Shown here in pieces: positions 1 to 64,000 of a stretch of 64,000 nt of DNA. Both the position numbers and the translations under genes were made by a program. The DNA is taken from the NCBI RefSeq assembly GCF_000147815.2, contig NC_015957.1:4092001-4156000 (forward strand). Reading direction: 5' to 3'. The notes under the pieces are model-generated. The model had not been told where the DNA came from and searched no databases. It was given only the letters and a program-made list of their open reading frames with translations. Every line of letters starts with the position of its first letter. Positions within the stretch are counted from its first letter, which is position 1. The stretch comes from Streptomyces violaceusniger Tu 4113 (GTDB taxonomy: Bacteria > Actinomycetota > Actinomycetes > Streptomycetales > Streptomycetaceae).

Positions 1-171
1 ACGCAATGCGCCGGACCCCAGGGGGAATTCAGTGACGGGTGTTAGATCCGCTTCCTGGTGTATACCAACGCTACAGTGACTGTGGGGTGCCCGTTTCCAA
101 CAGAGTTGTGCCCGCTTTCTGCCCGCTTTGCTGATGGAACCGGCGGGAGGTGGGAGCCGCTGGTGGGAGCG
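1..171. other. Left-edge stretch without a gene
   Basis: No credible coding region is visible. The stretch is less GC-rich than the neighbouring genes and lies just downstream of the minus-strand gene that ends at 172. It may hold the promoter of a gene beyond the left edge, but nothing decisive is seen. Confidence 0.4.
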
Positions 172-906
172 CTACGCCGCGGCCTTGGCCGACTTGCTGG
201 TCTTGGCGCGGCTTCCGGAGCGGCTGCTCTTCGAGCGGTCCGCGGTGCGGCCTTCGGTGCCCTTCTCGGCCGGCGGGGCCATGATGCCGCCCTTGCGCAG
301 CACCGCATAACCTACCCCGATGCCGACGGCCACCGGCCATTCGATGACCTCCACGGCACCCAGCGCGCCGAGCCCCAGGTACAGCGGGAGTCCGCCCTTG
401 GCGGGCAGCACCCGGCGGGCCATCTCGACCGGCTTCAGCGCCACCCTCGCCGCGCCCCCGGTCGCACGGGTGGTCGCGTGGCCGACTGTGTCGAAGGTCT
501 CCTTCGTGGCGTGACCCACGGTGTCGAGGGTTCCCTTGGTGGCCTGACCGACGGTGTCGAGGGTGCCCTTGGTGGCCTGGCCGACGGTGCCGAGGGTTTC
601 CTTCGTCGCGTGGCCCATGGTGTCGAACGTGGGCATCGTGAGGGTCAGGCTGCGCCTGCCGTCACTGCGCGACGTCTCCATGGCACCCTTGGCGGCCTTC
701 GCCGTCCGCTGTCGCTGCGTGGTCTTCGATGGCCTGGTGGTCTTCGTCGCCTTCTTCGTCTCCGAAGACTTCGACGTGGCCGACGTGGCTGCCGCGGCCT
801 GGGACTTCGTCGACTTGCCGCCGCGCCCCGGTGCCGTCTTCTTCGCGGCTGTCGAGGAGCTGCGCTTGCGTGAAGTAGCGGGAGTGGTCACTGGTCTCAC
901 GTCCAC
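172..906 (-). CDS. Hendecad-repeat, Ala/Lys/Ser/Thr-rich protein with a C-terminal membrane segment
   Basis: No named family is recognised. The 244-residue protein has a low-complexity basic N-terminus (about residues 1-85, rich in Lys, Ser, Thr and Ala, histone-H1-like). It then has five near-identical 11-residue units (about 90-145) of the type TVGQATKGTLD, a hydrophobic Gly-rich segment (LPLYLGLGALGAVEVIEW, then VAVGIGVGYAVL) and a second basic tail. Eleven-residue repeats are typical of amphipathic helices in LEA proteins, synucleins and perilipins, so a membrane- or surface-associating helix next to a membrane anchor is inferred. It is divergently transcribed from the giant P-type ATPase, with only about 86 bp between the starts, suggesting a functional link. 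The start is GTG with a weak ribosome binding site; another in-frame GTG two codons later is possible. Confidence 0.75.
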   Translation of the reverse strand: MDVRPVTTPATSRKRSSSTAAKKTAPGRGGKSTKSQAAAATSATSKSSETKKATKTTRPSKTTQRQRTAKAAKGAMETSRSDGRRSLTLTMPTFDTMGHATKETLGTVGQATKGTLDTVGQATKGTLDTVGHATKETFDTVGHATTRATGGAARVALKPVEMARRVLPAKGGLPLYLGLGALGAVEVIEWPVAVGIGVGYAVLRKGGIMAPPAEKGTEGRTADRSKSSRSGSRAKTSKSAKAAA

Positions 907-992
907 ACGGTGATGGCGGATTGAATCTTCTTCCTATTTAAGGGTAATAGGGATGAACCGGGCAGGCCGCCCGGGGAGCGGAGGTTCCCTCG

Positions 993-3900
993 ATGTCACC
1001 GCTGTCACCGCTGTCACCGCTGCATCTGCCCCTGGCGACGCTGAAGCTGCTGTCCCTGCCACCCCTGCAGCTCCTCGCGCCCATCAAGGCCGGTGTGGCC
1101 GCGGGTGTGCGGGATGCCGCCGGAGCCGTCGGGCGGCTGGTCCGGCCCTCCCAGCGCGGGATCTGGTCCTACCCGGGGAGGTACTACATCGAGGTCCGCG
1201 GGGTGCACGGGATCGGGGGCGAGCAGGTGGCCCGCCGGGTGGAACGGGCCCTCGAGGAGCATCCGCGGGTGCAGTGGGCACGGGTCAACGCGCCCTCCGA
1301 GCGGGTCCTGGTGGCCGTGGGCAAGCCGCCCCCGTCCGAGCAGGACCTGATCGCACGGATCGAGCGCGCGGAGGTCCAGGAGCCCGTCGCGCCCACCGAG
1401 GAGTTCGACGAGTGGGCCCCGGAGCCGCGCCATCCCTCCGGCGGCGCGAAGGAGGCCCAGTCGCTGGCCGTCGTGGCGGCGGACGTCGTGGGGCTGAGCG
1501 TGGCCACCGCCCTGCGGCTCACCCCGTGGCTCAGACTGCCGACCGAGGCGGCCGCGACCCTGTCCATCATCCAGCACCACCCCCGCCTGCGGCGGCTGGC
1601 CCTGGCCATCACCCGCGGGCAGCCCACCGAGGCCGCACTGCCGGTGCTGGCCGCGCTGACCCAGGGCGTGGCCACCCGGGGTGGCGGGCTCGCGCTCGAC
1701 CTCGTCCAGCGGGCGGCCCTGTGGCGGGAGGCGGAGGCGGAGGGCCGGGCCTGGGCGGCGATGGAGCCACAGCTCGTGCACGGCCCCCAGGACGTGGTGG
1801 CCGAGCCGATCGTGGTCGAGCGGCCCGGAAAGCCCCCCAAGGACACCGTGGAGCGCTTCGCGGAGCGCTCCATGGCCGCCGGGGCCGCGGCCGGTGTCCT
1901 CGCGGCCCCGTTCGCCGGTCCGCGTCGCGGATTCGCGGTCGCGTTCTCGTCCGTGCCCAAGGCGCCGGGGGCCGGCCGGGAGGGGTTCGCGACCAGCCTC
2001 GGCCAGTTTCTCGCCCTGCGCGGCGTCCTCGCCATGGACCGCAGCAGTCTGCGGCGGCTGGGCCAGGTCGACACCGTGGTGCTGGACGAGGCGGCGCTGC
2101 GCGGCGACCGCTACGAGCCCATCGACCTGGAACTCCTCGGCGGCGCCGACCCCGAGCCGACCGCCGAGCGGCTCTTCGGCCTCTTCGACCCCGATGAGCC
2201 ACTGGAGACCCGCCACGACAACGGATGGGTGCTCGGCCCCCTGGACCGGCTGGAGCTGACGGGCCGCACCGGGCAGCAGACCGCGGCGCGGCTCCGCCGC
2301 AGGGGCAGCGAGCGGGTGCTCGGCCTGGCCCGGGGAAGCACGCTCCAGGCGGTGGTGGGCCTCGCCCCGCAGACCGTGCCGGGCGCCGAGGCCGTGGCGG
2401 CCGCCGCCCGCCGGGCAGGATCCCGCATCGTCCTGGCCACCGACCGGCCCCATCCCACCGGGTTCACCTTCGCCGACGCCGTGATGCCCGCCGGCCGCCG
2501 CCTCGTGGCCTCCGTACGGTCCCTGCAGGCCGACGGCGCCGTGGTGCTGCTGCTCTCCGGCAACCGCCGGGCCCTGGGAGCCGCCGACTGCGGCGTCGGC
2601 GTGCACCGCGACGGCGAGCCCCCGGCCTGGGGCGCCCATCTGCTCGTCGGCGCCGACCTGGAGTCGGCCGGGCTCATCGTGGACGCCGTGGGCGTGGCCG
2701 CGCGGGTCGACCGGGAGAGCGCCCTGCTGTCCGCGGGCGGCAGCGCCGTCGGCGCGGTGGCCGCCCTCCAGGCGGCCCCGAACCAGGCCACCGCCCGGGC
2801 CGCCGCGGCGGGCACCACCGCGGGGACCCTGGCCTTCGCCCTGGGCCACTGGCGGGCACGCCAGCTCCTCGCCCGCCCCATGGACCCGCCGGTGACCACC
2901 ACCCCCTGGCATCTGATGCCCGTCCCCCGGGTGCTGGAGCGCCTGGAGACCGGCCCCGACGGCCTCAGCCCGGAGGAGGCGACCGCCCGCACCGCGCTGG
3001 GGCCGCGCCGCGGCGAGCCCACCCGCACCACCCTGCCCGCCGCGTTCATCGAGGAGCTGGCCAACCCCCTGACCCCGGTCCTCGCCGCCGGGGCCGCCCT
3101 GGCGGCCGCCGTGGGCTCGCGCACCGACGCCGCACTGGTGGCCGCCATCACCGGCATCTCCGCCCTGGTCGGCGGATTCCAGCGGGTCAGGACCGAGCGG
3201 GCCCTGTCCGAGCTGTTCGCCCGCTCGGCGATCGGCGCCCGGGTCCGCCGGGGCGGTACGGAACGCCTCGTGACCGCCGGGGACCTCGTCCCCGGCGACA
3301 TCGTCATGCTGGGCCCCGAGGACGTGGTGCCCGCCGACTGCCGGCTACTGGAGGGCGAGGGGCTCGAGGTCGACGAGTCCTCGCTGACCGGCGAATCGCT
3401 CCCCGTGAGCAAGGATCCGGCGCCGGTCGTCGGCGCGCACATCACCCAGCGCCGGTCGATGCTCTACGAGGGCACCACCGTCTCCGCGGGGCGCGCCGTG
3501 GCCGTCGTCGTGGCCACCGGACCGGCCACCGAGGTCGGCCGAAGCCTGGCCACCGCCCGCCAGGCCGCCCCGGTCACCGGTGTCGAGGCGCGGCTGACCT
3601 CGCTCACCCGGTCCAGCGTGCCCATCGCGCTCGGATCCGCCGCCGCGGTCGCCGGCGCCGGACTGCTGCACGGCCTCCCGCTCACCAAGAACCTCGCCTC
3701 CGCCGTCAACCTGGCCGTCGCGTCCGTCCCCGAAGGGCTTCCGTTCCTGGTCAACGCGGCCCAGCTGGCCGCCGCCCGCCGACTGGCCGACCTCGGCGCC
3801 CTGGTCCGCAACCCCCGCACCATCGAGGCGCTCGGCCGCGCCGACGTGCTGTGCTTCGACAAGACCGGAACCCTCACCGAGGGCAACCTCCAGCTCGCGG

Positions 3901-5570
3901 CCGTCAGCGACAGCGGCGGCCCGCTCCCCGCCGACCGGCTCGACGCGCCCCGTAAGGCGGTGCTCGCCGCCGCCCTGCGCGCGACCCCGCCGGCCCGCCA
4001 GTCCGAGCCCATGGCGCACCAGACCGACCGCGCGGTGAGCGTCGGGGCGCGCCGGGCCGGGGTCGGGGTGCGGCGCGGAGCGCCCCGCTGGCGCCGTACG
4101 GACGCGTTGCCCTTCGAACCCTCCCGCGCCTACCACGCCACCACCGGGCGCACCGTGCACGGTCCGCTGCTCAGCGTGAAGGGCGCGCCTGAAGGCGTCC
4201 TGGACCGGGTCGCACGGCGGCGCACCCCGGGCACCGGCCAGGCCACCGAACTGGACGCGGAGGGCATCAGGAAGCTGGGCGAGACCGCGGAAGAGCTGGC
4301 CGGTGCCGGTCGCCGGGTCCTGGCGGTGGCCGAGCGGCGGATGCGGGAGGGCGAGGAGCTGTCCGACAAGGCCGTACGGGACCTGGACTTCCTCGGCTTC
4401 ATCGCCATCGCCGACCCCGTGCGCACCAGCGCCGCCCCCGCCCTCGCGCGGCTTCGCGAGTCGGGTGTGCAGACCATGATGCTCACCGGCGACCACCCCG
4501 CCACCGCGGACGCCATCGCCGCCCCCATCATGGATCTCCCCGAGCCCAAGGTGTGCACCGGTCCGGAGCTGGACGAGATGGACGACGCGGAGCTGGACGA
4601 GCTGCTGCCGACGGTGGACGTGATCGCCCGGTGCAGCCCGCACCACAAGGTCCGTATCGTTCAGGCGTATCAGCGCCTCGGCCGGGTGGTGGCGATGACC
4701 GGGGACGGCGCCAACGACGCTCCCGCGATCCGGCTCGCGGACGTCGGGATCGCCCTGGGGCGGCGCGGTACCCCCGCCGCGACCGCCGCCGCGGACCTGG
4801 TCGTCACCGACGACCGCCTGGAGACGATCGTCTCGGCCCTGATGGAGGGGCGTGCCATGTGGGCCTCGGTGCGCGCGGCCCTCGCCATCCTCATCGGCGG
4901 CAACTTCGGCGAGGTCACCTTCAGTGTGGCCACCTCCGCCCTGACCGGCGCCACACCCCTGAGCGCCCGTCAGATCATGCTGGTCAACCTGCTGACCGAC
5001 CTCGCGCCCGCGCTCGCCATCGCGGTGCGCGAGCCGACCGGGCACACCGGCGAACGGCTGCTCAAGGAGGGCCCCAGCCGCTCCCTGGGCGCGGCGCTGA
5101 CCAAGGAGATGCTGCTGCGGGGCGTCATCACGGCCGCCGGGGCCGGACTGGCGTGGACCGGCGCCCGGGTCACCGGCAGAAGCCGCCGGGCCGGTACGGT
5201 GGCGCTCGCCGCCCTGGTCGGCACCCAGCTCGCGCAGACCCTGACCACGGGCGGCCTGGACCGGCACGTCCTGATCGCCGGGCTGGGCTCCGCCGCGGTG
5301 CTCGCCGCCATCATCCAGACCCCGGGCGTCAGCCAGTTCTTCGACTGCACCCCGCTCGGCCCGGTCGCCTGGGCCATCACCCTGGGGTCCATCACCGCGG
5401 CCACCCTGGCCGGCCCCCTCCTGGCGCCGCTGCTGCGCCTGGAGAGCACGCCCCTTGAAGGGGACCAAGCGAACCAAGCGGATCAGGCGGATCAAGCGGA
5501 TCAGGCGGAGGGTGCGGCGGAGGGCGCGGACGCCGCCGACGGGGCGGAGGCGACCGCCGCATCCCGGTGA
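993..5570 (+). CDS. Giant cation-transporting P-type ATPase (CtpI-like)
   Basis: This 1525-residue protein is an integral-membrane P-type ATPase about twice the usual length. It carries the phosphorylation motif DKTGTLT (Asp956), the dephosphorylation motif SLTGES, the membrane motif PEGLP just before it, and the hinge motif GDGANDAP. PEGLP is typical of P2-like Ca/Mg transporters rather than CPx heavy-metal pumps. Residues 60-110 (HGIGGEQVARRVERALEEHPRVQWARVN) resemble a degenerate heavy-metal-associated fold without the CxxC pair. The extra N-terminal half, with a pseudo-duplicated HAD-like region around residues 350-600, matches the mycobacterial CtpI architecture. The C-terminus ends in a repeated Gln-Ala-Asp tail encoded by 9-bp repeats. 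A strong ribosome binding site (GGAGCGGAGG) precedes the ATG. The transported ion cannot be told from sequence. Confidence 0.88.
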   Translation: MSPLSPLSPLHLPLATLKLLSLPPLQLLAPIKAGVAAGVRDAAGAVGRLVRPSQRGIWSYPGRYYIEVRGVHGIGGEQVARRVERALEEHPRVQWARVNAPSERVLVAVGKPPPSEQDLIARIERAEVQEPVAPTEEFDEWAPEPRHPSGGAKEAQSLAVVAADVVGLSVATALRLTPWLRLPTEAAATLSIIQHHPRLRRLALAITRGQPTEAALPVLAALTQGVATRGGGLALDLVQRAALWREAEAEGRAWAAMEPQLVHGPQDVVAEPIVVERPGKPPKDTVERFAERSMAAGAAAGVLAAPFAGPRRGFAVAFSSVPKAPGAGREGFATSLGQFLALRGVLAMDRSSLRRLGQVDTVVLDEAALRGDRYEPIDLELLGGADPEPTAERLFGLFDPDEPLETRHDNGWVLGPLDRLELTGRTGQQTAARLRRRGSERVLGLARGSTLQAVVGLAPQTVPGAEAVAAAARRAGSRIVLATDRPHPTGFTFADAVMPAGRRLVASVRSLQADGAVVLLLSGNRRALGAADCGVGVHRDGEPPAWGAHLLVGADLESAGLIVDAVGVAARVDRESALLSAGGSAVGAVAALQAAPNQATARAAAAGTTAGTLAFALGHWRARQLLARPMDPPVTTTPWHLMPVPRVLERLETGPDGLSPEEATARTALGPRRGEPTRTTLPAAFIEELANPLTPVLAAGAALAAAVGSRTDAALVAAITGISALVGGFQRVRTERALSELFARSAIGARVRRGGTERLVTAGDLVPGDIVMLGPEDVVPADCRLLEGEGLEVDESSLTGESLPVSKDPAPVVGAHITQRRSMLYEGTTVSAGRAVAVVVATGPATEVGRSLATARQAAPVTGVEARLTSLTRSSVPIALGSAAAVAGAGLLHGLPLTKNLASAVNLAVASVPEGLPFLVNAAQLAAARRLADLGALVRNPRTIEALGRADVLCFDKTGTLTEGNLQLAAVSDSGGPLPADRLDAPRKAVLAAALRATPPARQSEPMAHQTDRAVSVGARRAGVGVRRGAPRWRRTDALPFEPSRAYHATTGRTVHGPLLSVKGAPEGVLDRVARRRTPGTGQATELDAEGIRKLGETAEELAGAGRRVLAVAERRMREGEELSDKAVRDLDFLGFIAIADPVRTSAAPALARLRESGVQTMMLTGDHPATADAIAAPIMDLPEPKVCTGPELDEMDDAELDELLPTVDVIARCSPHHKVRIVQAYQRLGRVVAMTGDGANDAPAIRLADVGIALGRRGTPAATAAADLVVTDDRLETIVSALMEGRAMWASVRAALAILIGGNFGEVTFSVATSALTGATPLSARQIMLVNLLTDLAPALAIAVREPTGHTGERLLKEGPSRSLGAALTKEMLLRGVITAAGAGLAWTGARVTGRSRRAGTVALAALVGTQLAQTLTTGGLDRHVLIAGLGSAAVLAAIIQTPGVSQFFDCTPLGPVAWAITLGSITAATLAGPLLAPLLRLESTPLEGDQANQADQADQADQAEGAAEGADAADGAEATAASR

Positions 5571-5662
5571 CCACCGAACCTCTTGCGCCACCCGGCCCGA
5601 GCGATAGTGTTGAATGTCCCGGTTTGGGATGACGGGGGCGGGTCGGTGTGGAGGAGGGTGTG

Positions 5663-5896
5663 ATGCGGAGCCGAGAGAGGTATGAGCTGATCTTCGTGGA
5701 TGCGACCGTCCCCGGGACCGAGGATGTCGTGGTGGTGCACCGTACGGACAGCAGTGGTCCGGGCGGGCACCCTGTGTACGCGGACGACACCGGCATCGTG
5801 CGGGCGGAGATCAGCGACCGTGACGAGGTGCGGATGATCGCCAGTGGCGGCCATCAGGTGCACGCCGCCGCGGTCAGCGCCCGCCCGGTGTCCTGA
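5663..5896 (+). CDS. Small conserved protein, DUF6296-like
   Basis: The 77-residue protein reads RYELIFVDATVPGTED, then VVVVHRTDSSGPGGHPVYADDTGIVRAEISD, and ends in a basic/Ala tail. The Thr/Ser-Gly-Pro-Gly-Gly-His-Pro-Val-Tyr and GIVRAEISD motifs are what I recall for a small actinobacterial family called DUF6296; this is memory and not a search. No catalytic motif or membrane segment is seen and the function is unknown. The ATG at 5663 is preferred over the in-frame GTG at 5648 because GGAGGAGGG sits about 5 bp upstream of it. The gene is same-strand with the ATPase about 90 bp upstream. Confidence 0.7.
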   Translation: MRSRERYELIFVDATVPGTEDVVVVHRTDSSGPGGHPVYADDTGIVRAEISDRDEVRMIASGGHQVHAAAVSARPVS

Positions 5897-6006
5897 ATCA
5901 CCCGTCCGGTGCCCGATGCGTCTGTCGTCTCCGCAGGTCGGCGCCGTTGTCAGTGGTGCCCGCTACGTTTGCCCCATGGGAGTCCGAAGAGCGATGAGGT
6001 GCGGCG

Positions 6007-7008
6007 ATGAGTGATGTGGCGGCGATGGACGGCGCGACCGGTGTCGAGCTCCAGTTGGAGCCGTACCGCACGCAGCTGACCGGTTACTGCTATCGGATGC
6101 TGGGCTCGGCCTTCGAAGCCGAGGACGCCGTCCAGGAGACCATGGTGCGCGCCTGGCGGGGCCTGGACCGCTTCGAGGGCCGCTCCGCGCTGCGGTCCTG
6201 GCTCTACCGCATCGCCACCAATGTCTGCCTGGACATGCTCAACGGGAGCAAGCGCCGGGCCCGGCCTATGGATCTGACCTCCGTGGCCACCCCGTTCCCG
6301 GCCGCGCTCGCCGAGCAGCCGGAGGCCACCTGGATCGGGCCGGTCCCGGACGGCCAGGTGCTGCCGGCCGGGGGAGACCCCGCCGAGGTGGCGGCCCAGC
6401 GGGACGCGGTGCGGCTCGCGTTCATCGCCGCGCTGCAGCACCTGGCGCCCCGCCAGCGGGCGGTGCTGATCCTGCGCGAGGTGCTGGCGTGGAAGGCGAG
6501 CGAGGTCGCCGAGCTGCTGGGCACCACCGTCGCGTCCGTCAACAGCGCGTTGCAGCGCGCCCGGGCCACCCTCGCCGCGAGCGAGATCAGCGACTCCGAC
6601 CCGGTCAAGCCGCTGGACGAGGAGCAGCGCGCCCTGCTGGCCCGCTATGTGGACGCCTTCGAGCGCTATGACCTGGACTCCCTCACCGCCCTGCTGCATG
6701 AGGACGCCACGCTCTCCATGCCGCCGTACGAGCTGTGGCTGCGCGGCCATGAGGACATCCGCCAGTGGCTGCTGGGCCATGGCATCGGCTGCCGCGGCTC
6801 CCGTCTGGTCCCGACCGTGGCCAACGGCCTGCCCGCCTTCGGCCAGTACCGTCCGAGTGGCCCCGACGGCCGCCATGAAGCCTGGGCGCTTCAGGTCCTC
6901 GAGATATCAGGGGGCCGGATCACCGGGCTCAACTCCTTCCTGGACACCGAGCGCCTCTTCCCCCTGTTCGGCCTCCCCGCCCAGCTCGAGCCCGAGCGCG
7001 TGGCCTGA
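6007..7008 (+). CDS. ECF sigma factor with C-terminal SnoaL-like domain (SigG/SigX5 type)
   Basis: The 333-residue protein is an extracytoplasmic-function sigma factor. Region 2 (about 20-90) shows [29 protein letters not shown] and [16 protein letters not shown]. Region 4 (about 145-190) shows [41 protein letters not shown]. Residues 205-325 form a SnoaL/NTF2-like domain ([32 protein letters not shown]...WLRG), characteristic of ECF factors that carry their own C-terminal regulatory domain and lack a classical anti-sigma partner. The last 102 bp overlap an antisense STAS gene. The ATG follows GAGGTG. Target promoters cannot be predicted. Confidence 0.93.
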
Positions 7009-7365
7009 CGCCAGGGCGTGCCCTGACGCCGCGGGGGTCGTCAGGGCCTCGTCCAGCCCCGTCCAGGCGAGCAGCCGCCGCAGTTCGCCGCAGGCGTTGC
7101 GGAGCTGGATCCCGCGCCCCAGCCGGCCGGCGGTCAGCCGCAGCCGGGCCAGGGCCTCGACGACGGCCAGGTCCGGCCGGCCCGCCCCGCCCACGTCCAC
7201 GGTGACCGGTCCAGGACCGGCCAGGCGCGCCAGCGCGGACAGCCGTTCGCACAGCCGCTCCACCTCGGCGCGGGTGACCGGCCGGCCCAGGACCAGCACG
7301 GCCGGGGACGGCGGGGCCGGGGCCGGGGGCGGCGTGGGCGGCTTCTCGGGCTCGGGACGGGCCAA
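6907..7365 (-). CDS. STAS-domain-like protein overlapping the ECF sigma gene
   Basis: The 152-residue protein starts with a Pro-rich leader and continues with [74 protein letters not shown]. This beta-alpha pattern is typical of STAS/anti-sigma-antagonist folds; the usual DLS-x-VxFxDSSG phosphorylation motif is degenerate ([10 protein letters not shown]). The likely start is TTG at 7365, preceded by AGGAGGTGG. The 3' end overlaps the sigma gene by 102 bp on the opposite strand. Its acidic tail ([25 protein letters not shown]) is encoded entirely in the overlap. A role in sigma control is inferred from fold and context only. Confidence 0.75.
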
Positions 7366-7483
7366 CGTCCACCTCCTGTCGTGGTGTTCACCTGTTCACC
7401 GGTGAAGACCGCCCGGCTGAGGAAAAGTCATCGCCGCACCCCTCCGGCCGCGCCCCGCGATGCCGCCGCTTCGCGGACGCACA

Positions 7484-7521
7484 ACTGTGGTGCACGGCCG
7501 TCAGGGGCCGTGCACCACAGT
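7484..7521 (-). terminator. Strong hairpin downstream of the chitosanase gene
   Basis: A perfect 16-bp inverted repeat (ACTGTGGTGCACGGCC and its complement) encloses a 6-base loop. It begins 25 bp after the chitosanase stop codon, consistent with a factor-independent terminator. It may also stop transcripts running from the other side. Confidence 0.85.
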
Positions 7522-7545
7522 CCGTTCGCCGCCGGGGTGGCGGGG

Positions 7546-8247
7546 TCAGTTGTTCTGGATGAACTGCTTCGCCAGACCGTCGCCGACCGACACGGCCTTG
7601 TCGTGGTTCTCGATGGGGGAGACGGAGGAGTTCTTGAAGACGATGTACGTCACCCCCGATTCGGCGCCGCCGGTCTCCGGGTCGGGGTCGATGCCGAGCG
7701 CGTTGGCCGTGGCGTAGGACGCCTCACCGATGATCTTCGTCGGCCCGGTGTCGCCCACCACCGCGTACTGCACCTTGTTGTTGTAGATGACCGCGACCAC
7801 ACCGCCGCCCTTGATGCCGGACTTGGTGTAGTCCCAGGTGGAACTCGGGCTCGGCACCACGACGTACGGCAGCTTGTCGGCGACGAGGGGCTTGCCGTCC
7901 GACTGGTGGAAGGCGGTGTCGTCCTGGAACCACGGGTCGGTGTTCTCGTTGCACCGGGAGGTCACCTGGCCATCGCAGTCGATGTCCATATCGGCCTTCC
8001 AGAAGACCGCCCCATTGGCACCGCAGACCGGGATGTTGGCCGATGTCTCGTCGTCGGTGCGGTACTTGCCGCTGGATATCTGTGAACAGCCCTGCACCTT
8101 GGCGAGCAGCTGCGCCGCGGTGACCGTGCCCTCCTTGGTGTTCGCGGGGGCCGGCGCGGGGCCCCGGGTGGTGGCATGGGCGCCGGCGGTGACGGAGCCG
8201 GCCAGCAGTCCGGCCGCGGCGAGTACGAAAGCGAAACGCTTGCGCAT
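7546..8247 (-). CDS. Secreted GH75 chitosanase
   Basis: The 233-residue protein has a Sec signal peptide (MRKRFAFVLAAAGLLAGSVTAGAHA, cleavage near residue 25) and a GH75-type catalytic domain: FWKADMDIDCDGQVTSRCNENTDPWFQDDTAF, LPYVVVP, and VQYAVVGDTGPTKIIGEASYATA. The Asp in GDTGP and the Glu in GEAS are the candidate catalytic pair by family knowledge. Four cysteines in the mature part are consistent with an exported protein. GH75 enzymes cut chitosan internally to glucosamine oligomers. The promoter region carries a perfect TTAGGAA-N3-TTCCTAA palindrome just 14 bp upstream of the start, and a related site precedes the exo-glucosaminidase gene at 33956. Confidence 0.93.
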   Translation of the reverse strand: MRKRFAFVLAAAGLLAGSVTAGAHATTRGPAPAPANTKEGTVTAAQLLAKVQGCSQISSGKYRTDDETSANIPVCGANGAVFWKADMDIDCDGQVTSRCNENTDPWFQDDTAFHQSDGKPLVADKLPYVVVPSPSSTWDYTKSGIKGGGVVAVIYNNKVQYAVVGDTGPTKIIGEASYATANALGIDPDPETGGAESGVTYIVFKNSSVSPIENHDKAVSVGDGLAKQFIQNN

Positions 8248-8260
8248 AGGACACCCCTTT

Positions 8261-8279
8261 GTTAGGAACCTTTCCTAAC
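8261..8279. promoter_or_regulatory. Chitosanase operator palindrome
   Basis: The sequence GTTAGGAACCTTTCCTAAC contains perfect 7-bp arms (TTAGGAA / TTCCTAA) around three bases, immediately upstream of the chitosanase start. Palindromes of this kind upstream of Streptomyces chitosanase genes are known targets of the ROK-family repressor CsnR; identity with that site is from memory. The close match at 33906-33924 supports a shared regulator. Confidence 0.8.
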
Positions 8280-8394
8280 CTCGTCGGGCATCCTGGCGAG
8301 TTGATAAGCTCATGTCAATACGCCCGCCCGGGGAAACCGATGCGTGATACCGCGCGAATCGGCGGCCTTCGGAACACCTTCCGGCAGGGGCCCC

Positions 8395-9234
8395 TCAGTG
8401 CGTGGCCCGCACCAGCTTCAGCAGCCGGGCCACCTCGCGCGCCACCGCGTCACGCGCGGCCGCGACATAGCGGCGGGGGTCGACCACCTCGGGGTGGCCC
8501 GCGAGATGGTCGCGGATCGCCCGGGTGAAGGCCACGTTCAGATGGGTGGCGATGTTCACCTTCGTCAGCCCCGCCTCCACGGCCCGGGTCAGATCCGCCT
8601 CGGGCACTCCGGAGGAGCCGTGCAGCACCAGCGGTACGGGCACGGCCGCGCGCAGCGCCGCGACCAGCGGCAGATCCACCACCGCGGCCTTGACGACCAT
8701 GGCGTGCGAGGTGCCCACCGCGACCGCGAGCGCGTCCACGCCCGTCGCCGCCACATAGGCGGCGGCCTCGGCCGGATCGGTCCTGGCACCCGGTGCGTGG
8801 ACGCCGTCCTTGCCGCCCACCTCGCCCAACTCGGCCTCCACCCACACCCCGTGGGCATGGCAGTCGGCCGCCACCTCGGCGGTGGCCGTCACATTGCCGT
8901 CGTACTCCAGGGCCGAGGCGTCGAACATCACCGAGCCGAAGCCGAGGTCCACCGCCTCCCGCACCAGCTCCGGCCCGGTGGCGTGGTCCAGATGCACGGC
9001 CACCGGCACCCGTGCCGCGCGGGCCACCTCCACGGTCGCCCGGCCGATGGCGGCCAGGGCGCCGTGATACCGCACCGCGTTCTCGCTGATCTGCAGGATC
9101 ACCGGCGCGCCCGCCGCCTCCGCCCCGGCCACGATCGCCTGGGCGTGCTCGATCTGGATGACATTGAACGCACCCGCGCCGAGCCCGGCGCGTGCGGCCG
9201 TCCCGACGATCTCTCCGGTGGCCACCAGCGGCAT
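8395..9234 (-). CDS. Class II fructose/tagatose-bisphosphate-type aldolase
   Basis: The 279-residue cytoplasmic protein belongs to the zinc-dependent class II aldolases (GatY/KbaY/Fba). Motifs include GAFNVIQIEHAQAIVAGAEAAGAPVILQIS, the zinc/substrate motif VAVHLDHATG, the YDGNVTATAEVAADCHAHGVWVEAELGEVGG segment, LVLHGSSGVPE and KVNIATHLNVAF. It lies 78 bp downstream of the SIS gene on the same strand, and the pair is divergent from a DeoR regulator. This arrangement resembles amino-sugar or tagatose catabolic operons (agaS-gatY type). The exact ketose-bisphosphate cannot be assigned; no kinase or PTS gene is adjacent. Confidence 0.88.
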   Translation of the reverse strand: MPLVATGEIVGTAARAGLGAGAFNVIQIEHAQAIVAGAEAAGAPVILQISENAVRYHGALAAIGRATVEVARAARVPVAVHLDHATGPELVREAVDLGFGSVMFDASALEYDGNVTATAEVAADCHAHGVWVEAELGEVGGKDGVHAPGARTDPAEAAAYVAATGVDALAVAVGTSHAMVVKAAVVDLPLVAALRAAVPVPLVLHGSSGVPEADLTRAVEAGLTKVNIATHLNVAFTRAIRDHLAGHPEVVDPRRYVAAARDAVAREVARLLKLVRATH

Positions 9235-9312
9235 CTACCGGCTCCTTCCGCTCGTTTCCATATTCCGGCCGTTTCCGTGTTCGTTCGGTTCGCGTGTTCC
9301 GTCGGTCCCGGC

Positions 9313-10206
9313 TCAGCCGAGGATCACCGAGCGGGTGAGATGGCGTGGCTCGTCGGGGTCGAGCCCGCGCGTCGCCGCGATGGCGACCGCGAGCCGCTGC
9401 ACCACCACCAGTTCGGCCAGCGGGTCGCGGCCGGACCCGGCGACCCGGCCGCCGGTGCGGGTGATCTCCTGGTCCGCCACATCCGACGCCCCCTCGCCCA
9501 GCCACCACACCACGCTCCGCGGGCCGGTCACGCTGATCGGGCCGTGCCGGTACTCCTTGGCCGGATATGCCTCGGTCCACGACCCCGCCGCCTCGCGCAT
9601 CTTGAGCGCGGCCTCCTGGGCGACCCCGTAGGTCCAGCCCCGCCCGAGGAAGGTGAACTGCCCGGCGTCCACGAGCGCCCCGGGCAGCGGCTCGGCGAGT
9701 GCCGCCTCGCCGTCCGCCTCCAGGTGCTCCAGCGGCGCGCCCAAGTGGGCGCGGAGCAGGGCGAGTTCGCTGGTGGCCCAGCGGGTCTGCACCACCGACC
9801 GCTCATCGGCGAAGTCGAGCACGACCGCGGCGTCCGCGACGCCCACGACCGGGGAGTCGGGAACCGCCGTGATGACGGTGGTGGGCACCCGGCCGCGCAC
9901 CGCGCCGAGCAGCTCCAGCACCTCGGTCGTGGTACCGGACCGGGACAGTGCCACCACCCGGTCGTAGACGCGGCCGGCCGGCATCTCCGACGCCGCGAAG
10001 GCGTCCGTCTCGCCCTGGCCGGCCGCCTCGCGCAGCGCCGCATACGACTGGGCGATGAACCACGAGGTGCCGCAGCCCACGACGGCGACCCGCTCACCCG
10101 GCCGGGGCAGCGCCGCCTGTACGGGCCCCTCCGGATCCCGGGCCAGGGCGATGGCGCGCCGCCAGCAGTCGGGCTGGCTCGCGATCTCGGCCTCGGTGTG
10201 GCTCAT
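9313..10206 (-). CDS. SIS-domain sugar isomerase/deaminase (AgaS/GlmS-like)
   Basis: The 297-residue protein has two sugar-isomerase domains. The first carries VAVVGCGTSWFIAQSYAALRE and RVVALSRSGTTTEVLELL. The second carries FTFLGRGWTYGVAQEAALKMREAAGSWTEAYPAKEYRHGPIS, the usual phosphosugar-binding signature. It lacks the glutaminase domain of GlmS, so it fits AgaS/FrlB-type phosphosugar deaminases or deglycases. The ATG at 10206 is chosen because GAGGGGGG precedes it and because upstream sequence holds the operator region shared with the divergent DeoR gene. It forms an operon with the downstream aldolase. Confidence 0.88.
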   Translation of the reverse strand: MSHTEAEIASQPDCWRRAIALARDPEGPVQAALPRPGERVAVVGCGTSWFIAQSYAALREAAGQGETDAFAASEMPAGRVYDRVVALSRSGTTTEVLELLGAVRGRVPTTVITAVPDSPVVGVADAAVVLDFADERSVVQTRWATSELALLRAHLGAPLEHLEADGEAALAEPLPGALVDAGQFTFLGRGWTYGVAQEAALKMREAAGSWTEAYPAKEYRHGPISVTGPRSVVWWLGEGASDVADQEITRTGGRVAGSGRDPLAELVVVQRLAVAIAATRGLDPDEPRHLTRSVILG

Positions 10207-10241
10207 GGGACCCCCCTCGTCGCACGGATGACCCGAGCACT

Positions 10242-10297
10242 TTTCATGCGCGGAGTTGTTTCGTGCGAGCAGATAATGCGCAGGATCACGCATGAAA
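10242..10297. promoter_or_regulatory. DeoR-type operator region, three related half-sites
   Basis: Between the divergent SIS and DeoR genes lie TTTCATGCG (10242-10250), TTTCGTGCG (10259-10267) and the inverted copy CGCATGAAA (10289-10297). Repeated half-sites in direct and inverted orientation are typical of DeoR/GlpR repressors, so the adjacent DeoR protein probably binds here and controls both directions. Confidence 0.6.
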
Positions 10298-10333
10298 GTC
10301 CAGAGCCGATGTGCGCGGGGTAGGGTGATCGAC

Positions 10334-11119
10334 GTGAAACGGCCCGAGCGCTGGAACGCCCTGCTGGATCTGCTGACCAGGGACGGCAGGATCGATGTGG
10401 AGGAGGCGGCCGCCGAGCTGGCGGTGTCCGCCGCGACCATCCGCCGCGACCTGGATGAGCTCGCTCAGCAGCAGATGCTGACGCGTACCCGGGGCGGCGC
10501 GGTCGGGCAGAACCTCTCGTACGACCTTCCGCTGCGCTACAAGACCGCCCGGCGCGCCTCGGAGAAGCAGCGGATCGCCGCCGCGGCGGCCCGGATGGCC
10601 GAACCGGGCTCGATCGTGGGTCTCAACGGCGGGACGACCACCACCGAGGTCGCCCGCGCCATCTCCCTGCGCGGCGATCTATCCGCCCCGGGCGGCGGCA
10701 CGGCTGTCACGGTCGTCACCAACGCCCTGAACATCGCCAGTGAGCTGGCGGTGCGCCCCCAGGTCAAGATCGTGCTCACCGGCGGGGTCGCCCGTCCGCA
10801 GTCCTTCGAGCTGATGGGGCCGCTGGCCACCGGGGTGCTGGGCCAGGTGTCGCTGGATCTGGCGATCCTCGGCGTGGACGCGCTGGACACGGTCCAGGGC
10901 GCGACCGCCCACCATGAGGGGGAGGCCAGCATCAACCACCTCATGGCCGGCCGGGCGGCCCGGGTGGTGGTCGTGGCCGACAGCTCCAAGCTGGGCCGCC
11001 GGGCGTTCGCCCGGATCTGCGCACTCGAGGAGATCGATGTGCTGATCACGGACACCGGCGCCGATGCGGAGCTGGTTGCTCCGTACACCGAGGCCGGTGT
11101 CCGCGTGATCAGGGCCTGA
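10334..11119 (+). CDS. DeoR/GlpR-family transcriptional repressor
   Basis: The 261-residue protein has an N-terminal winged helix (ERWNALLDLLTRDGRIDVEEAAAELAVSAATIRRDLDELAQQQMLTRTRGGAV), the DeoR signature. Its C-terminal sugar-phosphate sensor domain shows GLNGGTTTTEVARAI, VVTNALNIASEL, KIVLTGG and VVVADSSKLGRRAF. It is divergent from the SIS/aldolase operon, which it very likely regulates using a phosphosugar as inducer. The GTG at 10334 is favoured, with GGGGTAGGG upstream; in-frame ATG at 10292 would overlap an inferred operator half-site. Confidence 0.93.
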   Translation: MKRPERWNALLDLLTRDGRIDVEEAAAELAVSAATIRRDLDELAQQQMLTRTRGGAVGQNLSYDLPLRYKTARRASEKQRIAAAAARMAEPGSIVGLNGGTTTTEVARAISLRGDLSAPGGGTAVTVVTNALNIASELAVRPQVKIVLTGGVARPQSFELMGPLATGVLGQVSLDLAILGVDALDTVQGATAHHEGEASINHLMAGRAARVVVVADSSKLGRRAFARICALEEIDVLITDTGADAELVAPYTEAGVRVIRA

Positions 11120-11172
11120 CGGGCCCGAAGTGCCGGACGGGCCCGAAGTGGCCGACGGGCCCGGAGCGCCCG
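11118..11172. repeat. Short tandem repeat between convergent genes
   Basis: Three imperfect copies of an about 18-bp unit (GACGGGCCCGAAGTGCC type) fill the gap between the DeoR stop and the dehydroquinase stop. Each contains GGGCCC; a termination role is possible but not shown. Confidence 0.6.
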
Positions 11173-11176
11173 ACGC

Positions 11177-11650
11177 CTACGCCTTGGCCGCGGCCAGCAG
11201 GGCGGCCACCCGCTCGACGGCGAACGCGTAGCCCTGGACACCGCATCCGGCGATTACCCCGTTGGCCAGCGCGGAGACATAGGAGTGGTGCCGGAACGTC
11301 TCCCGCTGGTGGATGTTGGAGATGTGCACCTCCACGATCGGCAGACCGTCGCAGGTCGCCAGGGCGTCGCGCAGCGCGACGGAGGTGTGGGAGTAGCCCG
11401 CGGGGTTGATGATGACCGCCGCGTGGTGCTCACGCGCCTCATGGACCCAGTCGATCAGCTGCCCCTCGTGGTTGCTCTGCCGGCAGTCGGTCCTCAGACC
11501 GTGCGGCGCGGCCGTCACGGCGACCAGCTTCTCGATGTCGGCCAAGGTGTCCGTACCGTAGATCTCGGGTTGCCGACGGCCCAGGAGATTCAGATTCGGC
11601 CCGTTCAGGACCATGATCGTGGAACGGTCGCGCACGGGGGCGGTCGCCAT
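11177..11650 (-). CDS. aroQ: Type II 3-dehydroquinate dehydratase
   Basis: The 157-residue enzyme catalyses dehydration of 3-dehydroquinate in the shikimate pathway (or the reverse use in quinate catabolism). The family hallmarks are all visible: [19 protein letters not shown] with the catalytic Tyr, [34 protein letters not shown] with the catalytic His, and [21 protein letters not shown]. Length matches the streptomycete dodecameric type. The ATG at 11650 follows AGGAAGGA; a further in-frame ATG upstream lacks a site. It stands alone among sugar-catabolic genes and no other shikimate gene is adjacent. Confidence 0.95.
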
Positions 11651-11727
11651 GGCGTGGTGGTCCTTCCTGGGCGGTCGGTACATCGAGGGCGGTTCACCGG
11701 GGACACCGGCCCGCGACGCATCGTAGA

Positions 11728-13569
11728 TCAGGGATATGACACCACGGTCGACGGCACGGTGGAGGTGCCCGACGTGGGAGATCCGATGTCATTGATGACG
11801 CGTTCGTACTGGCCCTGGCCGCCGAGCGAGACGACCAGCAGATTGTGGAACTTCACCCCCGACGCGTTCGGGGCGGCAAAGCCGTGGTGCTGCACGATGC
11901 TCGGGGCGACGTTGTAGTAGCAGTAGCTGCCGAGCCCCCATCCCTCGTGCGTGGTCACCGAATCGGCCACCTTGTAGGCCGCGTAGCCCTTGATGGAGCC
12001 GTTCTGGATGGCCGCCTGGTTCGGGGCGTCGTACGCCTTCTCGTTCTGGAAGAAGATGGTGCGGCCCCGCTGCCCGTACCACTGCACGTCGTACTTGTTG
12101 AAGTGCTCCACGAACAGCCCCGTGGCGAGGACGTCGTCGCCGTTGACCCGGACTCCGTAGTCCGCGCGGTTGGTCTCCCAGCCGACCCCGTCACCGTGGT
12201 CGGCGCGCCAGACCCAGGTGTGGTCGACGATGGTGTGACGGCTGTTGATCACCATGCTGGTGGTGGCCTTGCCGGGGCCCGCGCCGCCGATGCGGATGAA
12301 CACGTCCTGGACGGTGGTGGGGTTGGCCGAGTGGTCGGCCGAGGCTCCCGCCGGGCCGACTTCCAGCAGGGTGGTCGAGTTGACCGGTCCGGCGTCGATG
12401 AGGAAACCGGCCAGCCGCACCCCGTCCACATCGGCGACCTTCAGCGCGGTGGCGCCGTTGTCGGGGATGAGTGTGGCGTAGCCGAGCCCGAGGACGACGG
12501 TGTTCGCCCGGTTCACCTGGATCGGCTGGTCGAGGTGGTAGATCCCCGGGGTGAGCAGCAGTTGGAGCCCCTGGGCGAGTGCCTCGTTGAGGGTGGCCGC
12601 GGTGACGCCGGGCTTGGCCACGTAGAACTGCGACAGCGGCAGCGAGGTGCCTCGGGGGGTGCCGTTGCCCCAGGTGACCCCGCGGGCGTTGGTCCGCTTC
12701 TCGGGGAGGAAGACCCGGTACTCGCTGCCGTCGAGGTACAGGAAGGGCTTCTCCCGGGAGACGGGGGTGGTGTCGAGCGTGGTGTACGGCGGGTTCGGGA
12801 AGCTCTGCCCGGGGGCGCCCTCCACACCGGAGAACACCATGTTCCACACGCCGTTGAGCCAGCTCCCGATCGCGCTGTCGCGGGTGTACCACTGCTGCTG
12901 GGAGTACGGTCCGACCTGGCCGTCGATGCGGCTGTCCGCGATATAGCCGCCGCTCGCCCAGCCGTAGCCGTCGGGGGAGAGGTTGAGCCCGCCGCGGACG
13001 TGCATCCGGCGGAAGGGCGCCGCCTGCGCCACCGCCCAGCGGTTGGTGCCGTTGACCGGGACGACCGCGAGGTTCTCCGCCGAACGCCAGAAGTTCTGGG
13101 TGGCATTGCCGTTGAACCACCCGGCGTCCACCGTGATGTCGCCGTTGATGGTGGTGTCGTCGGGGGACAGCCCCAGTCCGGCGATGGAGGTGTAGAAGCC
13201 GATCTGGGCGTTGAGCCCGCTGTAGGAGCCGGGCTTGAACAGCAGGGCGTAGCGCCCGGTGCCGAACTGCGCCGACTCCTGCTTCTTGAACACCTCGTCC
13301 AGCTTGGCCTGGATGCCGGGCGTGGACGGGTCGAAGACGATGACGTTCGGGCCGAGGTCGCCGCCGCCCGGCAGCGCCCGCGGGCTCTTTCTCCGGCCGG
13401 AAGGGGTGGCCGACGCGGGGGTGGCCAGGCCGGCGAGGGCGGGGGCCGATGCGACGGCGGCCGCGGCGCCGAGCACGGCCCGGCGGCCGACCGGGGAGCG
13501 GCCGGAGGAAGAAGGCGTGGGGGAAGGCGTGGGGGAAGGCGTGGGGGAAGGCGTGGGGGAAGGCGTCAT
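11728..13569 (-). CDS. Secreted GH55-like exo-beta-1,3-glucanase
   Basis: The 613-residue protein opens with four Thr-Pro-Ser-Pro repeats followed by a Tat-like signal ([20 protein letters not shown]). The body reads as two right-handed beta-helix domains: [20 protein letters not shown] near residue 75 and a second half beginning near 320 with [26 protein letters not shown]. The segment [65 protein letters not shown] resembles the catalytic region of actinobacterial GH55 laminarinases; the Glu in QNE is the candidate acid. Family assignment is from memory. AGGAGAG precedes the ATG. An AGCGCT-centred operator lies upstream and is shared with the neighbouring genes. Confidence 0.8.
13517..13568. 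repeat. 12-bp tandem repeat encoding Thr-Pro-Ser-Pro units
   Basis: Four near-identical 12-bp copies (GGGGGAAGGCGT type) lie at the 5' end of the GH55 coding region. They place a Pro-rich extension in front of the Tat signal, and copy number could vary by slippage in frame. Confidence 0.85.
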
Positions 13570-13612
13570 GGGGGCGTCTCTCCTGGTTCAGTAAATGAAC
13601 GGGATGGGGGTG

Positions 13613-13627
13613 AGGGAGCGCTCTCTT
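13613..13627. promoter_or_regulatory. LacI-type operator upstream of GH55
   Basis: The sequence GGGAGCGCTCTC is an imperfect palindrome centred on AGCGCT (13617-13622). It resembles the sites at 13870 and 16930 and the general form of LacI-family (CebR-like) operators in Streptomyces. Confidence 0.65.
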
Positions 13628-13869
13628 GCCGTCGCATGCTTCAGTCATGTGAACGACTCGTCAAGAGTTGTGACCGTAGTCTGTGCGTGTTGTTGCCTTT
13701 TGAACATCAACTGGCCTGGAAATTCCGGTAGTTCGGGCACACTTGGGGCGGATTCGCGACCACTCGTGTCCATGGATGTTGTGTTCAAGAGGTAAGCGGA
13801 AACCGGTGTCTGATCCTTTCCGCTCGACGCCTTGACACCTTCGCGTCCTCGCCCGGACACTCCGGTCTT

Positions 13870-13883
13870 GGAGAGCGCTCTCC
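13870..13883. promoter_or_regulatory. LacI-type operator upstream of the DUF1996 gene
   Basis: GGAGAGCGCTCTCC is a perfect 14-bp palindrome about 60 bp upstream of the DUF1996 start. It is the best version of a motif that also precedes the GH55 gene and the LacI gene at 16977, so that LacI protein is the likely binder. Confidence 0.75.
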
Positions 13884-13944
13884 CGATGTTGTCGCGGGTC
13901 TGTGACGGCCCGTCATACCCTCTCTCCAGGTGGCAGGAGTCTCC

Positions 13945-15060
13945 ATGGCACGGAGATCGAAGATCGTTTCAGGAACCCTGATCGCAGGCGCGTTACTGCT
14001 GACCTCGCTCGGACTCGGTGGCATCGCGATGAGCGCCGAAGCGCCCCCGGCGAAGCCCGCGAGTGGCGGCGTCACGGCCCCGGCGGGCGGCGGTGGCACG
14101 GCCGCCCACGCGGGGCATGTCATGGCGGCGCAGTCCGCCTCCTCGCCCGAGGACCCGGACGGCGACGGCTACATTCCCGCGAACCCGCCGGTCACCGGCG
14201 TCACCCCGTCCACGAAGGAGCCGTCGCCACGCTACTTCCATGAGTTCCAGGCCAACTGCTCGGTGAGCCACACCAAGCCGGACGACCCCATCGTGTACCC
14301 GCAGCAGCCGGGCGCGTCCCATGACCACACCTTCATGGGCAACACCACGACCGACGCGGCCAGCACCACGGCCTCCCTCGAGGCCGGCCGCACCACCTGC
14401 AAGGCACCGGGGGACAAGTCGGGTTACTGGATGCCCACGCTGTTGGGCGGCGACCGGCCGGTGCTGCCCATCGGCCCGCAGACCATCTACTACAAGGCGG
14501 GCGTGACCGACTACACCAGTGTGCGGCCGTTCCCCAAGGGGCTGCGCTTCGTGGTGGGCGACCCGATGCAGACCGCCGAGGAGTTCCGCCACCACCCCGG
14601 CTTCGTGGAGGGCTGGGAGTGCGGCGACAGCTACTTCAACGTCGAGTTCCCCAAGGACTGCCCGAGCCGGCCCGACGTCCAGCTCAACATCCGTTTCCAG
14701 GCGCCCAGTTGCTGGGACGGCAGGTACCTGGACACGCCCGACCACCGCGGCCATATGGCCTACCCCGTGGTGAACCCCGGGACGAACAACAACGTGTGCC
14801 CCGCCGACCACCCGGTGGCGCTGCCGATGGTCGAGTTCAAGATGGCCTTCCCCGTCAACGGTGACCTCTCGCACGCGAGGCTGGCCAGCGGCCCGAGCTG
14901 GTCGTTCCACTACGACTTCTTCAACGCCTGGGACGCGCCCACGCTGAAGGCGCTCGTCGACCACTGCGTCGTCGGGGCGCTGCAGTGCGACGCCCGCGGC
15001 TACGACCAGACCCACCCCGAAGCCGGAGCGACCCTCGACGAGAACTACGAGCTGCCGTGA
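13945..15060 (+). CDS. Secreted DUF1996 protein with a TTA codon
   Basis: The 371-residue protein has an N-terminal signal (RRSKIVSGTLIAGALLLTSLGLGGIAMS), an Ala/Gly-rich linker and a DUF1996 domain from about residue 85. The hallmarks are FHEFQANCSVSHTKPDDPIVYPQQPGASHDHTFMGNTTT, GYWMPTLL, NIRFQAPSCWDGRYLDTPDHRGHMAYP and WSFHYDFFNAWD, with conserved His and Cys residues. The domain is common in fungi and actinobacteria beside wall- and glucan-active enzymes; its biochemical role is unknown to me. Residue 17 is encoded by TTA (13993-13995), which makes translation dependent on the bldA tRNA in Streptomyces. The ATG at 13945 follows GGCAGGAG. It lies upstream of a glycosidase gene on the same strand. 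Confidence 0.88.
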   Translation: MARRSKIVSGTLIAGALLLTSLGLGGIAMSAEAPPAKPASGGVTAPAGGGGTAAHAGHVMAAQSASSPEDPDGDGYIPANPPVTGVTPSTKEPSPRYFHEFQANCSVSHTKPDDPIVYPQQPGASHDHTFMGNTTTDAASTTASLEAGRTTCKAPGDKSGYWMPTLLGGDRPVLPIGPQTIYYKAGVTDYTSVRPFPKGLRFVVGDPMQTAEEFRHHPGFVEGWECGDSYFNVEFPKDCPSRPDVQLNIRFQAPSCWDGRYLDTPDHRGHMAYPVVNPGTNNNVCPADHPVALPMVEFKMAFPVNGDLSHARLASGPSWSFHYDFFNAWDAPTLKALVDHCVVGALQCDARGYDQTHPEAGATLDENYELP

Positions 15061-15063
15061 ACC

Positions 15064-15105
15064 ACGGCCCGGCCGCCGGTGCGCACACCACCGCGGCCGG
15101 GCCGT
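15064..15105. terminator. Hairpin between the DUF1996 and glycosidase genes
   Basis: A perfect 13-bp inverted repeat (ACGGCCCGGCCGC and its complement) with a 16-base loop begins directly after the DUF1996 stop codon. It could terminate or attenuate transcription into the downstream glycosidase gene. Confidence 0.65.
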
Positions 15106-15143
15106 TCGCACGCCACTTCCCCGACACACCGAAAGACACCACC

Positions 15144-16892
15144 ATGACCCGGACCCGTACCGCTCCACGCCGTATCGCGGCGCCCCTCACCGCCGGTCTG
15201 CTGGCCGCCGGCGCCCTCGCACTGCCCGGCCAGCAGGCACACGCCGCCGGAAGCGTCGTCAAGGTCACCGGCACCCAGGGCGACTGGCGGCTGACCGTGG
15301 ACGGCCGGCCGTATCAGATCAAGGGCCTGACCTGGGGCCCCGCCATCGCGGACGCCGACCGCTATCTGCCCGATCTGCGGTCGATGGGCGTCAACACCCT
15401 CCGCACCTGGGGCACCGACGCCTCCAGCAAACCCCTCTTCGACTCGGCCGCCGCCAACGGCGTCAAGGTGATCGCCGGTTTCTGGCTGCAGCCCGGTGGC
15501 GGCCCGGGCAGCGGCGGCTGTGTGAACTACCGGACGGACACCGCCTACAAGGACCAGATGCTCGCCGAGTTCCCCAAGTGGGTCGCCACGTACAAGGACC
15601 ACCCGGGCGTGCTGATGTGGAACGTCGGCAACGAGTCGGTGCTCGGCCTGCAGAACTGCTACAGCGGCGATGAGCTGGAGCGGCAGCGCGACGCCTACAC
15701 CACGTTCGTCAACGACATCGCCAAGAAGATCCATGGCGTCGACCCCGACCACCCGGTCACCTCCACCGACGCATGGACCGGCGCCTGGCCGTACTACCAG
15801 CGGAACGCCCCCGACCTGGACCTGTACGCCGTCAACTCCTACAACGCCGTCTGCGACATCAAGGCCACCTGGGAGCAGGGCGGTTACACCAAGCCGTACA
15901 TCGTCACCGAGACCGGCCCGCCGGGGGAGTGGGAGGTCCCCGACGACGCCAACGGCGTGCCGGCGGAGCCCACCGACCAGGCCAAGGCCGCGGGCTACAC
16001 CAAGGCGTGGAACTGCGTCACCGGCCACCAGGGCGTCGCGCTCGGCGCCACGATGTTCCACTACGGCACCGAGGACGACTTCGGCGGCGTCTGGTTCAAT
16101 CTGCTGCCCGCCGGCCAGAAGCGGCTGTCGTACTACGCGGTGAAGAAGGCGTACGGCGCGGACACCTCGCACGACAACACCCCGCCGGTCATCTCCGCAC
16201 TGGCCGTGGACGGCGACCCCGCCAAGGTGGAGGCGGGCCGCGATCTGACGCTCACGGTCAAGGCCACCGACCCCGACGGCGACGCCCTCTCCTACCAGGT
16301 GCTGGGCAGCAGCATGTACCTCGACCAGGACAAGAAGCTCACCGCGCTGCCCGCCACCGACCTCGGTGGCGGACGGCTGAGGGCCACCGCGCCGGACCGC
16401 CCCGGCGTGTGGAAGATCTACGTCAAGGCCACCGACGGCAAGGGCAACGTGGGCATCGAGACCCGTTCCGTACGGGTCGTCCCGCCCGCCGTGAACGGCA
16501 CCAATATGGCCCTCGGCAAGCCGGCCACCGCCTCCTCGTACCAGGCGGGCGGTGGCGACTGCCCCTGCCCTGCCGCCAACGCCGTGGACGGCAAGGCGGA
16601 CACCCGCTGGGCGGCCGACTGGAGCGATCCGCAGTGGCTCCAGGTGGACCTGGGCGCGTCCACCCCCCTCACCCACGTCCAACTGGTCTGGGAGTCCGCC
16701 TACGCCAAGGCGTACACCCTCCAGACCTCCGACGACGGCCAGAGCTGGCGCACCATCCGTGAGGTGACCGACGGCAACGGCGGTGTCGACGACTTCGACG
16801 TCTCCGGCACCGGCCGCTACGTCCGCGTCCACGGCACGGCCCGTGGCACCGGATACGGCTACTCGCTCTACGAGTTCGGCGTCTACCGCTGA
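15144..16892 (+). CDS. Secreted clan-A glycoside hydrolase with CBM32-like C-terminus
   Basis: The 582-residue protein has a Sec signal (ending QQAHAAG near residue 34) and a TIM-barrel domain (about 40-350). The candidate acid/base Glu164 is in WNVGNES and the candidate nucleophile Glu256 in VTETGPPGEWE, both typical of clan GH-A (GH2/GH5/GH72-like). An Ig/cadherin-like segment (about 355-450, PPVISALAVDGDPAKVEAGRDLTLTVKATDPDGD) follows. The C-terminal F5/8-type (CBM32) domain has ALGKPATASSYQAGG, VDGKADTRWAADWSDPQWLQVDLG and RYVRVHGTARGTGYGYSLYEFGVY. The CBM closely resembles those in the GH16 protein at 25337, suggesting the same polymer. Exact GH family and substrate are uncertain; beta-glucan is inferred from neighbours. 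Confidence 0.8.
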   Translation: MTRTRTAPRRIAAPLTAGLLAAGALALPGQQAHAAGSVVKVTGTQGDWRLTVDGRPYQIKGLTWGPAIADADRYLPDLRSMGVNTLRTWGTDASSKPLFDSAAANGVKVIAGFWLQPGGGPGSGGCVNYRTDTAYKDQMLAEFPKWVATYKDHPGVLMWNVGNESVLGLQNCYSGDELERQRDAYTTFVNDIAKKIHGVDPDHPVTSTDAWTGAWPYYQRNAPDLDLYAVNSYNAVCDIKATWEQGGYTKPYIVTETGPPGEWEVPDDANGVPAEPTDQAKAAGYTKAWNCVTGHQGVALGATMFHYGTEDDFGGVWFNLLPAGQKRLSYYAVKKAYGADTSHDNTPPVISALAVDGDPAKVEAGRDLTLTVKATDPDGDALSYQVLGSSMYLDQDKKLTALPATDLGGGRLRATAPDRPGVWKIYVKATDGKGNVGIETRSVRVVPPAVNGTNMALGKPATASSYQAGGGDCPCPAANAVDGKADTRWAADWSDPQWLQVDLGASTPLTHVQLVWESAYAKAYTLQTSDDGQSWRTIREVTDGNGGVDDFDVSGTGRYVRVHGTARGTGYGYSLYEFGVYR

Positions 16893-16929
16893 TCCATGAC
16901 CGGTGGTGATGTGTCCCCGGCGGTGGCGG

Positions 16930-16941
16930 GAGAGCGCTCTA
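16930..16941. promoter_or_regulatory. LacI-type operator upstream of the LacI gene
   Basis: GAGAGCGCTCTA, centred on AGCGCT at 16933-16938, lies about 36 bp upstream of the regulator's start and matches the sites upstream of the GH55 and DUF1996 genes. Autoregulation is inferred. Confidence 0.65.
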
Positions 16942-16976
16942 TGCCCTCGGGGCGCGCTGCCACTAGGGTGCGGGGC

Positions 16977-18029
16977 ATGAACCGACACGCCCCGACCTTG
17001 GAGGATGTCGCCCGGGAGGCCGGTGTCTCCCGGGCGACGGTGTCCCGGGTCGTCAATGGCGTCCGCAACGTGGATCCGGCCATCCAGGACCTGGTCCGCG
17101 TCGCAATCGAGCGCACCGGCTACGCGCCCAACCGGGCGGCCAGATCGCTGGTGACCCGGCGCACGGGCACCGTGGCGCTCGTCGTCTCCGGGGCCGGGGA
17201 CGGCACCGGGGACACTTCGGAAGAGGAGCAGAACGCCTTCGCCGCGCGGGTGTTCGCCGATCCGTTCTTCGGCCGGGTGGTCGGCGGGGTGGTGGGGTTC
17301 CTGCGGCCGCGCTCGACGCACCCGGTACTGATGTTCGCCGAGTCCCCGCAGGCCAGGCAGGAGGTGCTGAGGTATCTGCGGCAGGGAAACGCGGACGGTG
17401 CGCTCGTGGTGTCCACCCACCCCGACGATCCGCTGCCCGCGCTGCTGGCCGAGGCCGGACTGCCCGCCGTGCTGTTCGCCCGTCCTGTGCGGCCGGTCGC
17501 GCTGAGCCATGTCGACCTGGCGCACTGGGACGGTGGCCGCCTCGCGGCCGAGTGTCTGCTGGCCCGGGGGTGCCGGAAGGTGGCCACCGTGTCGGGGCCG
17601 TGGGCCGTGGCGGCGAGCCAGGAGCGGCTCGCCGGGTTCCGCGACACCATGGCCCGCGGCGGCCATCCGTATGTGGCGGTGGCCGAGGGAGGCTTCACAC
17701 TGGACAGCGGGGTGGCGGCGATGACCGAGCTGCTGGCCGAACACCCGGATGTGGAGGGCGTGTTCGCCGCCAACGACCTGATGGCCCAGGGGGTCTGCCA
17801 GGTGCTGAGGGAGCGCGGCCGGCGGGTGCCCGACGATGTCGCGGTCGTCGGCTTCGACGACTCCAGCGTGGCCGCCACCTGCCGGCCGCCGCTGACCTCG
17901 GTGCGCCAGCCGGTGGAGGACATGGCCGCGGCGATGGCCCGGCTGCTCGACGAGCACGTCCGCGGCCTGCGCACCGAGCCGGCCTCGGTCCTCTTCGAAC
18001 CGGAGCTGGTGGTACGCGAGTCGGCGTAG
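16977..18029 (+). CDS. LacI-family transcriptional regulator
   Basis: The 350-residue protein has a classic LacI helix-turn-helix (TLEDVAREAGVSRATVSRVVNGVRNVDPAIQDLVRVAIERTGYAPNRAARSLVTRRTGTVALV). A periplasmic-binding-protein-like sensor domain follows, with VFAANDLMAQGVCQVLRERGRRVPDDVAVVGFDDSSVAATCRPPLTSVRQP. It closes a same-strand set behind the DUF1996 and glycosidase genes and faces the ROK gene across a tandem-repeat array. AGCGCT-centred palindromes in front of the GH55 gene, the DUF1996 gene and its own gene make a local glucan regulon likely. The sensed sugar is unknown. Confidence 0.93.
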   Translation: MNRHAPTLEDVAREAGVSRATVSRVVNGVRNVDPAIQDLVRVAIERTGYAPNRAARSLVTRRTGTVALVVSGAGDGTGDTSEEEQNAFAARVFADPFFGRVVGGVVGFLRPRSTHPVLMFAESPQARQEVLRYLRQGNADGALVVSTHPDDPLPALLAEAGLPAVLFARPVRPVALSHVDLAHWDGGRLAAECLLARGCRKVATVSGPWAVAASQERLAGFRDTMARGGHPYVAVAEGGFTLDSGVAAMTELLAEHPDVEGVFAANDLMAQGVCQVLRERGRRVPDDVAVVGFDDSSVAATCRPPLTSVRQPVEDMAAAMARLLDEHVRGLRTEPASVLFEPELVVRESA

Positions 18030-18042
18030 CCCTCGCGTCGGA

Positions 18043-18800
18043 CGTGTCCGTAGTTCTGCGTGGGATGTGTGTGGGGCCCCTGCGCGCGGACGGTGTCCGT
18101 AGTTCTGCGTGGGATGTGTGTGGGGCCCCTGCGCGCGGACGGTGTCCGTAGTTCTGCGTGGGATGTGTGTGGGGCCCCTGCGCGCGGACGGTGTCCGTAG
18201 TTCTGCGTGGGATGTGTGTGGGGCCCCTGCGCGCGGACGGTGTCCGTAGTTCTGCGTGGGATGTGTGTGGGGCCCCTGCGCGCGGACGGTGTCCGTAGTT
18301 CTGCGTGGGATGTGTGTGGGGCCCCTGCGCGCGGACGGTGTCCGTAGTTCTGCGTGGGATGTGTGTGGGGCCCCTGCGCGCGGACGGTGTCCGTAGTTCT
18401 GCGTGGGATGTGTGTGGGGCCCCTGCGCGCGGACGGTGTCCGTAGCTCTGCGCGGGGCGTGTGTGGGGCCCCTGCGCGCGGACGGTGTCCGTAGCTCTGC
18501 GCGGGGCGTGTGTGCGGCCCCTGCGCCCGGACGTGTCCGTAGCTCTGCGCGGGGCGTGTGTGCGGCCCCTGCGCCCGACGTGCCCGTAGCCCTGCGCGGG
18601 ACGTGCGCGTAGCCCCTGCGCAGGACGTGCGTGTGGCCCCTGCGCCCGGACGGTGCGTGTGGCCCCCGCGCGGGACGTGTCCGTAGCCCCCGCGCCCGGC
18701 GTGCCCGTCGCCCTGCGCGGGACGTGCGTGGAGTCCCCGCCCCCGGACGTGCCCGTAGCCCCCGCGCCCGGACGTACCCGCAGCCCCTGCCAGCCGCGCT
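18043..18800. repeat. 49-bp tandem array grading into a 24-bp array
   Basis: Units begin at 18043, 18092, 18141, 18190, 18239, 18288, 18337, 18386, 18435 and 18484 with exact 49-bp spacing. The first eight are nearly identical (GTGTCCGTAGTTCTGCGTGG start, then a GTGTGGGGCCCCTGCGCGCG part). Spacing then shrinks to 48 and 47 bp and breaks into single units of 23-25 bp (starts at 18602, 18626, 18651, 18676, 18700, 18723, 18748, 18773) with lower identity. Each 49-bp unit looks like a fused pair of the 24-bp units. The array fills the whole space between the convergent LacI and ROK genes and touches the ROK stop codon. It has no spacers of a CRISPR kind and no coding sense. Confidence 0.93.
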
Positions 18801-18808
18801 CGTACCCC

Positions 18809-20116
18809 CTACGCCAGCCGTGTGCCCAAGGTGGCGCGCCACGCCGGGGACGGCTCCGGCGCGGGGGTGGGCGGCAGGCGGCGCCCGCCGCGGGCGAAGA
18901 ACGCGGCCAGCGGCAGGATCGCGGCGCCCACCGTCACCGCGTCCGGCCCCAGCGCGCCCAGGTCGATGCCGACCCGCCCGGCGGGGTACGGCAGCGCGTA
19001 GGACATCGCGTGGCGCCGCACCGAATCCAGGAAACGCGCGCCGAGCTGGAGACCGGCCCAGCCGCCGACGAGGATGCGCTCGGGCTGGAAGAGGTTGATC
19101 AGGTCGGACAGCCCGGCGCCCAGGTACTCCGCGGTCTCGGCGAGGACGGCGGCCGCCACCGGGTCCGGGGCGCCGCCGTCCGCGGGGTAGGCGGCGGCCA
19201 GCATCGCCGTCAGGGCGGTCTCCTCGTCGGTGTCGGGTGGCGGCTGCCCGCCCGCCTCCTGCCAGCGTTCCAGCAGCGCCTCCGCGCCCGCGTACGCCTC
19301 CAGACAGCCCAGCGCCCCGCAGCGGCACCGGCGGCCCCGCACCCGCACCGTGAGATGGCCCCACTCCACTGCCCGGCCGTGCTCGACGTCGTCGGTGACG
19401 ACGCAGGCGCCGACGCCCGATCCGAAGAGCACGACCACCGCGTTGCGCGCACCACGCCCGGCGCCGAACCACATCTCGGCCTGCCCCAGCGTCTTGGCGC
19501 CGTTCTCGATGAAGTACGGGACCTCGTCGGGGAGCCGGCCCGATCCGCGCAGCATCCGTTCCAGCGGCACCGCCTCCCAGCCGATCGGCTGGCCGTGCAC
19601 CACGGCACCGTCCTCCTCGGAGTGTTCGACGATGCCGGGGACGCCGATGCCGACGCCGAGGATCCGCGAGGGGTCGCGTCCGGCCTCCTCCAGGACCTCG
19701 GCGATGCCGTCGCGGATGTGGCCCGCGATCAGTTCGCTGTCGTAGCCCACCTGGCGCCCGGCGCCGCGAGTGGGCAACGGCCGGTCGGCGCGCGCCCGTT
19801 CGGCCAGCGAGAGATCGAACAGCTCGACGCGGACCCGGGTCTCGCCGACGTCCACTCCGATCATGTGGCCGCTGTGCGGCGTGATCCGCAGCAGGGTGCG
19901 GGGACGGCCGCCGTCGGAGTCGATGCTTCCGGCCTCCTCCACCAGCTTCTCGGTGAGCAGTTCGGCGACCACATTGCTGATGGAACCTGAACTCAGCCCG
20001 GTCGCGGGGGCCAGCGAGAAGCGGCTCATCGGTCCGTCGAAATACAACCGACGCAGCACGGCGGCGCGGTTCTCCCGCCGCAGGTCACGAACGTTACGCC
20101 CGTTGTGCGCTGCCAC
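18809..20116 (-). CDS. ROK-family transcriptional regulator
   Basis: The 435-residue protein has an N-terminal winged helix (NVRDLRRENRAAVLRRLYFDGPMSRFSLAPATGLSSGSISNVVAELL). A ROK domain follows, with MIGVDVGETRVRVELFDL, GVGIGVPGIVEH and the zinc motif WGHLTVRVRGRRCRCGALGCLEAYAG. The kinase-type EN(D)AN motif is altered to ENGAKTLGQAE, so it is a regulator without sugar-kinase activity. It is divergent from an ABC sugar importer and GH1 gene that it probably controls. The C-terminus runs directly into the tandem-repeat array. Confidence 0.92.
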   Translation of the reverse strand: MAAHNGRNVRDLRRENRAAVLRRLYFDGPMSRFSLAPATGLSSGSISNVVAELLTEKLVEEAGSIDSDGGRPRTLLRITPHSGHMIGVDVGETRVRVELFDLSLAERARADRPLPTRGAGRQVGYDSELIAGHIRDGIAEVLEEAGRDPSRILGVGIGVPGIVEHSEEDGAVVHGQPIGWEAVPLERMLRGSGRLPDEVPYFIENGAKTLGQAEMWFGAGRGARNAVVVLFGSGVGACVVTDDVEHGRAVEWGHLTVRVRGRRCRCGALGCLEAYAGAEALLERWQEAGGQPPPDTDEETALTAMLAAAYPADGGAPDPVAAAVLAETAEYLGAGLSDLINLFQPERILVGGWAGLQLGARFLDSVRRHAMSYALPYPAGRVGIDLGALGPDAVTVGAAILPLAAFFARGGRRLPPTPAPEPSPAWRATLGTRLA

Positions 20117-20176
20117 CTGGCCTCCTCAAGTCCCGGCTCCGCGCCGCAAGATACCTCCGCCGGATCTCTTGACGCG

Positions 20177-20212
20177 ACCTTCTCTTGAGGTTTAACTCAC
20201 GTCCTAAATTAA
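20177..20212. promoter_or_regulatory. AT-rich promoter/operator region between ROK and ABC genes
   Basis: A local AT-rich patch reading TTGAGGTTTAACTCACG followed by CCTAAATTAAG stands out from the GC-rich background between the divergent ROK and solute-binding-protein genes. The TTTAA / TTAA pair in opposed orientation is a plausible ROK operator overlapping the promoter; no exact binding site is claimed. Confidence 0.45.
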
Positions 20213-20299
20213 GCCGTGAGCGGCTTCGGGAGTTGAACGCGGTTGGCGTGCCCGGGCCCTTCTTGGCATTCACCCCTCCCGGAAGGGACACCTGGAGCC

Positions 20300-21619
20300 A
20301 TGCGCAGGATCCGAGCCGCGGCCATAGGCGCCGTCACCTTGTCACTCGCCCTTGCCGCCTCGGCGTGCGGAGGTGGTTCCTCGACGGACGGCGGCGGTTC
20401 CAACGACTCGCCGAAGACGCTCACGTACTGGGCGTCCAACCAGGGCGCCAGCATCACGGTGGACAAGAAGGTCCTGAAGCCCGAACTCGACAAGTTCGAG
20501 AAGCAGACCGGGATCAGAGTGAAGCTGGAGGTCATCCCCTGGTCCGAGCTGCTGAACCGGATCCTCACCGCGACCACCTCCGGCCAGGGCCCCGACGTCC
20601 TGAACATCGGCAACACCTGGAGCGCCTCGCTGCAGGCGTCCGGGGCGCTGCTGCCGTGGGACACCAAGAACTTCGGCAGCATCGGCGGCAAGGACCGCTT
20701 CGTGGACTCCGCCCTCGGCTCGACCGGTGCGCAGGGCGAGGACCCGGCCGCGGTGCCGCTCTACTCGATGGCGTACGCGCTCTACTACAACAAGAAGATG
20801 TTCGCCGACGCGGGCATCTCCAAGCCGCCCGCCACCTGGGACGAACTGGTCGCCGACGGCAAGAAGCTCTCCAAGGGCGGCAAGTGGGGCCTCGGTGCCG
20901 AGGGCGCGAACCTCTCGGAGAACATCCACCAGGTCTTCGTCTTCGCCAAGCAGCACGGCGCGGACTTCTTCACCGCCGACGGCAAGCCCGACTTCACCTC
21001 CGACGGCGCGGTCACCGCCATCAAGCAGTACGTCGATCTGATGGCCAAGGACAAGATCATCGCCCCGGGCAACGCCGAGTACGCGCAGAACCAGTCCCTC
21101 AGCGACTTCGCCAAGGGGAAGACGGCGATGGTCCTGTGGCAGACCGCCTCCGCCACCCTCACCTCACTGGGCATGAAGGACGACGAGTGGGGCGTGGCCC
21201 CGGCGCCCGTCCGCTCCGGCACCCCCGGCTCCGGCACCTCCGTCAACTCGATGGTCGCCGGCATCAACCTGGCCGTCTTCAAGAACACCGACAACCACGA
21301 CGGCGCCCTGAAGTTCGTGAAGTTCATGACCGGCGACGCCGAGCAGAAGATCCTCAACAAGGCGTACGGCTCCATCCCGCCGGTCAAGGCCGCCCAGTCC
21401 GACCCCGCCTTCAACACCAAGGCGACGGCCGCCCTGCGGGAAACCCTCGCCAAGAGCGCCGCGGCGCTGCCGCAGGTGGCCGACGAGTCGCAGTTCGAGA
21501 CCTCCGTCGGCACGGCCGTCAAGGAGCTGCTCGCCGATGCCGCCGGCGGACGCCCGGTGACCACCGAGTCGGTGAAGGCCAAGCTGGAGAAGGCCCAGCA
21601 GCAGATGCCGGCGAAGTGA
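20300..21619 (+). CDS. ABC sugar transporter, lipoprotein solute-binding protein
   Basis: The 439-residue protein has a lipoprotein signal (MRRIRAAAIGAVTLSLALAA, then SAC with the modified Cys23). An extracellular solute-binding family-1 fold follows, with LTYWASNQG, IRVKLEVIPWSELLNRILTATTSGQGPDVLNIGNTWSA, GKTAMVLWQTASATLTSLG and GDAEQKILNKAYGSIPP. It captures an oligosaccharide outside the membrane for the two permeases immediately downstream (13-bp gap). The ATG at 20300 follows CTGGAG. No ATPase gene is present, so a shared MsiK-type ATPase is expected. A beta-glucoside or short beta-glucan is inferred from the linked GH1. Confidence 0.92.
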   Translation: MRRIRAAAIGAVTLSLALAASACGGGSSTDGGGSNDSPKTLTYWASNQGASITVDKKVLKPELDKFEKQTGIRVKLEVIPWSELLNRILTATTSGQGPDVLNIGNTWSASLQASGALLPWDTKNFGSIGGKDRFVDSALGSTGAQGEDPAAVPLYSMAYALYYNKKMFADAGISKPPATWDELVADGKKLSKGGKWGLGAEGANLSENIHQVFVFAKQHGADFFTADGKPDFTSDGAVTAIKQYVDLMAKDKIIAPGNAEYAQNQSLSDFAKGKTAMVLWQTASATLTSLGMKDDEWGVAPAPVRSGTPGSGTSVNSMVAGINLAVFKNTDNHDGALKFVKFMTGDAEQKILNKAYGSIPPVKAAQSDPAFNTKATAALRETLAKSAAALPQVADESQFETSVGTAVKELLADAAGGRPVTTESVKAKLEKAQQQMPAK

Positions 21620-21632
21620 GTGCGGACACCTC

Positions 21633-22631
21633 ATGACCACCACGACCGCGACCGCTGAGAAAGACCGGCGGACGGTGTCGGGGAGCACCCCCGGGGCGGC
21701 GCGAGGCCCGCGCCGCCCCGGGCGGATCCGCCGCATCGGACTGCCGTACCTGCTGCTCCTGCCCGCCCTCGTCCTCGAACTCCTGGTCCATCTGGTGCCG
21801 ATGGTCATCGGCATCCTGATGAGCTTCAAGGCGCTTACCCGGTTCTCCATCCGGGACTGGGGCGCCGCGCCCTGGTCCGGACTGGACAACTACAAGATCT
21901 CGGTGGACATCAACGCCCCGGCCGGGGAGGCGCTGCTCCACTCGTTCTGGGTCACCTGCGGCTTCACCGTGCTGTCGGTCGGGATGTGCTGGCTACTGGG
22001 CACCGCCGCCGCCATCTTCCTGCAGGACACCTTCCGCGGACGGGGGCTGCTGCGCACCCTGTTCCTGGTCCCGTACGCGCTGCCCGTCTACACGGCCGTC
22101 ATCACCTGGGCGTTCATGTTCCAGCACGACAACGGCCTGGTGAACCATGTCCTCCACGACCAACTGGGCCTCACCGACAAGCCCTCGTTCTGGCTGATCG
22201 GCGACAACAGCTTCATCGCGCTGCTGACCGTGTCGGTGTGGAAGGGCTGGCCGTTCGCGTTCCTCGTCGTCATGGCCGGTCTGCAGAACATCCCCAAGGA
22301 GCTCTACGAGGCGGCCGCCCTCGACGGCGCCGGGATGTGGCAGCAGATCCGCCGCATCACCCTGCCCTCGCTGCGCCCGGTCAACCAGGTGCTGGTGCTG
22401 GTGCTGTTCCTGTGGACGTTCAACGACTTCAACACCCCGTATGTGCTGTTCGGCAAGGCGGCGCCGGAGGCCGCGGACCTCATCTCGATCCACGTCTACC
22501 AGACGACATTCGCCACCTGGAACTTCGGCACCGGCTCCGCCATGTCCGTACTGCTGCTGCTCTTCCTGCTCGTGGTGACGGGCCTGTACCTCCTGCTGAC
22601 CTCCCGACGAAGGAAGACGGCCGATGTCTAG
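21633..22631 (+). CDS. ABC sugar transporter permease (MalF-type)
   Basis: The 332-residue inner-membrane protein has about six membrane segments (LPYLLLLPALVLELLVHLVPMVIGIL at the start) and the cytoplasmic ATPase-coupling loop YEAAALDGAGMWQQIRRITLPSLRP. It pairs with the MalG-type permease whose start overlaps its end by 8 bp, so the two are translationally coupled. Confidence 0.93.
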   Translation: MTTTTATAEKDRRTVSGSTPGAARGPRRPGRIRRIGLPYLLLLPALVLELLVHLVPMVIGILMSFKALTRFSIRDWGAAPWSGLDNYKISVDINAPAGEALLHSFWVTCGFTVLSVGMCWLLGTAAAIFLQDTFRGRGLLRTLFLVPYALPVYTAVITWAFMFQHDNGLVNHVLHDQLGLTDKPSFWLIGDNSFIALLTVSVWKGWPFAFLVVMAGLQNIPKELYEAAALDGAGMWQQIRRITLPSLRPVNQVLVLVLFLWTFNDFNTPYVLFGKAAPEAADLISIHVYQTTFATWNFGTGSAMSVLLLLFLLVVTGLYLLLTSRRRKTADV

Positions 22632-23520
22632 CACCTCCCAGGCGCCGCCCCGTTCACCGATGGCCGCTCCCCGCTCACCGATGGCCGCTCCCCGGTCCTT
22701 CCTCTGGGCCCGCCGGATCTTCCTCACCCTGCTCACCGGCTTCGTCCTGCTGCCGGTGTACGTCATGGTCTCCAGCTCCCTGAAGCCACTGCAGGACGTC
22801 TCCGGGACGTTCCGCTGGCTGCCGAGCGGGCTGACCATCCGCCCCTACATCGACATCTGGTCGACGGTCCCGCTCGCCGACTACTTCGTGAACTCGGTCA
22901 TCGTGGCGGGCGCCGCGACCATCTGCTCGGTGGTGATCGCCGTCTTCGCCGCGTACGCGGTCAGCCGGTACCGCTTCCGGGGCAAGCGGGTGTTCACGGT
23001 CACCGTGCTGTCCACCCAGATGTTCCCCGGGATCCTCTTCCTGCTGCCGCTGTTCCTCATCTACATCAACATCGGCAACGCCACCGGCATCGCCCTCTTC
23101 GGCTCCCGGGGCGGCCTCATCCTCACCTATCTCACCTTCTCGCTGCCGTTCTCGATCTGGATGCTCATCGGGTACTTCGACTCGGTGCCGCGCGATCTGG
23201 ACGAGGCGGCGCTGGTGGACGGCTGCGGACCGCTCGGCGCGCTGTTCCGGGTCGTCGTCCCGGCCGCGATCCCCGGCATCGTCGCCGTCGCCGTCTACGC
23301 GTTCATGACCGCCTGGGGCGAGGTGCTCTTCGCGTCCGTGATGACCAACGACACCACCCGCACCCTCGCCGTCGGCCTCCAGGGGTACGCCACCCAGACC
23401 GAGGTGTACTGGAACCAGGTCATGGCCGCCTCGCTCGTCGTCAGTGTCCCCGTGGTCGCGGGCTTCCTGCTCCTCCAGCGCTACCTCGTCGCCGGACTCA
23501 CCGCCGGAGCGGTGAAGTGA
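22624..23520 (+). CDS. ABC sugar transporter permease (MalG-type)
   Basis: The 298-residue membrane protein carries the coupling loop [26 protein letters not shown] and about six transmembrane segments. It completes the importer with the upstream solute-binding protein and MalF-type subunit. The N-terminus contains an in-frame duplicated unit (RSPMAAP twice, then RSF) from a direct DNA repeat of about 21 bp at 22651-22697. Confidence 0.93.
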
Positions 23521-23549
23521 CCGGCCTTCCCACCTCTGAAAGGACGTAC

Positions 23550-24914
23550 GTGTCCGAACTCCTGGACCTCACAGCCTTCCCGCACGACTTCCTGTGGGGC
23601 ACGGCGACCTCGGCCTACCAGATCGAGGGAGCCGCTGCCGAGGACGGACGGTCGCCCTCGATCTGGGACACCTTCTCGCACACCCCCGGCAGAGTCGCGG
23701 GCGACGACCACGGCGACGTGGCCTGCGACCACTACCACCGCTGGCGCGCGGACATCGGGCTGATGAAGCGGCTGGGCACCAACGCCTACCGGCTCTCCAT
23801 CGCCTGGCCACGAGTGGTGCCGGGCGGCGACGGACCGGTCAACGCCAAGGGTCTGGCCTTCTACGACGAGCTGATCGACGGTCTGCTGGAGGCGGGCATC
23901 ACCCCGTCCGTCACCCTGTACCACTGGGATCTGCCGCAGGTGCTGCAGGACCGGGGCGGCTGGCCCGTGCGCGACACCGCGGAACACTTCGCCGCGTACG
24001 CCTCGGTGGTGGCCGACCGCCTCGGCGACCGGGTGCACCACTGGACCACCCTCAACGAGCCGCTGTGCTCGGCCTGGATCGGCCACCTCGAAGGTGTGAT
24101 GGCGCCCGGGCTCACCGATCTGACCGCGGCGGTCCGGACCTCGTACCATCTGCTGCTCGGCCACGGCCTCGCCGCCCAGGCGATCCGGGCCGCCGCACCG
24201 GGCGCCGAGATCGGCATCGTCAACAACCTCAACACCGTCGAGGCCGCCAGCGACCGGCCCGAGGACCTGGCGGCCGCCCGGCGCATGGACGGCCACACCA
24301 ACCGCTGGTGGCTGGACCCCGTCCACGGCCGCGGCTTCCCCGCGGACATGCGCGAGGTGTACGGCGTCGAACTCCCGGAGCGCCCCGGCGACCTGGAGAC
24401 CATCGCCGCACCCCTGGACTGGCTGGGCCTGAACTACTACTTCCCGGCCACCGTCACCGACGACCCCACCGGCCCGGCCCCCCACGCCCGCGCCGTCCGC
24501 CGCCCGGACGTACCCCGTACGGGCATGGACTGGGAGATCGACGCCACCGGGATCGAAACCCTCCTGCTGCGCCTGACCGGCGAATACGGCGCCCGCAAGC
24601 TGTACGTCACCGAGAACGGCTGCGCCTACCCCGACGTCGTACGCCCGGACGGGACCATCGACGACCCCGAGCGCCAGGACTACCTCGTCCAGCACCTCGC
24701 GGCCTGCGCCTCGGCGGCCCGCAAGGGCGCCCCGCTGGCCGGCTACTTCGCATGGTCGCTGCTCGACAACTTCGAGTGGGCCTACGGATACGACAAGCGC
24801 TTCGGCCTGGTCCACGTCGACTACGGCACCCAGACCCGCACCATCAAGGGCTCCGGCCACCGCTACGCGGAGATCATCCGCGACCACCGAGGCCGAGCCC
24901 GCCGCGCAGCGTAG
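23550..24914 (+). CDS. GH1 beta-glucosidase
   Basis: The 454-residue cytoplasmic enzyme has the full GH1 signature: [29 protein letters not shown] near the N-terminus, the acid/base Glu170 in TLNEP, the nucleophile Glu355 in YVTENGCAY, and [22 protein letters not shown] near the end. It presumably hydrolyses the beta-glucoside imported by the preceding ABC system. The GTG at 23550 follows GAAAGGACG and is preferred to the GTG at 23517 overlapping the permease stop. Confidence 0.94.
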
Positions 24915-24917
24915 GAG

Positions 24918-25113
24918 GTGTCCGGGCCGTTCCCGGCCCGGCCCCTTCCCGCAGCGTCGACATGCGGCTCAGCCGCGTGGTGGGGCTTCGCCCCGGACCC
25001 CGGACCCCGGACCCCGGACCCCGGGGTCCGGGGTCCGGGGGCGAACCCTTGGCAACGCGATCCAGCCGCTCCGGCGTTTGAGGAGCGGGGTCCAGGGGCG
25101 GGAGCCCCTGGTA
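24918..25113 (-). repeat. Dispersed intergenic repeat, copy A (inverted)
   Basis: Read on the minus strand this stretch matches the plus-strand sequence at about 27730-27897 over roughly 160 bp, including the segments GACCCCGCTC...CAAACGCCGGAG, GGCTGGAT.GCGTTGCC and CACGCGGC.GAGCCGC. It is probably a member of an intergenic repeat family and lies directly after the GH1 stop. Inside it a 7-bp unit GGACCCC is repeated four times (24995-25022) and then inverted (25023-25036), forming a strong hairpin. Confidence 0.8.
24995..25036. terminator. GGACCCC repeat hairpin after the GH1 gene
   Basis: Four copies of GGACCCC followed by two of GGGGTCC form at least a 14-bp perfect stem, 80 bp after the GH1 stop. 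It is the probable terminator of the ABC/GH1 operon. Confidence 0.65.
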
Positions 25114-25169
25114 CCGGGAAGGGGCGGGGAGGGGGAAAGTCCCGCCGGACGCCCCTAGGGCCCGCACAG

Positions 25170-25300
25170 ACGGCACCACGCGCACCACGGCACGCAGGCA
25201 CGACGGAAAGCACATCGGCACATCGGCACACGGCATTACGGCACACGGCACATCGGCACACGGCACGAAGGCACTTCGGCACCACCGCACTTCGGCACCG
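25170..25300. repeat. Degenerate GGCAC-rich short repeat upstream of GH16
   Basis: About twelve imperfect copies of an 8-9 bp unit (GGCACATC, GGCACACG, GGCACTTC) lie in the leader region of the GH16 gene. The repeat is simple and C/A-rich on the plus strand. Its role is unknown. Confidence 0.65.
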
Positions 25301-25336
25301 CACGTGCATCCCCACGACCTCATCGAGGAGAGCCGC

Positions 25337-27241
25337 ATGCCATCCCGTACCCAACGCCACCACCACCGCACACTGCTGAGCGCCCTCGCCACCCTGGCCA
25401 CCGTGGCGCTGCTGTCCACGGGCCCGGCCCTCGCCACGCCCGCGTCCCACTCCACCAAGGCCGCCGCCGAGGCGACGTGGGACACCGACCGCGCGGCGGC
25501 CGCGTACGCCGCCAATCACAGCGCCGTCACCGCGTCCGGCAGCGAGAACGACGGCACCGCCCCGGGCCTGGCCTTCGACGGCAACGGGTCGACCCGCTGG
25601 GCCAGCCCGTTCAGCGACGACGCGTGGATCCGCGTCGACCTCGGCGCCACCATCCGGATCGACCGGGTCGTCCTGGACTGGGAGGCCGCCTACGGCAAGA
25701 AGTACGTCCTGGAGGTGTCGAAGAACGGCACCGACTGGACCCCCTTCTACACCGAGAACGCGGGCACCGGAGGATCTCTCACCGCCCACACCTATCCGCA
25801 GGACGTCACCGGCCGCTACGTACGGATGCGTGGCATCGAGCGTGGCACGCCCTACGGCTATTCGCTGTACTCGTTCAAGGTGTACGGCGGAGAGCCCGCC
25901 CCGGCGTCCACGACCCGCACCAATCTCGCTCTGAACCACCCCGCCTACTCCAACTACTACCAGCACGCGGGCAATTCACCCGCCTTCCTCACCGACGGCG
26001 GCTGGCCCGCCAACCTCAAGGACGACCAGACCCGCTGGTCCAGCGACTGGAACGCCGACCGCTGGGTCTCGGTGGACCTCGGCGCCACCTCCACGATCGA
26101 CACCGTCGACCTCTACTGGGAGGCGGCCTACGCCGTCGACTACCAGCTCCAGGTGTCCGACGACAACCGCACCTGGCGCACGGTGTATCAGCCCTCCGCC
26201 GCCGAGGTGGCCGCCCGTCGCGCGGACGTCAAATCGCCCGCCGACGCGGTGGGCCGCCGTGACACCGTGAAGTTGTCGCAGCCCGCCACCGGCCGCTATG
26301 TGCGGATGCTCGGCAAGGAGCGCCGCTCCTTCTACAACCCGGCCCCGGCCACAGCCCAGTTCGGCTACTCGCTCTACGAGTTCCAGGTCTGGGGCACCGG
26401 CGGGAGCGCCTCCGCGGCCTACCCCGCCCTCCCGGGTGAACAGTCCGGTGCGTACCGGACGACGTTCCTCGACGACTTCACCGGTGCCACCCTCGACCGC
26501 TCCAAGTGGCGTGTGGTGCGGACCGGCCAGGAGATGGGGTCGGTCAACGGCGAGTCGCAGGCGTATGTCGACTCCTCCGACACCATCCGCACCGAGAACG
26601 GCAATCTCGTCCTCAGGGCGAAGTACTGCAAGGGCTGCACCCAGGCGGGCGGCGGCACCTACGACTTCACCTCCGGGCGCATCGACACCCACACCAAAAT
26701 GGACTTCACCTACGGGCGGGTCAGTGCCCGGATGAAGCTGCCGGTCGGCGACGGGTTCTGGCCCGCGTTCTGGCTGCTGGGCAGCGATGTGGACGATCCG
26801 TCGGTGTCCTGGCCGTCCTCCGGCGAGACCGACATCATGGAAAACATCGGCTACGCGGACTGGACCAGCACCGCCCTGCACGGCCCCGGCTATTCGGCGG
26901 ACGGCAACATCGGCGCCCGTCAGATCTACGAGGGCGGCGGCCGCGCCGACCAGTGGCACACCTACGCGGTGGAGTGGACACCCATGGTGATGCGCTTCTT
27001 CGTCGATGACCGGGTGGTCCAGGAGACGACCCGCAACAAGCTGGAATCCACCCGTGGCCAGTGGGTCTTCGGCCACAACCAGTACGTCATCCTCAACCTC
27101 GCCCTGGGCGGGGCGTATCCGGCGGGCTGGAACAAGGTCACCACCCCCTACTGGGGCCTGCCGCAGTCCAGCGTCGACCGGATCGCGGCGGGGGGAGTGC
27201 AGGCGGAGGTGGACTGGGTGCGCGTCGAACAGAAGAGCTGA
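25337..27241 (+). CDS. Secreted GH16 beta-glucanase with two CBM32 domains
   Basis: The 634-residue protein has a Sec signal (RTLLSALATLATVALLSTGPALA). A first F5/8-type CBM32 (about 50-190) ends in RYVRMRGIERGTPYGYSLYSFKVYG, and a second (about 195-355) ends in FGYSLYEFQVWG. The GH16 domain (about 375-634) has FLDDFTGATLDRSKWRVV, the catalytic ETDIME with Glu497, Asp499 and Glu502, and the closing VQAEVDWVRVEQ. In GH16 beta-1,3(4)-glucanases the two Glu residues are nucleophile and acid/base. It lies downstream of the glucan importer/GH1 operon and between two inverted copies of an intergenic repeat. The ATG at 25337 follows GAGGAG. Confidence 0.92.
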   Translation: MPSRTQRHHHRTLLSALATLATVALLSTGPALATPASHSTKAAAEATWDTDRAAAAYAANHSAVTASGSENDGTAPGLAFDGNGSTRWASPFSDDAWIRVDLGATIRIDRVVLDWEAAYGKKYVLEVSKNGTDWTPFYTENAGTGGSLTAHTYPQDVTGRYVRMRGIERGTPYGYSLYSFKVYGGEPAPASTTRTNLALNHPAYSNYYQHAGNSPAFLTDGGWPANLKDDQTRWSSDWNADRWVSVDLGATSTIDTVDLYWEAAYAVDYQLQVSDDNRTWRTVYQPSAAEVAARRADVKSPADAVGRRDTVKLSQPATGRYVRMLGKERRSFYNPAPATAQFGYSLYEFQVWGTGGSASAAYPALPGEQSGAYRTTFLDDFTGATLDRSKWRVVRTGQEMGSVNGESQAYVDSSDTIRTENGNLVLRAKYCKGCTQAGGGTYDFTSGRIDTHTKMDFTYGRVSARMKLPVGDGFWPAFWLLGSDVDDPSVSWPSSGETDIMENIGYADWTSTALHGPGYSADGNIGARQIYEGGGRADQWHTYAVEWTPMVMRFFVDDRVVQETTRNKLESTRGQWVFGHNQYVILNLALGGAYPAGWNKVTTPYWGLPQSSVDRIAAGGVQAEVDWVRVEQKS

Positions 27242-27258
27242 GCGCTGCATTATGGGAC

Positions 27259-27291
27259 GTTGACGGACGGCCACCGTGGCCGCCCGTCAAC
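27259..27291. terminator. Hairpin after the GH16 gene
   Basis: GTTGACGGACGGCCAC and its near-perfect complement (one mismatch) form a long stem 18 bp after the GH16 stop and before the mutarotase gene. Confidence 0.75.
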
Positions 27292-27322
27292 GGAAACGGC
27301 AGCGGAAGAAGGAGGAGCGTCC

Positions 27323-27673
27323 ATGCGGGTGGCGTTGCACTCGGTTCTCAAGGAGGGCCAGGAGTCCGGTTATGAGCAGGTGCACGCCACGGTCCCGGAG
27401 GACCTGCTGGAGGCACTGCGACGGGCCGGGATCACCAACTGGCGGATCTGGCGCAGTGGCCGCCATCTCTTCCACCTCGTGGACTGCGAGGACTTCCCGG
27501 CCGCGATGGCGGCGCTGGACAAGGATCCGGCCAACCAGCGCTGGCAGGAGTTCATCGGCGCCTACGTCGACCACTTCGAGGACACCGGCGGTTCCCCCGC
27601 CGAGTCGGAGCGGATGGCGCTCGGCGAGGTGTGGGAGCTGAGCACCCAGACCGGGGCCGCCGAGCACGGGTAG
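27323..27673 (+). CDS. rhaM: L-rhamnose mutarotase
   Basis: The 116-residue protein matches the RhaM/RhaU family: MRVALHSVLKEGQESGYEQVHATVPEDLLEALRRAGITNWRIWRSGRHLFHLVDCEDFPAAMAALDKDPANQRWQEFI. The family interconverts alpha and beta L-rhamnose anomers (some members act on other sugars) and uses conserved His and Tyr residues visible in this segment. AAGGAGGAG precedes the ATG at 27323. No rhamnose catabolic gene is adjacent; a role with sugars released from plant or fungal polymers is only inferred. Confidence 0.9.
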   Translation: MRVALHSVLKEGQESGYEQVHATVPEDLLEALRRAGITNWRIWRSGRHLFHLVDCEDFPAAMAALDKDPANQRWQEFIGAYVDHFEDTGGSPAESERMALGEVWELSTQTGAAEHG

Positions 27674-27729
27674 GGGACGCCCCGGCTACGGAGTGTCCGG
27701 CGCGTGGGGGCCCGGCCCCGGCCCCCGCC

Positions 27730-27897
27730 GGGGCTCCGCCCCTGGACCCCGCTCGGCAAACGCCGGAGGGGCTGGATTGCGTTGCCAGCGGCTTCGCCCC
27801 TGGACCCCGGGCTGGGGCGGAGCCCAGCCACGCGGCGGAGCCGCGTATCGATGCCGCGGGAAGGGGCGGGGAGGGGAACGGCCCGCCGCAGGCGTCG
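27730..27897 (+). repeat. Dispersed intergenic repeat, copy B (direct)
   Basis: This stretch is the direct-orientation partner of the inverted copy at 24918-25113. It includes GGGGCTCCGCCCCTGGACCC, CAAACGCCGGAGGGGCTGGA, two GCTTCGCCCC-type arms and CACGCGGCGGAGCCGCG, each capable of forming a hairpin. The two copies enclose the GH16 and mutarotase genes. From 27898 to 28089 no gene is seen; that stretch probably holds the protease promoter. Confidence 0.8.
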
Positions 27898-28089
27898 AGA
27901 CGATCGGCCGAACCGGCGGAGCCTACCGATTCGGATCGTTCGGCGCAGCGATTCATCAGACCTTGAGTACGGGTGAGAACGGGGCGAACGCGTCCGCGTA
28001 CGACGTGGTGGCCCCGCGCGGGGGCGTGGCGGAACGCGACAAGCGCTCCGGGCACGCCTGCCGCGCATCCCCGACTGGAGGTCAGTGAG

Positions 28090-29769
28090 TTGAGCCACCG
28101 ACGTGTGAACAAGCGGACCCTCGCCATTTCCGGAGCCGCCGTCGCCGCGCTCGGAGCAGCGGCCATTCTGCTGCCCAACGCGAATGCGAACCCGGATAAG
28201 ACGTCGGGCGCCAAGACCTTCTCCTCCCCGGTCGCGGTGAAGCTCGCGAGGAGCCTCGCCGCGGACCTCGGTGACAATGGTGCGGGCTGGTACTACGACA
28301 ACGCCAGCCGTCAGTTGGTCATGAATGTGGTGGACGAGGACTCCGCCGAGGGCGTCCGGGCCAAGGGCGCCGTGGCGAAGCTCGTGACCAACAGCATGGA
28401 AGACTTGAAGGCCGCCACCAAGACGCTGAGCAGCGACGCGTCGGTGCCCGGCACCGCCTGGTCCGTCGACCCGGTCACCAACAAGGTCCAGGTGACCGCC
28501 GACCGGACGGTGACCGGCGCCAAGTGGGCCACGCTGACCAAGGCCACGGACCAGATGGAGGGCACGGTCAGCGTCAAGCGCAGCCAGGGTGAGTTCAAGA
28601 AGTTCGACGGCGGGGAGGCGGCCCAGCCCGGCGACAACGGCGGCGCGGGTGTAGGGGATGCCGCGGGTGCCGGGGATGCCGCGGGCAACGCGGGTGCGGC
28701 GGGCGGCGCGGGCGGTGCCGGTGCGGGTGCGGCGGGCGGTGCTGATGACGCGGGCGCGGGTGGTGCCGGGGATGCCGGTGCCGGAGGCGCCGTCGGCGGG
28801 GAGCAGGGCGCGGGTGGTGCCGGGGACGCCGGTGGTGCGGGTGACGCCGGTGGCGGTGGTGACGCCGCGGCCGGAGGGCTCGACGGCGGCGATGCCATCT
28901 TCGGCGGTGGCGCCCGCTGTTCGCTGGGCTTCAACGTCAGCGTCGACGGCGCGCCGGGCTTCCTGACCGCCGGCCACTGTGGCAACGCATCCCAGACCTG
29001 GACCTCGGACGAGGCCGGCGCCCAGCAGGTGGGCACGGTGCAGGACTCCCAGTTCCCCGAGAGCGACTTCGCGCTGGTGATGTACGACGACGCCACCACC
29101 CAGGCGTCCAGCACGGTCGACCTCCAGGACGGCAGCACCCAGGAGATCGGGCGTGCCGTCGAGGCGAGCGTGGGCCTGAAGGTGCAGCGCTCCGGCTCCA
29201 CGACCGGGGTCACCGATGGCACGGTCACCGGCCTCAACGCCACGGTGAACTACGGCAACGGCGACATCGTCAACGGCCTCATCCAGACCGATGTGTGCGC
29301 CGAGCCCGGCGACAGCGGCGGCGCGATGTTCGCCGAGGACGCGGCGGTCGGGCTGACGTCCGGCGGCAGTGGCGACTGCACCCAGGGCGGCGAGACGTTC
29401 TTCCAGCCGGTGACCGGCGCGCTGGAAGCCACCGGAGCGGTCATCGGCGCAGGCGGCGGCGGTGATGCGGCTGGTGGCGCTGGTGACGCGGCCGGTGGTG
29501 CCGGTGATGCGGCTGGTGGCGCTGGTGATGCGGCTGGTGGTGCCGGTGATGCGGCTGGTGGTGCCGGTGATGCCGCCGGTGGTGCCGGTGATGCCGCCGG
29601 TGGTGCCGGCGACGCGGCGGGCGGTGCCGGCGACGCGGGCGCGGTGGGCGGTGGCGGGGACCAAGGCGCGGGTGGTGCCGGGGACGCTAGCGGTTCGGGT
29701 GACCCAGGTGCCGGTGCCGCCGCCGGGGCTGGTGACACCGGCAGCGATGCGGGCCAGGGTCTCAACTGA
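28090..29769 (+). CDS. Secreted S1 serine protease with Gly/Ala/Asp repeat linkers
   Basis: The 559-residue protein begins with an alanine-rich signal (RRVNKRTLAISGAAVAALGAAAILLPNANA) and a streptogrisin-type propeptide (about 35-175). The chymotrypsin-like catalytic domain (about 275-450) has His296 (LTAGHCG), Asp326 (ESDFALV) and Ser409 (GDSGGAMF). Two regions are unusual: a Gly/Ala/Asp linker (about 180-270) between propeptide and catalytic domain, and a C-terminal tail with eight GDAAGGA heptads. The start is TTG at 28090, preceded by GGAGGTCAG; family members also begin with SHRRV. Alpha-lytic/streptogrisin proteases normally lack such tails, and their role here (surface tethering, spacing) is inferred. 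Confidence 0.88.
   Translation: MSHRRVNKRTLAISGAAVAALGAAAILLPNANANPDKTSGAKTFSSPVAVKLARSLAADLGDNGAGWYYDNASRQLVMNVVDEDSAEGVRAKGAVAKLVTNSMEDLKAATKTLSSDASVPGTAWSVDPVTNKVQVTADRTVTGAKWATLTKATDQMEGTVSVKRSQGEFKKFDGGEAAQPGDNGGAGVGDAAGAGDAAGNAGAAGGAGGAGAGAAGGADDAGAGGAGDAGAGGAVGGEQGAGGAGDAGGAGDAGGGGDAAAGGLDGGDAIFGGGARCSLGFNVSVDGAPGFLTAGHCGNASQTWTSDEAGAQQVGTVQDSQFPESDFALVMYDDATTQASSTVDLQDGSTQEIGRAVEASVGLKVQRSGSTTGVTDGTVTGLNATVNYGNGDIVNGLIQTDVCAEPGDSGGAMFAEDAAVGLTSGGSGDCTQGGETFFQPVTGALEATGAVIGAGGGGDAAGGAGDAAGGAGDAAGGAGDAAGGAGDAAGGAGDAAGGAGDAAGGAGDAAGGAGDAGAVGGGGDQGAGGAGDASGSGDPGAGAAAGAGDTGSDAGQGLN
29458..29640. repeat. 21-bp in-frame tandem repeat in the protease tail
   Basis: Eight copies of a 21-bp unit (GGTGATGCGGCTGGTGGCGC type) encode GDAAGGA heptads. 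The wobble positions drift along the array (GATGCG, GATGCC, GACGCG), indicating old duplications under coding constraint. Confidence 0.88.
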
Positions 29770-29788
29770 TCCGGCCCACCCCATGATC

Positions 29789-29830
29789 GGAGGCCCCGGG
29801 CGCCCTCCTGCCCCAGTGCCCGGGGCCTCC
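29789..29830. terminator. Terminator after the protease gene
   Basis: A perfect 13-bp inverted repeat (GGAGGCCCCGGGC and complement) with a 16-base loop lies 20 bp after the protease stop and is followed by a pyrimidine-rich run (CCTTCCCTCC). Confidence 0.85.
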
Positions 29831-29890
29831 CCTTCCCTCCGCCCGCTGATGGCCCCTGATGGAATCCCGCCCGACGCAATCCCGCGGTGG

Positions 29891-30667
29891 TCAGGAGGGA
29901 TCCGGGCCGGAGACCGGAAGCCCGGCCGCCTCCGCCGCGGTGCCGAGCACCTCGCGCAGCATGGCCGGGGTGAGCCGTCCGGTGAAGGTGTTCTGCTGGC
30001 TCACGTGGTAGCAGCCGAAGAGCGTGAGCGGCGCCCCGCCGTCGGCCGCCCGCAGTGTGCTTCGCGCGCCGTGCCCGAACACGGGCCGTGGCCGGGGCAC
30101 GGACCATCCGGCCGCCTCCAGCGCGGGCAGCACGGCCTGCCAGCCGAACGCGCCGAGCACCACGGCGGACCGCACGGTCGGCCGCAGCAGCCGCAGCTCA
30201 CGGGCCAGCCACGGGCGGCAGGTGTCCCGCTCTCCGGGGGTGGGGCGGTTGGCGGGCGGGGCGCAGTGCACCGGTGAGGTGATCCTGACCCCGCGCAGCT
30301 CCAGCCCGTCGCCGCGGTGGGTGGCGGTGCGCCGGTTGGCCAGCCCCAGGTCGTACAGCGCCGAGTACAGGAAGTCGCCGGCGCGGTCGCCGGTGAACAT
30401 CCGGCCGGTGCGATTTCCACCGTGGGCGGCCGGTGCGAGGCCCACGATCGCCACCGAGGCGTCCGGCGGCCCGAAGCCGGGCACCGGCCGTCCCCAGTAG
30501 TCCCAGTCGGCGTAGGCCCGGCGCTTGGTGCGCGCGGTCTCCTCGCGCCACCCGACCAGCCGGGGGCAGGCACGGCAGTCGATGAGCCGTTCGTCCAGCT
30601 CGGCGAGGGTTTCGGCGCCGGGGGCCGACTGGGCGGGGTAGGAGGGCGCGGATGCGGAAGTGGTCAT
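29891..30667 (-). CDS. Type 5 (UDGb) uracil-DNA glycosylase
   Basis: The 258-residue protein removes uracil and related deaminated bases from DNA. Motifs include LIDCRACPRLVGWRE with cluster cysteines, GFGPPDASVAIVGLAPAAHGGNRTGRMFTGDRAGDFLY (motif A of the UDGb family, lacking the catalytic Asp of family 1), ITSPVHCAPPANRPTPGERDTCRPWLARE and FGCYHVSQQNTFTG. An iron-sulphur cluster is expected. The start ATG at 30667 overlaps the PolX stop by 4 bp (ATGA), so the two repair enzymes are translationally coupled. Confidence 0.93.
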   Translation of the reverse strand: MTTSASAPSYPAQSAPGAETLAELDERLIDCRACPRLVGWREETARTKRRAYADWDYWGRPVPGFGPPDASVAIVGLAPAAHGGNRTGRMFTGDRAGDFLYSALYDLGLANRRTATHRGDGLELRGVRITSPVHCAPPANRPTPGERDTCRPWLARELRLLRPTVRSAVVLGAFGWQAVLPALEAAGWSVPRPRPVFGHGARSTLRAADGGAPLTLFGCYHVSQQNTFTGRLTPAMLREVLGTAAEAAGLPVSGPDPS

Positions 30668-32409
30668 GGAGAAGGCTGCTGCCCCTTGTCCTTGCGCAGA
30701 AAACGCCGCAATCGGGTCAGCGGCCAGGTGTTGATGATGTCGTCCGGGGTGAGCCAGCCCCGCTGCGCCACGCCCACCCCGTACCGCATGTTGTCCAGGT
30801 CCCGGGTCGAGTGGGCGTCGCTGTCCAGGGCGAACACCACCCCGTAGGACTTCGCCCGCAGGATGTTGTCGTCCGACAGATCGAGCCGGTCCGGATGGGC
30901 GTTGATCTCCAGCGCGGTGCCGGTGCGGGCGCAGGCGGCGAACACCTCGTCCAAGTCGGCGTCGATACCGGGCCGTTTGCCGATCAGCCGGGTCGTCGGA
31001 TGGCCGATGACATGGACGTACGGGTTCTCGCAGGCCCTCACCAGCCGCCGGGTCATGGCCTTGCGGTCCATGCCGAACTGGGTGTGCACCGAGGCCACGC
31101 ACACGTCGAAGTCCTCGAGGAACTCAGGCGGCCAGTCCACGTCTCCCTCGGTGTCGATGTTCAGCTCCACACCGTGCAGCAGCCGGGTGTGCCCGCGTCC
31201 GCGCCCCCGGTCGAGCTCGCGCACCCGCTCCCGCTGGGCCAGCATCTTCTCCTCGGTCATCTGCTGCATATACAGCTTGGGCGCGTGATCGGTGATGGCG
31301 TAGTACGCGTATCCGCGCCGCTCCGCCTTGGTGATCATGTCCTCCAGCGGTTCCAGCCCATCGGTGAGGTTGGTGTGGGTGTGCAGATCGCCCCGTAGGT
31401 CCGACTCCGTTACCAGCTTGGGGAGTTGGCCTTCGAGGGCGGCCTTGACCTCGCCCCGGTCCTCGCGCAGCGTCGGCGGGATCCAGTCCATGCCGAGCCG
31501 GGCGTAGACGTCCTCCTCGCTGCGTGAGGCGATGGACTTGCCGCTCTTGGTCTCGAAGAGGCCGTACTCGGAGAGTTTGAGGCCATGGCGCACCGCGATC
31601 GCGCGGACGCGGATGTTGTGCGCCTTCGAACCGGTGAAATAGAGCAGTCCCGCGCCCCATGAGTCCAGCGGCAGGACCCGCAGATCCACCTGCAGCCCCT
31701 TCGTGGTGCGGATCGATGTCTTCTTCTGGCCGTGTGCGATCACCTCGGCGGTGAGCGGAAGCCCGGTGAACGCCTCCATGAACGGGCCGGAATCCTCCGC
31801 CGCGACCAGGATGTCCACATCGCCCACGGTCTCCTTCATCCGGCGCAGCGACCCGGCGTACGCACACCGCCGGCAGCCGCGCACCTTGGACAGGGCGGCG
31901 ACGATGTCATCGGCCACGTCCATCGCCTCGTCGAGCGGGATGCGGTCGCCCGCGGCGCGCATCAGCGCGATGCCGTGGAGGATGTTCTCCTCCGACTTCG
32001 GCCCGAAGCCCTTGAGATCGCGAAGCTGGTGCTCCTCGATCGCCTGGGCCAGTTGGTCGACCGAGGAGATCTCCAGCTCCTCGTAGAGGATCATGGCCTT
32101 CTTCGGCCCGAGCGCCGGGATGGCGGTCAGCTCCCGCACCCCGGCCGGGATCGCGGCGCGCGCCTCCTCGACGGCGGGCATGGTCCCGGTGCGCAGATAC
32201 TCGACCACCTTGTCGGCGGTCGACCGGCCCACATTGGGGATGTCCCGCAGCGCCTTCGCGTCGAACTGCGAGATGTCTGCCGCATGGCCACCGATCGCCC
32301 GGGCGGCCTTCTCGTACGCACGCGCCCGGTACGCGTCCCCGCCCGTGATCAGGAGGAGATCGGCGTACTCGCGCAGGAGGGCTTCGACCTCCTCATTGGA
32401 GCGAGCCAT
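30664..32409 (-). CDS. polX: Bacterial family X DNA polymerase with PHP domain (PolX)
   Basis: The 581-residue protein has an 8-kDa-type helix-hairpin-helix region (about 1-120: LRDIPNVGRSTADKVVEYL, LTAIPALGPKKAMILYEEL). The polymerase X palm (about 165-330) has YAGSLRRMKETVGDVDILVAA, carrying the metal-binding Asp pair, and LQVDLRVLP. The C-terminal PHP phosphoesterase domain (about 340-570) has RGDLHTHTNLTDG, AITDHAP, HGVELNID, ASVHTQF and HPDRLDL. PolX fills short gaps in base excision repair and its PHP domain gives 3'-5' exonuclease activity. It is coupled to a downstream uracil-DNA glycosylase. Confidence 0.95.
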   Translation of the reverse strand: MARSNEEVEALLREYADLLLITGGDAYRARAYEKAARAIGGHAADISQFDAKALRDIPNVGRSTADKVVEYLRTGTMPAVEEARAAIPAGVRELTAIPALGPKKAMILYEELEISSVDQLAQAIEEHQLRDLKGFGPKSEENILHGIALMRAAGDRIPLDEAMDVADDIVAALSKVRGCRRCAYAGSLRRMKETVGDVDILVAAEDSGPFMEAFTGLPLTAEVIAHGQKKTSIRTTKGLQVDLRVLPLDSWGAGLLYFTGSKAHNIRVRAIAVRHGLKLSEYGLFETKSGKSIASRSEEDVYARLGMDWIPPTLREDRGEVKAALEGQLPKLVTESDLRGDLHTHTNLTDGLEPLEDMITKAERRGYAYYAITDHAPKLYMQQMTEEKMLAQRERVRELDRGRGRGHTRLLHGVELNIDTEGDVDWPPEFLEDFDVCVASVHTQFGMDRKAMTRRLVRACENPYVHVIGHPTTRLIGKRPGIDADLDEVFAACARTGTALEINAHPDRLDLSDDNILRAKSYGVVFALDSDAHSTRDLDNMRYGVGVAQRGWLTPDDIINTWPLTRLRRFLRKDKGQQPSP

Positions 32410-32540
32410 GCCAGCGATTCTAGCCGTCTCTGGCGAACCCGGTGAGGTGGAGGGATCCTGGTGTCAGGAGCGAAACGGCGATCCGCGGAATTCGGGTCGG
32501 CCGGTTTGTGCCGTGTGTGTCCCCGGGTTTGGGGGAGGTC

Positions 32541-33695
32541 ATGGACGTTGGATTCCTGAAGCCGTTGTTCGACCGCCCCGGTCCATGGGCCGGTGTGTAC
32601 ATGGACACCTCTCGCAGCACGGAGGACGCGCCCAGGCGGCGCACGCTGCGGGAGCGGTTCGTGGCGGATCAGCTCGCCGAGCAGGGTGCCGACCGCGCCA
32701 CCTGTGACGCGGTGATCGAGCGGCTGGCCGGTGAGCAGGTGGCCAGGGCGTCCGCGGGTCGGGCGCTGTTCGCGACGGATGGCGAGGTGGTGCTCGACCT
32801 GCCGCTGGCCACGTCCCCGATCGATGTGGTGACGTCCTGGTCGATGCTGCCGCGGGTGGCGCCGCTGGCCGCGTTCCGCGGCGAGTGGCCGGCCGCTCTG
32901 GTGGCCTTCGTCGACCAGGAGGGCGCCGATCTGGAGCTGCGGGACGACACCGGTAGCCGCCCGGCGGGCCGCGCCGCGGGGAGGCGAGGGCATGGGCGGG
33001 GCCACCGGTCGGTGCCCGCCGACCGCCACGAGTGGCACTACCGCAACCGGGTCGGGAACACCTGGGAGCTGACCGCCGATCGGGTGGCCGACGAGCTGGT
33101 GCGGCAGTGGTCGGACGGCGACGCCGAGCTGCTGATCCTGGCCGGTGATCCGCGTGAGCGCCGGGCCGTACGCGACCGGCTGCCCGAGCCGCTGCGCGCC
33201 ACGATGGAGGAGATGCGCCACGGCAGCAGGGCCGCCGGCTGCTCCGAGCTGCTGAACGCGGAGATCGACCATGCCCGGGCGGAGCACGCCCGCGCCCATC
33301 TGGAGTCGGTCCTCGACCTCTTCCGCGCCGGGCGGGGCCGCCCCGGCGGGCCGGGCCCGGGCGGGCACGACGGCAACGGACCGTCGAGCAGCGGGGCCGC
33401 GGAGGGGGTGCCTGCGGTCGTGGAGGCCATGCGCAGCCATCAGGCGGCCACGCTGCTGCTGGGGACCGCGGGGGGCGATATGCGCCATGAGGTGTGGATC
33501 GGCCCCGACGCCGATCAGGTGGCCGTGCAGCGCTCCCAGGCGCGCGCCATGGGCGTCAGAACGCCCGAGCCCGCCCGCGCGGACGACGCGCTGATGCGGT
33601 CCGCGGCGGTGGCCGACACCGAGGTGCTGGTGGTGCCCGAGGGACTCCAGGGACCGGCCGGGGGCCTGGGTGCGGTGCTGCGCTGGCACGCCTGA
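32541..33695 (+). CDS. baeRF family 2 (Rv2629-like) release-factor-fold protein
   Basis: The 384-residue protein resembles the bacterial archaeo-eukaryotic release factor family 2. The N-terminus reads LKPLFDRPGPWAGVYMDTSRSTEDAPRRR, the middle part has AAFRGEWPAALVAFVDQEGADLEL, HEWHYRNRVGNTWELTADRVADELVRQW and LLILAGDPRERRAVRDRLPEP, and the C-terminal part has AATLLLGTAGGDMRHEVWIG and DTEVLVVPEG. The family shares the eRF1/Vms1 fold and is proposed to act in ribosome stress or rescue; experimental function is unsettled. GGGGGAGG precedes the ATG at 32541. It is divergent from the repair operon, with about 130 bp between. Confidence 0.82.
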   Translation: MDVGFLKPLFDRPGPWAGVYMDTSRSTEDAPRRRTLRERFVADQLAEQGADRATCDAVIERLAGEQVARASAGRALFATDGEVVLDLPLATSPIDVVTSWSMLPRVAPLAAFRGEWPAALVAFVDQEGADLELRDDTGSRPAGRAAGRRGHGRGHRSVPADRHEWHYRNRVGNTWELTADRVADELVRQWSDGDAELLILAGDPRERRAVRDRLPEPLRATMEEMRHGSRAAGCSELLNAEIDHARAEHARAHLESVLDLFRAGRGRPGGPGPGGHDGNGPSSSGAAEGVPAVVEAMRSHQAATLLLGTAGGDMRHEVWIGPDADQVAVQRSQARAMGVRTPEPARADDALMRSAAVADTEVLVVPEGLQGPAGGLGAVLRWHA

Positions 33696-33955
33696 CGAGG
33701 CGCACGACGGCTGACGAGGGCCACGAAGCCCGACGAGGCGCGCGGCGCCGGGCGCGGAGTCTCAGCGCCCGGCGCCTCACCGCGGATGACCACCCGGATC
33801 CCGGAGAGCAACCCGCACCGCGAATGACCCCCGATGTGCCGGAAGGGCCATTTCTCGGCGGGCCTGGTTGACATGCCTCCCTCAGCTCTCTACCGTCCGT
33901 AGATTGTTAGGAAACCTACTTAACCAATGCTCTGCCTGCCTTCAGGGAGACATCC
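33696..33955. other. Promoter region of the exo-glucosaminidase gene
   Basis: No gene is seen in this 260-bp gap. It holds the operator at 33906-33924 and, before it, a degenerate cluster of GACGAGGCGC/GACGAGGGCC-like words just after the baeRF stop. Confidence 0.5.
33906..33924. promoter_or_regulatory. Operator shared with the chitosanase gene
   Basis: GTTAGGAAACCTACTTAAC matches the perfect chitosanase palindrome at 8261-8279 at 15 of 19 positions and keeps both outer arms (GTTAGGAA and TTAAC). It lies 32 bp upstream of the exo-glucosaminidase start. Confidence 0.7.
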
Positions 33956-36721
33956 GTGGTCCTCCGTCCGGCACCATCCCGGCGGCGGGCGCGAGCCCGC
34001 GTCCGACGCGCCCTGACCGCCTCGCTCGCCGTCGGCGGCCTCCTTCTCACCGTCTCCCTGACCACGGGCGCCGCGCCCCCGCGCCCCGGGACGGCGGCGG
34101 GCGCCCCCGCCCCGGTGACCCGGGTGGGCGGGGCGCCGGGCACCGCGACTCCGCTCGCGGGCTTCGCCACGCAGTCCTCGGCCAAGGTGTCGGACACTCC
34201 CGCGGCCATCTCCACGCCCGGCTATCCCACGTCCGGCTGGCACCCCGTGGGCCCCCGGTCGACGGTGCTCGCCGGGCTGCTCGACGCCGGCACGTACCCG
34301 GATCCGTTCTACTCGACCAACCTCAAGAAGATCCCGGCGGCCGACTTCGCCGTCCCCTGGTGGTACCGAAGCGACTTCACCGTGGCCGACCCCTCCCGCC
34401 GCACCTATCTGGACGTCAGCGGTGTCGTGTCCGCCGCCGATGTGTATGTCAACGGCGTCCAGGCCGCCACCAAGGACCGGATCGCCGGCGCGTACACCCA
34501 CCATGAGCTGGACGTCACCGACCTGGTCAAGGCGGGCACCAACACCGTGGCGTTCCGTGTCCAGCCCAACGATCCGCGCAAGAACCTCACGATGGGCTGG
34601 ATCGACTGGCTGCAGCCCCCGCCCGACGAGAACATGGGCATCGTCCGCGATGTGCTGATCCGCCGCGGTGGCCCGGTGGCCCTGCGCGACGCGCATGTGA
34701 CGACCCGGCTGGACACCGACTCGCTCGCCTCCGCCGAACTCACCGTCAAGACCCAGGTCCGCAACGACTCCGGCGCCACGGTCGCCGCCACGGTCTCCGG
34801 TACGGCCGGCCCCGCGGACATCAGCCGCACGGTTTCGCTCGCCCCGCACGAGACCAGGACCGTCACCTTCACCCCCGACGACGTTCCGGCACTGCGACTG
34901 GACCGGCCCAAGGTGTGGTGGCCCGCCGGGATGGGCGATCAGCCGCTGTACGACCTCGACCTGACCGCCACCGTCTCGGGCACCCCCTCCGACACCGCTC
35001 ACCACCGCTTCGGCATCCGCGATGTCAAGGCGCCGCTGAACGCCGACGGTGCCCGTGAGTACCGCATCAACGGACGCCCGCTGCTGATCAAGGCGGGCGG
35101 CTGGTCCCCCGATGTGTTTCTGCGCTGGGACGCCCGCTCGGTGGAGGACCGGCTGAAGTACACCCTCGACCTGGGGCTGAACACCGTCCGTCTCGAAGGT
35201 CATATCGAGCCGGACGAGTTCTTCGACCTCACGGACCGCTACGGCATCCTGACCCTCCCCGGCTGGGAGTGCTGCGACAAGTGGGAGGGCCAGGTCAACG
35301 GCGATGAGACGGGGGATAAGTGGAGCGCCGCCGACTACCCCGTCGCCAAGGACTCGATGGCCGCCGAGGCCGCGCGGCTGCGCGACCACCCCAGCGTCAT
35401 CTCCTTCCTCATCGGCAGTGACTTCGCCCCCGACGCCACCATCGAGAAGAACTACCTCGACGCCCTCGAGGCGGCGGACTGGCCGAATCCGGTGATCTCC
35501 GCCGCCTCCGCCAAGTCCTCCCCGAAGCTCGGAAAGTCCGGCATGAAGATGACGGGCCCCTACGACTGGGTCCCGCCGGACTACTGGTACGCCAAGCGGG
35601 AGGGCGGGGCCACCGGCTTCAACTCCGAGACCAGTGCCGGACCCGACATCCCCACCCTGGACACGCTCCGGCGCATGATGTCCCCCAGCGAACTGGAGAC
35701 CCTGTGGCGGGACCCGTCGGCCAAGCAGTACCACCGGTCCCCCTCGGACACCTTCGGTGACCTCAAGCTGTTCGACAACGCGCTGATCGGCCGCTACGGG
35801 CCGCCGACCGGGCTGACGGACTATGTGCGCAAGGCGCGGCTCGCGCGGTACGAGGCGGTGCGCGCCCAGTTCGAGGCGTACGCGCGCAACTTCTCCGACG
35901 CCTCCCGGCCCGCCACCGGTGTCGTCCACTGGATGCTGAACAGCGGCTGGACCTCGCTCCACTGGCAGCTCTTCGACCGCTATCTGGACCAGGGCGGGGC
36001 CTACTACGGCGCCAAGAAGGCCAATGAGCCGCTGCACATCCAGTATTCGTACGACTCCCGCTCGGTTGTCGTGGTCAACAGCCGGCACACCGCCGCCACC
36101 GGTCTCACCGCCCGGGTCAGCCTCTACACCCCCGACGGCACCCGGAAGTTCGACAAGAGCGCCACCGGTCTTCGGGTGCCGGGCGACGGTGGCAAGGCCA
36201 CCGCGCTCACCGTCCCGGCGAACGTGAGCGGAGTGTCCGGCACCTATCTGGCCAAGCTCCAGCTCACCGATGGCGCGGGCAAGGAGATCGGCCGCAATGT
36301 GTACTGGCTCTCCACGGAGCAGGACGTGCTCGACTGGGACAACACCGACTGGTACTACACCCCCACCACCTCCTACGCGGATCTGACCGGGCTCGACGAC
36401 ATGGCCGAGGCGCCCGTGTCCGCCACCGCCACCACGACCGGCGGGCCGGACTCCACCGCCACCACGACCGTCACCCTGCGCAACACCGCGAGCCGCGGCA
36501 CACCGGCGCTGCTCGTGGACGCCCATCTGGTGAACGGCTCGGACGCGCCCGTCCTGCCCGTGCGCTGGTCGGACAACGAGGTGAGCCTGTGGCCGGGGGA
36601 GTCGGTGACGCTCACCGCCACCTATCGCACGGCGGACCTGGGCGGTTCGGCCCCCTCGGTCCGGATCTCGGGCTGGAACACCGCCACTCGTACCGTCCCC
36701 GCGGCGGCCAAATCCCGCTGA
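33956..36721 (+). CDS. csxA: Secreted GH2 exo-beta-D-glucosaminidase (CsxA-type)
   Basis: The 921-residue protein has an Arg-rich signal region and hydrophobic core (RRALTASLAVGGLLLTVSLTTGAA). The GH2 sugar-binding domain (about 75-240) has YTHHELDVTDLVKAGTNTVAFRV, followed by the Ig domain and TIM barrel (about 360-640). Asp489 in LIGSDFAPD and Glu558 in GFNSETSAGPDIPT match the acid/base Asp and nucleophile Glu of CsxA enzymes, and YDWVPPDYWY is also typical. The C-terminal Ig-like domains end near residue 915. The enzyme releases glucosamine from chito-oligosaccharides outside the cell, complementing the GH75 endo-enzyme. The start is GTG behind CAGGGAG. The symbol is by family similarity. 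Confidence 0.93.
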   Translation: MVLRPAPSRRRARARVRRALTASLAVGGLLLTVSLTTGAAPPRPGTAAGAPAPVTRVGGAPGTATPLAGFATQSSAKVSDTPAAISTPGYPTSGWHPVGPRSTVLAGLLDAGTYPDPFYSTNLKKIPAADFAVPWWYRSDFTVADPSRRTYLDVSGVVSAADVYVNGVQAATKDRIAGAYTHHELDVTDLVKAGTNTVAFRVQPNDPRKNLTMGWIDWLQPPPDENMGIVRDVLIRRGGPVALRDAHVTTRLDTDSLASAELTVKTQVRNDSGATVAATVSGTAGPADISRTVSLAPHETRTVTFTPDDVPALRLDRPKVWWPAGMGDQPLYDLDLTATVSGTPSDTAHHRFGIRDVKAPLNADGAREYRINGRPLLIKAGGWSPDVFLRWDARSVEDRLKYTLDLGLNTVRLEGHIEPDEFFDLTDRYGILTLPGWECCDKWEGQVNGDETGDKWSAADYPVAKDSMAAEAARLRDHPSVISFLIGSDFAPDATIEKNYLDALEAADWPNPVISAASAKSSPKLGKSGMKMTGPYDWVPPDYWYAKREGGATGFNSETSAGPDIPTLDTLRRMMSPSELETLWRDPSAKQYHRSPSDTFGDLKLFDNALIGRYGPPTGLTDYVRKARLARYEAVRAQFEAYARNFSDASRPATGVVHWMLNSGWTSLHWQLFDRYLDQGGAYYGAKKANEPLHIQYSYDSRSVVVVNSRHTAATGLTARVSLYTPDGTRKFDKSATGLRVPGDGGKATALTVPANVSGVSGTYLAKLQLTDGAGKEIGRNVYWLSTEQDVLDWDNTDWYYTPTTSYADLTGLDDMAEAPVSATATTTGGPDSTATTTVTLRNTASRGTPALLVDAHLVNGSDAPVLPVRWSDNEVSLWPGESVTLTATYRTADLGGSAPSVRISGWNTATRTVPAAAKSR

Positions 36722-36868
36722 TCGGCCCCGCCCTGAAATCGTGTCGAAAGGAATTTTTTCGGCGAGTCCGATGCATGGAGCAAGTTCACACTTTTGTATG
36801 CTTTCTCCAGCGCGTCGTTCCCCCGTGTCGGACAGTCACTGTCCGTACGTCCACGAAAGGGGCTCCAT

Positions 36869-37027
36869 ATGCACACCATGGAGGTTCGCCCACCGGTACC
36901 CAGCCGTTCCACCAGCAGATGGCGTCGATACGGCCGGCTCGCGGCCGCCAACTTCGTCCGCGGCGCGTCGTACGCCTGCGGCACCGCGGCCATCGGCCTG
37001 ATGGCGTGGTGGGTGCAGACCCGCTGA
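36869..37027 (+). CDS. Small single-span membrane protein
   Basis: The 52-residue protein has a basic N-terminus (RPPVPSRSTSRWRRYGRLAAAN) and one hydrophobic segment (ASYACGTAAIGLMAWW) ending shortly after. GAAAGGGGC precedes the ATG by a normal distance. I recall similar tiny proteins with an FVRGASYA(C/L)GTA pattern in other Streptomyces, but no function is known. Confidence 0.65.
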   Translation: MHTMEVRPPVPSRSTSRWRRYGRLAAANFVRGASYACGTAAIGLMAWWVQTR

Positions 37028-37112
37028 CCCGCCCCGCCACCCGTCCCGAGCCGGAGCCCCTGACCGTCCCGCACCGTCGCGGCGGCCGTGAGCGGCCATC
37101 GCGACGGTGCGG

Positions 37113-37826
37113 CTACGCCTGCGGATGCGGCTGTGAGCGGAAGCGGGGGAAGTGCAGCCCCCGGTGCTCCGCGCGCGGAGCACCGCCGCCGAGCTGGGTG
37201 CGCAACTGGATGCCGTGCATGATCTCGATGATGCCCAGGGCGAGCAGCCAGATGCCGGCCACCACGGTCAGCGCCGTGATCGAGCCGAAGGGCGCCACGA
37301 TCAGGATGATCCCGCCCAGGATGGTGAGCACACCGAGGAACAGATGCCAGCCACGGGCGGGCATGCCCTCACCGGAGATCGCCGTGGCGGTCTGCATCAC
37401 GCCCCGGAGCAGCCAGGCGAAGCCGATCCACAGCGCGAGCAGCAGGATCGACTGGGCCGGGCCCCGGAAGCAGAGCAGTCCGAGCAGCACGCTCAGCGCC
37501 CCGGTGACGAAACTCAGTACCCGCAGATGCCTCGGTATATGCGCACCGAAGGCCCCGACCAGCTGAAAGATCCCGCTGATCAGCAGATAGGCGCCGAACA
37601 GGGCGCCGACCACCACCAGGGTGGCCCCCGGCCACACCAGCACCATGATGCCCAGCGCGATCGCCACCAGACCTGTGGCCACCAGGATCTGCCAGGCGGT
37701 GTCGGAGAGCATGTTCTGCAACGTGGCGTACGGGGTGTCCTCGCCGAAGGGCCGCTCTCCCGGCCGGCCGGAGGGCTCCCCTCTCGGCTGCTCGGCGCCG
37801 TGCGGACTGTCGGAGGAGTAAGTCAT
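37113..37826 (-). CDS. HdeD/DUF308-family membrane protein
   Basis: The 237-residue protein has a hydrophilic N-terminus and about six transmembrane helices arranged as repeated pairs: ILVATGLVAIALGIMVLVWPGATLVVVGALFGAYLLISGIFQLVGAF, LSFVTGALSVLLGLLCFRGP, FLGVLTILGGIILIVAPFGSITALTVVAGIWLLALGIIEIMHGIQ. This matches the HdeD/DUF308 family, linked to acid resistance in enterobacteria. The actinobacterial role is not known. AGGAGGTGG precedes the ATG at 37826. Confidence 0.9.
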   Translation of the reverse strand: MTYSSDSPHGAEQPRGEPSGRPGERPFGEDTPYATLQNMLSDTAWQILVATGLVAIALGIMVLVWPGATLVVVGALFGAYLLISGIFQLVGAFGAHIPRHLRVLSFVTGALSVLLGLLCFRGPAQSILLLALWIGFAWLLRGVMQTATAISGEGMPARGWHLFLGVLTILGGIILIVAPFGSITALTVVAGIWLLALGIIEIMHGIQLRTQLGGGAPRAEHRGLHFPRFRSQPHPQA

Positions 37827-37994
37827 GGTCGTCCACCTCCTGGGGGAACAGGATGGCCGTGGCCCCACACAACCATCGTCCCCCCGCGCCCGTCCCCGCG
37901 CCTGATGACACCGGGTAGTGCCTCGCGGGCGGCGGTCACGCATGGCAAGGTGGTGGATGAGGCCGTGTCCTGGGCGCGTCATAGGGAGGCCCGC

Positions 37995-38372
37995 ATGGAC
38001 GACAGGGAGTTTTTCCAGACAGTGGCGGACCGCACCCAGCTCTCACGGCAGGAAGCGGCCGATGTCACCCGTGCCACGCTCGAGACCCTGGCGGCCCGCC
38101 TCAGCGCGGGCGAGGCCCGCGATCTCGCCCTGGAACTGCCCGAACACCTCCGGGAGTCCCTTAAGCGTGGGCCGGCGGAGATGGAGATCTTCGGCCCCGG
38201 TGAGTCGGTCCGCAGGGTGCATGAGCGCACCGGGCTGTCCGAGTCGGAGGCCGACCGAGGTGTCCGGGCGGTCCTCGCCACGCTCCGGGAGGCGGTTTCC
38301 GCCGAGGAGTACGAGCACGCCATGTCCCAGCTGGGCAGCGAGTTCGCGAGGATGGCGGAGTCCGTGCGCTGA
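37995..38372 (+). CDS. DUF2267 protein
   Basis: The 125-residue protein shows the two-helical-repeat pattern of DUF2267: FFQTVADRTQLSRQEAADVTRATLETLAARLSAGEARDLALELPEHLRESL, then FVxxV-like VHERTGLSESEADRGVRAVLATLREAVSAEEYEHAMSQL. Members are often found in stress-linked loci of actinobacteria; no activity is established. GGGAGGC precedes the ATG. Confidence 0.88.
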   Translation: MDDREFFQTVADRTQLSRQEAADVTRATLETLAARLSAGEARDLALELPEHLRESLKRGPAEMEIFGPGESVRRVHERTGLSESEADRGVRAVLATLREAVSAEEYEHAMSQLGSEFARMAESVR

Positions 38373-38392
38373 CGCGTCCGCGGACGCGCGGC

Positions 38393-38824
38393 TCATATGG
38401 CCCGCCAGCCGCTCCACCGGCCGACGGTGACCTCCACGACCGGCCCGCGCGGTGGCCGGTCCCCGTACTGGGCCGGGTAGGTGTCCACGAGCAGCCGGAT
38501 GTATTCCGAGGACAGCGCCGACTCGTCCGCCGGGGGCAGGACGCGGGCCGTGCCGTCCCCCCGCGCCCACCACAGGTGGTCCCAGTTCTCGTCGTAGTCG
38601 TCTACCAGGAGACATACGGCGGGGTGGGCGCGGATGTTGTCCAGGCGCCTCAGCCGCGTCGTCCGCTTCGGCTTGTGGTCGACGGCCGTCACCACGGTGT
38701 CGCCGGTCAGCGCGAAGACCACCGGTACCAGATGCGGGCGGTCCTCGGCGCCGACGGTCGCCAGCCGGGCCAGCCTGGCCCGGGCGAAACGCTCGCGCGC
38801 CTGCGCGCTCGTCAGCTGTGGCAT
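38393..38824 (-). CDS. PPOX-class F420-dependent enzyme (Rv0121-type)
   Basis: The 143-residue split-barrel protein reads RFARARLARLATVGAEDRPHLVPVVFALTGDTVVTAVDHKPKRTTRLRRLDNIRAHPAVCLLVDDYDENWDHLWWARGDGTARVL. This matches the Rv0121-like subfamily of PPOX-class flavin/F420 binders. It begins 17 bp after the stop of an LLM oxidoreductase on the same strand, so the two are likely co-transcribed. Substrate unknown. Confidence 0.88.
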   Translation of the reverse strand: MPQLTSAQARERFARARLARLATVGAEDRPHLVPVVFALTGDTVVTAVDHKPKRTTRLRRLDNIRAHPAVCLLVDDYDENWDHLWWARGDGTARVLPPADESALSSEYIRLLVDTYPAQYGDRPPRGPVVEVTVGRWSGWRAI

Positions 38825-38840
38825 CGGGGCTCCCGGTGGC

Positions 38841-39668
38841 TCACCGGAACCGGTTGGCGACCTGGGCCATCGCGTCCAGCCGTGCGATCGTCTCCGCCTC
38901 CGGCATCGTCGGCAGATAGAAGAGCACCCGCTCCACACCGATGCGCTGATACCCCTCGACCACGTCGGGGTCCTCGGGCACCGCGTACACCGTCACCGGC
39001 ACCTCGCGGCCGGCCACCTCGCGCAGCCGCTCGATCTGCGGGCGCAACTGCTCGGGGGATTCGCTGTTGGCCAGCCAGGCGTCGCCGAGCTCGGCGATCC
39101 GCCGGAACGCGGCGTCGCCGCCACCCCCCACATAGATCGGCGGATGTGGCCGCTGGACGGGCTTGGGCCACTGGAAGACGGGGTCGAAGTTCACGAACTC
39201 CCCGTGGAATTCGGCCTTCTCCTTCGTCCACAGCTCACGGATGGCGCGCAGTCGCTCGTTCACCAGCCGGCCCCGGGTGGAGGGATCCGTGCCGTGGTTC
39301 TCCATCTCCTCACGGTTCCAGCCGGCGCCGACCCCGAAGACGGCTCTTCCATCGGAGACCAGGTCGAGGGAGGACACTTCCTTGGCGGTGATGATCGGGT
39401 CCCGTTGCGCCACCAGGGCGATACCGGTCCCCAGCAGCAGATGGCGGGTGACCGCGGCGATCGAGGCCAGCGTCACGAACGGGTCGAGGGTGCGGTAGTA
39501 GATCTCCGGCAGGTCTCCGCCACCCGGATAGGGGGTGCGGCGCTCCACCGGGATATGGGTGTGCTCCGCGAGGAAGAGCGAGTCGAACCTGCGCTCATCG
39601 AGGGCCCGCCCCAGGGGGGCGGGCCGGATGCCCTGGTCGGTGACGAACGTCGATACGCCGAATTTCAC
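38841..39668 (-). CDS. LLM-class F420-dependent oxidoreductase
   Basis: The 275-residue protein has a luciferase-like TIM barrel: MKFGVSTFVTDQGIRPAPLGRALDERRFDSLFLAEHTHIP, HLLLGTGIALVAQRDPIITAKEVSSLDLVSDGRAVFGVGAGWNREEMENHG and PPIYVGGGGDAAFRRIAELGDAW. This is the TIGR03619-like actinobacterial group that uses F420. It is followed directly by the PPOX-class gene, a common F420 pairing. Substrate unknown. Confidence 0.9.
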   Translation of the reverse strand: MKFGVSTFVTDQGIRPAPLGRALDERRFDSLFLAEHTHIPVERRTPYPGGGDLPEIYYRTLDPFVTLASIAAVTRHLLLGTGIALVAQRDPIITAKEVSSLDLVSDGRAVFGVGAGWNREEMENHGTDPSTRGRLVNERLRAIRELWTKEKAEFHGEFVNFDPVFQWPKPVQRPHPPIYVGGGGDAAFRRIAELGDAWLANSESPEQLRPQIERLREVAGREVPVTVYAVPEDPDVVEGYQRIGVERVLFYLPTMPEAETIARLDAMAQVANRFR

Positions 39669-39817
39669 TGCGGCTCCCTGGGAAGGTGTGTCGATGATCT
39701 ACGGGAACCACATGGGTACCCGGCCCGGCGGAAACCACAACGGTGCGCACGAGTGACACGGTGTGCCCGCCGGCAGAAACGCGGTGTGTGCCTTGCGGTC
39801 GACGGGAGACCGCGGCC

Positions 39818-40480
39818 TTACGACCGGCGCTCACCCGGGCCGAGCAGGACACCCCGCCCCGCGTAGAACCGCCCGAGGTCGGCCCAGGGGACCTCGGCGA
39901 AGCGCTGGGAGCCGTCTGGGAAGCCCGACGGGTTGTGGACGAGGAGATGGCCCGGGGTGGCACCGACGGCCAGCACCAGATGGCCGCCTTGGTGCGGTGG
40001 CCGCGGGTCCAGGGTGCGCAGCGAGGGGTGGACGGACAGCATCGCGAGCCGCCCGGCCGCGAGATGTTCCGGCAGCTCCTCGGCCGGCAGCCGCGGCCGG
40101 GACTCGGCGAACAGCCCCCAGCGCCGCCGTGCGTAGGCGGCGAACGGAGCGTAGCTGAGCCCGTCCACCCGGTCCGGGTGGCGCACATAGGCCCCCGCCT
40201 CGACACACTCCTCGGCGAGCGTCACCGCGGGCGGCGCGGTGCCACGCCAGTGGTCCAGGGCCATGCGCAGACACGCCATCCCGCACAGCCGCCATGACCA
40301 GAACGCGTACTCCTCCCGGCTCGCCGCCCCGGACTTCTGCCACAGCGGGTCGTCGGCCGCCGACAGGGTGCCCGCGATGATGTCGGGCACCAGGGCGGCC
40401 GACTCCCACTGGGCGTAGTAGGGGACGGGATGGGTGAGGGAAACAACGGGATGGGTGAGGGAAACAGGGGCCTCGGACAT
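39818..40480 (-). CDS. C39-like cysteine peptidase-fold protein
   Basis: The 220-residue protein has the C39_2 pattern: a Cys in WRLCGMACLRMALDHW, a His in HQGGHLVLAVGA and a downstream Asn in VHNPSGFPDGSQRFAEVPW. These would form a papain-like Cys-His-Asn triad. No signal peptide is present and no bacteriocin transporter is adjacent, so a leader-processing role is not supported. The N-terminus holds an in-frame duplicate (VSLTHPV twice) from a direct 21-bp repeat at 40424-40465. Confidence 0.8.
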   Translation of the reverse strand: MSEAPVSLTHPVVSLTHPVPYYAQWESAALVPDIIAGTLSAADDPLWQKSGAASREEYAFWSWRLCGMACLRMALDHWRGTAPPAVTLAEECVEAGAYVRHPDRVDGLSYAPFAAYARRRWGLFAESRPRLPAEELPEHLAAGRLAMLSVHPSLRTLDPRPPHQGGHLVLAVGATPGHLLVHNPSGFPDGSQRFAEVPWADLGRFYAGRGVLLGPGERRS

Positions 40481-40526
40481 GTGCGCCAGTCTTCCCGAAA
40501 TCCGCCCGACCCGCCGTGGCCGTCGG

Positions 40527-41366
40527 TCAGCCGCCGGTGGCGAAACCCGGGAAGAGGGTCATGCCGCCGTCGACGTAGATGGTGGTGCCCACCACGTAGT
40601 CGCACAGGTCGGAGGCGAGGACCACGGCGGCGTTGGCGATGTCCAGGGGGTCGCCGATCCGGCCGTACGGGATGAGCTCCAGGAGGGCGGCCCGCGCCTC
40701 GGGGGTCTGCCAGGCACTGCGGTTGATCGGGGTCTTGATGGCGCCCGGCGCGATCGCGTTCACCCTGATCTTGTGGGGCGCGAACTCCTGGGCCAGGGTC
40801 TGCGTCAGCATCGCCACGCCGCCTTTGGAGGACGCGTAGTTCACATGGCCCGCCCACGGGATGGTCTGGTGGACCGAGCTCATGCAGATGATTTTCCCGG
40901 CCGCCCGCGACACCTCCGGGACCACACCGCGCCGCAGGAACTCCTTGATCGCCTCCCTGGCGCACAGGAACTGGCCGGTGAGGTTGACGGAGATGACCTT
41001 CTCCCACTGCTCGAGCGTCATCTCCACCGTGGGGGCGTCCCGCTGGAGCCCCGCGTTGGCGACGAGGACGTCGATCGTGCCCAGGCGGTCGATCATCGTG
41101 GACACCATGTCGATGACCTGGTCCTCCTGGGACACATCCGCCTGATGGGCGTAGGAGCGCACACCGTGGCTCTGGATCTCGGTGACGACGGCTTCGGCGG
41201 CCGGCCGGTCGCTGACGTAGTTGACCACCACATCCGCTCCGGACCGCCCCAGGGCGATCGCGGTCGCCTTCCCGATCCCCGAGTTCGCCCCGGTCACCAG
41301 CGCCTTCTGCCCCTTGAGGAGTTCCGGGGCGTGCACCGGAGGAGGACGCTCGGGATTGGTGTTCAC
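40527..41366 (-). CDS. Short-chain dehydrogenase (glucose 1-dehydrogenase-like)
   Basis: The 279-residue classical SDR has the cofactor motif ALVTGANSGIGKATAIAL, NAGLQRDAPTVEMT, the active Ser in ICMSSVHQTIPWAGH, the catalytic YASSK and VNAIAPGAIKTPIN. The C-terminal YVDGGMTLFPGF is typical of SDRs close to glucose 1-dehydrogenase. AAGGAG precedes the GTG at 41366. Natural substrate unknown. Confidence 0.92.
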   Translation of the reverse strand: MNTNPERPPPVHAPELLKGQKALVTGANSGIGKATAIALGRSGADVVVNYVSDRPAAEAVVTEIQSHGVRSYAHQADVSQEDQVIDMVSTMIDRLGTIDVLVANAGLQRDAPTVEMTLEQWEKVISVNLTGQFLCAREAIKEFLRRGVVPEVSRAAGKIICMSSVHQTIPWAGHVNYASSKGGVAMLTQTLAQEFAPHKIRVNAIAPGAIKTPINRSAWQTPEARAALLELIPYGRIGDPLDIANAAVVLASDLCDYVVGTTIYVDGGMTLFPGFATGG

Positions 41367-41520
41367 TGGCTTTCGTCTCCTTCGCTTGGGCGTCACCCGC
41401 CGCACCGACCCTCGCAGTCCGTGGGGGGAGCCGCCGCTCCCCACGGCGCCACGGTCACCCACTAAGGCGATGCACATCGTTCCAGCGGCGCAACCCGTGC
41501 CCTTCCCGGTCGGTCCTCGT

Positions 41521-42339
41521 TCAGCCGGCATCGGCCAGCGCCTGGTCGCGCAGCGTCGAGCAGGTGCGGTTGATGAGCCGCGAGACGTGCATCTGCGATA
41601 TGCCGAGCTGCTCGGCGATCCGGCTCTGTGTCATATCGCAGAAGAAGCGCATGTAGAGGATCTGCCGCTCCCGCTCGGGAAGCCGGCTGAGACCGGGCCG
41701 CACGGCCTCGCGGTCCACTACCCGGTCGTACGCGGCCTCCTGGGCACCGAGCGTGTCGGCCAGGGAGTAGCCGTCGTCGGAGCCGGTGAGCTGGGCGTCC
41801 AGGGAGAGCGGGGTGAAGCTGCCCATGGCCTCCATACCGGCCCGCACCTCCTTCTCGGTCAGCCCGGTGCGCTCGGCGATGTCCTGGGTGCGCGGCGGCC
41901 GGTCGTCCGCTGAATGGGACAGCTCCCGGTGGGCGGCCCGCACCCGGTTGCGCAGGTCCTGGACCCGGCGGGGGACGTGCAGCACCCACAGATGGTCCCT
42001 GAAGTGGCGCTTGATCTCGCCGACGATCGTGGGCACCGCGAACCCGGCGAAGGCGGTGCCGTGTTCCGGGTCGTAGCGCTTGACGGCCTTCACCAGACCG
42101 AGCGCGGCCACCTGCTCCAGGTCCTCCAGGGATTCGCCGCGGTTGCGGTACTGCCGGGCCAGCCGCTCGGCCATCGGCATCCACGCCTCCACCACCCGGC
42201 GGCGCAACGCCTCCTTCTCCGGCCCGTCGGGAAGACGGGCCATTTCCGCGAACTCGGCGCTGGTGTCTGGCGCGTCGTCATGCGCGTGCTTCGTGGGGCC
42301 GGTCTGGGGCCGTGCCATATCCTGCGTCGCGGTCGTCAC
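41521..42339 (-). CDS. SigB/SigF/SigG-family RNA polymerase sigma factor
   Basis: The 272-residue protein has the SigF-type region 2 (AWMPMAERLARQYRNRGESLEDLEQVAALGLVKAVKRYDPEHGTAFAGFAVPTIVGEIKRHFRDHLWVLHVPRRVQDLRNRV). Region 3 reads QDIAERTGLTEKEVRAGMEAM and region 4 LPERERQILYMRFFCDMTQSRIAEQLGISQMHVSRLINRTCSTLR. Such factors control general stress or sporulation in Streptomyces and usually answer to anti-sigma factors; none is adjacent. The GTG at 42339 follows AGGAGG, which rules against the GTG three codons upstream overlapping it. About 260 bp without a gene separate it from the AEC gene. Confidence 0.94.
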   Translation of the reverse strand: MTTATQDMARPQTGPTKHAHDDAPDTSAEFAEMARLPDGPEKEALRRRVVEAWMPMAERLARQYRNRGESLEDLEQVAALGLVKAVKRYDPEHGTAFAGFAVPTIVGEIKRHFRDHLWVLHVPRRVQDLRNRVRAAHRELSHSADDRPPRTQDIAERTGLTEKEVRAGMEAMGSFTPLSLDAQLTGSDDGYSLADTLGAQEAAYDRVVDREAVRPGLSRLPERERQILYMRFFCDMTQSRIAEQLGISQMHVSRLINRTCSTLRDQALADAG

Positions 42340-42600
42340 GGAACACACCTCCTGCGATGGGTTGACGGGTCACTTGGGACCGGGGGTGCATCGCGGGAGG
42401 TTCACGGGGACGTGCTGACCGGCGCGCCGCCGCGATGTGGAGCATTGCAGACTGCTCCCGCGGTGCGTGCCTACGGTCCGAAGCACGAATATCCGCCTGC
42501 CCTGGGCCCCGAGCGGGCAAACAAAGTTCTTCCCCGACGGGTCCGCGCGGCGGCGCACCGCGGCGAACACCTGCCCCGAGCGGCCGCCGTGGGGCCGGGC
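42340..42600. other. Upstream region of the SigF-type gene
   Basis: No gene is seen in these 261 bp between two minus-strand genes. The stretch must contain the sigma-factor promoter, but I cannot point to a clear -10/-35 pair. Confidence 0.4.
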
Positions 42601-43521
42601 TCAGCCCAGCAGCGCGGCGACCGTCATCAGCACCGGTGCCGCGAGCAGCGTGGACAGCAGGATCGACTCACGGGCGAGGATGGTGGCGGTCTCATACCGC
42701 GAGGCGTACGTGAACAGGTTCTGAGCGGCCGGTAGCGCGGAGGTGACGACGGCGGCGAAGAGCGCCGGGCCGCCCAGCCCGAACACACCCGCCGCGATGG
42801 CCCAGGCCACCACCGGCTGGGCGAAGGACTTCAGCGCCACGGACAGCAGCACCGGCCCGCGTTCCGCGCCGCGCCCGGGGAGTTGAGTGCCCGGCAGCGA
42901 GATACCGAACGCCAGCAGGACGGCGGGAACGGCCATGCCGCCCAGCAGCGAGAGCGGTTCGGTGACGGGCCCGGGGATCCGCCAGCCCGCCGCGGACACG
43001 AGGACGCCGGACAGCGAGCCGATCACGATGGGGTTGCGGAACGGCGTGGTCAGCCTGCGGATCAGCGAGGGCCGCCGGTCGGGTCGGCTGAGATCGATGA
43101 CGGTCAGGGCGATCGGGGTCATGACGAGTTGCTGGAAGAGCAGCACCGGCGCGATCAGGCTCGCGTCGCCCAGGACGTACATCGCGATGGGGATGCCGAG
43201 GTTGCCCGCGTTCACATAGCTCGCGCACAGCGCGCCGATCGTCGTCCGGCCCACGCTCCACCGCCGTACGGCGCCGACGGCGACGAATGTGCCCGCCACC
43301 ACGAAGGTGCTCAGGGCGGTCACCAGCAGCGGGGTGGAGATGATGGCGGAGAGGTCGGCCTTGGAGAGCGTGGTGAACAGCAGCGCGGGGGAGGCGATAT
43401 CGAACGAGAGCTTGGTGAGCACCTCCCGGCCGTGGTCGCCGAGAGAGCGGCGGAGCCCGATGACATAGCCGACGACGATGATGGCCGCGATGACACCGAA
43501 GCCGGTGATCACACCGCCCAC
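42601..43521 (-). CDS. AEC-family (auxin efflux carrier-like) transporter
   Basis: The roughly 306-residue membrane protein has about ten helices: VITGFGVIAAIIVVGYVIGLRRSLG, VLTKLSFDIASPALLFTTLSKAD, ASYVNAGNLGIPIAMYVLGD, PVLLFQQLVMTPIALTVID and LPAAQNLFTYASRYE. The Asn-Gly-containing crossover segments are typical of the AEC/BASS-like fold. Members export malate, lactate or other organic anions. The start is uncertain between GTGs at 43521 and 43512; a GGAGG lies just upstream. Confidence 0.9.
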   Translation of the reverse strand: MGGVITGFGVIAAIIVVGYVIGLRRSLGDHGREVLTKLSFDIASPALLFTTLSKADLSAIISTPLLVTALSTFVVAGTFVAVGAVRRWSVGRTTIGALCASYVNAGNLGIPIAMYVLGDASLIAPVLLFQQLVMTPIALTVIDLSRPDRRPSLIRRLTTPFRNPIVIGSLSGVLVSAAGWRIPGPVTEPLSLLGGMAVPAVLLAFGISLPGTQLPGRGAERGPVLLSVALKSFAQPVVAWAIAAGVFGLGGPALFAAVVTSALPAAQNLFTYASRYETATILARESILLSTLLAAPVLMTVAALLG

Positions 43522-43715
43522 TGGGCCTCCACCCCACCGTGGCCGGAGCGGCCCGGGCGGTGTGCCGCGGGGGCTCGTCCGCTCGTCGTGGTGGTCGAGG
43601 GCCAGGGCGCGGCGGTCATCAAGGGCGTCTTCCGGGTGCGTAGCGGTCAGCATGCACCCTACAAGTAATTCGGCCGCGACGCTGGTGAAGTCGGTTACCG
43701 GGCGCTGGTCAGGGG

Positions 43716-46001
43716 TCAGGTGATGGTGAGAGTGCGTCCCCGCTTCGCCAGGGAGCTGTTGCCCGCGAAGACCCGGATCTCGCCCTTCTGCAGCAGAAAC
43801 CTGCCGTGCGGGTCCTGGGTCCAGAAGCCCAGCTCCTCTGCGCTCAACCGGAAGCGGACGGTGGTGGTTTTCCCGGCGCCGAGGCTGACCCGGCGGAAAC
43901 CGCTGAGCCTGCGCACCGGTTGCACGATGCTCGCCACCGGATCGCGGATGTACAACTGCACCACCTCATCGCCCTTGCGGCGCCCGGTGTTGCGCACCGC
44001 CACCGCGACCTCGACGGTGTCGCCCTTGCGCAGCGCCTCGGCCCGGACGCGGCTGACGCTGAGCCGGGGTTCGCCGATGTCGAAGGTGGTGTAGCTGAGG
44101 CCGTGGCCGAAGGGGAACTGGGGCCCGTGGGCCAGGTCCAGATACTTGGAGGTGTAGTGGTTGGCCCGGTCGTAGGGGCGTCCGGTGTTCTCGTGGTTGT
44201 AGTAGATGGGGATCTGCCCGACCGTGCGCGGGAAGGTCACCGGGAGCTTGCCACCGGGGTTCACGGTGCCGAAGAGCACGTCCGCGATGGCGTTGCCGCC
44301 CTCGATCCCCGGATGCCATGCCTGCAGCACGGCGGGGGTGCGGTCCAGCCAGCCGCCCATCGTCAGCGGACGTCCGCTGAGCAGCACCACCACGAACGGC
44401 GCGCCGGTGTCCGCGATCGCGGTGATCAGCCGCTCCTGCCGGCCGGGCAGGCCGAGGTCGCTGCGTACCGACGCCTCCCCGCTGAGCGTCGCCGCCTCCC
44501 CGACCACCACCACGGTCACATCGGTCGCCCTGGCCGCCGAGGCCGCCCGGGCGATGCCCCGGGTGCTCCGGCCGGACGCGTCCACGCCTTCGACATGGCT
44601 GACACTGGCCTTCGGCGCCGCGTCCTTGACCGCGTCCAGGACGGTGACCGGGCGGAACGCGTCGGCCCATGTCCCGGCCCAGGAGCCGCGCAGGTCGGTG
44701 GAGTCGGCGAAGGGCCCGACGACGGCGATGGAGCCCGATCGGTCCAGCGGGAGCGTGGACTTCTCGTTCTTGAGCAGCACCATGGTGCGCCCGGCCGCCT
44801 CGCGCGCCGCCGCCCGGGACGCCTTCGTGGGCCCGGCGATCGCCGTGTCCTCGTCCGCGTAGGGGTGCTCGAAGAGCCCGAGCCGGAACTTCAGGCGCAG
44901 GATACGGGCCACCGCGTCGTCCAGCCGGTCGGTGGTGATCTGCCCGCTGCGCAGCAGCCGCTTGCCGTACTCGTTGATGGTGGTGCTGGCCATCTCCATG
45001 TCGATCCCGGCGTTGAAGGCCAGCCGGGCCGCGTCGGAGCGGTCGGCGGCGTAGCCGTGGACGATCATTTCCTGGACGCCGTTGTAGTCGCTGACGACGA
45101 AGCCGCGGAAGGCCCACTCCTCCTTGAGGATCTCGGTCAGCGCATGCCGGTAGCCGTGCGCGGGGACCCCGCTGACGGTGTTGAAACTCGCCATGACGGT
45201 GGCCACCCCGGCGTCCAGGGCCGCCCTGAACGGGGGCAGGTAGAAGTTGCGCAGCCGGGCCTCGGAGACGTCCACCGTGTTGTAGTCGCGGCCGCCCTCG
45301 ACGCCTCCGTAGGCGATCATGTGCTTGGCGCAGGCCGCGAGGCGATGCCGGGAGCGGAGGTCGTCGCCCTGGTAGCCGCGGGTTTTGGCGGCCGCGAGCG
45401 CCGCCGCCAGATACGGGTCCTCGCCGTCGCCCTCGGCGATCCGCCCCCAGCGCGGTTCATGGGTGACGTCCATCATCGGGGAGAACGCCCAGTGCACACC
45501 GTTGGAGCGGGCCTCCCTCGCCGACACCTCCGCGTCCCACTCGGCCACCGCGGGGTCGAAGGCGGCGGCCTGGCCGAGGGGGATGGGGAAGGTGGTCCAC
45601 ATGCCATGGATGACATCGAGGCCGAAGATCAGCGGAATGCCCAGCCGGGACTTCTCGACGGCCATCCGCTGCAGGGTGTTGGTGGTGCGGGCGCCGTAGA
45701 TGTTGAGCACGGAGCCGAGCCTGCCCCTGCGGGCCGCCTTCTCCGCGGCGGCGGTCTGCCCGCCGCCGGGTCCGGTGTCGCCGGTCCAGGCGAACTGCTG
45801 GAGCTGGCCGAGCTTCTCGTCGATGGTCATCCGCGCCATCAGGGCCCGGATCCTGGTCTCATACGGGCCGGATTCCGGCCCCGGCCGGGGCGCGTCGGAG
45901 GTGGGGGCGGGCGGGGCCTGGGCACGGGCCATCGCGGCCTTGCCCGCGATGGCCGTCCCTCCGGCCGCGGCGAGCACCGTACGTCTGCGCACATCATTCA
46001 T
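43716..46001 (-). CDS. Tat-exported GH3 beta-glucosidase (BglX-like)
   Basis: The 761-residue enzyme has a Tat-type signal (VRRRTVLAAAGGTAIAGKAAMARAQA), the GH3 N-terminal barrel (LIFGLDVIHGMWTTFPIPLGQAAAFDP, SPMMDVTHEPRWGRIAEGDGEDPYL, ACAKHMIAYGGVEGGRDYNTVDVSE) and the nucleophile Asp305 in FVVSDYNGVQEM. The GH3 C-terminal domain (RTMVLLKNEKSTLPLD) and the fibronectin-III-like domain (DEVVQLYIRDPVASIVQPVRRLSGFRRV) follow. It most likely splits beta-linked gluco-oligosaccharides outside the cell. It is divergent from a GntR regulator with a strong palindrome between them. Confidence 0.94.
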   Translation of the reverse strand: MNDVRRRTVLAAAGGTAIAGKAAMARAQAPPAPTSDAPRPGPESGPYETRIRALMARMTIDEKLGQLQQFAWTGDTGPGGGQTAAAEKAARRGRLGSVLNIYGARTTNTLQRMAVEKSRLGIPLIFGLDVIHGMWTTFPIPLGQAAAFDPAVAEWDAEVSAREARSNGVHWAFSPMMDVTHEPRWGRIAEGDGEDPYLAAALAAAKTRGYQGDDLRSRHRLAACAKHMIAYGGVEGGRDYNTVDVSEARLRNFYLPPFRAALDAGVATVMASFNTVSGVPAHGYRHALTEILKEEWAFRGFVVSDYNGVQEMIVHGYAADRSDAARLAFNAGIDMEMASTTINEYGKRLLRSGQITTDRLDDAVARILRLKFRLGLFEHPYADEDTAIAGPTKASRAAAREAAGRTMVLLKNEKSTLPLDRSGSIAVVGPFADSTDLRGSWAGTWADAFRPVTVLDAVKDAAPKASVSHVEGVDASGRSTRGIARAASAARATDVTVVVVGEAATLSGEASVRSDLGLPGRQERLITAIADTGAPFVVVLLSGRPLTMGGWLDRTPAVLQAWHPGIEGGNAIADVLFGTVNPGGKLPVTFPRTVGQIPIYYNHENTGRPYDRANHYTSKYLDLAHGPQFPFGHGLSYTTFDIGEPRLSVSRVRAEALRKGDTVEVAVAVRNTGRRKGDEVVQLYIRDPVASIVQPVRRLSGFRRVSLGAGKTTTVRFRLSAEELGFWTQDPHGRFLLQKGEIRVFAGNSSLAKRGRTLTIT

Positions 46002-46247
46002 GGTCTTTGTCCTGGCCTTCGGCGATCTGTTGTCCCCGAGTCCGAGTTCCTCAAGACCATGCTGGTCACGACCCTGTGCGGGATGCGGGCCGCCACCTTT
46101 GCCGTGGGTCTTCTGCCAACGTACGACAGGATCGGCGTCCGGGCTCCCGGTGCGTCCGGGGCCGTGCGCGCGGGCGCCCTGCTGTCCGCACTGTTTCCGG
46201 GACTGTTCCGCGACTGTTCCGGCGAGGCGCAGGAGGGCGATAATGAA

Positions 46248-46267
46248 GTCAACGGTTAACCGTTGAC
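46248..46267. promoter_or_regulatory. Perfect 20-bp palindrome upstream of the GntR gene
   Basis: GTCAACGGTTAACCGTTGAC is fully symmetric and ends 34 bp before the GntR start, between it and the divergent GH3 gene. GntR/FadR regulators bind symmetric sites of this kind, so autoregulation, and possibly control of GH3, is inferred. Confidence 0.75.
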
Positions 46268-46301
46268 TCGTGCCGGTCCACGCGCCAGAAGGAGCCCGTC
46301 G

Positions 46302-46979
46302 GTGCCCATCACCTCGCTGCAGCAGCGGTCCCTCGGCGATCTGGTCGCGCATGAGCTGCGGGTCCTCATCGTTTCAGGACGGCTGCGCCCCGGCACCCAC
46401 CTTGTCGAAGGGGCCCTCGCCGAGCAGTACGACGTCAGCCGCGGCCCGGTGCGGGACGCGCTGCGTCAGCTCGAGGCCGAGGGGCTGGTCGAGGCGCGCC
46501 GCCGCGGGGTCTTCGTCACCGGGCTCACCGAGGACGACGTCGAGGAGCTCTATACCCTGCGGGAGTCCCTGGAGACGCTCGCCCTCACTCTCGCCATCGG
46601 CCGGGCGGGGCCCGGCGACTGGGAACCCGCCGAGCGCTTCGTGCGGGACATGCGCGACGCCGCGGACCGCGCCGCGGCCGGTGACTTCGCCCTCGCCGAC
46701 CTGGAGTTCCACTCCCAGTTCTATGTGCTCTCCGGACACCGCAGGCTGCTGGCGGTCTGGGAGCAGTACCGCCCCACCTTCGGTGTCATCCTCGACGTCA
46801 CCAACGCCCAGGACGTCGATCTGCGCCCCTTTGCCGGGGCCCATGCCGACCTGCTGGCGACCGTGCGCGCCGGCGATGTCGAGCACGCCGCCACCACCCT
46901 GCGCGAACACCTCCTCGGCGCCAGGAACCGGCTCCGCGCCGCGCTGCGCTCCGCACGAGCGGCGGCCGGCCGGGGGTGA
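46302..46979 (+). CDS. GntR-family regulator with FCD domain
   Basis: The 225-residue protein has an N-terminal winged helix (LGDLVAHELRVLIVSGRLRPGTHLVEGALAEQYDVSRGPVRDALRQLEAEGLVEARRRGVFV). An all-helical FCD sensor domain follows, with ELYTLRESLETLALTLA, LEFHSQFYVLSGHRRLL and the HADLLATVRAGDVEHAATTLREHL segment carrying metal-type His residues. FCD regulators sense small organic acids. GAAGGAG precedes the GTG at 46302. It is divergent from the GH3 gene. Confidence 0.93.
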   Translation: MPITSLQQRSLGDLVAHELRVLIVSGRLRPGTHLVEGALAEQYDVSRGPVRDALRQLEAEGLVEARRRGVFVTGLTEDDVEELYTLRESLETLALTLAIGRAGPGDWEPAERFVRDMRDAADRAAAGDFALADLEFHSQFYVLSGHRRLLAVWEQYRPTFGVILDVTNAQDVDLRPFAGAHADLLATVRAGDVEHAATTLREHLLGARNRLRAALRSARAAAGRG

Positions 46980-47054
46980 ACCGCCGGTCCCCGAAGGGAC
47001 ACCGGAGGAACATCGCCACCGCGTCGGCCAAGGGCGCCGCGGCCCCCGTCAGGC

Positions 47055-47825
47055 TCAGGCCTGGCGCTCGTCCATGCCCGCCATCAGCGCCTGGTGGCTC
47101 ATCCGCACATGCTCCCGCATCACCCGCTCCGCGCCGTCGCCGTCCTTGGCCTGGATCAGGTTGAGGACGCGATGGTGCTCGTCGTCGGACTCGTCCAGCC
47201 GGCCGGGCCGGGACAGCGAGGTGCGCACCAGCCGGGCGTAGGCAAGCTGGTTCATCAGGGTGCGGTAGTGCGCCTCCAGCTTGCTGTTGTCCGCGCCCAC
47301 CACGATCAGATCGTGGAACTCGTGGACCAGCGCCGCGTATTGCTCGGCGTCGCCGTTCCGGACGGCCGCGTCGGCCGCCTTCATATTGGCCTCCAGCCGC
47401 TCCACTTCCGGTACGTTCCCGCGGAAGGCGAGCAGCCGGGCGGCGGCGCCCTCCAGCAACTCCTTCATCTGGAACAGCTCGGTCAGCTCGCGCCGGGACG
47501 GTACCGCGACAAACGTTCCGACCCGTGGCCGCACCTCGACCAGCCCCTCGATCTGGAGCTGCTTGAGGGCCTCGCGGATGGGTGTCCGGCTGACGCCGAA
47601 GGTCTCGGACAGTGCCATCTCGGAAAGGCTGGAGCGGGGCGGCAGTTCACCACTGATGATCATCTGCCGCAGCTCTTCGGCGACCCTCGCCTGCATGCTG
47701 GTCTGCTGAAGCCGCTTTCCGGTGGGTTGTTGCATGGCACGAGACCCTAGAGGCGGCCGTCGCACCTCGTCAACTGAGGCGTCGGAGGAGAGATCCACCG
47801 AAGATGCGCTCGGGTGTTGTGCCAT
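47055..47825 (-). CDS. GntR-family regulator of the catabolic cassette
   Basis: The 256-residue protein has a GntR winged helix (MQARVAEELRQMIISGELPPRSSLSEMALSETFGVSRTPIREALKQLQIEGLVEVRPRVGTFVAV) and an FCD domain (FQMKELLEGAAARLLAF, LVHEFHDLIVVGADNSKLEAHYRTLMNQL, DEHHRVLNLIQAKDGDGAERVMREHVRMSHQAL). It is the last gene of the minus-strand arm, 30 bp after the aldehyde dehydrogenase. The ATG at 47825 has GAGGAAGGG upstream; it sits inside a TTGT-GCCAT-ACAA palindrome. An alternative ATG at 47735 would leave the palindrome upstream of the gene. Confidence 0.92.
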   Translation of the reverse strand: MAQHPSASSVDLSSDASVDEVRRPPLGSRAMQQPTGKRLQQTSMQARVAEELRQMIISGELPPRSSLSEMALSETFGVSRTPIREALKQLQIEGLVEVRPRVGTFVAVPSRRELTELFQMKELLEGAAARLLAFRGNVPEVERLEANMKAADAAVRNGDAEQYAALVHEFHDLIVVGADNSKLEAHYRTLMNQLAYARLVRTSLSRPGRLDESDDEHHRVLNLIQAKDGDGAERVMREHVRMSHQALMAGMDERQA

Positions 47826-47831
47826 ACAAGA
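47817..47831. promoter_or_regulatory. TTGT-GCCAT-ACAA operator-like site
   Basis: TTGTGCCATACAAGA is a short palindrome at the start of the GntR gene. The core TGCCATACAAGA recurs at 52789-52800 in front of the divergent arm, pointing to a common regulator, most simply the GntR protein encoded here. Confidence 0.65.
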
Positions 47832-47855
47832 ACCCTTCCTCGACCCAAGACCGGA

Positions 47856-49343
47856 TCAGGACTTCAGGATGAAGGGATCCCCGGCGGGCTCCTCACTGAT
47901 GTTGATCCAGACGCTCTTCAGCCGGGTGTACTCCCGGATCACCTCCGTGCCGTGCTCGGTCCCCATCCCGCTGGTCTTGAACCCGGCCCGCGGCGACATC
48001 GGCGACATCGAGCGATAGGTGTTGGCCCACACCGTCCCGGCCTCCAGCCGGGCGGCCATCCGGTGCACCCGGTTCACATCCCGGGTCCACACACCCGCCG
48101 CCAGGCCGTACGCGGAGTCATTGGCGATCGCCAGGGCCTCCTCCTCGGAGCCGAAGGGCATGACGGTCGCGACCGGCCCGAAGATCTCCTCCTGGCAGAT
48201 CCGCATCCCGTTGTCGGTGCCGGTGAAGACGGTGGGGGAGTAGAAGTACCCGTCGAGGCCCGTTTCCGGCCGCCTGCCGCCGCAGACCACCTTTCCGCCC
48301 TCGGCCTGCCCCAGCTCGACATACGACTCGACCTTCTCCAGTTGCTCGGCGAGGGCGAGCGGGCCGAGCTCGGTGGTCTCCTCCAGCGGATCGCCGACGC
48401 GGATCGTGGCCGCCCGCGCCGTCACCCGCTCCAGGACCTCGTCGTACGCCTCCCGGTGGACCAGCACCCGGCTCCCCGCCACACAGGTCTGGCCCGCGGC
48501 CGCGAAGATGCCCGCGATCACCCCCATGGCGGCCGACCCCAGATCGGCGTCCGGGAAGATGATGTTGGGCGACTTACCGCCCAGCTCCAGCGTGCAGCCG
48601 ATCAGCCGGTCGGCGCAGGTACGGGCGATCCGGCGGCCGGTCCCGCTGGAGCCGGTGAAGGTCACCTTGGCCACGGCCTCGTGCTCGGTCAGCGGCGCGC
48701 CCGCCTCCGCGCCGTACCCCGTGACCACATTGACCACTCCCGGCGGGAATCCCGCCTCTTCGAAGAGCGGTGCGAGCGCCAGCAGCGAGGCCGAGGTGTG
48801 TTCCGAGGGCTTGACCACCACCGTGTTCCCCGCGGCCAGGGCCGGGGCCAGCTTGGTGGCGGTGAGCAGCAGCGGGGAGTTCCAGGGGGTGATGGCGCCG
48901 ACCACGCCCACCGGTTCGCGCAGGGTGTAGTTGAGCAGCTCGCGGCCGGCCCCGGGGATCACCTCGCCCTGGATCTTGTCGGCGAGTCCCGCGTAGTAGT
49001 AGAAGTACTCGGGCAGCCCGGCGAGTTGGGCCCGCATCTCCCGCAGCAGCTTGCCGTTGTCGAGGGTCTCGGTACGGGCCAGCCGCTCTGCGTGCTCACC
49101 GATCAGATCGCCGAGGTTCCGCAGCAGCCGCCCGCGCCGGGTCTGGCTCAGATCGCGCCAGCGCGGATCCTCGAAGGCGGTACGGGCGGCGCCCACCGCA
49201 CGGTCCACATCGGCGGCGGTGCCGCGCGCCACCTCGTACCAGGGTTCGGCGGTGGCCGGGTTGACGCTGGCGAAGTAGCCGCCGTCGGCGGGGGCGGTCC
49301 ACTCGCCCGCGATGTAGTGGTCATGGCGCGGCAGAGGGTTCAT
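47856..49343 (-). CDS. NAD(P)-dependent aldehyde dehydrogenase
   Basis: The 495-residue enzyme has the ALDH hallmarks: VGAITPWNSPLLL, NTVVVKPSEHTSASLLAL, FTGSSGTGRRIA, the general base in LELGGKSPNIIF, the catalytic Cys in AGQTCVAGS and EEIFGPVATVMPF. It resembles betaine/semialdehyde dehydrogenases and probably oxidises the aldehyde released after ring or chain cleavage in this pathway. Its ATG at 49343 overlaps the alpha/beta hydrolase stop by 4 bp. Confidence 0.94.
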   Translation of the reverse strand: MNPLPRHDHYIAGEWTAPADGGYFASVNPATAEPWYEVARGTAADVDRAVGAARTAFEDPRWRDLSQTRRGRLLRNLGDLIGEHAERLARTETLDNGKLLREMRAQLAGLPEYFYYYAGLADKIQGEVIPGAGRELLNYTLREPVGVVGAITPWNSPLLLTATKLAPALAAGNTVVVKPSEHTSASLLALAPLFEEAGFPPGVVNVVTGYGAEAGAPLTEHEAVAKVTFTGSSGTGRRIARTCADRLIGCTLELGGKSPNIIFPDADLGSAAMGVIAGIFAAAGQTCVAGSRVLVHREAYDEVLERVTARAATIRVGDPLEETTELGPLALAEQLEKVESYVELGQAEGGKVVCGGRRPETGLDGYFYSPTVFTGTDNGMRICQEEIFGPVATVMPFGSEEEALAIANDSAYGLAAGVWTRDVNRVHRMAARLEAGTVWANTYRSMSPMSPRAGFKTSGMGTEHGTEVIREYTRLKSVWINISEEPAGDPFILKS

Positions 49344-50302
49344 GAGCGGTGGGACTCCTGTCCGGTGTGGGCTCCGGTGTCGGTTCCGGTCTGAGCTCCG
49401 GGGCGGGATCCGGTCTGAGCTCCGGGGTGGGATCCGGAGTGGGATCCGGGGTGGGATCCGGTGTGGGCTCCGGTGTGGGTGAGGATCACGTCGGCGAGTT
49501 CCTGGGGGCACTCCAGCGGCAGCAGATGGCGGGCGCCCGGCAAGATCACCGCCCGGCCGCCGGGGATCCGCCCCGCCAGCCGCTGCGACATGGCCGGGGT
49601 CGAGCCGGGGTCACGCTCGCCGGTCACCGCCACGGTGGGCGCGGCGATGCGGGGCAGCCACCGCCACAGCCCGGTGTCGGCCGTCGCGAAGACCCGGTAA
49701 CACGCGAGGTAGGAGGCCCGGTCGTTGGCCAGCAGCGTGTCGAGCACCCGCTGCGCCAGATCGGGGTCCTGGGCCCGCCAGGCGGGCGAGAACCAGCGGT
49801 CGACCGCCGCCCACGCGGACGCCCCGAAGTCCTCGGCGGCCAGCTCCTGGCGGCGGGCCACCGCCTCCCGTTCCTCCTCCGACCGGCCCGCGACCGAGCT
49901 GACCAGGGTGAGCGAGGCGGTGAGGTCCGGCCGGTCCAGCCCCAGCCGCTGGGCGACCAGGGCCCCGAGCGAGAAGCCGACGATATGCGCGGGTCCGCTC
50001 AGCAGCTCCGCGACATCCTCGGCCAGCTCGGCGAGGGACACCCCGGCCGCCGCGGCCGGGGAGGCGCCGTGGCCACGCAGATCGACCAGCGTCACGCGGT
50101 GCCGGGCGGCCAGCGCGGGCAGACAGCGGTCCCACATGCGGCGGTCGAGGCCCACGCCGTGCAGCAGCACCATGGGCGCTCCCGTGCCATGGGACTCATG
50201 GGCGAGCGCCACCGGTGCCCGGGCCCCCGCCGGGGCCGGCCCGCCGGGAGCGCCCGCCCCCGGTGCCCCGTCGGGAGCCCGCACCGCGTCCATGCCGCTC
50301 AC
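49340..50302 (-). CDS. Alpha/beta hydrolase with repetitive C-terminal tail
   Basis: The 320-residue protein has an alpha/beta-hydrolase fold: PMVLLHGVGLDRRMWDRCLPAL with the oxyanion HG, the nucleophile Ser in VGFSLGALVAQ, an Asp in GERDPGSTP and the catalytic His in PGARHLLPLECP. By position it plays the hydrolase role that RutD or an amidohydrolase has in related pathways; ester, amide or C-C cleavage cannot be distinguished. The C-terminal 45 residues are a His/Thr/Gly/Ser repeat (TGAHTG, SHPGSHSG types) from short DNA repeats at about 49380-49480. The GTG start overlaps the preceding gene by 4 bp. Confidence 0.88.
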   Translation of the reverse strand: MSGMDAVRAPDGAPGAGAPGGPAPAGARAPVALAHESHGTGAPMVLLHGVGLDRRMWDRCLPALAARHRVTLVDLRGHGASPAAAAGVSLAELAEDVAELLSGPAHIVGFSLGALVAQRLGLDRPDLTASLTLVSSVAGRSEEEREAVARRQELAAEDFGASAWAAVDRWFSPAWRAQDPDLAQRVLDTLLANDRASYLACYRVFATADTGLWRWLPRIAAPTVAVTGERDPGSTPAMSQRLAGRIPGGRAVILPGARHLLPLECPQELADVILTHTGAHTGSHPGSHSGSHPGAQTGSRPGAQTGTDTGAHTGQESHRS

Positions 50303-50850
50303 CGCTCCGTCGACAGCGGGGCCAGCCGGGCCTGTGGGCGGCCCTGGGCGGCCGCCGCGAGCCCGATGACGATCTCGTCGGCGCGCGGTCCGTCCGCCAC
50401 CCGGACCTCGATGCTCTGGTGGTGCGAGCGGATGGTGGCGTCGGTGATGTGCTTGAGCGGAATGTCGAAGACCGTCCCCGCGGCGGCCCGCTTCTCCACG
50501 GCCGGCAGCAGAGTGGTCGCGTTCGCCGCCCGGCGGAAGTGGTCGCCGAACTTCAGGGTGTGGATCAGCGCGGAGCCGTGTTCGATCTCCCCGTCGAGCC
50601 CCACGATCGCGGCCTTGCCGTACGCCTCCACCGGCGCGTCCAGCGCCTCGACCACGCGGGGCGCCAGCAACTCGCCCAGCTTCGGCGCCGCCTCGTCGAT
50701 CCCGGGCAGCAGATCCGCCACAAAGCCCTGACCGGCCCAGGGGTTCTCGATGACGGCGAGCACCACCGCCGTACGGGCCGGCGGGTCCACCGGGCGGCCG
50801 CCCTCGCTGTGGATGTCCTCGGTGAAGGTGATGATCTTGCGAATGTTCAC
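50299..50850 (-). CDS. AA_synth-family protein, paralogue 1
   Basis: The 183-residue protein belongs, by my reading, to the 'amino acid synthesis' family (PF06684 type): NIRKIITFTEDIHSEGGRPVDPPARTAVVLAVIENPWAGQGFVADL, VEAYGKAAIVGLDGEIEHGSALIHTLKFGDHFR and IRSHHQSIEVRVADGPRADEIVIGLAAA. Despite the name the family has no proven biosynthetic activity. It is a paralogue of the next gene upstream, with shared ENPWAG/HNPWAG, KAAIVGLDGEIEHG and RADEIVI motifs, and overlaps it by 4 bp (GTGA). Confidence 0.85.
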   Translation of the reverse strand: MNIRKIITFTEDIHSEGGRPVDPPARTAVVLAVIENPWAGQGFVADLLPGIDEAAPKLGELLAPRVVEALDAPVEAYGKAAIVGLDGEIEHGSALIHTLKFGDHFRRAANATTLLPAVEKRAAAGTVFDIPLKHITDATIRSHHQSIEVRVADGPRADEIVIGLAAAAQGRPQARLAPLSTER

Positions 50851-51455
50851 GTCGCAGTCTCCAGGTCGTCCAGATCGGCGAGGCGGATGAGGGGGTCGGT
50901 GGCGCGGTCCCCGATCCGGGCGTTCGGGCGGGGGCCGGACGCCCCGGCCGCGATGACGACGATCTCGTCCGGGCGGGGCGCGTCGGGGATGCGGATCTGG
51001 CAGGTCTGGTAGTGCGAGCGGGTCGCGGCCGCGGTCTTGTGCCACAGCGGCACGGTCAGCGGCTCACCGGCCGGAAGCCGGTCGTCGCTGAAGACGATGA
51101 TCGAGGTGCCCTCGGTCAGCTCGCGGAAGACATTGCCGAAGAAGGGGGTGTGGATCAGCGCGCCGCCGTGCTCGATCTCCCCGTCGAGCCCCACGATCGC
51201 GGCCTTGCCGAAGGACTCGATCCGGTCGACCCCGCCCAGCGCCTCGCTGATCCGGCCGGTGAGCAGCCGGGCCAGCCCCGGTGCGATCCGCTCGACCTCG
51301 GGCCCCAGATCGGCGACGACGCCGCCACCGGCCCAGGGGTTGTGGATCACCGCGGCCGCCGCGACCCGGCGCACCGGCACCGCGACCGGGCGGCCGAGCT
51401 CCAGCATCAGCTCATCGGCGACGGTGACGACCTTGCGCAGCCGCGCCTCAGCCAT
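50847..51455 (-). CDS. AA_synth-family protein, paralogue 2
   Basis: The 202-residue protein is similar to its downstream neighbour: RKVVTVADELMLELGRPVAVPVRRVAAAAVIHNPWAGGGVVADLGPEVE, IESFGKAAIVGLDGEIEHGGALIHTPFFGNVFRELTEGTSIIVFSDDR and TRSHYQTCQIRIPDAPRPDEIVVIAAGASG. Two consecutive paralogues suggest a hetero-oligomer or two related steps. Its start overlaps the end of the monooxygenase gene by 8 bp. Biochemical role unknown; by position a ring-opened or enamine intermediate is a plausible substrate. Confidence 0.85.
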   Translation of the reverse strand: MAEARLRKVVTVADELMLELGRPVAVPVRRVAAAAVIHNPWAGGGVVADLGPEVERIAPGLARLLTGRISEALGGVDRIESFGKAAIVGLDGEIEHGGALIHTPFFGNVFRELTEGTSIIVFSDDRLPAGEPLTVPLWHKTAAATRSHYQTCQIRIPDAPRPDEIVVIAAGASGPRPNARIGDRATDPLIRLADLDDLETAT

Positions 51456-52587
51456 GACCGCCGCCGGTGGTGAACTGCGGCATGACCTTCTCGGCGAACA
51501 GCTCCAGGCTGCGCATCGCGTTGCGGTGCGGCAGACCGGGGTGGGTGGTCCACAGCAGCAGATGCTCCAGACCCACCTCGTCGCGCAGCTCGGCGATCTT
51601 CTCCGAGACGTACTCGGGGGTGCCGACCAGCAGATTGCGCCGCTGGAGGAAGTCGAAGGACAGCTCATGGGCGTCGGTGAGCTCCTCGCCCGCCTCCATG
51701 AGGTTGCCCAGCCCCCGCCAGTGCATGATCCACCGGTAGGTGGTCATCAGCGCCTCTTCGCATTCGGCGCGCGCCTGCTCCATGGTGTCGGCGACATACA
51801 CATCGCGCACCAGGCCGATGCCCTCGCCCAGCGCGTACTCGCGGCCCGCCGCCTGGCTCGCGGTGTCCCGGTAGAGCTCGAACCGCTCCTTGAGCGCGGA
51901 GACCGGCGGCAGCCAGAAGAGCCCCTGGACGCCGTCTGCCGCCGCGGCCTTGATCGAGCGGGGGCTGTCGATGACCTGCCACAGCGGAGGATGCGGCCGC
52001 TGCAACGGAAACGGCGTGACCTGCATCTTCGTGATGACACCGGCCTCGGTGTAGTCCGGGGTGGCGGGGGAGAGCGGGTGGTTCCACTTCACCCCGGGGG
52101 CGGGGAACTCGTAGAAACGGCCCTGGTGCGAGAAGAACTCGCCGCTCCACGCCTTGCGCAGGACCTCCACGGTCTCGTCGTACAGCGCGCGGTTCTGTTC
52201 CTGGTCGCGCGGATCGGCCAGGGCGTTGAGGTTGAGCGCCTCGCGGCCGTACAGCCCCCGGCCGAGACCGACCTCGACCCGGCCCCCCGAGAGCTGGTCG
52301 AGCATCGCGATGTCCTCGGCGAGCCGCAGCGGATGCCAGAAGGTGGCGATGGAGGCCGCCTGGCCGATCCGGATATCCGTCGTACGGGCGGCGATGTCCG
52401 CCCCCATCAGCACCGGGTTCGGGGTGATCTCGATCGCCTCGTGCCCGAAGTGGTGCTCGGTGTACCACGTGGACCAGAAGCCCGCCCGGTCCGCGGTGAC
52501 CGCGAACTCCCGGGCCTCCGCCATGACGTCGGCGTACTCGCCGAGGCGGCCCGGGGCACCGAGGTTGTGAAATATCGAAAAGCGCAT
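51448..52587 (-). CDS. LLM-class flavin-dependent monooxygenase
   Basis: The 379-residue protein is a luciferase-like two-component monooxygenase: MRFSIFHNLG, FWSTWYTEHHFGHEAIEITPNPVLMGADIAARTTDIRIGQAASIATFWHPLRLAEDIAMLDQLSGGRVEVGLGRGLYGREALN, PHPPLWQVIDSPRSIKAAAADGVQGLFWLPP and GTPEYVSEKIAELRDEVGLEHLLLWTTHPGLP. It needs reduced flavin, which the flavin reductase fusion on the divergent arm can supply. It is the first gene of the minus-strand operon and probably performs the initial oxidative attack, by analogy with RutA. The ATG at 52587 is preferred to one 13 codons upstream. Confidence 0.92.
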   Translation of the reverse strand: MRFSIFHNLGAPGRLGEYADVMAEAREFAVTADRAGFWSTWYTEHHFGHEAIEITPNPVLMGADIAARTTDIRIGQAASIATFWHPLRLAEDIAMLDQLSGGRVEVGLGRGLYGREALNLNALADPRDQEQNRALYDETVEVLRKAWSGEFFSHQGRFYEFPAPGVKWNHPLSPATPDYTEAGVITKMQVTPFPLQRPHPPLWQVIDSPRSIKAAAADGVQGLFWLPPVSALKERFELYRDTASQAAGREYALGEGIGLVRDVYVADTMEQARAECEEALMTTYRWIMHWRGLGNLMEAGEELTDAHELSFDFLQRRNLLVGTPEYVSEKIAELRDEVGLEHLLLWTTHPGLPHRNAMRSLELFAEKVMPQFTTGGGHG

Positions 52588-52820
52588 GCAGCGTCCGTCC
52601 TGTTCTTCCGGCTCACGCTGTGCCATGGCAGGGAGGCTAGGAGTCCGATTCTGGCTCCGTCAAGGGCTGCGATCGAGGCAACTACTTTTGACCTGTGTCT
52701 TTGCTGTTCGGACGGGTCTTGTAGGCCCTTTTCCGCTTCATTCATCCCTAGGTGTTGACAGCGACTGATGCCCCTTCCTACGGTCCTCTGCCATACAAGA
52801 GCTGAGTGAGGGAAGACGTC
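52588..52820. promoter_or_regulatory. Divergent promoter region of the catabolic cassette
   Basis: This AT-richer 233-bp gap drives both arms. For the plus arm, TTGACA (52755-52760), an 18-bp spacer and TACGGT (52779-52784) make a good housekeeping promoter. The element TGCCATACAAGA (52789-52800) overlaps the expected transcription start and repeats the site at 47817-47831, as expected for a repressor operator. Confidence 0.7.
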
Positions 52821-53738
52821 ATGACGCACACTCTTGACCGCACCGCCCGCATCCGCTCCACCTGGCAGGCCGTCTGGGACCAGGGCCAGGTCGACGCGCT
52901 CGACCAGTTGCTCAGCCCCGGCTATGTACGCCGACGCGGTCCCGCCGCGGCCGCCCAGGACCGAGAGCAGTTCAAGGAGTCGGTCCGCGCCATCCGCCGG
53001 GCCTTTCCCGATCTCCATACCGAAATCGAGGAGATCGTCGAGGAGGGTGAATCGCTGGCGATCCGCTGGCGCAGCACCGGCAGTCACACCGGCGACTTCC
53101 TCGGCGTGCCGGCCACCGGCAGGCCGGTCGAAGTCTCCGGCGCCACCTTCACCCGCTTCGACCACGGTGTGGTCAGCGAGGAGTGGGTGACCTGGGATCC
53201 CCGGCAGTTGCTGGAGGCGCTCGGGATCATCACCACCACCCAGCGAGCGGCAGTCGACGCCGATCTGGTCCGTGGGGTGCACCGTAAGTTCATCACCGGT
53301 GTCACCGTCGTGACCTGCCAGGACGACGGCAAGCCCCGAGGTCTCGCGGTGAACGCGTTCGCCAGCATCTCGCTGGATCCGCCGATGGTGCTGGTCTGCG
53401 TGCAGCGCACCTCCACCACCCACCCCGCGCTGCACCGGGCCGGCCATCTGGGGATCAACATCCTCGCCGCCGGCCAGCTCGACGTGGCCAAGACCTTCGC
53501 CTCCAAGGCGGACGACAAGTTCGCCGGGCTTGCCTGGACCCCAGGGGAGTTCGGTGCCCCGCTGATCGACGGGTCCTGCGCCCAGCTCGAGGTGGAGATC
53601 GGCGAGCGGCTGGAGGCCGGCAGCCACACCGTCTTCACCGGCCGGGTGGTCTCCGCCCGCCATGCGGAGCTGGCCCCGCTCGTCTACAGCGGCGGCGGTT
53701 TCTTCGACATCTCGCAGACCGCGCCGCTGCCGTGGTGA
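52821..53738 (+). CDS. SnoaL-like domain fused to flavin reductase
   Basis: The 305-residue protein joins two domains. Residues 1-140 are SnoaL/ester-cyclase-like (TWQAVWDQGQVDALDQLLSPGYVRR, FPDLHTEIEEIVEEGESLAIRWRSTGSHTGDFLGVPATGRPVEVSGATFTRFDHGVVSEEWVTWD). Residues 150-305 are an FMN-binding split-barrel flavin reductase (VRGVHRKFITGVTVVTCQDDGKPRGLAVNAFASISLDPPMVLVCVQRTSTTHPAL, HLGINILAAGQ, DGSCAQLEVEIGERLEAGSHTVFTGRVVSA). The reductase half resembles RutF/HpaC and should feed the LLM monooxygenase encoded divergently. The fusion is unusual. GAGGGAAG precedes the ATG at 52821. Confidence 0.9.
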   Translation: MTHTLDRTARIRSTWQAVWDQGQVDALDQLLSPGYVRRRGPAAAAQDREQFKESVRAIRRAFPDLHTEIEEIVEEGESLAIRWRSTGSHTGDFLGVPATGRPVEVSGATFTRFDHGVVSEEWVTWDPRQLLEALGIITTTQRAAVDADLVRGVHRKFITGVTVVTCQDDGKPRGLAVNAFASISLDPPMVLVCVQRTSTTHPALHRAGHLGINILAAGQLDVAKTFASKADDKFAGLAWTPGEFGAPLIDGSCAQLEVEIGERLEAGSHTVFTGRVVSARHAELAPLVYSGGGFFDISQTAPLPW

Positions 53739-53811
53739 GAGGCCGCCGCCCGGATCCGTACGCCCACCGGTCCCCCCTGACGTCCACTCCTCCCGTCCCA
53801 GGAGCACGCCC

Positions 53812-55239
53812 ATGACCCACGACGACACGGCGCCGGTGTACGGCAGCGCGGTCACCAAGGTGGAGCCCTTCGGGGTCGACCACATCCCCGACAACGAGCG
53901 GCACGGCAAACCCAGTTCGCAGTTCTTCGTCTGGTTCGCCGCCGGTCTCAACTTCCCCATCATCCTGCTCGGGTTCAGCGCGGTCGGGCTCGGTCTCAGC
54001 TTCGGCGGCGCCGTCGCCGCGATCGTGGCCGGCGCGGGTCTCGGCTCGCTGCTGATGGCCGTGATGTCCCGGATGGGCGTACGGCTGGGGGTGCCCCAGC
54101 AGATCCAGGCGCGTGGTCCGCTCGGCTTCTTCGGCAACTTCCTGCCGGTGGCGTACATCAATGTGTTCGCCGGGGTCGGCTGGGCGGCCGTCACCGTGAT
54201 CCTCGGCGGCAAGGCCATCGCCGAGCTGACCCATCTGCCCTTCTGGGTCTGTGGGTTGACGCTCACCCTGGTCGAGCTGGTGGTGTCCATCTACGGCTAC
54301 AACATGATCAATTTCCTGCAGCGGGTGCTGACCTATGTGCTCACCCCGCTGTTCGTCATGATCACGGTGGTGGCCCTGGTGCGGGGCGCGGGCACCTTCG
54401 GCGCCGATCCGAAGGCACCGGACTACGTGGGCTCCACCGGTGGCTGGATCACCTTCGGCGGCTGGTTCCTCTCCTTCCTCGTCGCCTGGGCGCCGTTCGC
54501 CTCGGACTACTCGCGCTATCTGCCCGACTCGCCACGCGTGGTGCGCCGCACCGCCTGGTACACCGGGCTCGGCAACTTCGTCACCATCTGCTGGCTCGGC
54601 ATCCTCGGTGTGCTCCTCGGCTCCAACGCCTCCAGCACCGACTCCATCACCGCCCTGCACGAGCTGACCGGGCCGTTCGCCATCCCCGCCCTGATCGCCA
54701 TCGGGCTCTCGGCGCTCGCGCAGAACTTCCTCAACGTCTACGGCGGCGCGATCTCCGTCCAGACGCTGAAGGTGCCGGTCACCCGGACCCAGGCCGTCAC
54801 CCTCATCTGCGCGCTGGCGTACGGGATCAGCCTGTGGGGACACTCCGGGATCGAGGACAAGTTCTCGGTGTTCCTCAACCTCACCGCGTACTTCATCGCG
54901 CCGTTCGCCACCGTGCTGCTGCTCGACTACCACCTGGGCGGCCGCTCCGACCCCAGCCGGATCGCGGAGCTTTACGACCGTGGACGGGTGCTCTCCTGGG
55001 GCTTCGTCGCCTGGGCCGGCGGGGTGGTGGCCTCGGTGCCGTTCTGGCAATCCGACCTGTACACCGGGGCGTTCGCCTCGGCGTATCCGCACGCGGGCGA
55101 TCTGAGCATGTTCGTCGCCGCGGCCGCCGCCGCGGTGCTCTATCTGCTGACCTACCGGCTGCGGCCGCTGTGGACGCGCGATGTCCCCGCCACGCCCGGG
55201 CCCCGGCCGGAGAAGACGGCGGCGGTGGCGGGCTCCTGA
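53812..55239 (+). CDS. NCS1-family nucleobase/hydantoin-type permease
   Basis: The 475-residue membrane protein has about twelve helices and the NCS1 pattern: QFFVWFAAGLNFPIILLGFSAVGLGLSFGGAVAAIVAGAGLGSLLMAVMSRMGVRLGVPQQIQARGPLGFFGNFLP, WAPFASDYSRYLP and LNVYGGAISVQTL. Relatives carry cytosine, purines, allantoin or hydantoins with Na+ or H+. It sits 73 bp behind the flavin-reductase fusion in the same arm and is the best clue that the pathway substrate is a small N-heterocycle. AGGAG precedes the ATG at 53812. Confidence 0.92.
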   Translation: MTHDDTAPVYGSAVTKVEPFGVDHIPDNERHGKPSSQFFVWFAAGLNFPIILLGFSAVGLGLSFGGAVAAIVAGAGLGSLLMAVMSRMGVRLGVPQQIQARGPLGFFGNFLPVAYINVFAGVGWAAVTVILGGKAIAELTHLPFWVCGLTLTLVELVVSIYGYNMINFLQRVLTYVLTPLFVMITVVALVRGAGTFGADPKAPDYVGSTGGWITFGGWFLSFLVAWAPFASDYSRYLPDSPRVVRRTAWYTGLGNFVTICWLGILGVLLGSNASSTDSITALHELTGPFAIPALIAIGLSALAQNFLNVYGGAISVQTLKVPVTRTQAVTLICALAYGISLWGHSGIEDKFSVFLNLTAYFIAPFATVLLLDYHLGGRSDPSRIAELYDRGRVLSWGFVAWAGGVVASVPFWQSDLYTGAFASAYPHAGDLSMFVAAAAAAVLYLLTYRLRPLWTRDVPATPGPRPEKTAAVAGS

Positions 55240-55332
55240 CCTCCCGGCAGTGCAGGGCCCGGGGCGGGCGGCGTCGCTACGGCGTCGCCCGCCGCCGAGT
55301 TGGGGCCCTCATCCGGCACTAGGATGCGGTGG

Positions 55333-55935
55333 ATGGCGGCAGAAGCGGGGGACGACGACAAGGCGCTGGAGCGGATCATCGCGGTCCGGGCGCGGGAGTA
55401 CCGGCAGGCGGCCGGGGCGTCGGTCGGTGGGATGGCCCAGCGGGTGGGCATCTCCAAGGCCATGCTGTCCAAGATCGAGAACGCCCAGACCGCCTGCAGC
55501 CTCACCACCCTCTCCCGGCTCGCGCGCGGCCTGGGCGTGCCCGTCACCGCGCTTTTCCGCGGGATGGACGACGAGCGCGAGGCGGTCTTCGTCCCGGCCG
55601 GCCACGGCGCCCGCATCGTGCGCCGCGGCACCCGGATCGGCCATGAGTACGCCCTGCTCGGAGCCCTGCGCGGCAGCAACAAGCGGATGGAGGCGCTGGA
55701 GGTCACCCTCACCGAGTCCAGCGAGGTGTTCCCGCTCTTCCAGCACGGCGGCACCGAGCTGATCTACATGCTCGAGGGCGTCATGGTCTACGGCCACGGC
55801 AAGTCCAGCTACACGCTGGGGGCCGGTGACGCGCTTCAGTTCGACGGCGAGGCGCCGCACGGCCCGGAGAAGCTGATCACCCTGCCCATACGGTTCCTGA
55901 CCGTGACGGCCTTCGGCGACACCCCGCACCACTGA
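55333..55935 (+). CDS. XRE-cupin transcriptional regulator
   Basis: The 200-residue protein has an HTH-XRE domain (IIAVRAREYRQAAGASVGGMAQRVGISKAMLSKIENAQTACSLTTLSRLARGLGVPVTALF). A cupin sensor follows, with FPLFQHGGTELIYMLEGVMVYGHGKSSYTLGAGDALQFDGEAPHGPEKL. XRE-cupin proteins commonly control uptake and catabolic genes by binding a small ligand in the cupin barrel. It lies about 90 bp after the NCS1 permease on the same strand, giving the cassette a second regulator besides GntR. Confidence 0.92.
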   Translation: MAAEAGDDDKALERIIAVRAREYRQAAGASVGGMAQRVGISKAMLSKIENAQTACSLTTLSRLARGLGVPVTALFRGMDDEREAVFVPAGHGARIVRRGTRIGHEYALLGALRGSNKRMEALEVTLTESSEVFPLFQHGGTELIYMLEGVMVYGHGKSSYTLGAGDALQFDGEAPHGPEKLITLPIRFLTVTAFGDTPHH

Positions 55936-55960
55936 CCCATCCCGTCCCCTCCCCGGCCCG

Positions 55961-56455
55961 CTACCGCCTCCGGCGGGAGGACGCCGGGCGCTCGGCGGGG
56001 GCGGGGTCGATACAGCGCGACTGGGCGTGTTCGTAGACCATCGTGCTCTGCACATCCGCCACCTCGCGGCGCTCGGTGAGGCGGTCGATGACGAACGCGT
56101 ACAGCCCATTGGTGTCCGGCACCGCCACATGGATGAGGAAGTCATGGGCGCCGGAGGTGACGAACAGGCCGATGGTCTCCGGTAGCTGGGCGGCCCATTC
56201 CCGGAAGCCCTCGATGACCGGCCGGGACGGCGGGCGGATCCGCACCGAGATCAGCGCCTGGACGGGGCGGCCGACCGCCTCCAGATCGACGGCGGCGTGA
56301 TAGCCGCTGATGATGCCGCGCTCCCGCAGCGCCCGGACCCGCTCCAGGGAGGTCGACGGCGAGACCCCCGTCCGCTGGGCCAGCTCGCGATTGGTCTGGC
56401 GTGCATCGTTCTGCAGCTCCCGCAGAAGAGCGCGGTCGAGTGCATCAAGTTCCAC
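55961..56455 (-). CDS. Lrp/AsnC-family transcriptional regulator
   Basis: The 164-residue protein has an AsnC helix-turn-helix (LDALDRALLRELQNDARQTNRELAQRTGVSPSTSLERVRALRERGIISGYHAAVDLEAVG) and a RAM-type ligand domain (VQALISVRIRPPSRPVIEGFREWAAQLPETIGLFVTSGAHDFLIHVAVPDTNGLYAFVIDRL). AAAGGAG precedes the GTG at 56455. It is divergent from the DUF2000 gene and likely regulates it; an amino acid is the expected effector. Confidence 0.93.
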   Translation of the reverse strand: MELDALDRALLRELQNDARQTNRELAQRTGVSPSTSLERVRALRERGIISGYHAAVDLEAVGRPVQALISVRIRPPSRPVIEGFREWAAQLPETIGLFVTSGAHDFLIHVAVPDTNGLYAFVIDRLTERREVADVQSTMVYEHAQSRCIDPAPAERPASSRRRR

Positions 56456-56489
56456 GAATGCGCTCCTTTGCCTGAGGAAATTCGGCGGG

Positions 56490-56505
56490 CCGTGCCACTG
56501 CACGG
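56490..56505. promoter_or_regulatory. Inverted repeat between Lrp and DUF2000 genes
   Basis: CCGTGC-CACT-GCACGG is a perfect 6-4-6 inverted repeat midway between the divergent starts and a candidate Lrp-binding site. Confidence 0.5.
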
Positions 56506-56563
56506 ATGGATGGGTACCGTCCACCACATCCACCACATTAGCCATCGACAAGGAGTGCCGCTC

Positions 56564-57028
56564 GTGTCCGTTCCCCAGCTGACCGACGAGGATGTCCGCA
56601 CCGATCAGTCCACCCGGCAGGCGAAGCTGAAGTGGGTGATCGTCGTGGCCGAGGAACTGCCGGCGGGCCGGGCGGTGAACGCCGCCGCCTGCATGGCCGC
56701 CGCCGTCGGCCGGGCGATGCCGGAGCTGCTGGGGCCGGACGGCCGGGACGGGTCCGGCGCCGGCCACCCGGGGCTGCCGTGGGCCGGCTGCTCGATCCTG
56801 GTCGCCGGCCCCGAGACGCTGCGCGAGCTGCGCGCGAAGGCCGCCGGGAAGGACGACATCTTCCTCGTCAACATGCCCGGGCAGGCCCAGACGTCACGGG
56901 TCTACGACGAGTACCTCGACAGCCTGGCCGGTACCAAGACCGAGGACCTCGACTATCTCGCGCTCAGCCTCGTCGGCCCGCGGAACAGGGTGAGCAAGCT
57001 CATCGGGAAGCTGCCTCTGCTGCGCTGA
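56564..57028 (+). CDS. DUF2000 protein
   Basis: The 154-residue protein matches DUF2000: KLKWVIVVAEELPAGRAVNAAACMAAAVGRAMPELLG, LPWAGCSILVAGPETLRELRAKAAGKDDIFLVNMPGQAQTSRVYDEYLDSLAGTKTEDLDYLALSLVGPRNRVSKLIGKLPLL. The family has a peptidyl-tRNA-hydrolase-2-like fold but unknown function. AAGGAG precedes the GTG at 56564. Its 3' end overlaps the convergent reductase gene by 29 bp. Control by the divergent Lrp protein is likely. Confidence 0.88.
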   Translation: MSVPQLTDEDVRTDQSTRQAKLKWVIVVAEELPAGRAVNAAACMAAAVGRAMPELLGPDGRDGSGAGHPGLPWAGCSILVAGPETLRELRAKAAGKDDIFLVNMPGQAQTSRVYDEYLDSLAGTKTEDLDYLALSLVGPRNRVSKLIGKLPLLR

Positions 57029-57968
57029 CATCCGCGCCGCCGGTCGCGGCCGGGTCGCCCAGGGCGTAGGGGGAGAGGATGTCGGCGATGGCCCGGTTGC
57101 GCGGGGTCGCGACGTCCAGCTCGGCGCCGAGGTCGGCCACCGCCCCGCTGAGCCAGCCGAGTTCGAGACGGTTGCCGCGCAGCAGGTCGTTGTGCATGGA
57201 GGACGTCATCGCGGCGGGCAGCGTGTCGCAGAAGGCGAGCCGGTCGTCGGCGAAACCGGGGTCCAGGGCCACCCCCTTGGCCCGTCCCACGGCGACCACC
57301 TCGTGCATCACCTCACGCAGCAGGGCCCGCGACCCGGGATCCCCGCGGACCACCCCGATCGGCTGCCGCACCGCCGACGTCGTCCCGGAAAGGCCCACCA
57401 GGAAGACGAACTTCTCCCAGATGGTGCGCTCGATGTCCGCGCTGATCTCGGCGTCGATACCGGCCGCCACAGCGCGGTCGAGGAAAGCGCGGGCGCGCGG
57501 GGACTCCGTACGGTCGTACTCGCCGAACACCAGCCGCTGCAGCGTGCCGTTGTGCACCACCACCCCGGGCTCCTCGATGAACGCCGAGATATAGCCGACC
57601 CCGCCGAGGACGGACCCGGCCGGCAGATGGCGGCGCAGCACCGTGTCCTTCTGGACCCCGTTCTGGAACGACACGACGGCGGCGCCGCCTTCGGCGAGGG
57701 GCGCCAGTTGCCGGGCGACGTCCTCGGTGTCCCACAGCTTCACCGCCACCATGACGAGGTCCGGGGCGTCGAGGTCGGAGATGGACGGCACCACCGCCTC
57801 GGACGGCACCCGCAGATCGCCCAGCGGGCTGCGCACCGTCAGCCCCTTCTCCCGGATCGCCGCGAGATGGCGGCCCCGTGCCACGAAGGTGACGTCGTCA
57901 CCCGCGGCGGCGAGCCGCGCGCCGAAGTATCCGCCGACGCCACCCGCGCCGATGACCGCGATCCGCAT
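57000..57968 (-). CDS. panE: 2-dehydropantoate 2-reductase (ketopantoate reductase family)
   Basis: The 322-residue protein has the ApbA/PanE pattern: MRIAVIGAGGVGGYFGARLAAAGDDVTFVARG for NADP(H) binding, VSFQNGVQKD, the catalytic Lys in IWEKFVFLVGLSGTTSAVR and SSMHNDLLRGNRLELGWLSGAV. Ketopantoate reductase makes pantoate for coenzyme A; catabolic relatives reduce other 2-oxoacids, so the role is probable rather than certain. It is divergent from a CGNR regulator with only 49 bp between the starts. Confidence 0.88.
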   Translation of the reverse strand: MRIAVIGAGGVGGYFGARLAAAGDDVTFVARGRHLAAIREKGLTVRSPLGDLRVPSEAVVPSISDLDAPDLVMVAVKLWDTEDVARQLAPLAEGGAAVVSFQNGVQKDTVLRRHLPAGSVLGGVGYISAFIEEPGVVVHNGTLQRLVFGEYDRTESPRARAFLDRAVAAGIDAEISADIERTIWEKFVFLVGLSGTTSAVRQPIGVVRGDPGSRALLREVMHEVVAVGRAKGVALDPGFADDRLAFCDTLPAAMTSSMHNDLLRGNRLELGWLSGAVADLGAELDVATPRNRAIADILSPYALGDPAATGGADVSAAEAASR

Positions 57969-58017
57969 GATGTGCCCTCATCCTCAGCCGCTTGATAACC
58001 CTTCGGACGGTTACTAT

Positions 58018-58653
58018 ATGCGGATGGATTCCTCGACGGAGCCGGCCCCGCGGCCGCGGGTGACCGCCCGGCTGCGGGCACTGCGTTTCGACGCCGGCAG
58101 CCTCGCCCTGAATCTCGTCGCGACCCTCGGGCGGCGCACCAGCGCCCCGATCGAGCGCCTCGGCACCCTCGACCGGCTGCGGGAGTGGTGCGACGGAGTC
58201 GGGCTGCGGCTCCACGACGAGGCCGTCACCGATGAACTCCTCACCGAGCTGTGGACGCTGCGCGAGGCGGCGTATGACGTGGTGGCGGCGGTCGTCCACG
58301 GCCGGTCCCCGTCGGGCGTGTCCGTGGCGCTGGTCAACGACCGGGCGCGCCTCGCCCCGCCGCAGCCGCTGCTGGTAGCCACCGGCACCGGGGTCGGGGT
58401 CGACGGCGCCGATCGCCCGCTGTCCGGGCGGGAGCTGCAGTCGGTCGTCGTCCGCGACCTCATCGCGGTCCTCGGAGACCCGGAGCGGCGCGGGGCGCTG
58501 CGGATGTGCGACGCCTCGCTGTGCACGATGGTCTACCTCGACCACACGCCGGGCGGACGGCGCCGATGGTGCTCCATGCGGCTGTGCGGCAACAGCGCCA
58601 AGGCCGCGAAACACCGCGAGCGGCGGGCCGCCGCCGCCCCGGCCCGCTCCTGA
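58018..58653 (+). CDS. CGNR zinc-finger (ABATE-domain) regulator
   Basis: The 211-residue protein has the ABATE stress-type N-terminal domain (LRFDAGSLALNLVATLGRRTSAPIERLGTLDRLREWCDGVGL, ELWTLREAAYDVVAAVVHGRSP). The C-terminal CGNR finger reads MCDASLCTMVYLDHTPGGRRRWCSMRLCGNSAKAAKHRER. The eponymous Arg of CGNR is Ser here. The start may be leaderless: TTGATA and TACTAT boxes sit immediately upstream of ATGs at 58018 and 58024. It is a likely regulator of the divergent reductase gene. Confidence 0.9.
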   Translation: MRMDSSTEPAPRPRVTARLRALRFDAGSLALNLVATLGRRTSAPIERLGTLDRLREWCDGVGLRLHDEAVTDELLTELWTLREAAYDVVAAVVHGRSPSGVSVALVNDRARLAPPQPLLVATGTGVGVDGADRPLSGRELQSVVVRDLIAVLGDPERRGALRMCDASLCTMVYLDHTPGGRRRWCSMRLCGNSAKAAKHRERRAAAAPARS

Positions 58654-58726
58654 CGCCCCCGACGCTCCCGGGACCGTTGTTTCCGGTGCGCCGCCCGGGG
58701 CACCCGAGAGGGCTGGAGGAGTGCCG

Positions 58727-59455
58727 ATGGCCGATGAGAGCGACACCGACCCCGCGCCGAAGCGACGGCGCCCGGGCCGGGCCGCCGGTTCCGGGGGAAT
58801 GGCGGCCGCCGTCGCGCTGACCGTGGCGACCGGGGCGATGGACGCGATCAGCTTTCTGGCGCTGGGCGGGGTCTTCACCAGCGTCATGACCGCCAACCTC
58901 TCCCTGCTCGGCATGTCGACCGCGTCCCTGGACGCGACGCGGGCCCGGGACACCGCGGTCGCCATGGCCGGATACATCGTGGGCGCGCTGCTCAGCGGCC
59001 GGATCGTCCGCGGCCCCCGGCCCGCCTGGCGCGCCCGCTGCGCGCTCATGGTGGAACTGCTCGCGCTCGGCGGACTCTGGGCGGTGTGGGCGGCGGCCGG
59101 CGGCCACCCCTCCGGCGGCCGGCAGCTAGGGCTGCTGGCGGTGGCCGCGCTCGCGATGGGCGGGCAGAGCGGTCTGGTGCGGGCCGTAGGGCCGCCCGGC
59201 TTCTCCACCACCTATCTCACCGGCGTCCTGACCGGGCTGCTGGTCGACGTGGCGCGCAGCGGCACGGTGGGGAGGCTCAGCATGGCGCTGCTGGGGGCCC
59301 TGGTGGTGGGCGCCGCGGCCGGCGGGCTGCTGGTGGCGCATGCCGCGCGGGCCGCGCCCGCCCTGCCGACCGGGCTGGTCGCCCTCGTTCTGCTGGCCTC
59401 CGTGACCTCGCTGGCCCGGGACGCGCAGGGCCGTCTGTGGCCCCATGCCGAGTAG
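58727..59455 (+). CDS. DUF1275 (YoaK-type) membrane protein
   Basis: The 242-residue protein has about six transmembrane helices and the YoaK pattern: ALTVATGAMDAISFLALGGVFTSVMTANLSLLGMS, AGYIVGALLSGRIV, MGGQSGLVRAVGPPGFSTTYLTGVLTGLLVD. The family is a presumed transporter of unknown substrate. GGAGGAG precedes the ATG at 58727. It follows the CGNR gene on the same strand after about 70 bp. Confidence 0.9.
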   Translation: MADESDTDPAPKRRRPGRAAGSGGMAAAVALTVATGAMDAISFLALGGVFTSVMTANLSLLGMSTASLDATRARDTAVAMAGYIVGALLSGRIVRGPRPAWRARCALMVELLALGGLWAVWAAAGGHPSGGRQLGLLAVAALAMGGQSGLVRAVGPPGFSTTYLTGVLTGLLVDVARSGTVGRLSMALLGALVVGAAAGGLLVAHAARAAPALPTGLVALVLLASVTSLARDAQGRLWPHAE

Positions 59456-59541
59456 GTCCGCCCCAAGTCTGGTGACGCCTCGGGCGGTTGACCGGCGATT
59501 TGCTCTTCCAGCGGGGCGTCATCCGATGCCAGACTCGGTCC

Positions 59542-60945
59542 GTGACCGACTTTGACATGCTTGTGATTGGGTCCGGACCGGGCGGCCAGAAAGCTGCCAT
59601 CGCAGCCGCCAAACTCGGTCGCCGGGTGGCCGTCGTCGACCGGAAGGAGATGGTGGGCGGGGTCTCCCTCCACACCGGAACCGTTCCGTCGAAAACCCTG
59701 CGCGAGGCGGTGCTCTATCTCACCGGATTGACCCAGCGGGATCTGTACGGCCAGAGCTACCGGCTCAAGGACGACATCACCATCGCCGACCTGACGGCCC
59801 GGACCCAGCATGTGGTCGGCCGTGAGATGGACGTCGTCCGCAACCAACTGTCCCGCAACCGGGTCGCGCTGTTCCCGGGCACCGGGCGGTTCGTGGACGA
59901 CCACACCGTGGCCGTCACGGACGCGGACGGTCAGGAACAACTGCTGACCGCGCGGCATATCGTGATCGCCACCGGCACCCGCCCGGCCCGCCCCGCGAGC
60001 GTGGAATTCGACGAGCGGACGATCATGGACTCCGACAGCGTCCTCAACATGGAGCGGGTGCCGCGCTCCATGGTCATCGTGGGCGCCGGAGTGATCGGCA
60101 TCGAGTACGCCTCGATGTTCGCCGCCCTGGGCAGCAAGGTCACCGTGGTCGAGCAGCGCGAGGGGATGCTGGACTTCTGCGATGTCGAGATCGTCGAGGC
60201 GCTGAAGTACCGGCTGCGCGACCTGGCCGTCACCTTCCGCTTCGGCGAGACCGTGGCGGCCGTCGAGCGCCATGCGCGGGGCGCCCTGGCCGTCCTGGAG
60301 AGCGGTAAGAAGATCCCCGCCGACGCGGTCATGTACTCCGCGGGACGCCAGGGGCTCACCGACGGGCTGGACCTCGACAAGGCGGGGCTCACCGCCGACC
60401 GGCGGGGCCGGATAGCGGTGGACGAGCACTACCGCACCGCCGTACCGCATATCTACGCGGTCGGCGATGTGATCGGCTTCCCGGCCCTGGCCGCGACCTC
60501 CATGGAACAGGGGCGCAGCGCGGCGTACCACGCCTGCGAGGAGCCGGTGAACCCGATCCACCATCTGCAGCCGATCGGGATCTACAGCATCCCCGAGATC
60601 AGCTTCATCGGCCGCACCGAGGACCAGCTCACGGACGAGAAGGTGCCCTTCGAGGTCGGGGTGTCGCGCTACCGGGAGCTGGCCCGCGGCCAGATCGTCG
60701 GCGATGCGCACGGCATGCTGAAGCTGCTGGTCTCCCCGGAGGACCGGCGGCTGCTCGGGGTGCACTGCTTCGGCACCGGCGCCACCGAGCTGATCCATAT
60801 CGGCCAGGCCGTGATGGGCTGCGGCGGCACCGTCGACTATCTGGTGGACGCGGTGTTCAACTATCCGACCTTCGCCGAGTCCTACAAGGTCGCCGCGCTC
60901 GACGCCACGAACAAGATGCGCGAGGTCGACCACCTGCGGGACTGA
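59542..60945 (+). CDS. sthA: Soluble pyridine nucleotide transhydrogenase
   Basis: The 467-residue flavoprotein balances NADH and NADPH. It has the FAD motif [38 protein letters not shown] (no redox-active Cys pair, as in SthA and unlike lipoamide dehydrogenase), the NAD motif [51 protein letters not shown] and the dimerisation domain with [10 protein letters not shown] and [16 protein letters not shown]. The start is GTG at 59542 with no clear ribosome binding site, so a leaderless message is possible. Confidence 0.94.
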
Positions 60946-61021
60946 GCCCCGGCCCGCCTCCCCGCCCGCCCCGGATGTCCCTTTTTGGGATACTGGGAGG
61001 CAGATCGGGAGGAGGGCTCAG

Positions 61022-62941
<1,920 letters not shown>

Positions 62942-63018
62942 CCGCCACCGCTTCCTGGGGCCTGGCCTCACTCCGGCCTGACCGTCACCGCGTCCTGACC
63001 GTCGCTCCGGCCTGAGCG

Positions 63019-64000
63019 TCACTGCTTCCTGGGCGGCTCGCCCCGTGGCGCCGAGACCTCCACCAGCTCCGAACGCCCCTTGGCGTTGAGGTGCAGGATG
63101 GGAATGGCCTTGTTGCGCGGATTGCCGTTGTTCTCGAACGAGATGAAGCCGCTCGCCCCCGCCACCTGCTGACGGCCGTCCATCTGGTGGAACATCCGCG
63201 CCACCGCGTCCCCCGACACCTCGCCCTGCCAGCCCGCCGCCATCTGGATGCCATGGGCGGCGGCGAGCACCGCGTCATGCCCCATGATGGCCTGGCCGTC
63301 GTAGCGCGGATCGCCCGGGAACCACTTGTCCAGCGAGCCGCCCGCCTGGAAGTGGCGGGCCGAGGGGCCGGAGACATGGAGGGGGTCCTGCTGCCACATG
63401 TCGGGGTGCGCCAGACCCGTGTAGAGCACTCGCACCCCGCTCTCGGCGGCGTGCGCGAGCTCCTTGGCGGTGAGGTTGGAGGTGTCGTCACCGGTGATGA
63501 CGGTGAACTTCCGCTCCTGGCAGGGCCGGTTGGCGAGCGAGTCCAGGAACCGGGTGAGGTGTTTGCCGCGGCCCGCGAAGTAGACCACCTCCGGCTTCTG
63601 GTCGCACAGTTGCCCCGGCATATAGCGCAGCTCGTTCTCCCAGGCGCTGCGCACCGAGGAGTCATAGGTCATCCGGTCCGCCACCAGCCGATGGCCCTTG
63701 GTGTCCTGGAAGACCTCGGTGAAGGCGTCACCCAGCGTCTTGGCGTAGTAGTTGCTCCGCGCGGCGTCCTGAACGACCACCGCCGTACGGACCTTCTGCT
63801 TCTTCAGATAGGCGGAGGCGGCGTACGCCTCGTCCACATTGGTCGGCGAGACCCGGACGAAACCCTTTATGCCCTCTATGTTGGTGGCCGTCATGGTGCT
63901 GGCCACCAGGGCGAGCCCGCGGTCCGACAGCCGCCTCAGCGCGCTCAGGCTCCGCTCGGTGCTGGGGCCGAGCCCGGTGACCGCGACCAGCTTGTCGCGG
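63019..64000 (-). CDS. Receptor-type ligand-binding protein (Peripla_BP_6-like), 5' part missing
   Basis: At least 326 residues are present; the reading frame is open to the right edge, so the start lies outside. The sequence resembles branched-chain amino-acid-type receptor domains: GLGPSTERSLSALRRLSDRGLALVASMTATNIEGIKGFVRVSPTNVDEAYAASAYLKKQKVRTAVVVQDAARSNYYAKTLGDAF, PEVVYFAGRGKHLTRFLDSLA, ILHLNAKGR. It also shows LDKWFPGDPRYDGQAIMGHDAVLAAAHGIQMA, common in this fold. Whether it is a secreted solute-binding protein or the C-terminal part of a larger sensor cannot be told. It is convergent with the DnaK gene. Confidence 0.8.
   Translation of the reverse strand, partial: RDKLVAVTGLGPSTERSLSALRRLSDRGLALVASTMTATNIEGIKGFVRVSPTNVDEAYAASAYLKKQKVRTAVVVQDAARSNYYAKTLGDAFTEVFQDTKGHRLVADRMTYDSSVRSAWENELRYMPGQLCDQKPEVVYFAGRGKHLTRFLDSLANRPCQERKFTVITGDDTSNLTAKELAHAAESGVRVLYTGLAHPDMWQQDPLHVSGPSARHFQAGGSLDKWFPGDPRYDGQAIMGHDAVLAAAHGIQMAAGWQGEVSGDAVARMFHQMDGRQQVAGASGFISFENNGNPRNKAIPILHLNAKGRSELVEVSAPRGEPPRKQ

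What the first reader, a model, noticed from the sequence alone, without database searches (positions are those of the whole stretch)
47055..55935. Divergent LLM-monooxygenase / AA_synth / NCS1 catabolic cassette of unknown substrate
Seen: one strand encodes LLM flavin monooxygenase, two AA_synth paralogues, alpha/beta hydrolase, aldehyde dehydrogenase and GntR, with overlaps of 8, 4, 4 and 4 bp. The divergent arm encodes a SnoaL-flavin reductase fusion, an NCS1 permease and an XRE-cupin regulator. Known: the Rut uracil pathway uses an LLM monooxygenase (RutA), flavin reductase (RutF), alpha/beta hydrolase (RutD) and nucleobase permease (RutG), and actinobacterial pyridine degradation uses flavin-dependent ring cleavage followed by aldehyde dehydrogenase and hydrolases. 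Inference: this is a self-contained ring-opening pathway for an N-heterocycle or nucleobase-like compound, in which the AA_synth pair replaces RutB/RutC-type steps. I know of no described pathway with this exact parts list.
Basis: partly seen in the sequence, partly recalled or inferred. Interest (0 to 1): 0.82.

Follow-up and report, generated by a model that had tools for sequence, protein, structure and literature searches.

The report
Pyridinium-type ring-opening catabolic gene cassette
A Streptomyces gene set that probably breaks open and consumes a small nitrogen-ring compound such as the plant and marine metabolite trigonelline; it resembles a known pathway part for part, except that its ring-opening enzyme comes from a different branch of the same enzyme superfamily.

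Summary
The core LLM–AA_synth–α/β-hydrolase–ALDH is a conserved unit: 76 of the 80 best loci with this LLM keep that order, in Actinomycetota, Bacillota and SAR11, and three more are cut by contig ends. Within these 80, the AA_synth pair is actinobacterial. The Rut analogy does not hold. A closer parts list is published: the trigonelline (tgn) pathway with ring opener TgnA/B, SSADH TgnE and DUF1185 homologue TgnF; tgn-like clusters lie on Sinorhizobium pSymA and an Acinetobacter plasmid. The window shares ALDH, hydrolase, AA_synth pair, GntR and flavin reductase with actinobacterial cassettes that carry a tgn-type LLM (and NCS1 with one of them), yet its own LLM is only 28–29% identical to that type. 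The head enzyme was swapped while the rest stayed (ALDH tree, AU p=0.0013). Best reading: a variant tgn-type route opening trigonelline or a close pyridine carboxylate. Substrate is inferred, not shown. Not filed as tgn, because the defining oxygenase differs.

The parts
51448..52587 (-). LLM flavin-dependent oxygenase, 'type B' (379 aa), with an insertion of about 30 residues relative to tgn-type LLMs; proposed ring opener
   Evidence: PF00296 170.5 bits; AF2 model mean pLDDT 81.6, LLM fold, best PDB match RslO1 7bip; insertion seen in alignment
50847..51455 (-). AA_synth (DUF1185) copy 1
   Evidence: PF06684 194.5 bits; keeps BB2672 E90,E92,H93,H98,G102,H144,R172,R176; H174 is N
50299..50850 (-). 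AA_synth (DUF1185) copy 2, the better conserved copy (77 against 50 invariant columns in 26 rows each)
   Evidence: PF06684 204.9 bits; same residues kept, H174 is Q
49340..50302 (-). alpha/beta hydrolase, proposed TgnD-like hydrolase of the ring-opened N-formyl intermediate
   Evidence: PF12697 2e-24; 50% to A. dokdonellae, 30% to S. meliloti cluster copy
47856..49343 (-). aldehyde dehydrogenase, proposed TgnC-like
   Evidence: PF00171 585 bits; 68% to A. dokdonellae, 48% S. meliloti, 46% A. venetianus cluster copies
47055..47825 (-). GntR/FCD regulator, probably of the cassette
   Evidence: PF00392+PF07729; a GntR of 40% or more lies in 37 of 39 actinobacterial and 28 of 31 Bacillota loci
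52806..53738 (+). SnoaL-flavin reductase fusion, proposed FMNH2 supplier (TgnB role)
   Evidence: PF07366 + PF01613; 48% over both domains to A. dokdonellae copy
53812..55239 (+). NCS1 permease, proposed substrate importer
   Evidence: PF02133; 58% to A. dokdonellae copy, 24% to A. venetianus copy
55300..55935 (+). XRE-cupin regulator, loosely linked; may not belong to the unit
   Evidence: HTH + Cupin_2; 5 of 39 actinobacterial loci
52588..52805 (.). divergent intergenic region between the two arms
   Evidence: coordinates

Best explanation
A tgn-type catabolic cassette. NCS1 imports a small pyridine-ring compound, most likely trigonelline (N-methylnicotinate) or a close pyridine(-ium) carboxylate. 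The SnoaL-flavin reductase supplies FMNH2. The type-B LLM opens the ring with O2 to an N-formyl aldehyde. ALDH oxidises the aldehyde. The alpha/beta hydrolase, helped by the AA_synth proteins, breaks the N-formyl enamine acid to formate, amine, CO2 and a C4 semialdehyde, and an SSADH encoded elsewhere in the genome finishes. Shown: gene content, conservation, and that the LLM is the part that differs between the window type and actinobacterial cassettes with a tgn-type LLM. Inferred: substrate, reaction order, role of AA_synth and of SnoaL. The intermediates are recalled from the trigonelline pathway, not read in a call.
For: Passages say TgnA/TgnB opens the trigonelline ring (PMC8269262) and that TgnF, homologous to a DUF1185 protein, stimulates TgnE-dependent succinic semialdehyde oxidation (PMC7913881). 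S. meliloti pSymA has GntR-AAs-ABH-FR-LLM-ALDH-NIPSNAP-ABC transporter-SSADH; a reference title places trigonelline catabolism genes on pSym (Goldmann 1991, seen as a reference entry). An Acinetobacter plasmid has AAs-ABH-FR-LLM-ALDH-NCS1. The A. dokdonellae plasmid carries the window's cassette (without XRE-cupin) plus SSADH and riboflavin kinase, but with a tgn-type LLM. That cassette and three micrococcal type-B cassettes share ALDH 77-84%, AAs2 78-80%, NCS1 70-86%, GntR 65-76%, yet LLM 27-28%. In the ALDH and ABH trees of 39 chosen loci the seven type-A actinobacterial rows group with the micrococcal type-B rows (type-B actinobacterial ALDHs as one clade rejected, AU p=0.0013). The Brevibacillus type-B cassette sits beside an ABC transporter whose binding protein is 58% identical to the S. 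meliloti cluster's (one locus only). The own genome has an SSADH 59% identical to that of A. dokdonellae.
Against: The window LLM is only 28-29% identical to tgn-type LLMs, so its substrate may differ. No SSADH in the window cassette. ABH is only about 30-32% to the proteobacterial copies. The A. baylyi ADP1 tgn proteins were not available, so calling the type-A LLM tgn-type rests on parts list and host genus. Window NCS1 is only 24% to the Acinetobacter one. AA_synth is not specific to the pathway: of 12 fetched non-tandem AA_synth loci in the class, 11 showed no LLM hit, and a Bosea plasmid has AA_synth beside hydrolase and ALDH with no LLM annotated within 10 kb. The S. meliloti-like transporter (58%) was seen at 1 of the 100 loci compared; elsewhere 30-34% or none. 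Types A and B never co-occurred in 392 Streptomyces genomes (14 each), but 0.5 is expected by chance, so this is uninformative.
Confidence: 0.55

Rival explanations
1. Homarine (N-methylpicolinate) cassette: the type-B LLM opens the 2-carboxy isomer and the cassette leads towards N-methylglutamate, as may be the case in the homarine pathway reported in 2026.
For: Type-B cassettes occur in SAR11, and homarine is an abundant marine metabolite (PMC8269262 passages). A homarine pathway exists in print and involves Mgd (passage and citation in PMC13390433). A different LLM could reflect the isomer: PMC8269262 argues TgnA/B is unlikely to take homarine.
Against: SoxD, a subunit family of N-methylglutamate dehydrogenase-type and sarcosine oxidase enzymes (recalled), is missing in 5 of 5 Bacillota type-B genomes and in 6 of the 16 genomes tested (16 chosen by hand). 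Actinobacterial type-A and type-B cassettes share ALDH, hydrolase and, in Micrococcaceae, NCS1, which argues for the same product. The homarine paper could not be read.
Confidence: 0.2
2. Another pyridine (pyridine itself, nicotinate or N-methylnicotinamide), by the same chemistry.
For: A cytosine/purine-type permease also serves a 4-hydroxypyridine cluster in Arthrobacter (PMC7356986 passages). A Bacillota type-B locus (L061) adds an isochorismatase whose best NCBIfam matches, far below cut-off, are RutB and biuret hydrolase; it could be an amidase.
Against: No amidohydrolase in the window cassette, which pyridine pathways are recalled to use.
Confidence: 0.15
3. Rut-like pyrimidine or nucleobase pathway.
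For: Same broad families: LLM, flavin reductase, alpha/beta hydrolase, permease.
Against: RutF and RutD models far below cut-off; no RutB/RutC domains found; ALDH and AA_synth have no Rut counterpart (recalled).
Confidence: 0.03
4. Non-heterocyclic or non-pyridine substrate such as an aromatic or lactone; DUF1185 also occurs in a 7-hydroxycoumarin cluster.
For: HcdD is a DUF1185 protein induced by 7-hydroxycoumarin. The best structural match of the LLM model is RslO1 of Streptomyces bottropensis.
Against: The passages read of that cluster name no LLM, ALDH or NCS1 gene.
Confidence: 0.07

Closest known systems
Trigonelline pathway tgnABCDEF of Acinetobacter baylyi ADP1 (Perchat 2018; paper not held, known from passages and recall)
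   Same: LLM oxygenase + flavin reductase, ALDH and alpha/beta hydrolase (family names recalled for ADP1, seen in tgn-like plasmid clusters), DUF1185/AA_synth, SSADH in the genome
   Different: LLM of another subfamily (28-29% to tgn-type LLMs), two AA_synth copies, SnoaL domain in front of the reductase instead of a C-terminal extension, SSADH not in the cassette
Arthrobacter dokdonellae pDCT5 cassette (L005) and six unnamed actinomycete cassettes (L120-L125)
   Same: AAs1-AAs2-ABH-ALDH block, GntR and a flavin-reductase homologue in all seven (SnoaL domain checked by Pfam, and NCS1 seen, in L005 only)
   Different: tgn-type LLM at the 3' end instead of type-B LLM at the 5' end; tautomerase gene found in six of the seven
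Sinorhizobium meliloti pSymA cluster (L007)
   Same: GntR, AA_synth, ABH, flavin reductase, LLM, ALDH
   Different: single AA_synth, tgn-type LLM, ABC transporter and SSADH
Rut pyrimidine pathway
   Same: broad enzyme families
   Different: profile scores far below cut-off, no RutB/C found
kpi 4-hydroxypyridine cluster of Arthrobacter IN13
   Same: cytosine/purine-type permease, FadR-family regulator, alpha/beta hydrolase
   Different: FAD-binding monooxygenase and amidohydrolase-type dioxygenase instead of an LLM

Membership tests
tgn trigonelline pathway | Ring-opening LLM of the TgnA type | tested here: not met
   28-29% to the tgn-type LLMs compared; long separating branches in the tree. 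ADP1 TgnA itself was not at hand
tgn trigonelline pathway | Flavin reductase partner (TgnB) | tested here: met
   PF01613 domain, but with a SnoaL N-terminal domain; the three proteobacterial copies scanned have none
tgn trigonelline pathway | ALDH (TgnC) and alpha/beta hydrolase (TgnD) | tested here: met
   ALDH 46-48%, ABH 30-32% to S. meliloti/A. venetianus copies; compared with tgn-like clusters, not with ADP1 itself
tgn trigonelline pathway | DUF1185 protein (TgnF) | tested here: met
   two PF06684 genes
tgn trigonelline pathway | SSADH (TgnE) in the cluster | tested here: not met
   none in the cassette; 59% homologue of the A. dokdonellae SSADH elsewhere in the genome
tgn trigonelline pathway | Growth on trigonelline | not testable with these tools
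   needs culture work
Rut pathway | RutF and RutD equivalog scores | tested here: not met
   71.4 vs 254.75 and 50.4 vs 238.5 bits
Rut pathway | RutB (isochorismatase) and RutC (RidA-like) | tested here: not met
   no such domain in the cassette genes
Rut pathway | RutA-type LLM | tested here: inconclusive
   no RutA among the 25 shown of 31 NCBIfam families
PF06684 (DUF1185) | Conserved salt-bridge and His residues of BB2672 | tested here: met
   both window copies keep E90,E92,H93,H98,G102,H144,R172,R176; H174 is N and Q in the window, and varies in the family set (residues named in PMC2954203)
homarine pathway | hom gene set | not tested
   paper not held

The most novel reading that the evidence does not exclude
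One downstream cassette (AA_synth pair, hydrolase, ALDH, reductase, permease, regulator) is served by two far-diverged LLM ring openers that have replaced each other in closely related actinobacteria, and the type-B LLM is an undescribed ring-opening oxygenase for a different pyridinium isomer, shared by Streptomyces, Bacillus and SAR11.
Probability: 0.35. Interest if true: 0.65.

Novelty: new variant of a known kind. Interest (0 to 1): 0.45.

Why it matters
It gives a named chemical hypothesis for a cassette found in soil actinobacteria, bacilli and SAR11 whose genes carry only family-level names in the records seen. It also offers a natural experiment (same cassette, two LLMs) to test what sets the substrate of ring-opening LLM oxygenases and what the long-unexplained DUF1185/AA_synth family does.

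Tried and rejected
Rut analogy: rejected on profile scores. Mutual exclusion of type A and type B in Streptomyces as evidence of shared function: 14, 14 and 0 of 392, but the expectation is 0.5, so not used. SoxD as a homarine marker: mixed, 10 of 16 genomes. NCS1 of Acinetobacter as a substrate clue: only 24% to the window's. Plasmid search with the window LLM: 3 records, all Peribacillus, 32.7%, so no type-B cassette there. SAR11 neighbours: divergent EutA/DoeA-like and Pot-like ABC genes in L084, different neighbours in L083; no clear substrate clue. Looking for an Arthrobacter pyridine plasmid under a recalled accession: not in the collection. Structure search of the LLM listed only LLM-fold relatives among the 50 rows shown. 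Literature searches; no paper in these lists describes this type-B cassette or an AA_synth pair, as far as titles, abstract starts and the passages read show.

Papers: PMC2954203 read in parts 1-3 of 5; PMC7913881, PMC7356986, PMC13390433, PMC12093977 (reference entries only), PMC8269262 and PMC9151330 seen as passages. Perchat 2018 and the 2026 homarine paper were not seen; what I say of TgnC, TgnD and the intermediates is recalled.
Full report
OBSERVATION. From the sequence, LLM 51448-52587, AA_synth-1 50847-51455, AA_synth-2 50299-50850, hydrolase 49340-50302 and ALDH 47856-49343 overlap by 8, 4, 4 and 4 bp on the minus strand, with GntR 47055-47825 behind. The divergent arm is SnoaL-flavin reductase 52806-53738, NCS1 about 53812-55239 and XRE-cupin 55300-55935 (start possibly 55324). 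The host genome has 11.1 Mb; the nearest named LLM is from Streptomyces niphimycinicus, 98%. The two AA_synth genes are the only PF06684 matches in the genome.

CONSERVATION. The LLM is sporadic: besides the own genome, 1 of 196 sampled genomes of the class reached 1e-50, and that match was only 34% identical; in the genus it occurs in 14 of 392 genomes, own included, at 1e-100. A scan of named genomes, limited to contigs matching two conserved motifs, kept the 80 best of 347 relatives. In these the order LLM-AA_synth(-AA_synth)-hydrolase-ALDH holds in 37 of 39 Actinomycetota, 30 of 31 Bacillota and 9 of 10 Pelagibacteraceae loci. Of the exceptions, L011, L013 and L089 end at a contig end, and in L079 the hydrolase lies upstream. 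In L081 a thiamine-pyrophosphate enzyme gene stands between LLM and AA_synth. Two AA_synth genes are seen in 38 of the 39 actinobacterial loci (the other is cut off); the other two groups show one. GntR (40% or more) is in 37 of 39 actinobacterial and 28 of 31 Bacillota loci; FR (45% or more) in 31 of 39, NCS1 (50% or more) in 26 of 39 and XRE (60% or more) in 5 of 39 actinobacterial loci; all three of GntR, FR and NCS1 in 21 of 39. The Bacillus locus L061 carries an FMN reductase of another family, a riboflavin kinase, a second ALDH, an isochorismatase and an NCS1.

THE KNOWN PATHWAY WITH NEARLY THIS PARTS LIST. [quoted passage not shown] PMC8269262 states that TgnA/TgnB opens the aromatic ring of trigonelline. 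The original paper is not held. tblastn on plasmids found AA_synth in 388 records and, with the S. meliloti LLM, 326 records. Tgn-like clusters read: S. meliloti pSymA GntR-AAs-ABH-FR-LLM-ALDH-NIPSNAP-ABC-SSADH, Acinetobacter venetianus AAs-ABH-FR-LLM-ALDH-NCS1 with GntR across the start of the circular record, Mesorhizobium jarvisii, Falsirhodobacter and Leisingera. A Bosea plasmid has AAs, ABH and ALDH but no LLM annotated within 10 kb. The LLMs of these clusters (type A) are 68% (Sm-Av), 50% (Sm-Ad) and 41% (Sm-Mj) identical to each other but 28-29% to the window's. A reference title in PMC12093977 places trigonelline catabolism genes on the R. meliloti pSym.

THE SWAP. Arthrobacter dokdonellae pDCT5 carries SSADH, riboflavin kinase, NUDIX, NCS1, SnoaL-FR, GntR, AAs1, AAs2, ABH, ALDH, tautomerase and a type-A LLM. 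In the class sample 27 of 394 genomes have AA_synth, 26 over the cut-off; nine have a tandem pair. All nine have an LLM in the cassette, type B in three (own, G208, G368) and type A in six (L120-L125) (window). Against micrococcal type-B loci L037, L038 and L040, the A. dokdonellae cassette has ALDH 77-84%, AAs2 78-80%, AAs1 63-67%, ABH 47-59%, NCS1 70-86%, GntR 65-76%, but LLM 27-28%. In the ALDH tree (39 rows; part of the printed tree was cut) the seven type-A actinobacterial rows and the four micrococcal type-B rows form one group (support 100) among type-B rows, with A. dokdonellae next to L038 and L040 (support 95); in the ABH tree the same eleven rows group (support 99) within an actinobacterial clade; in the LLM tree the two types are far apart. 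Holding the 19 type-B actinobacterial ALDHs together is rejected, p-AU 0.0013, quick tree. These trees used 39 chosen loci, not all held. Type A lies at the 3' end and type B at the 5' end, so this is gain and loss rather than in-place replacement. Among the 80 type-B loci the only separate type-A-like LLM hits were two at 27% (L042, L046).

SUBSTRATE. Two points favour the same or a nearly identical substrate for both types: the shared permease (Micrococcaceae), ALDH and regulator, and the Brevibacillus type-B cassette beside an ABC transporter 58/46/49/48% identical to that of the S. meliloti type-A cluster (binding protein, two permeases, ATPase). The latter is one locus of 100 compared; SAR11 loci and L043 have a binding protein of only 30-34%. 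The own genome has an SSADH 59% identical to that of A. dokdonellae, about 280 kb from the cassette. Against: the LLMs differ greatly, and type B has an inserted loop of about 30 residues, with W, H, P, S, P invariant in the 16 rows of alignment A1, though the SAR11 row lacks one P. The homarine rival is real. A homarine pathway involving Mgd is in print but not held, and SAR11 carries type B. SoxD is present in 10 of 16 type-B genomes tested and absent in the five Bacillota among them; in the own genome it lies about 2.8 Mb from the cassette.

AA_SYNTH. Both window copies keep the residues that PMC2954203 names at the hexamer interface and His cluster (E90, E92, H93, H98, G102, H144, R172, R176) except H174 (N and Q). 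That paper found hexamers and suggested amino-acid metabolism. A mixed hexamer of the two copies is a guess. AA_synth is wider than this pathway: 11 of 12 fetched non-tandem loci showed no LLM hit.

MECHANISM. FMNH2 from the fusion reductase, O2-dependent ring opening by the LLM, aldehyde oxidation, then hydrolysis and decarboxylation of the N-formyl enamine acid: this follows the trigonelline pathway as recalled. None of these steps is shown here. The SnoaL domain may sense the substrate or act on the lactone/aldehyde intermediate (guess).

VERDICT. A real, conserved catabolic unit; a variant of a known kind (tgn-like), with an exchanged oxygenase. Substrate trigonelline or a close pyridine carboxylate; confidence 0.55.

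Noticed in passing
window 39123-39485 (-): A further weak LLM-type match (37% over about 122 residues to the S. meliloti cluster LLM), about 7.5 kb beyond the GntR end of the cassette.
   Followed up: no
window 46263-46979 (+) and 43716-46352 (-): A second GntR/FCD regulator beside a divergent-strand GH3 glycosidase just beyond the cassette; looks unrelated.
   Followed up: no
window 55961-57968: Lrp/AsnC regulator (-), DUF2000 (+) and a PanE-like reductase (-) next to the XRE-cupin end.
   Followed up: no
L084 3393-9860: In a SAR11 genome the type-B operon is divergent from EutA-like, DoeA-like and Pot-type ABC transporter genes; L083 has other neighbours.
   Followed up: partly
L081 11083-12870: A thiamine-pyrophosphate enzyme gene sits between the LLM and AA_synth in one SAR11 locus.
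   Followed up: no
L025 and L032; G616: Streptomyces sporangiiformans has two type-B cassettes (LLM 91% and 76%); G616 has two type-B LLM matches.
   Followed up: no
L007 11446-12381, L010 1927-2868: Proteobacterial tgn-type flavin reductases have about 150 C-terminal residues without a Pfam match, where the A. dokdonellae and window ones have an N-terminal SnoaL domain.
   Followed up: partly
NZ_CP077849.1: A 3.66-Mb Acinetobacter baumannii record is filed as a plasmid; its size suggests a chromosome.
   Followed up: no
L062: A Staphylococcus xylosus genome carries the single-AA_synth type-B cassette.
   Followed up: no
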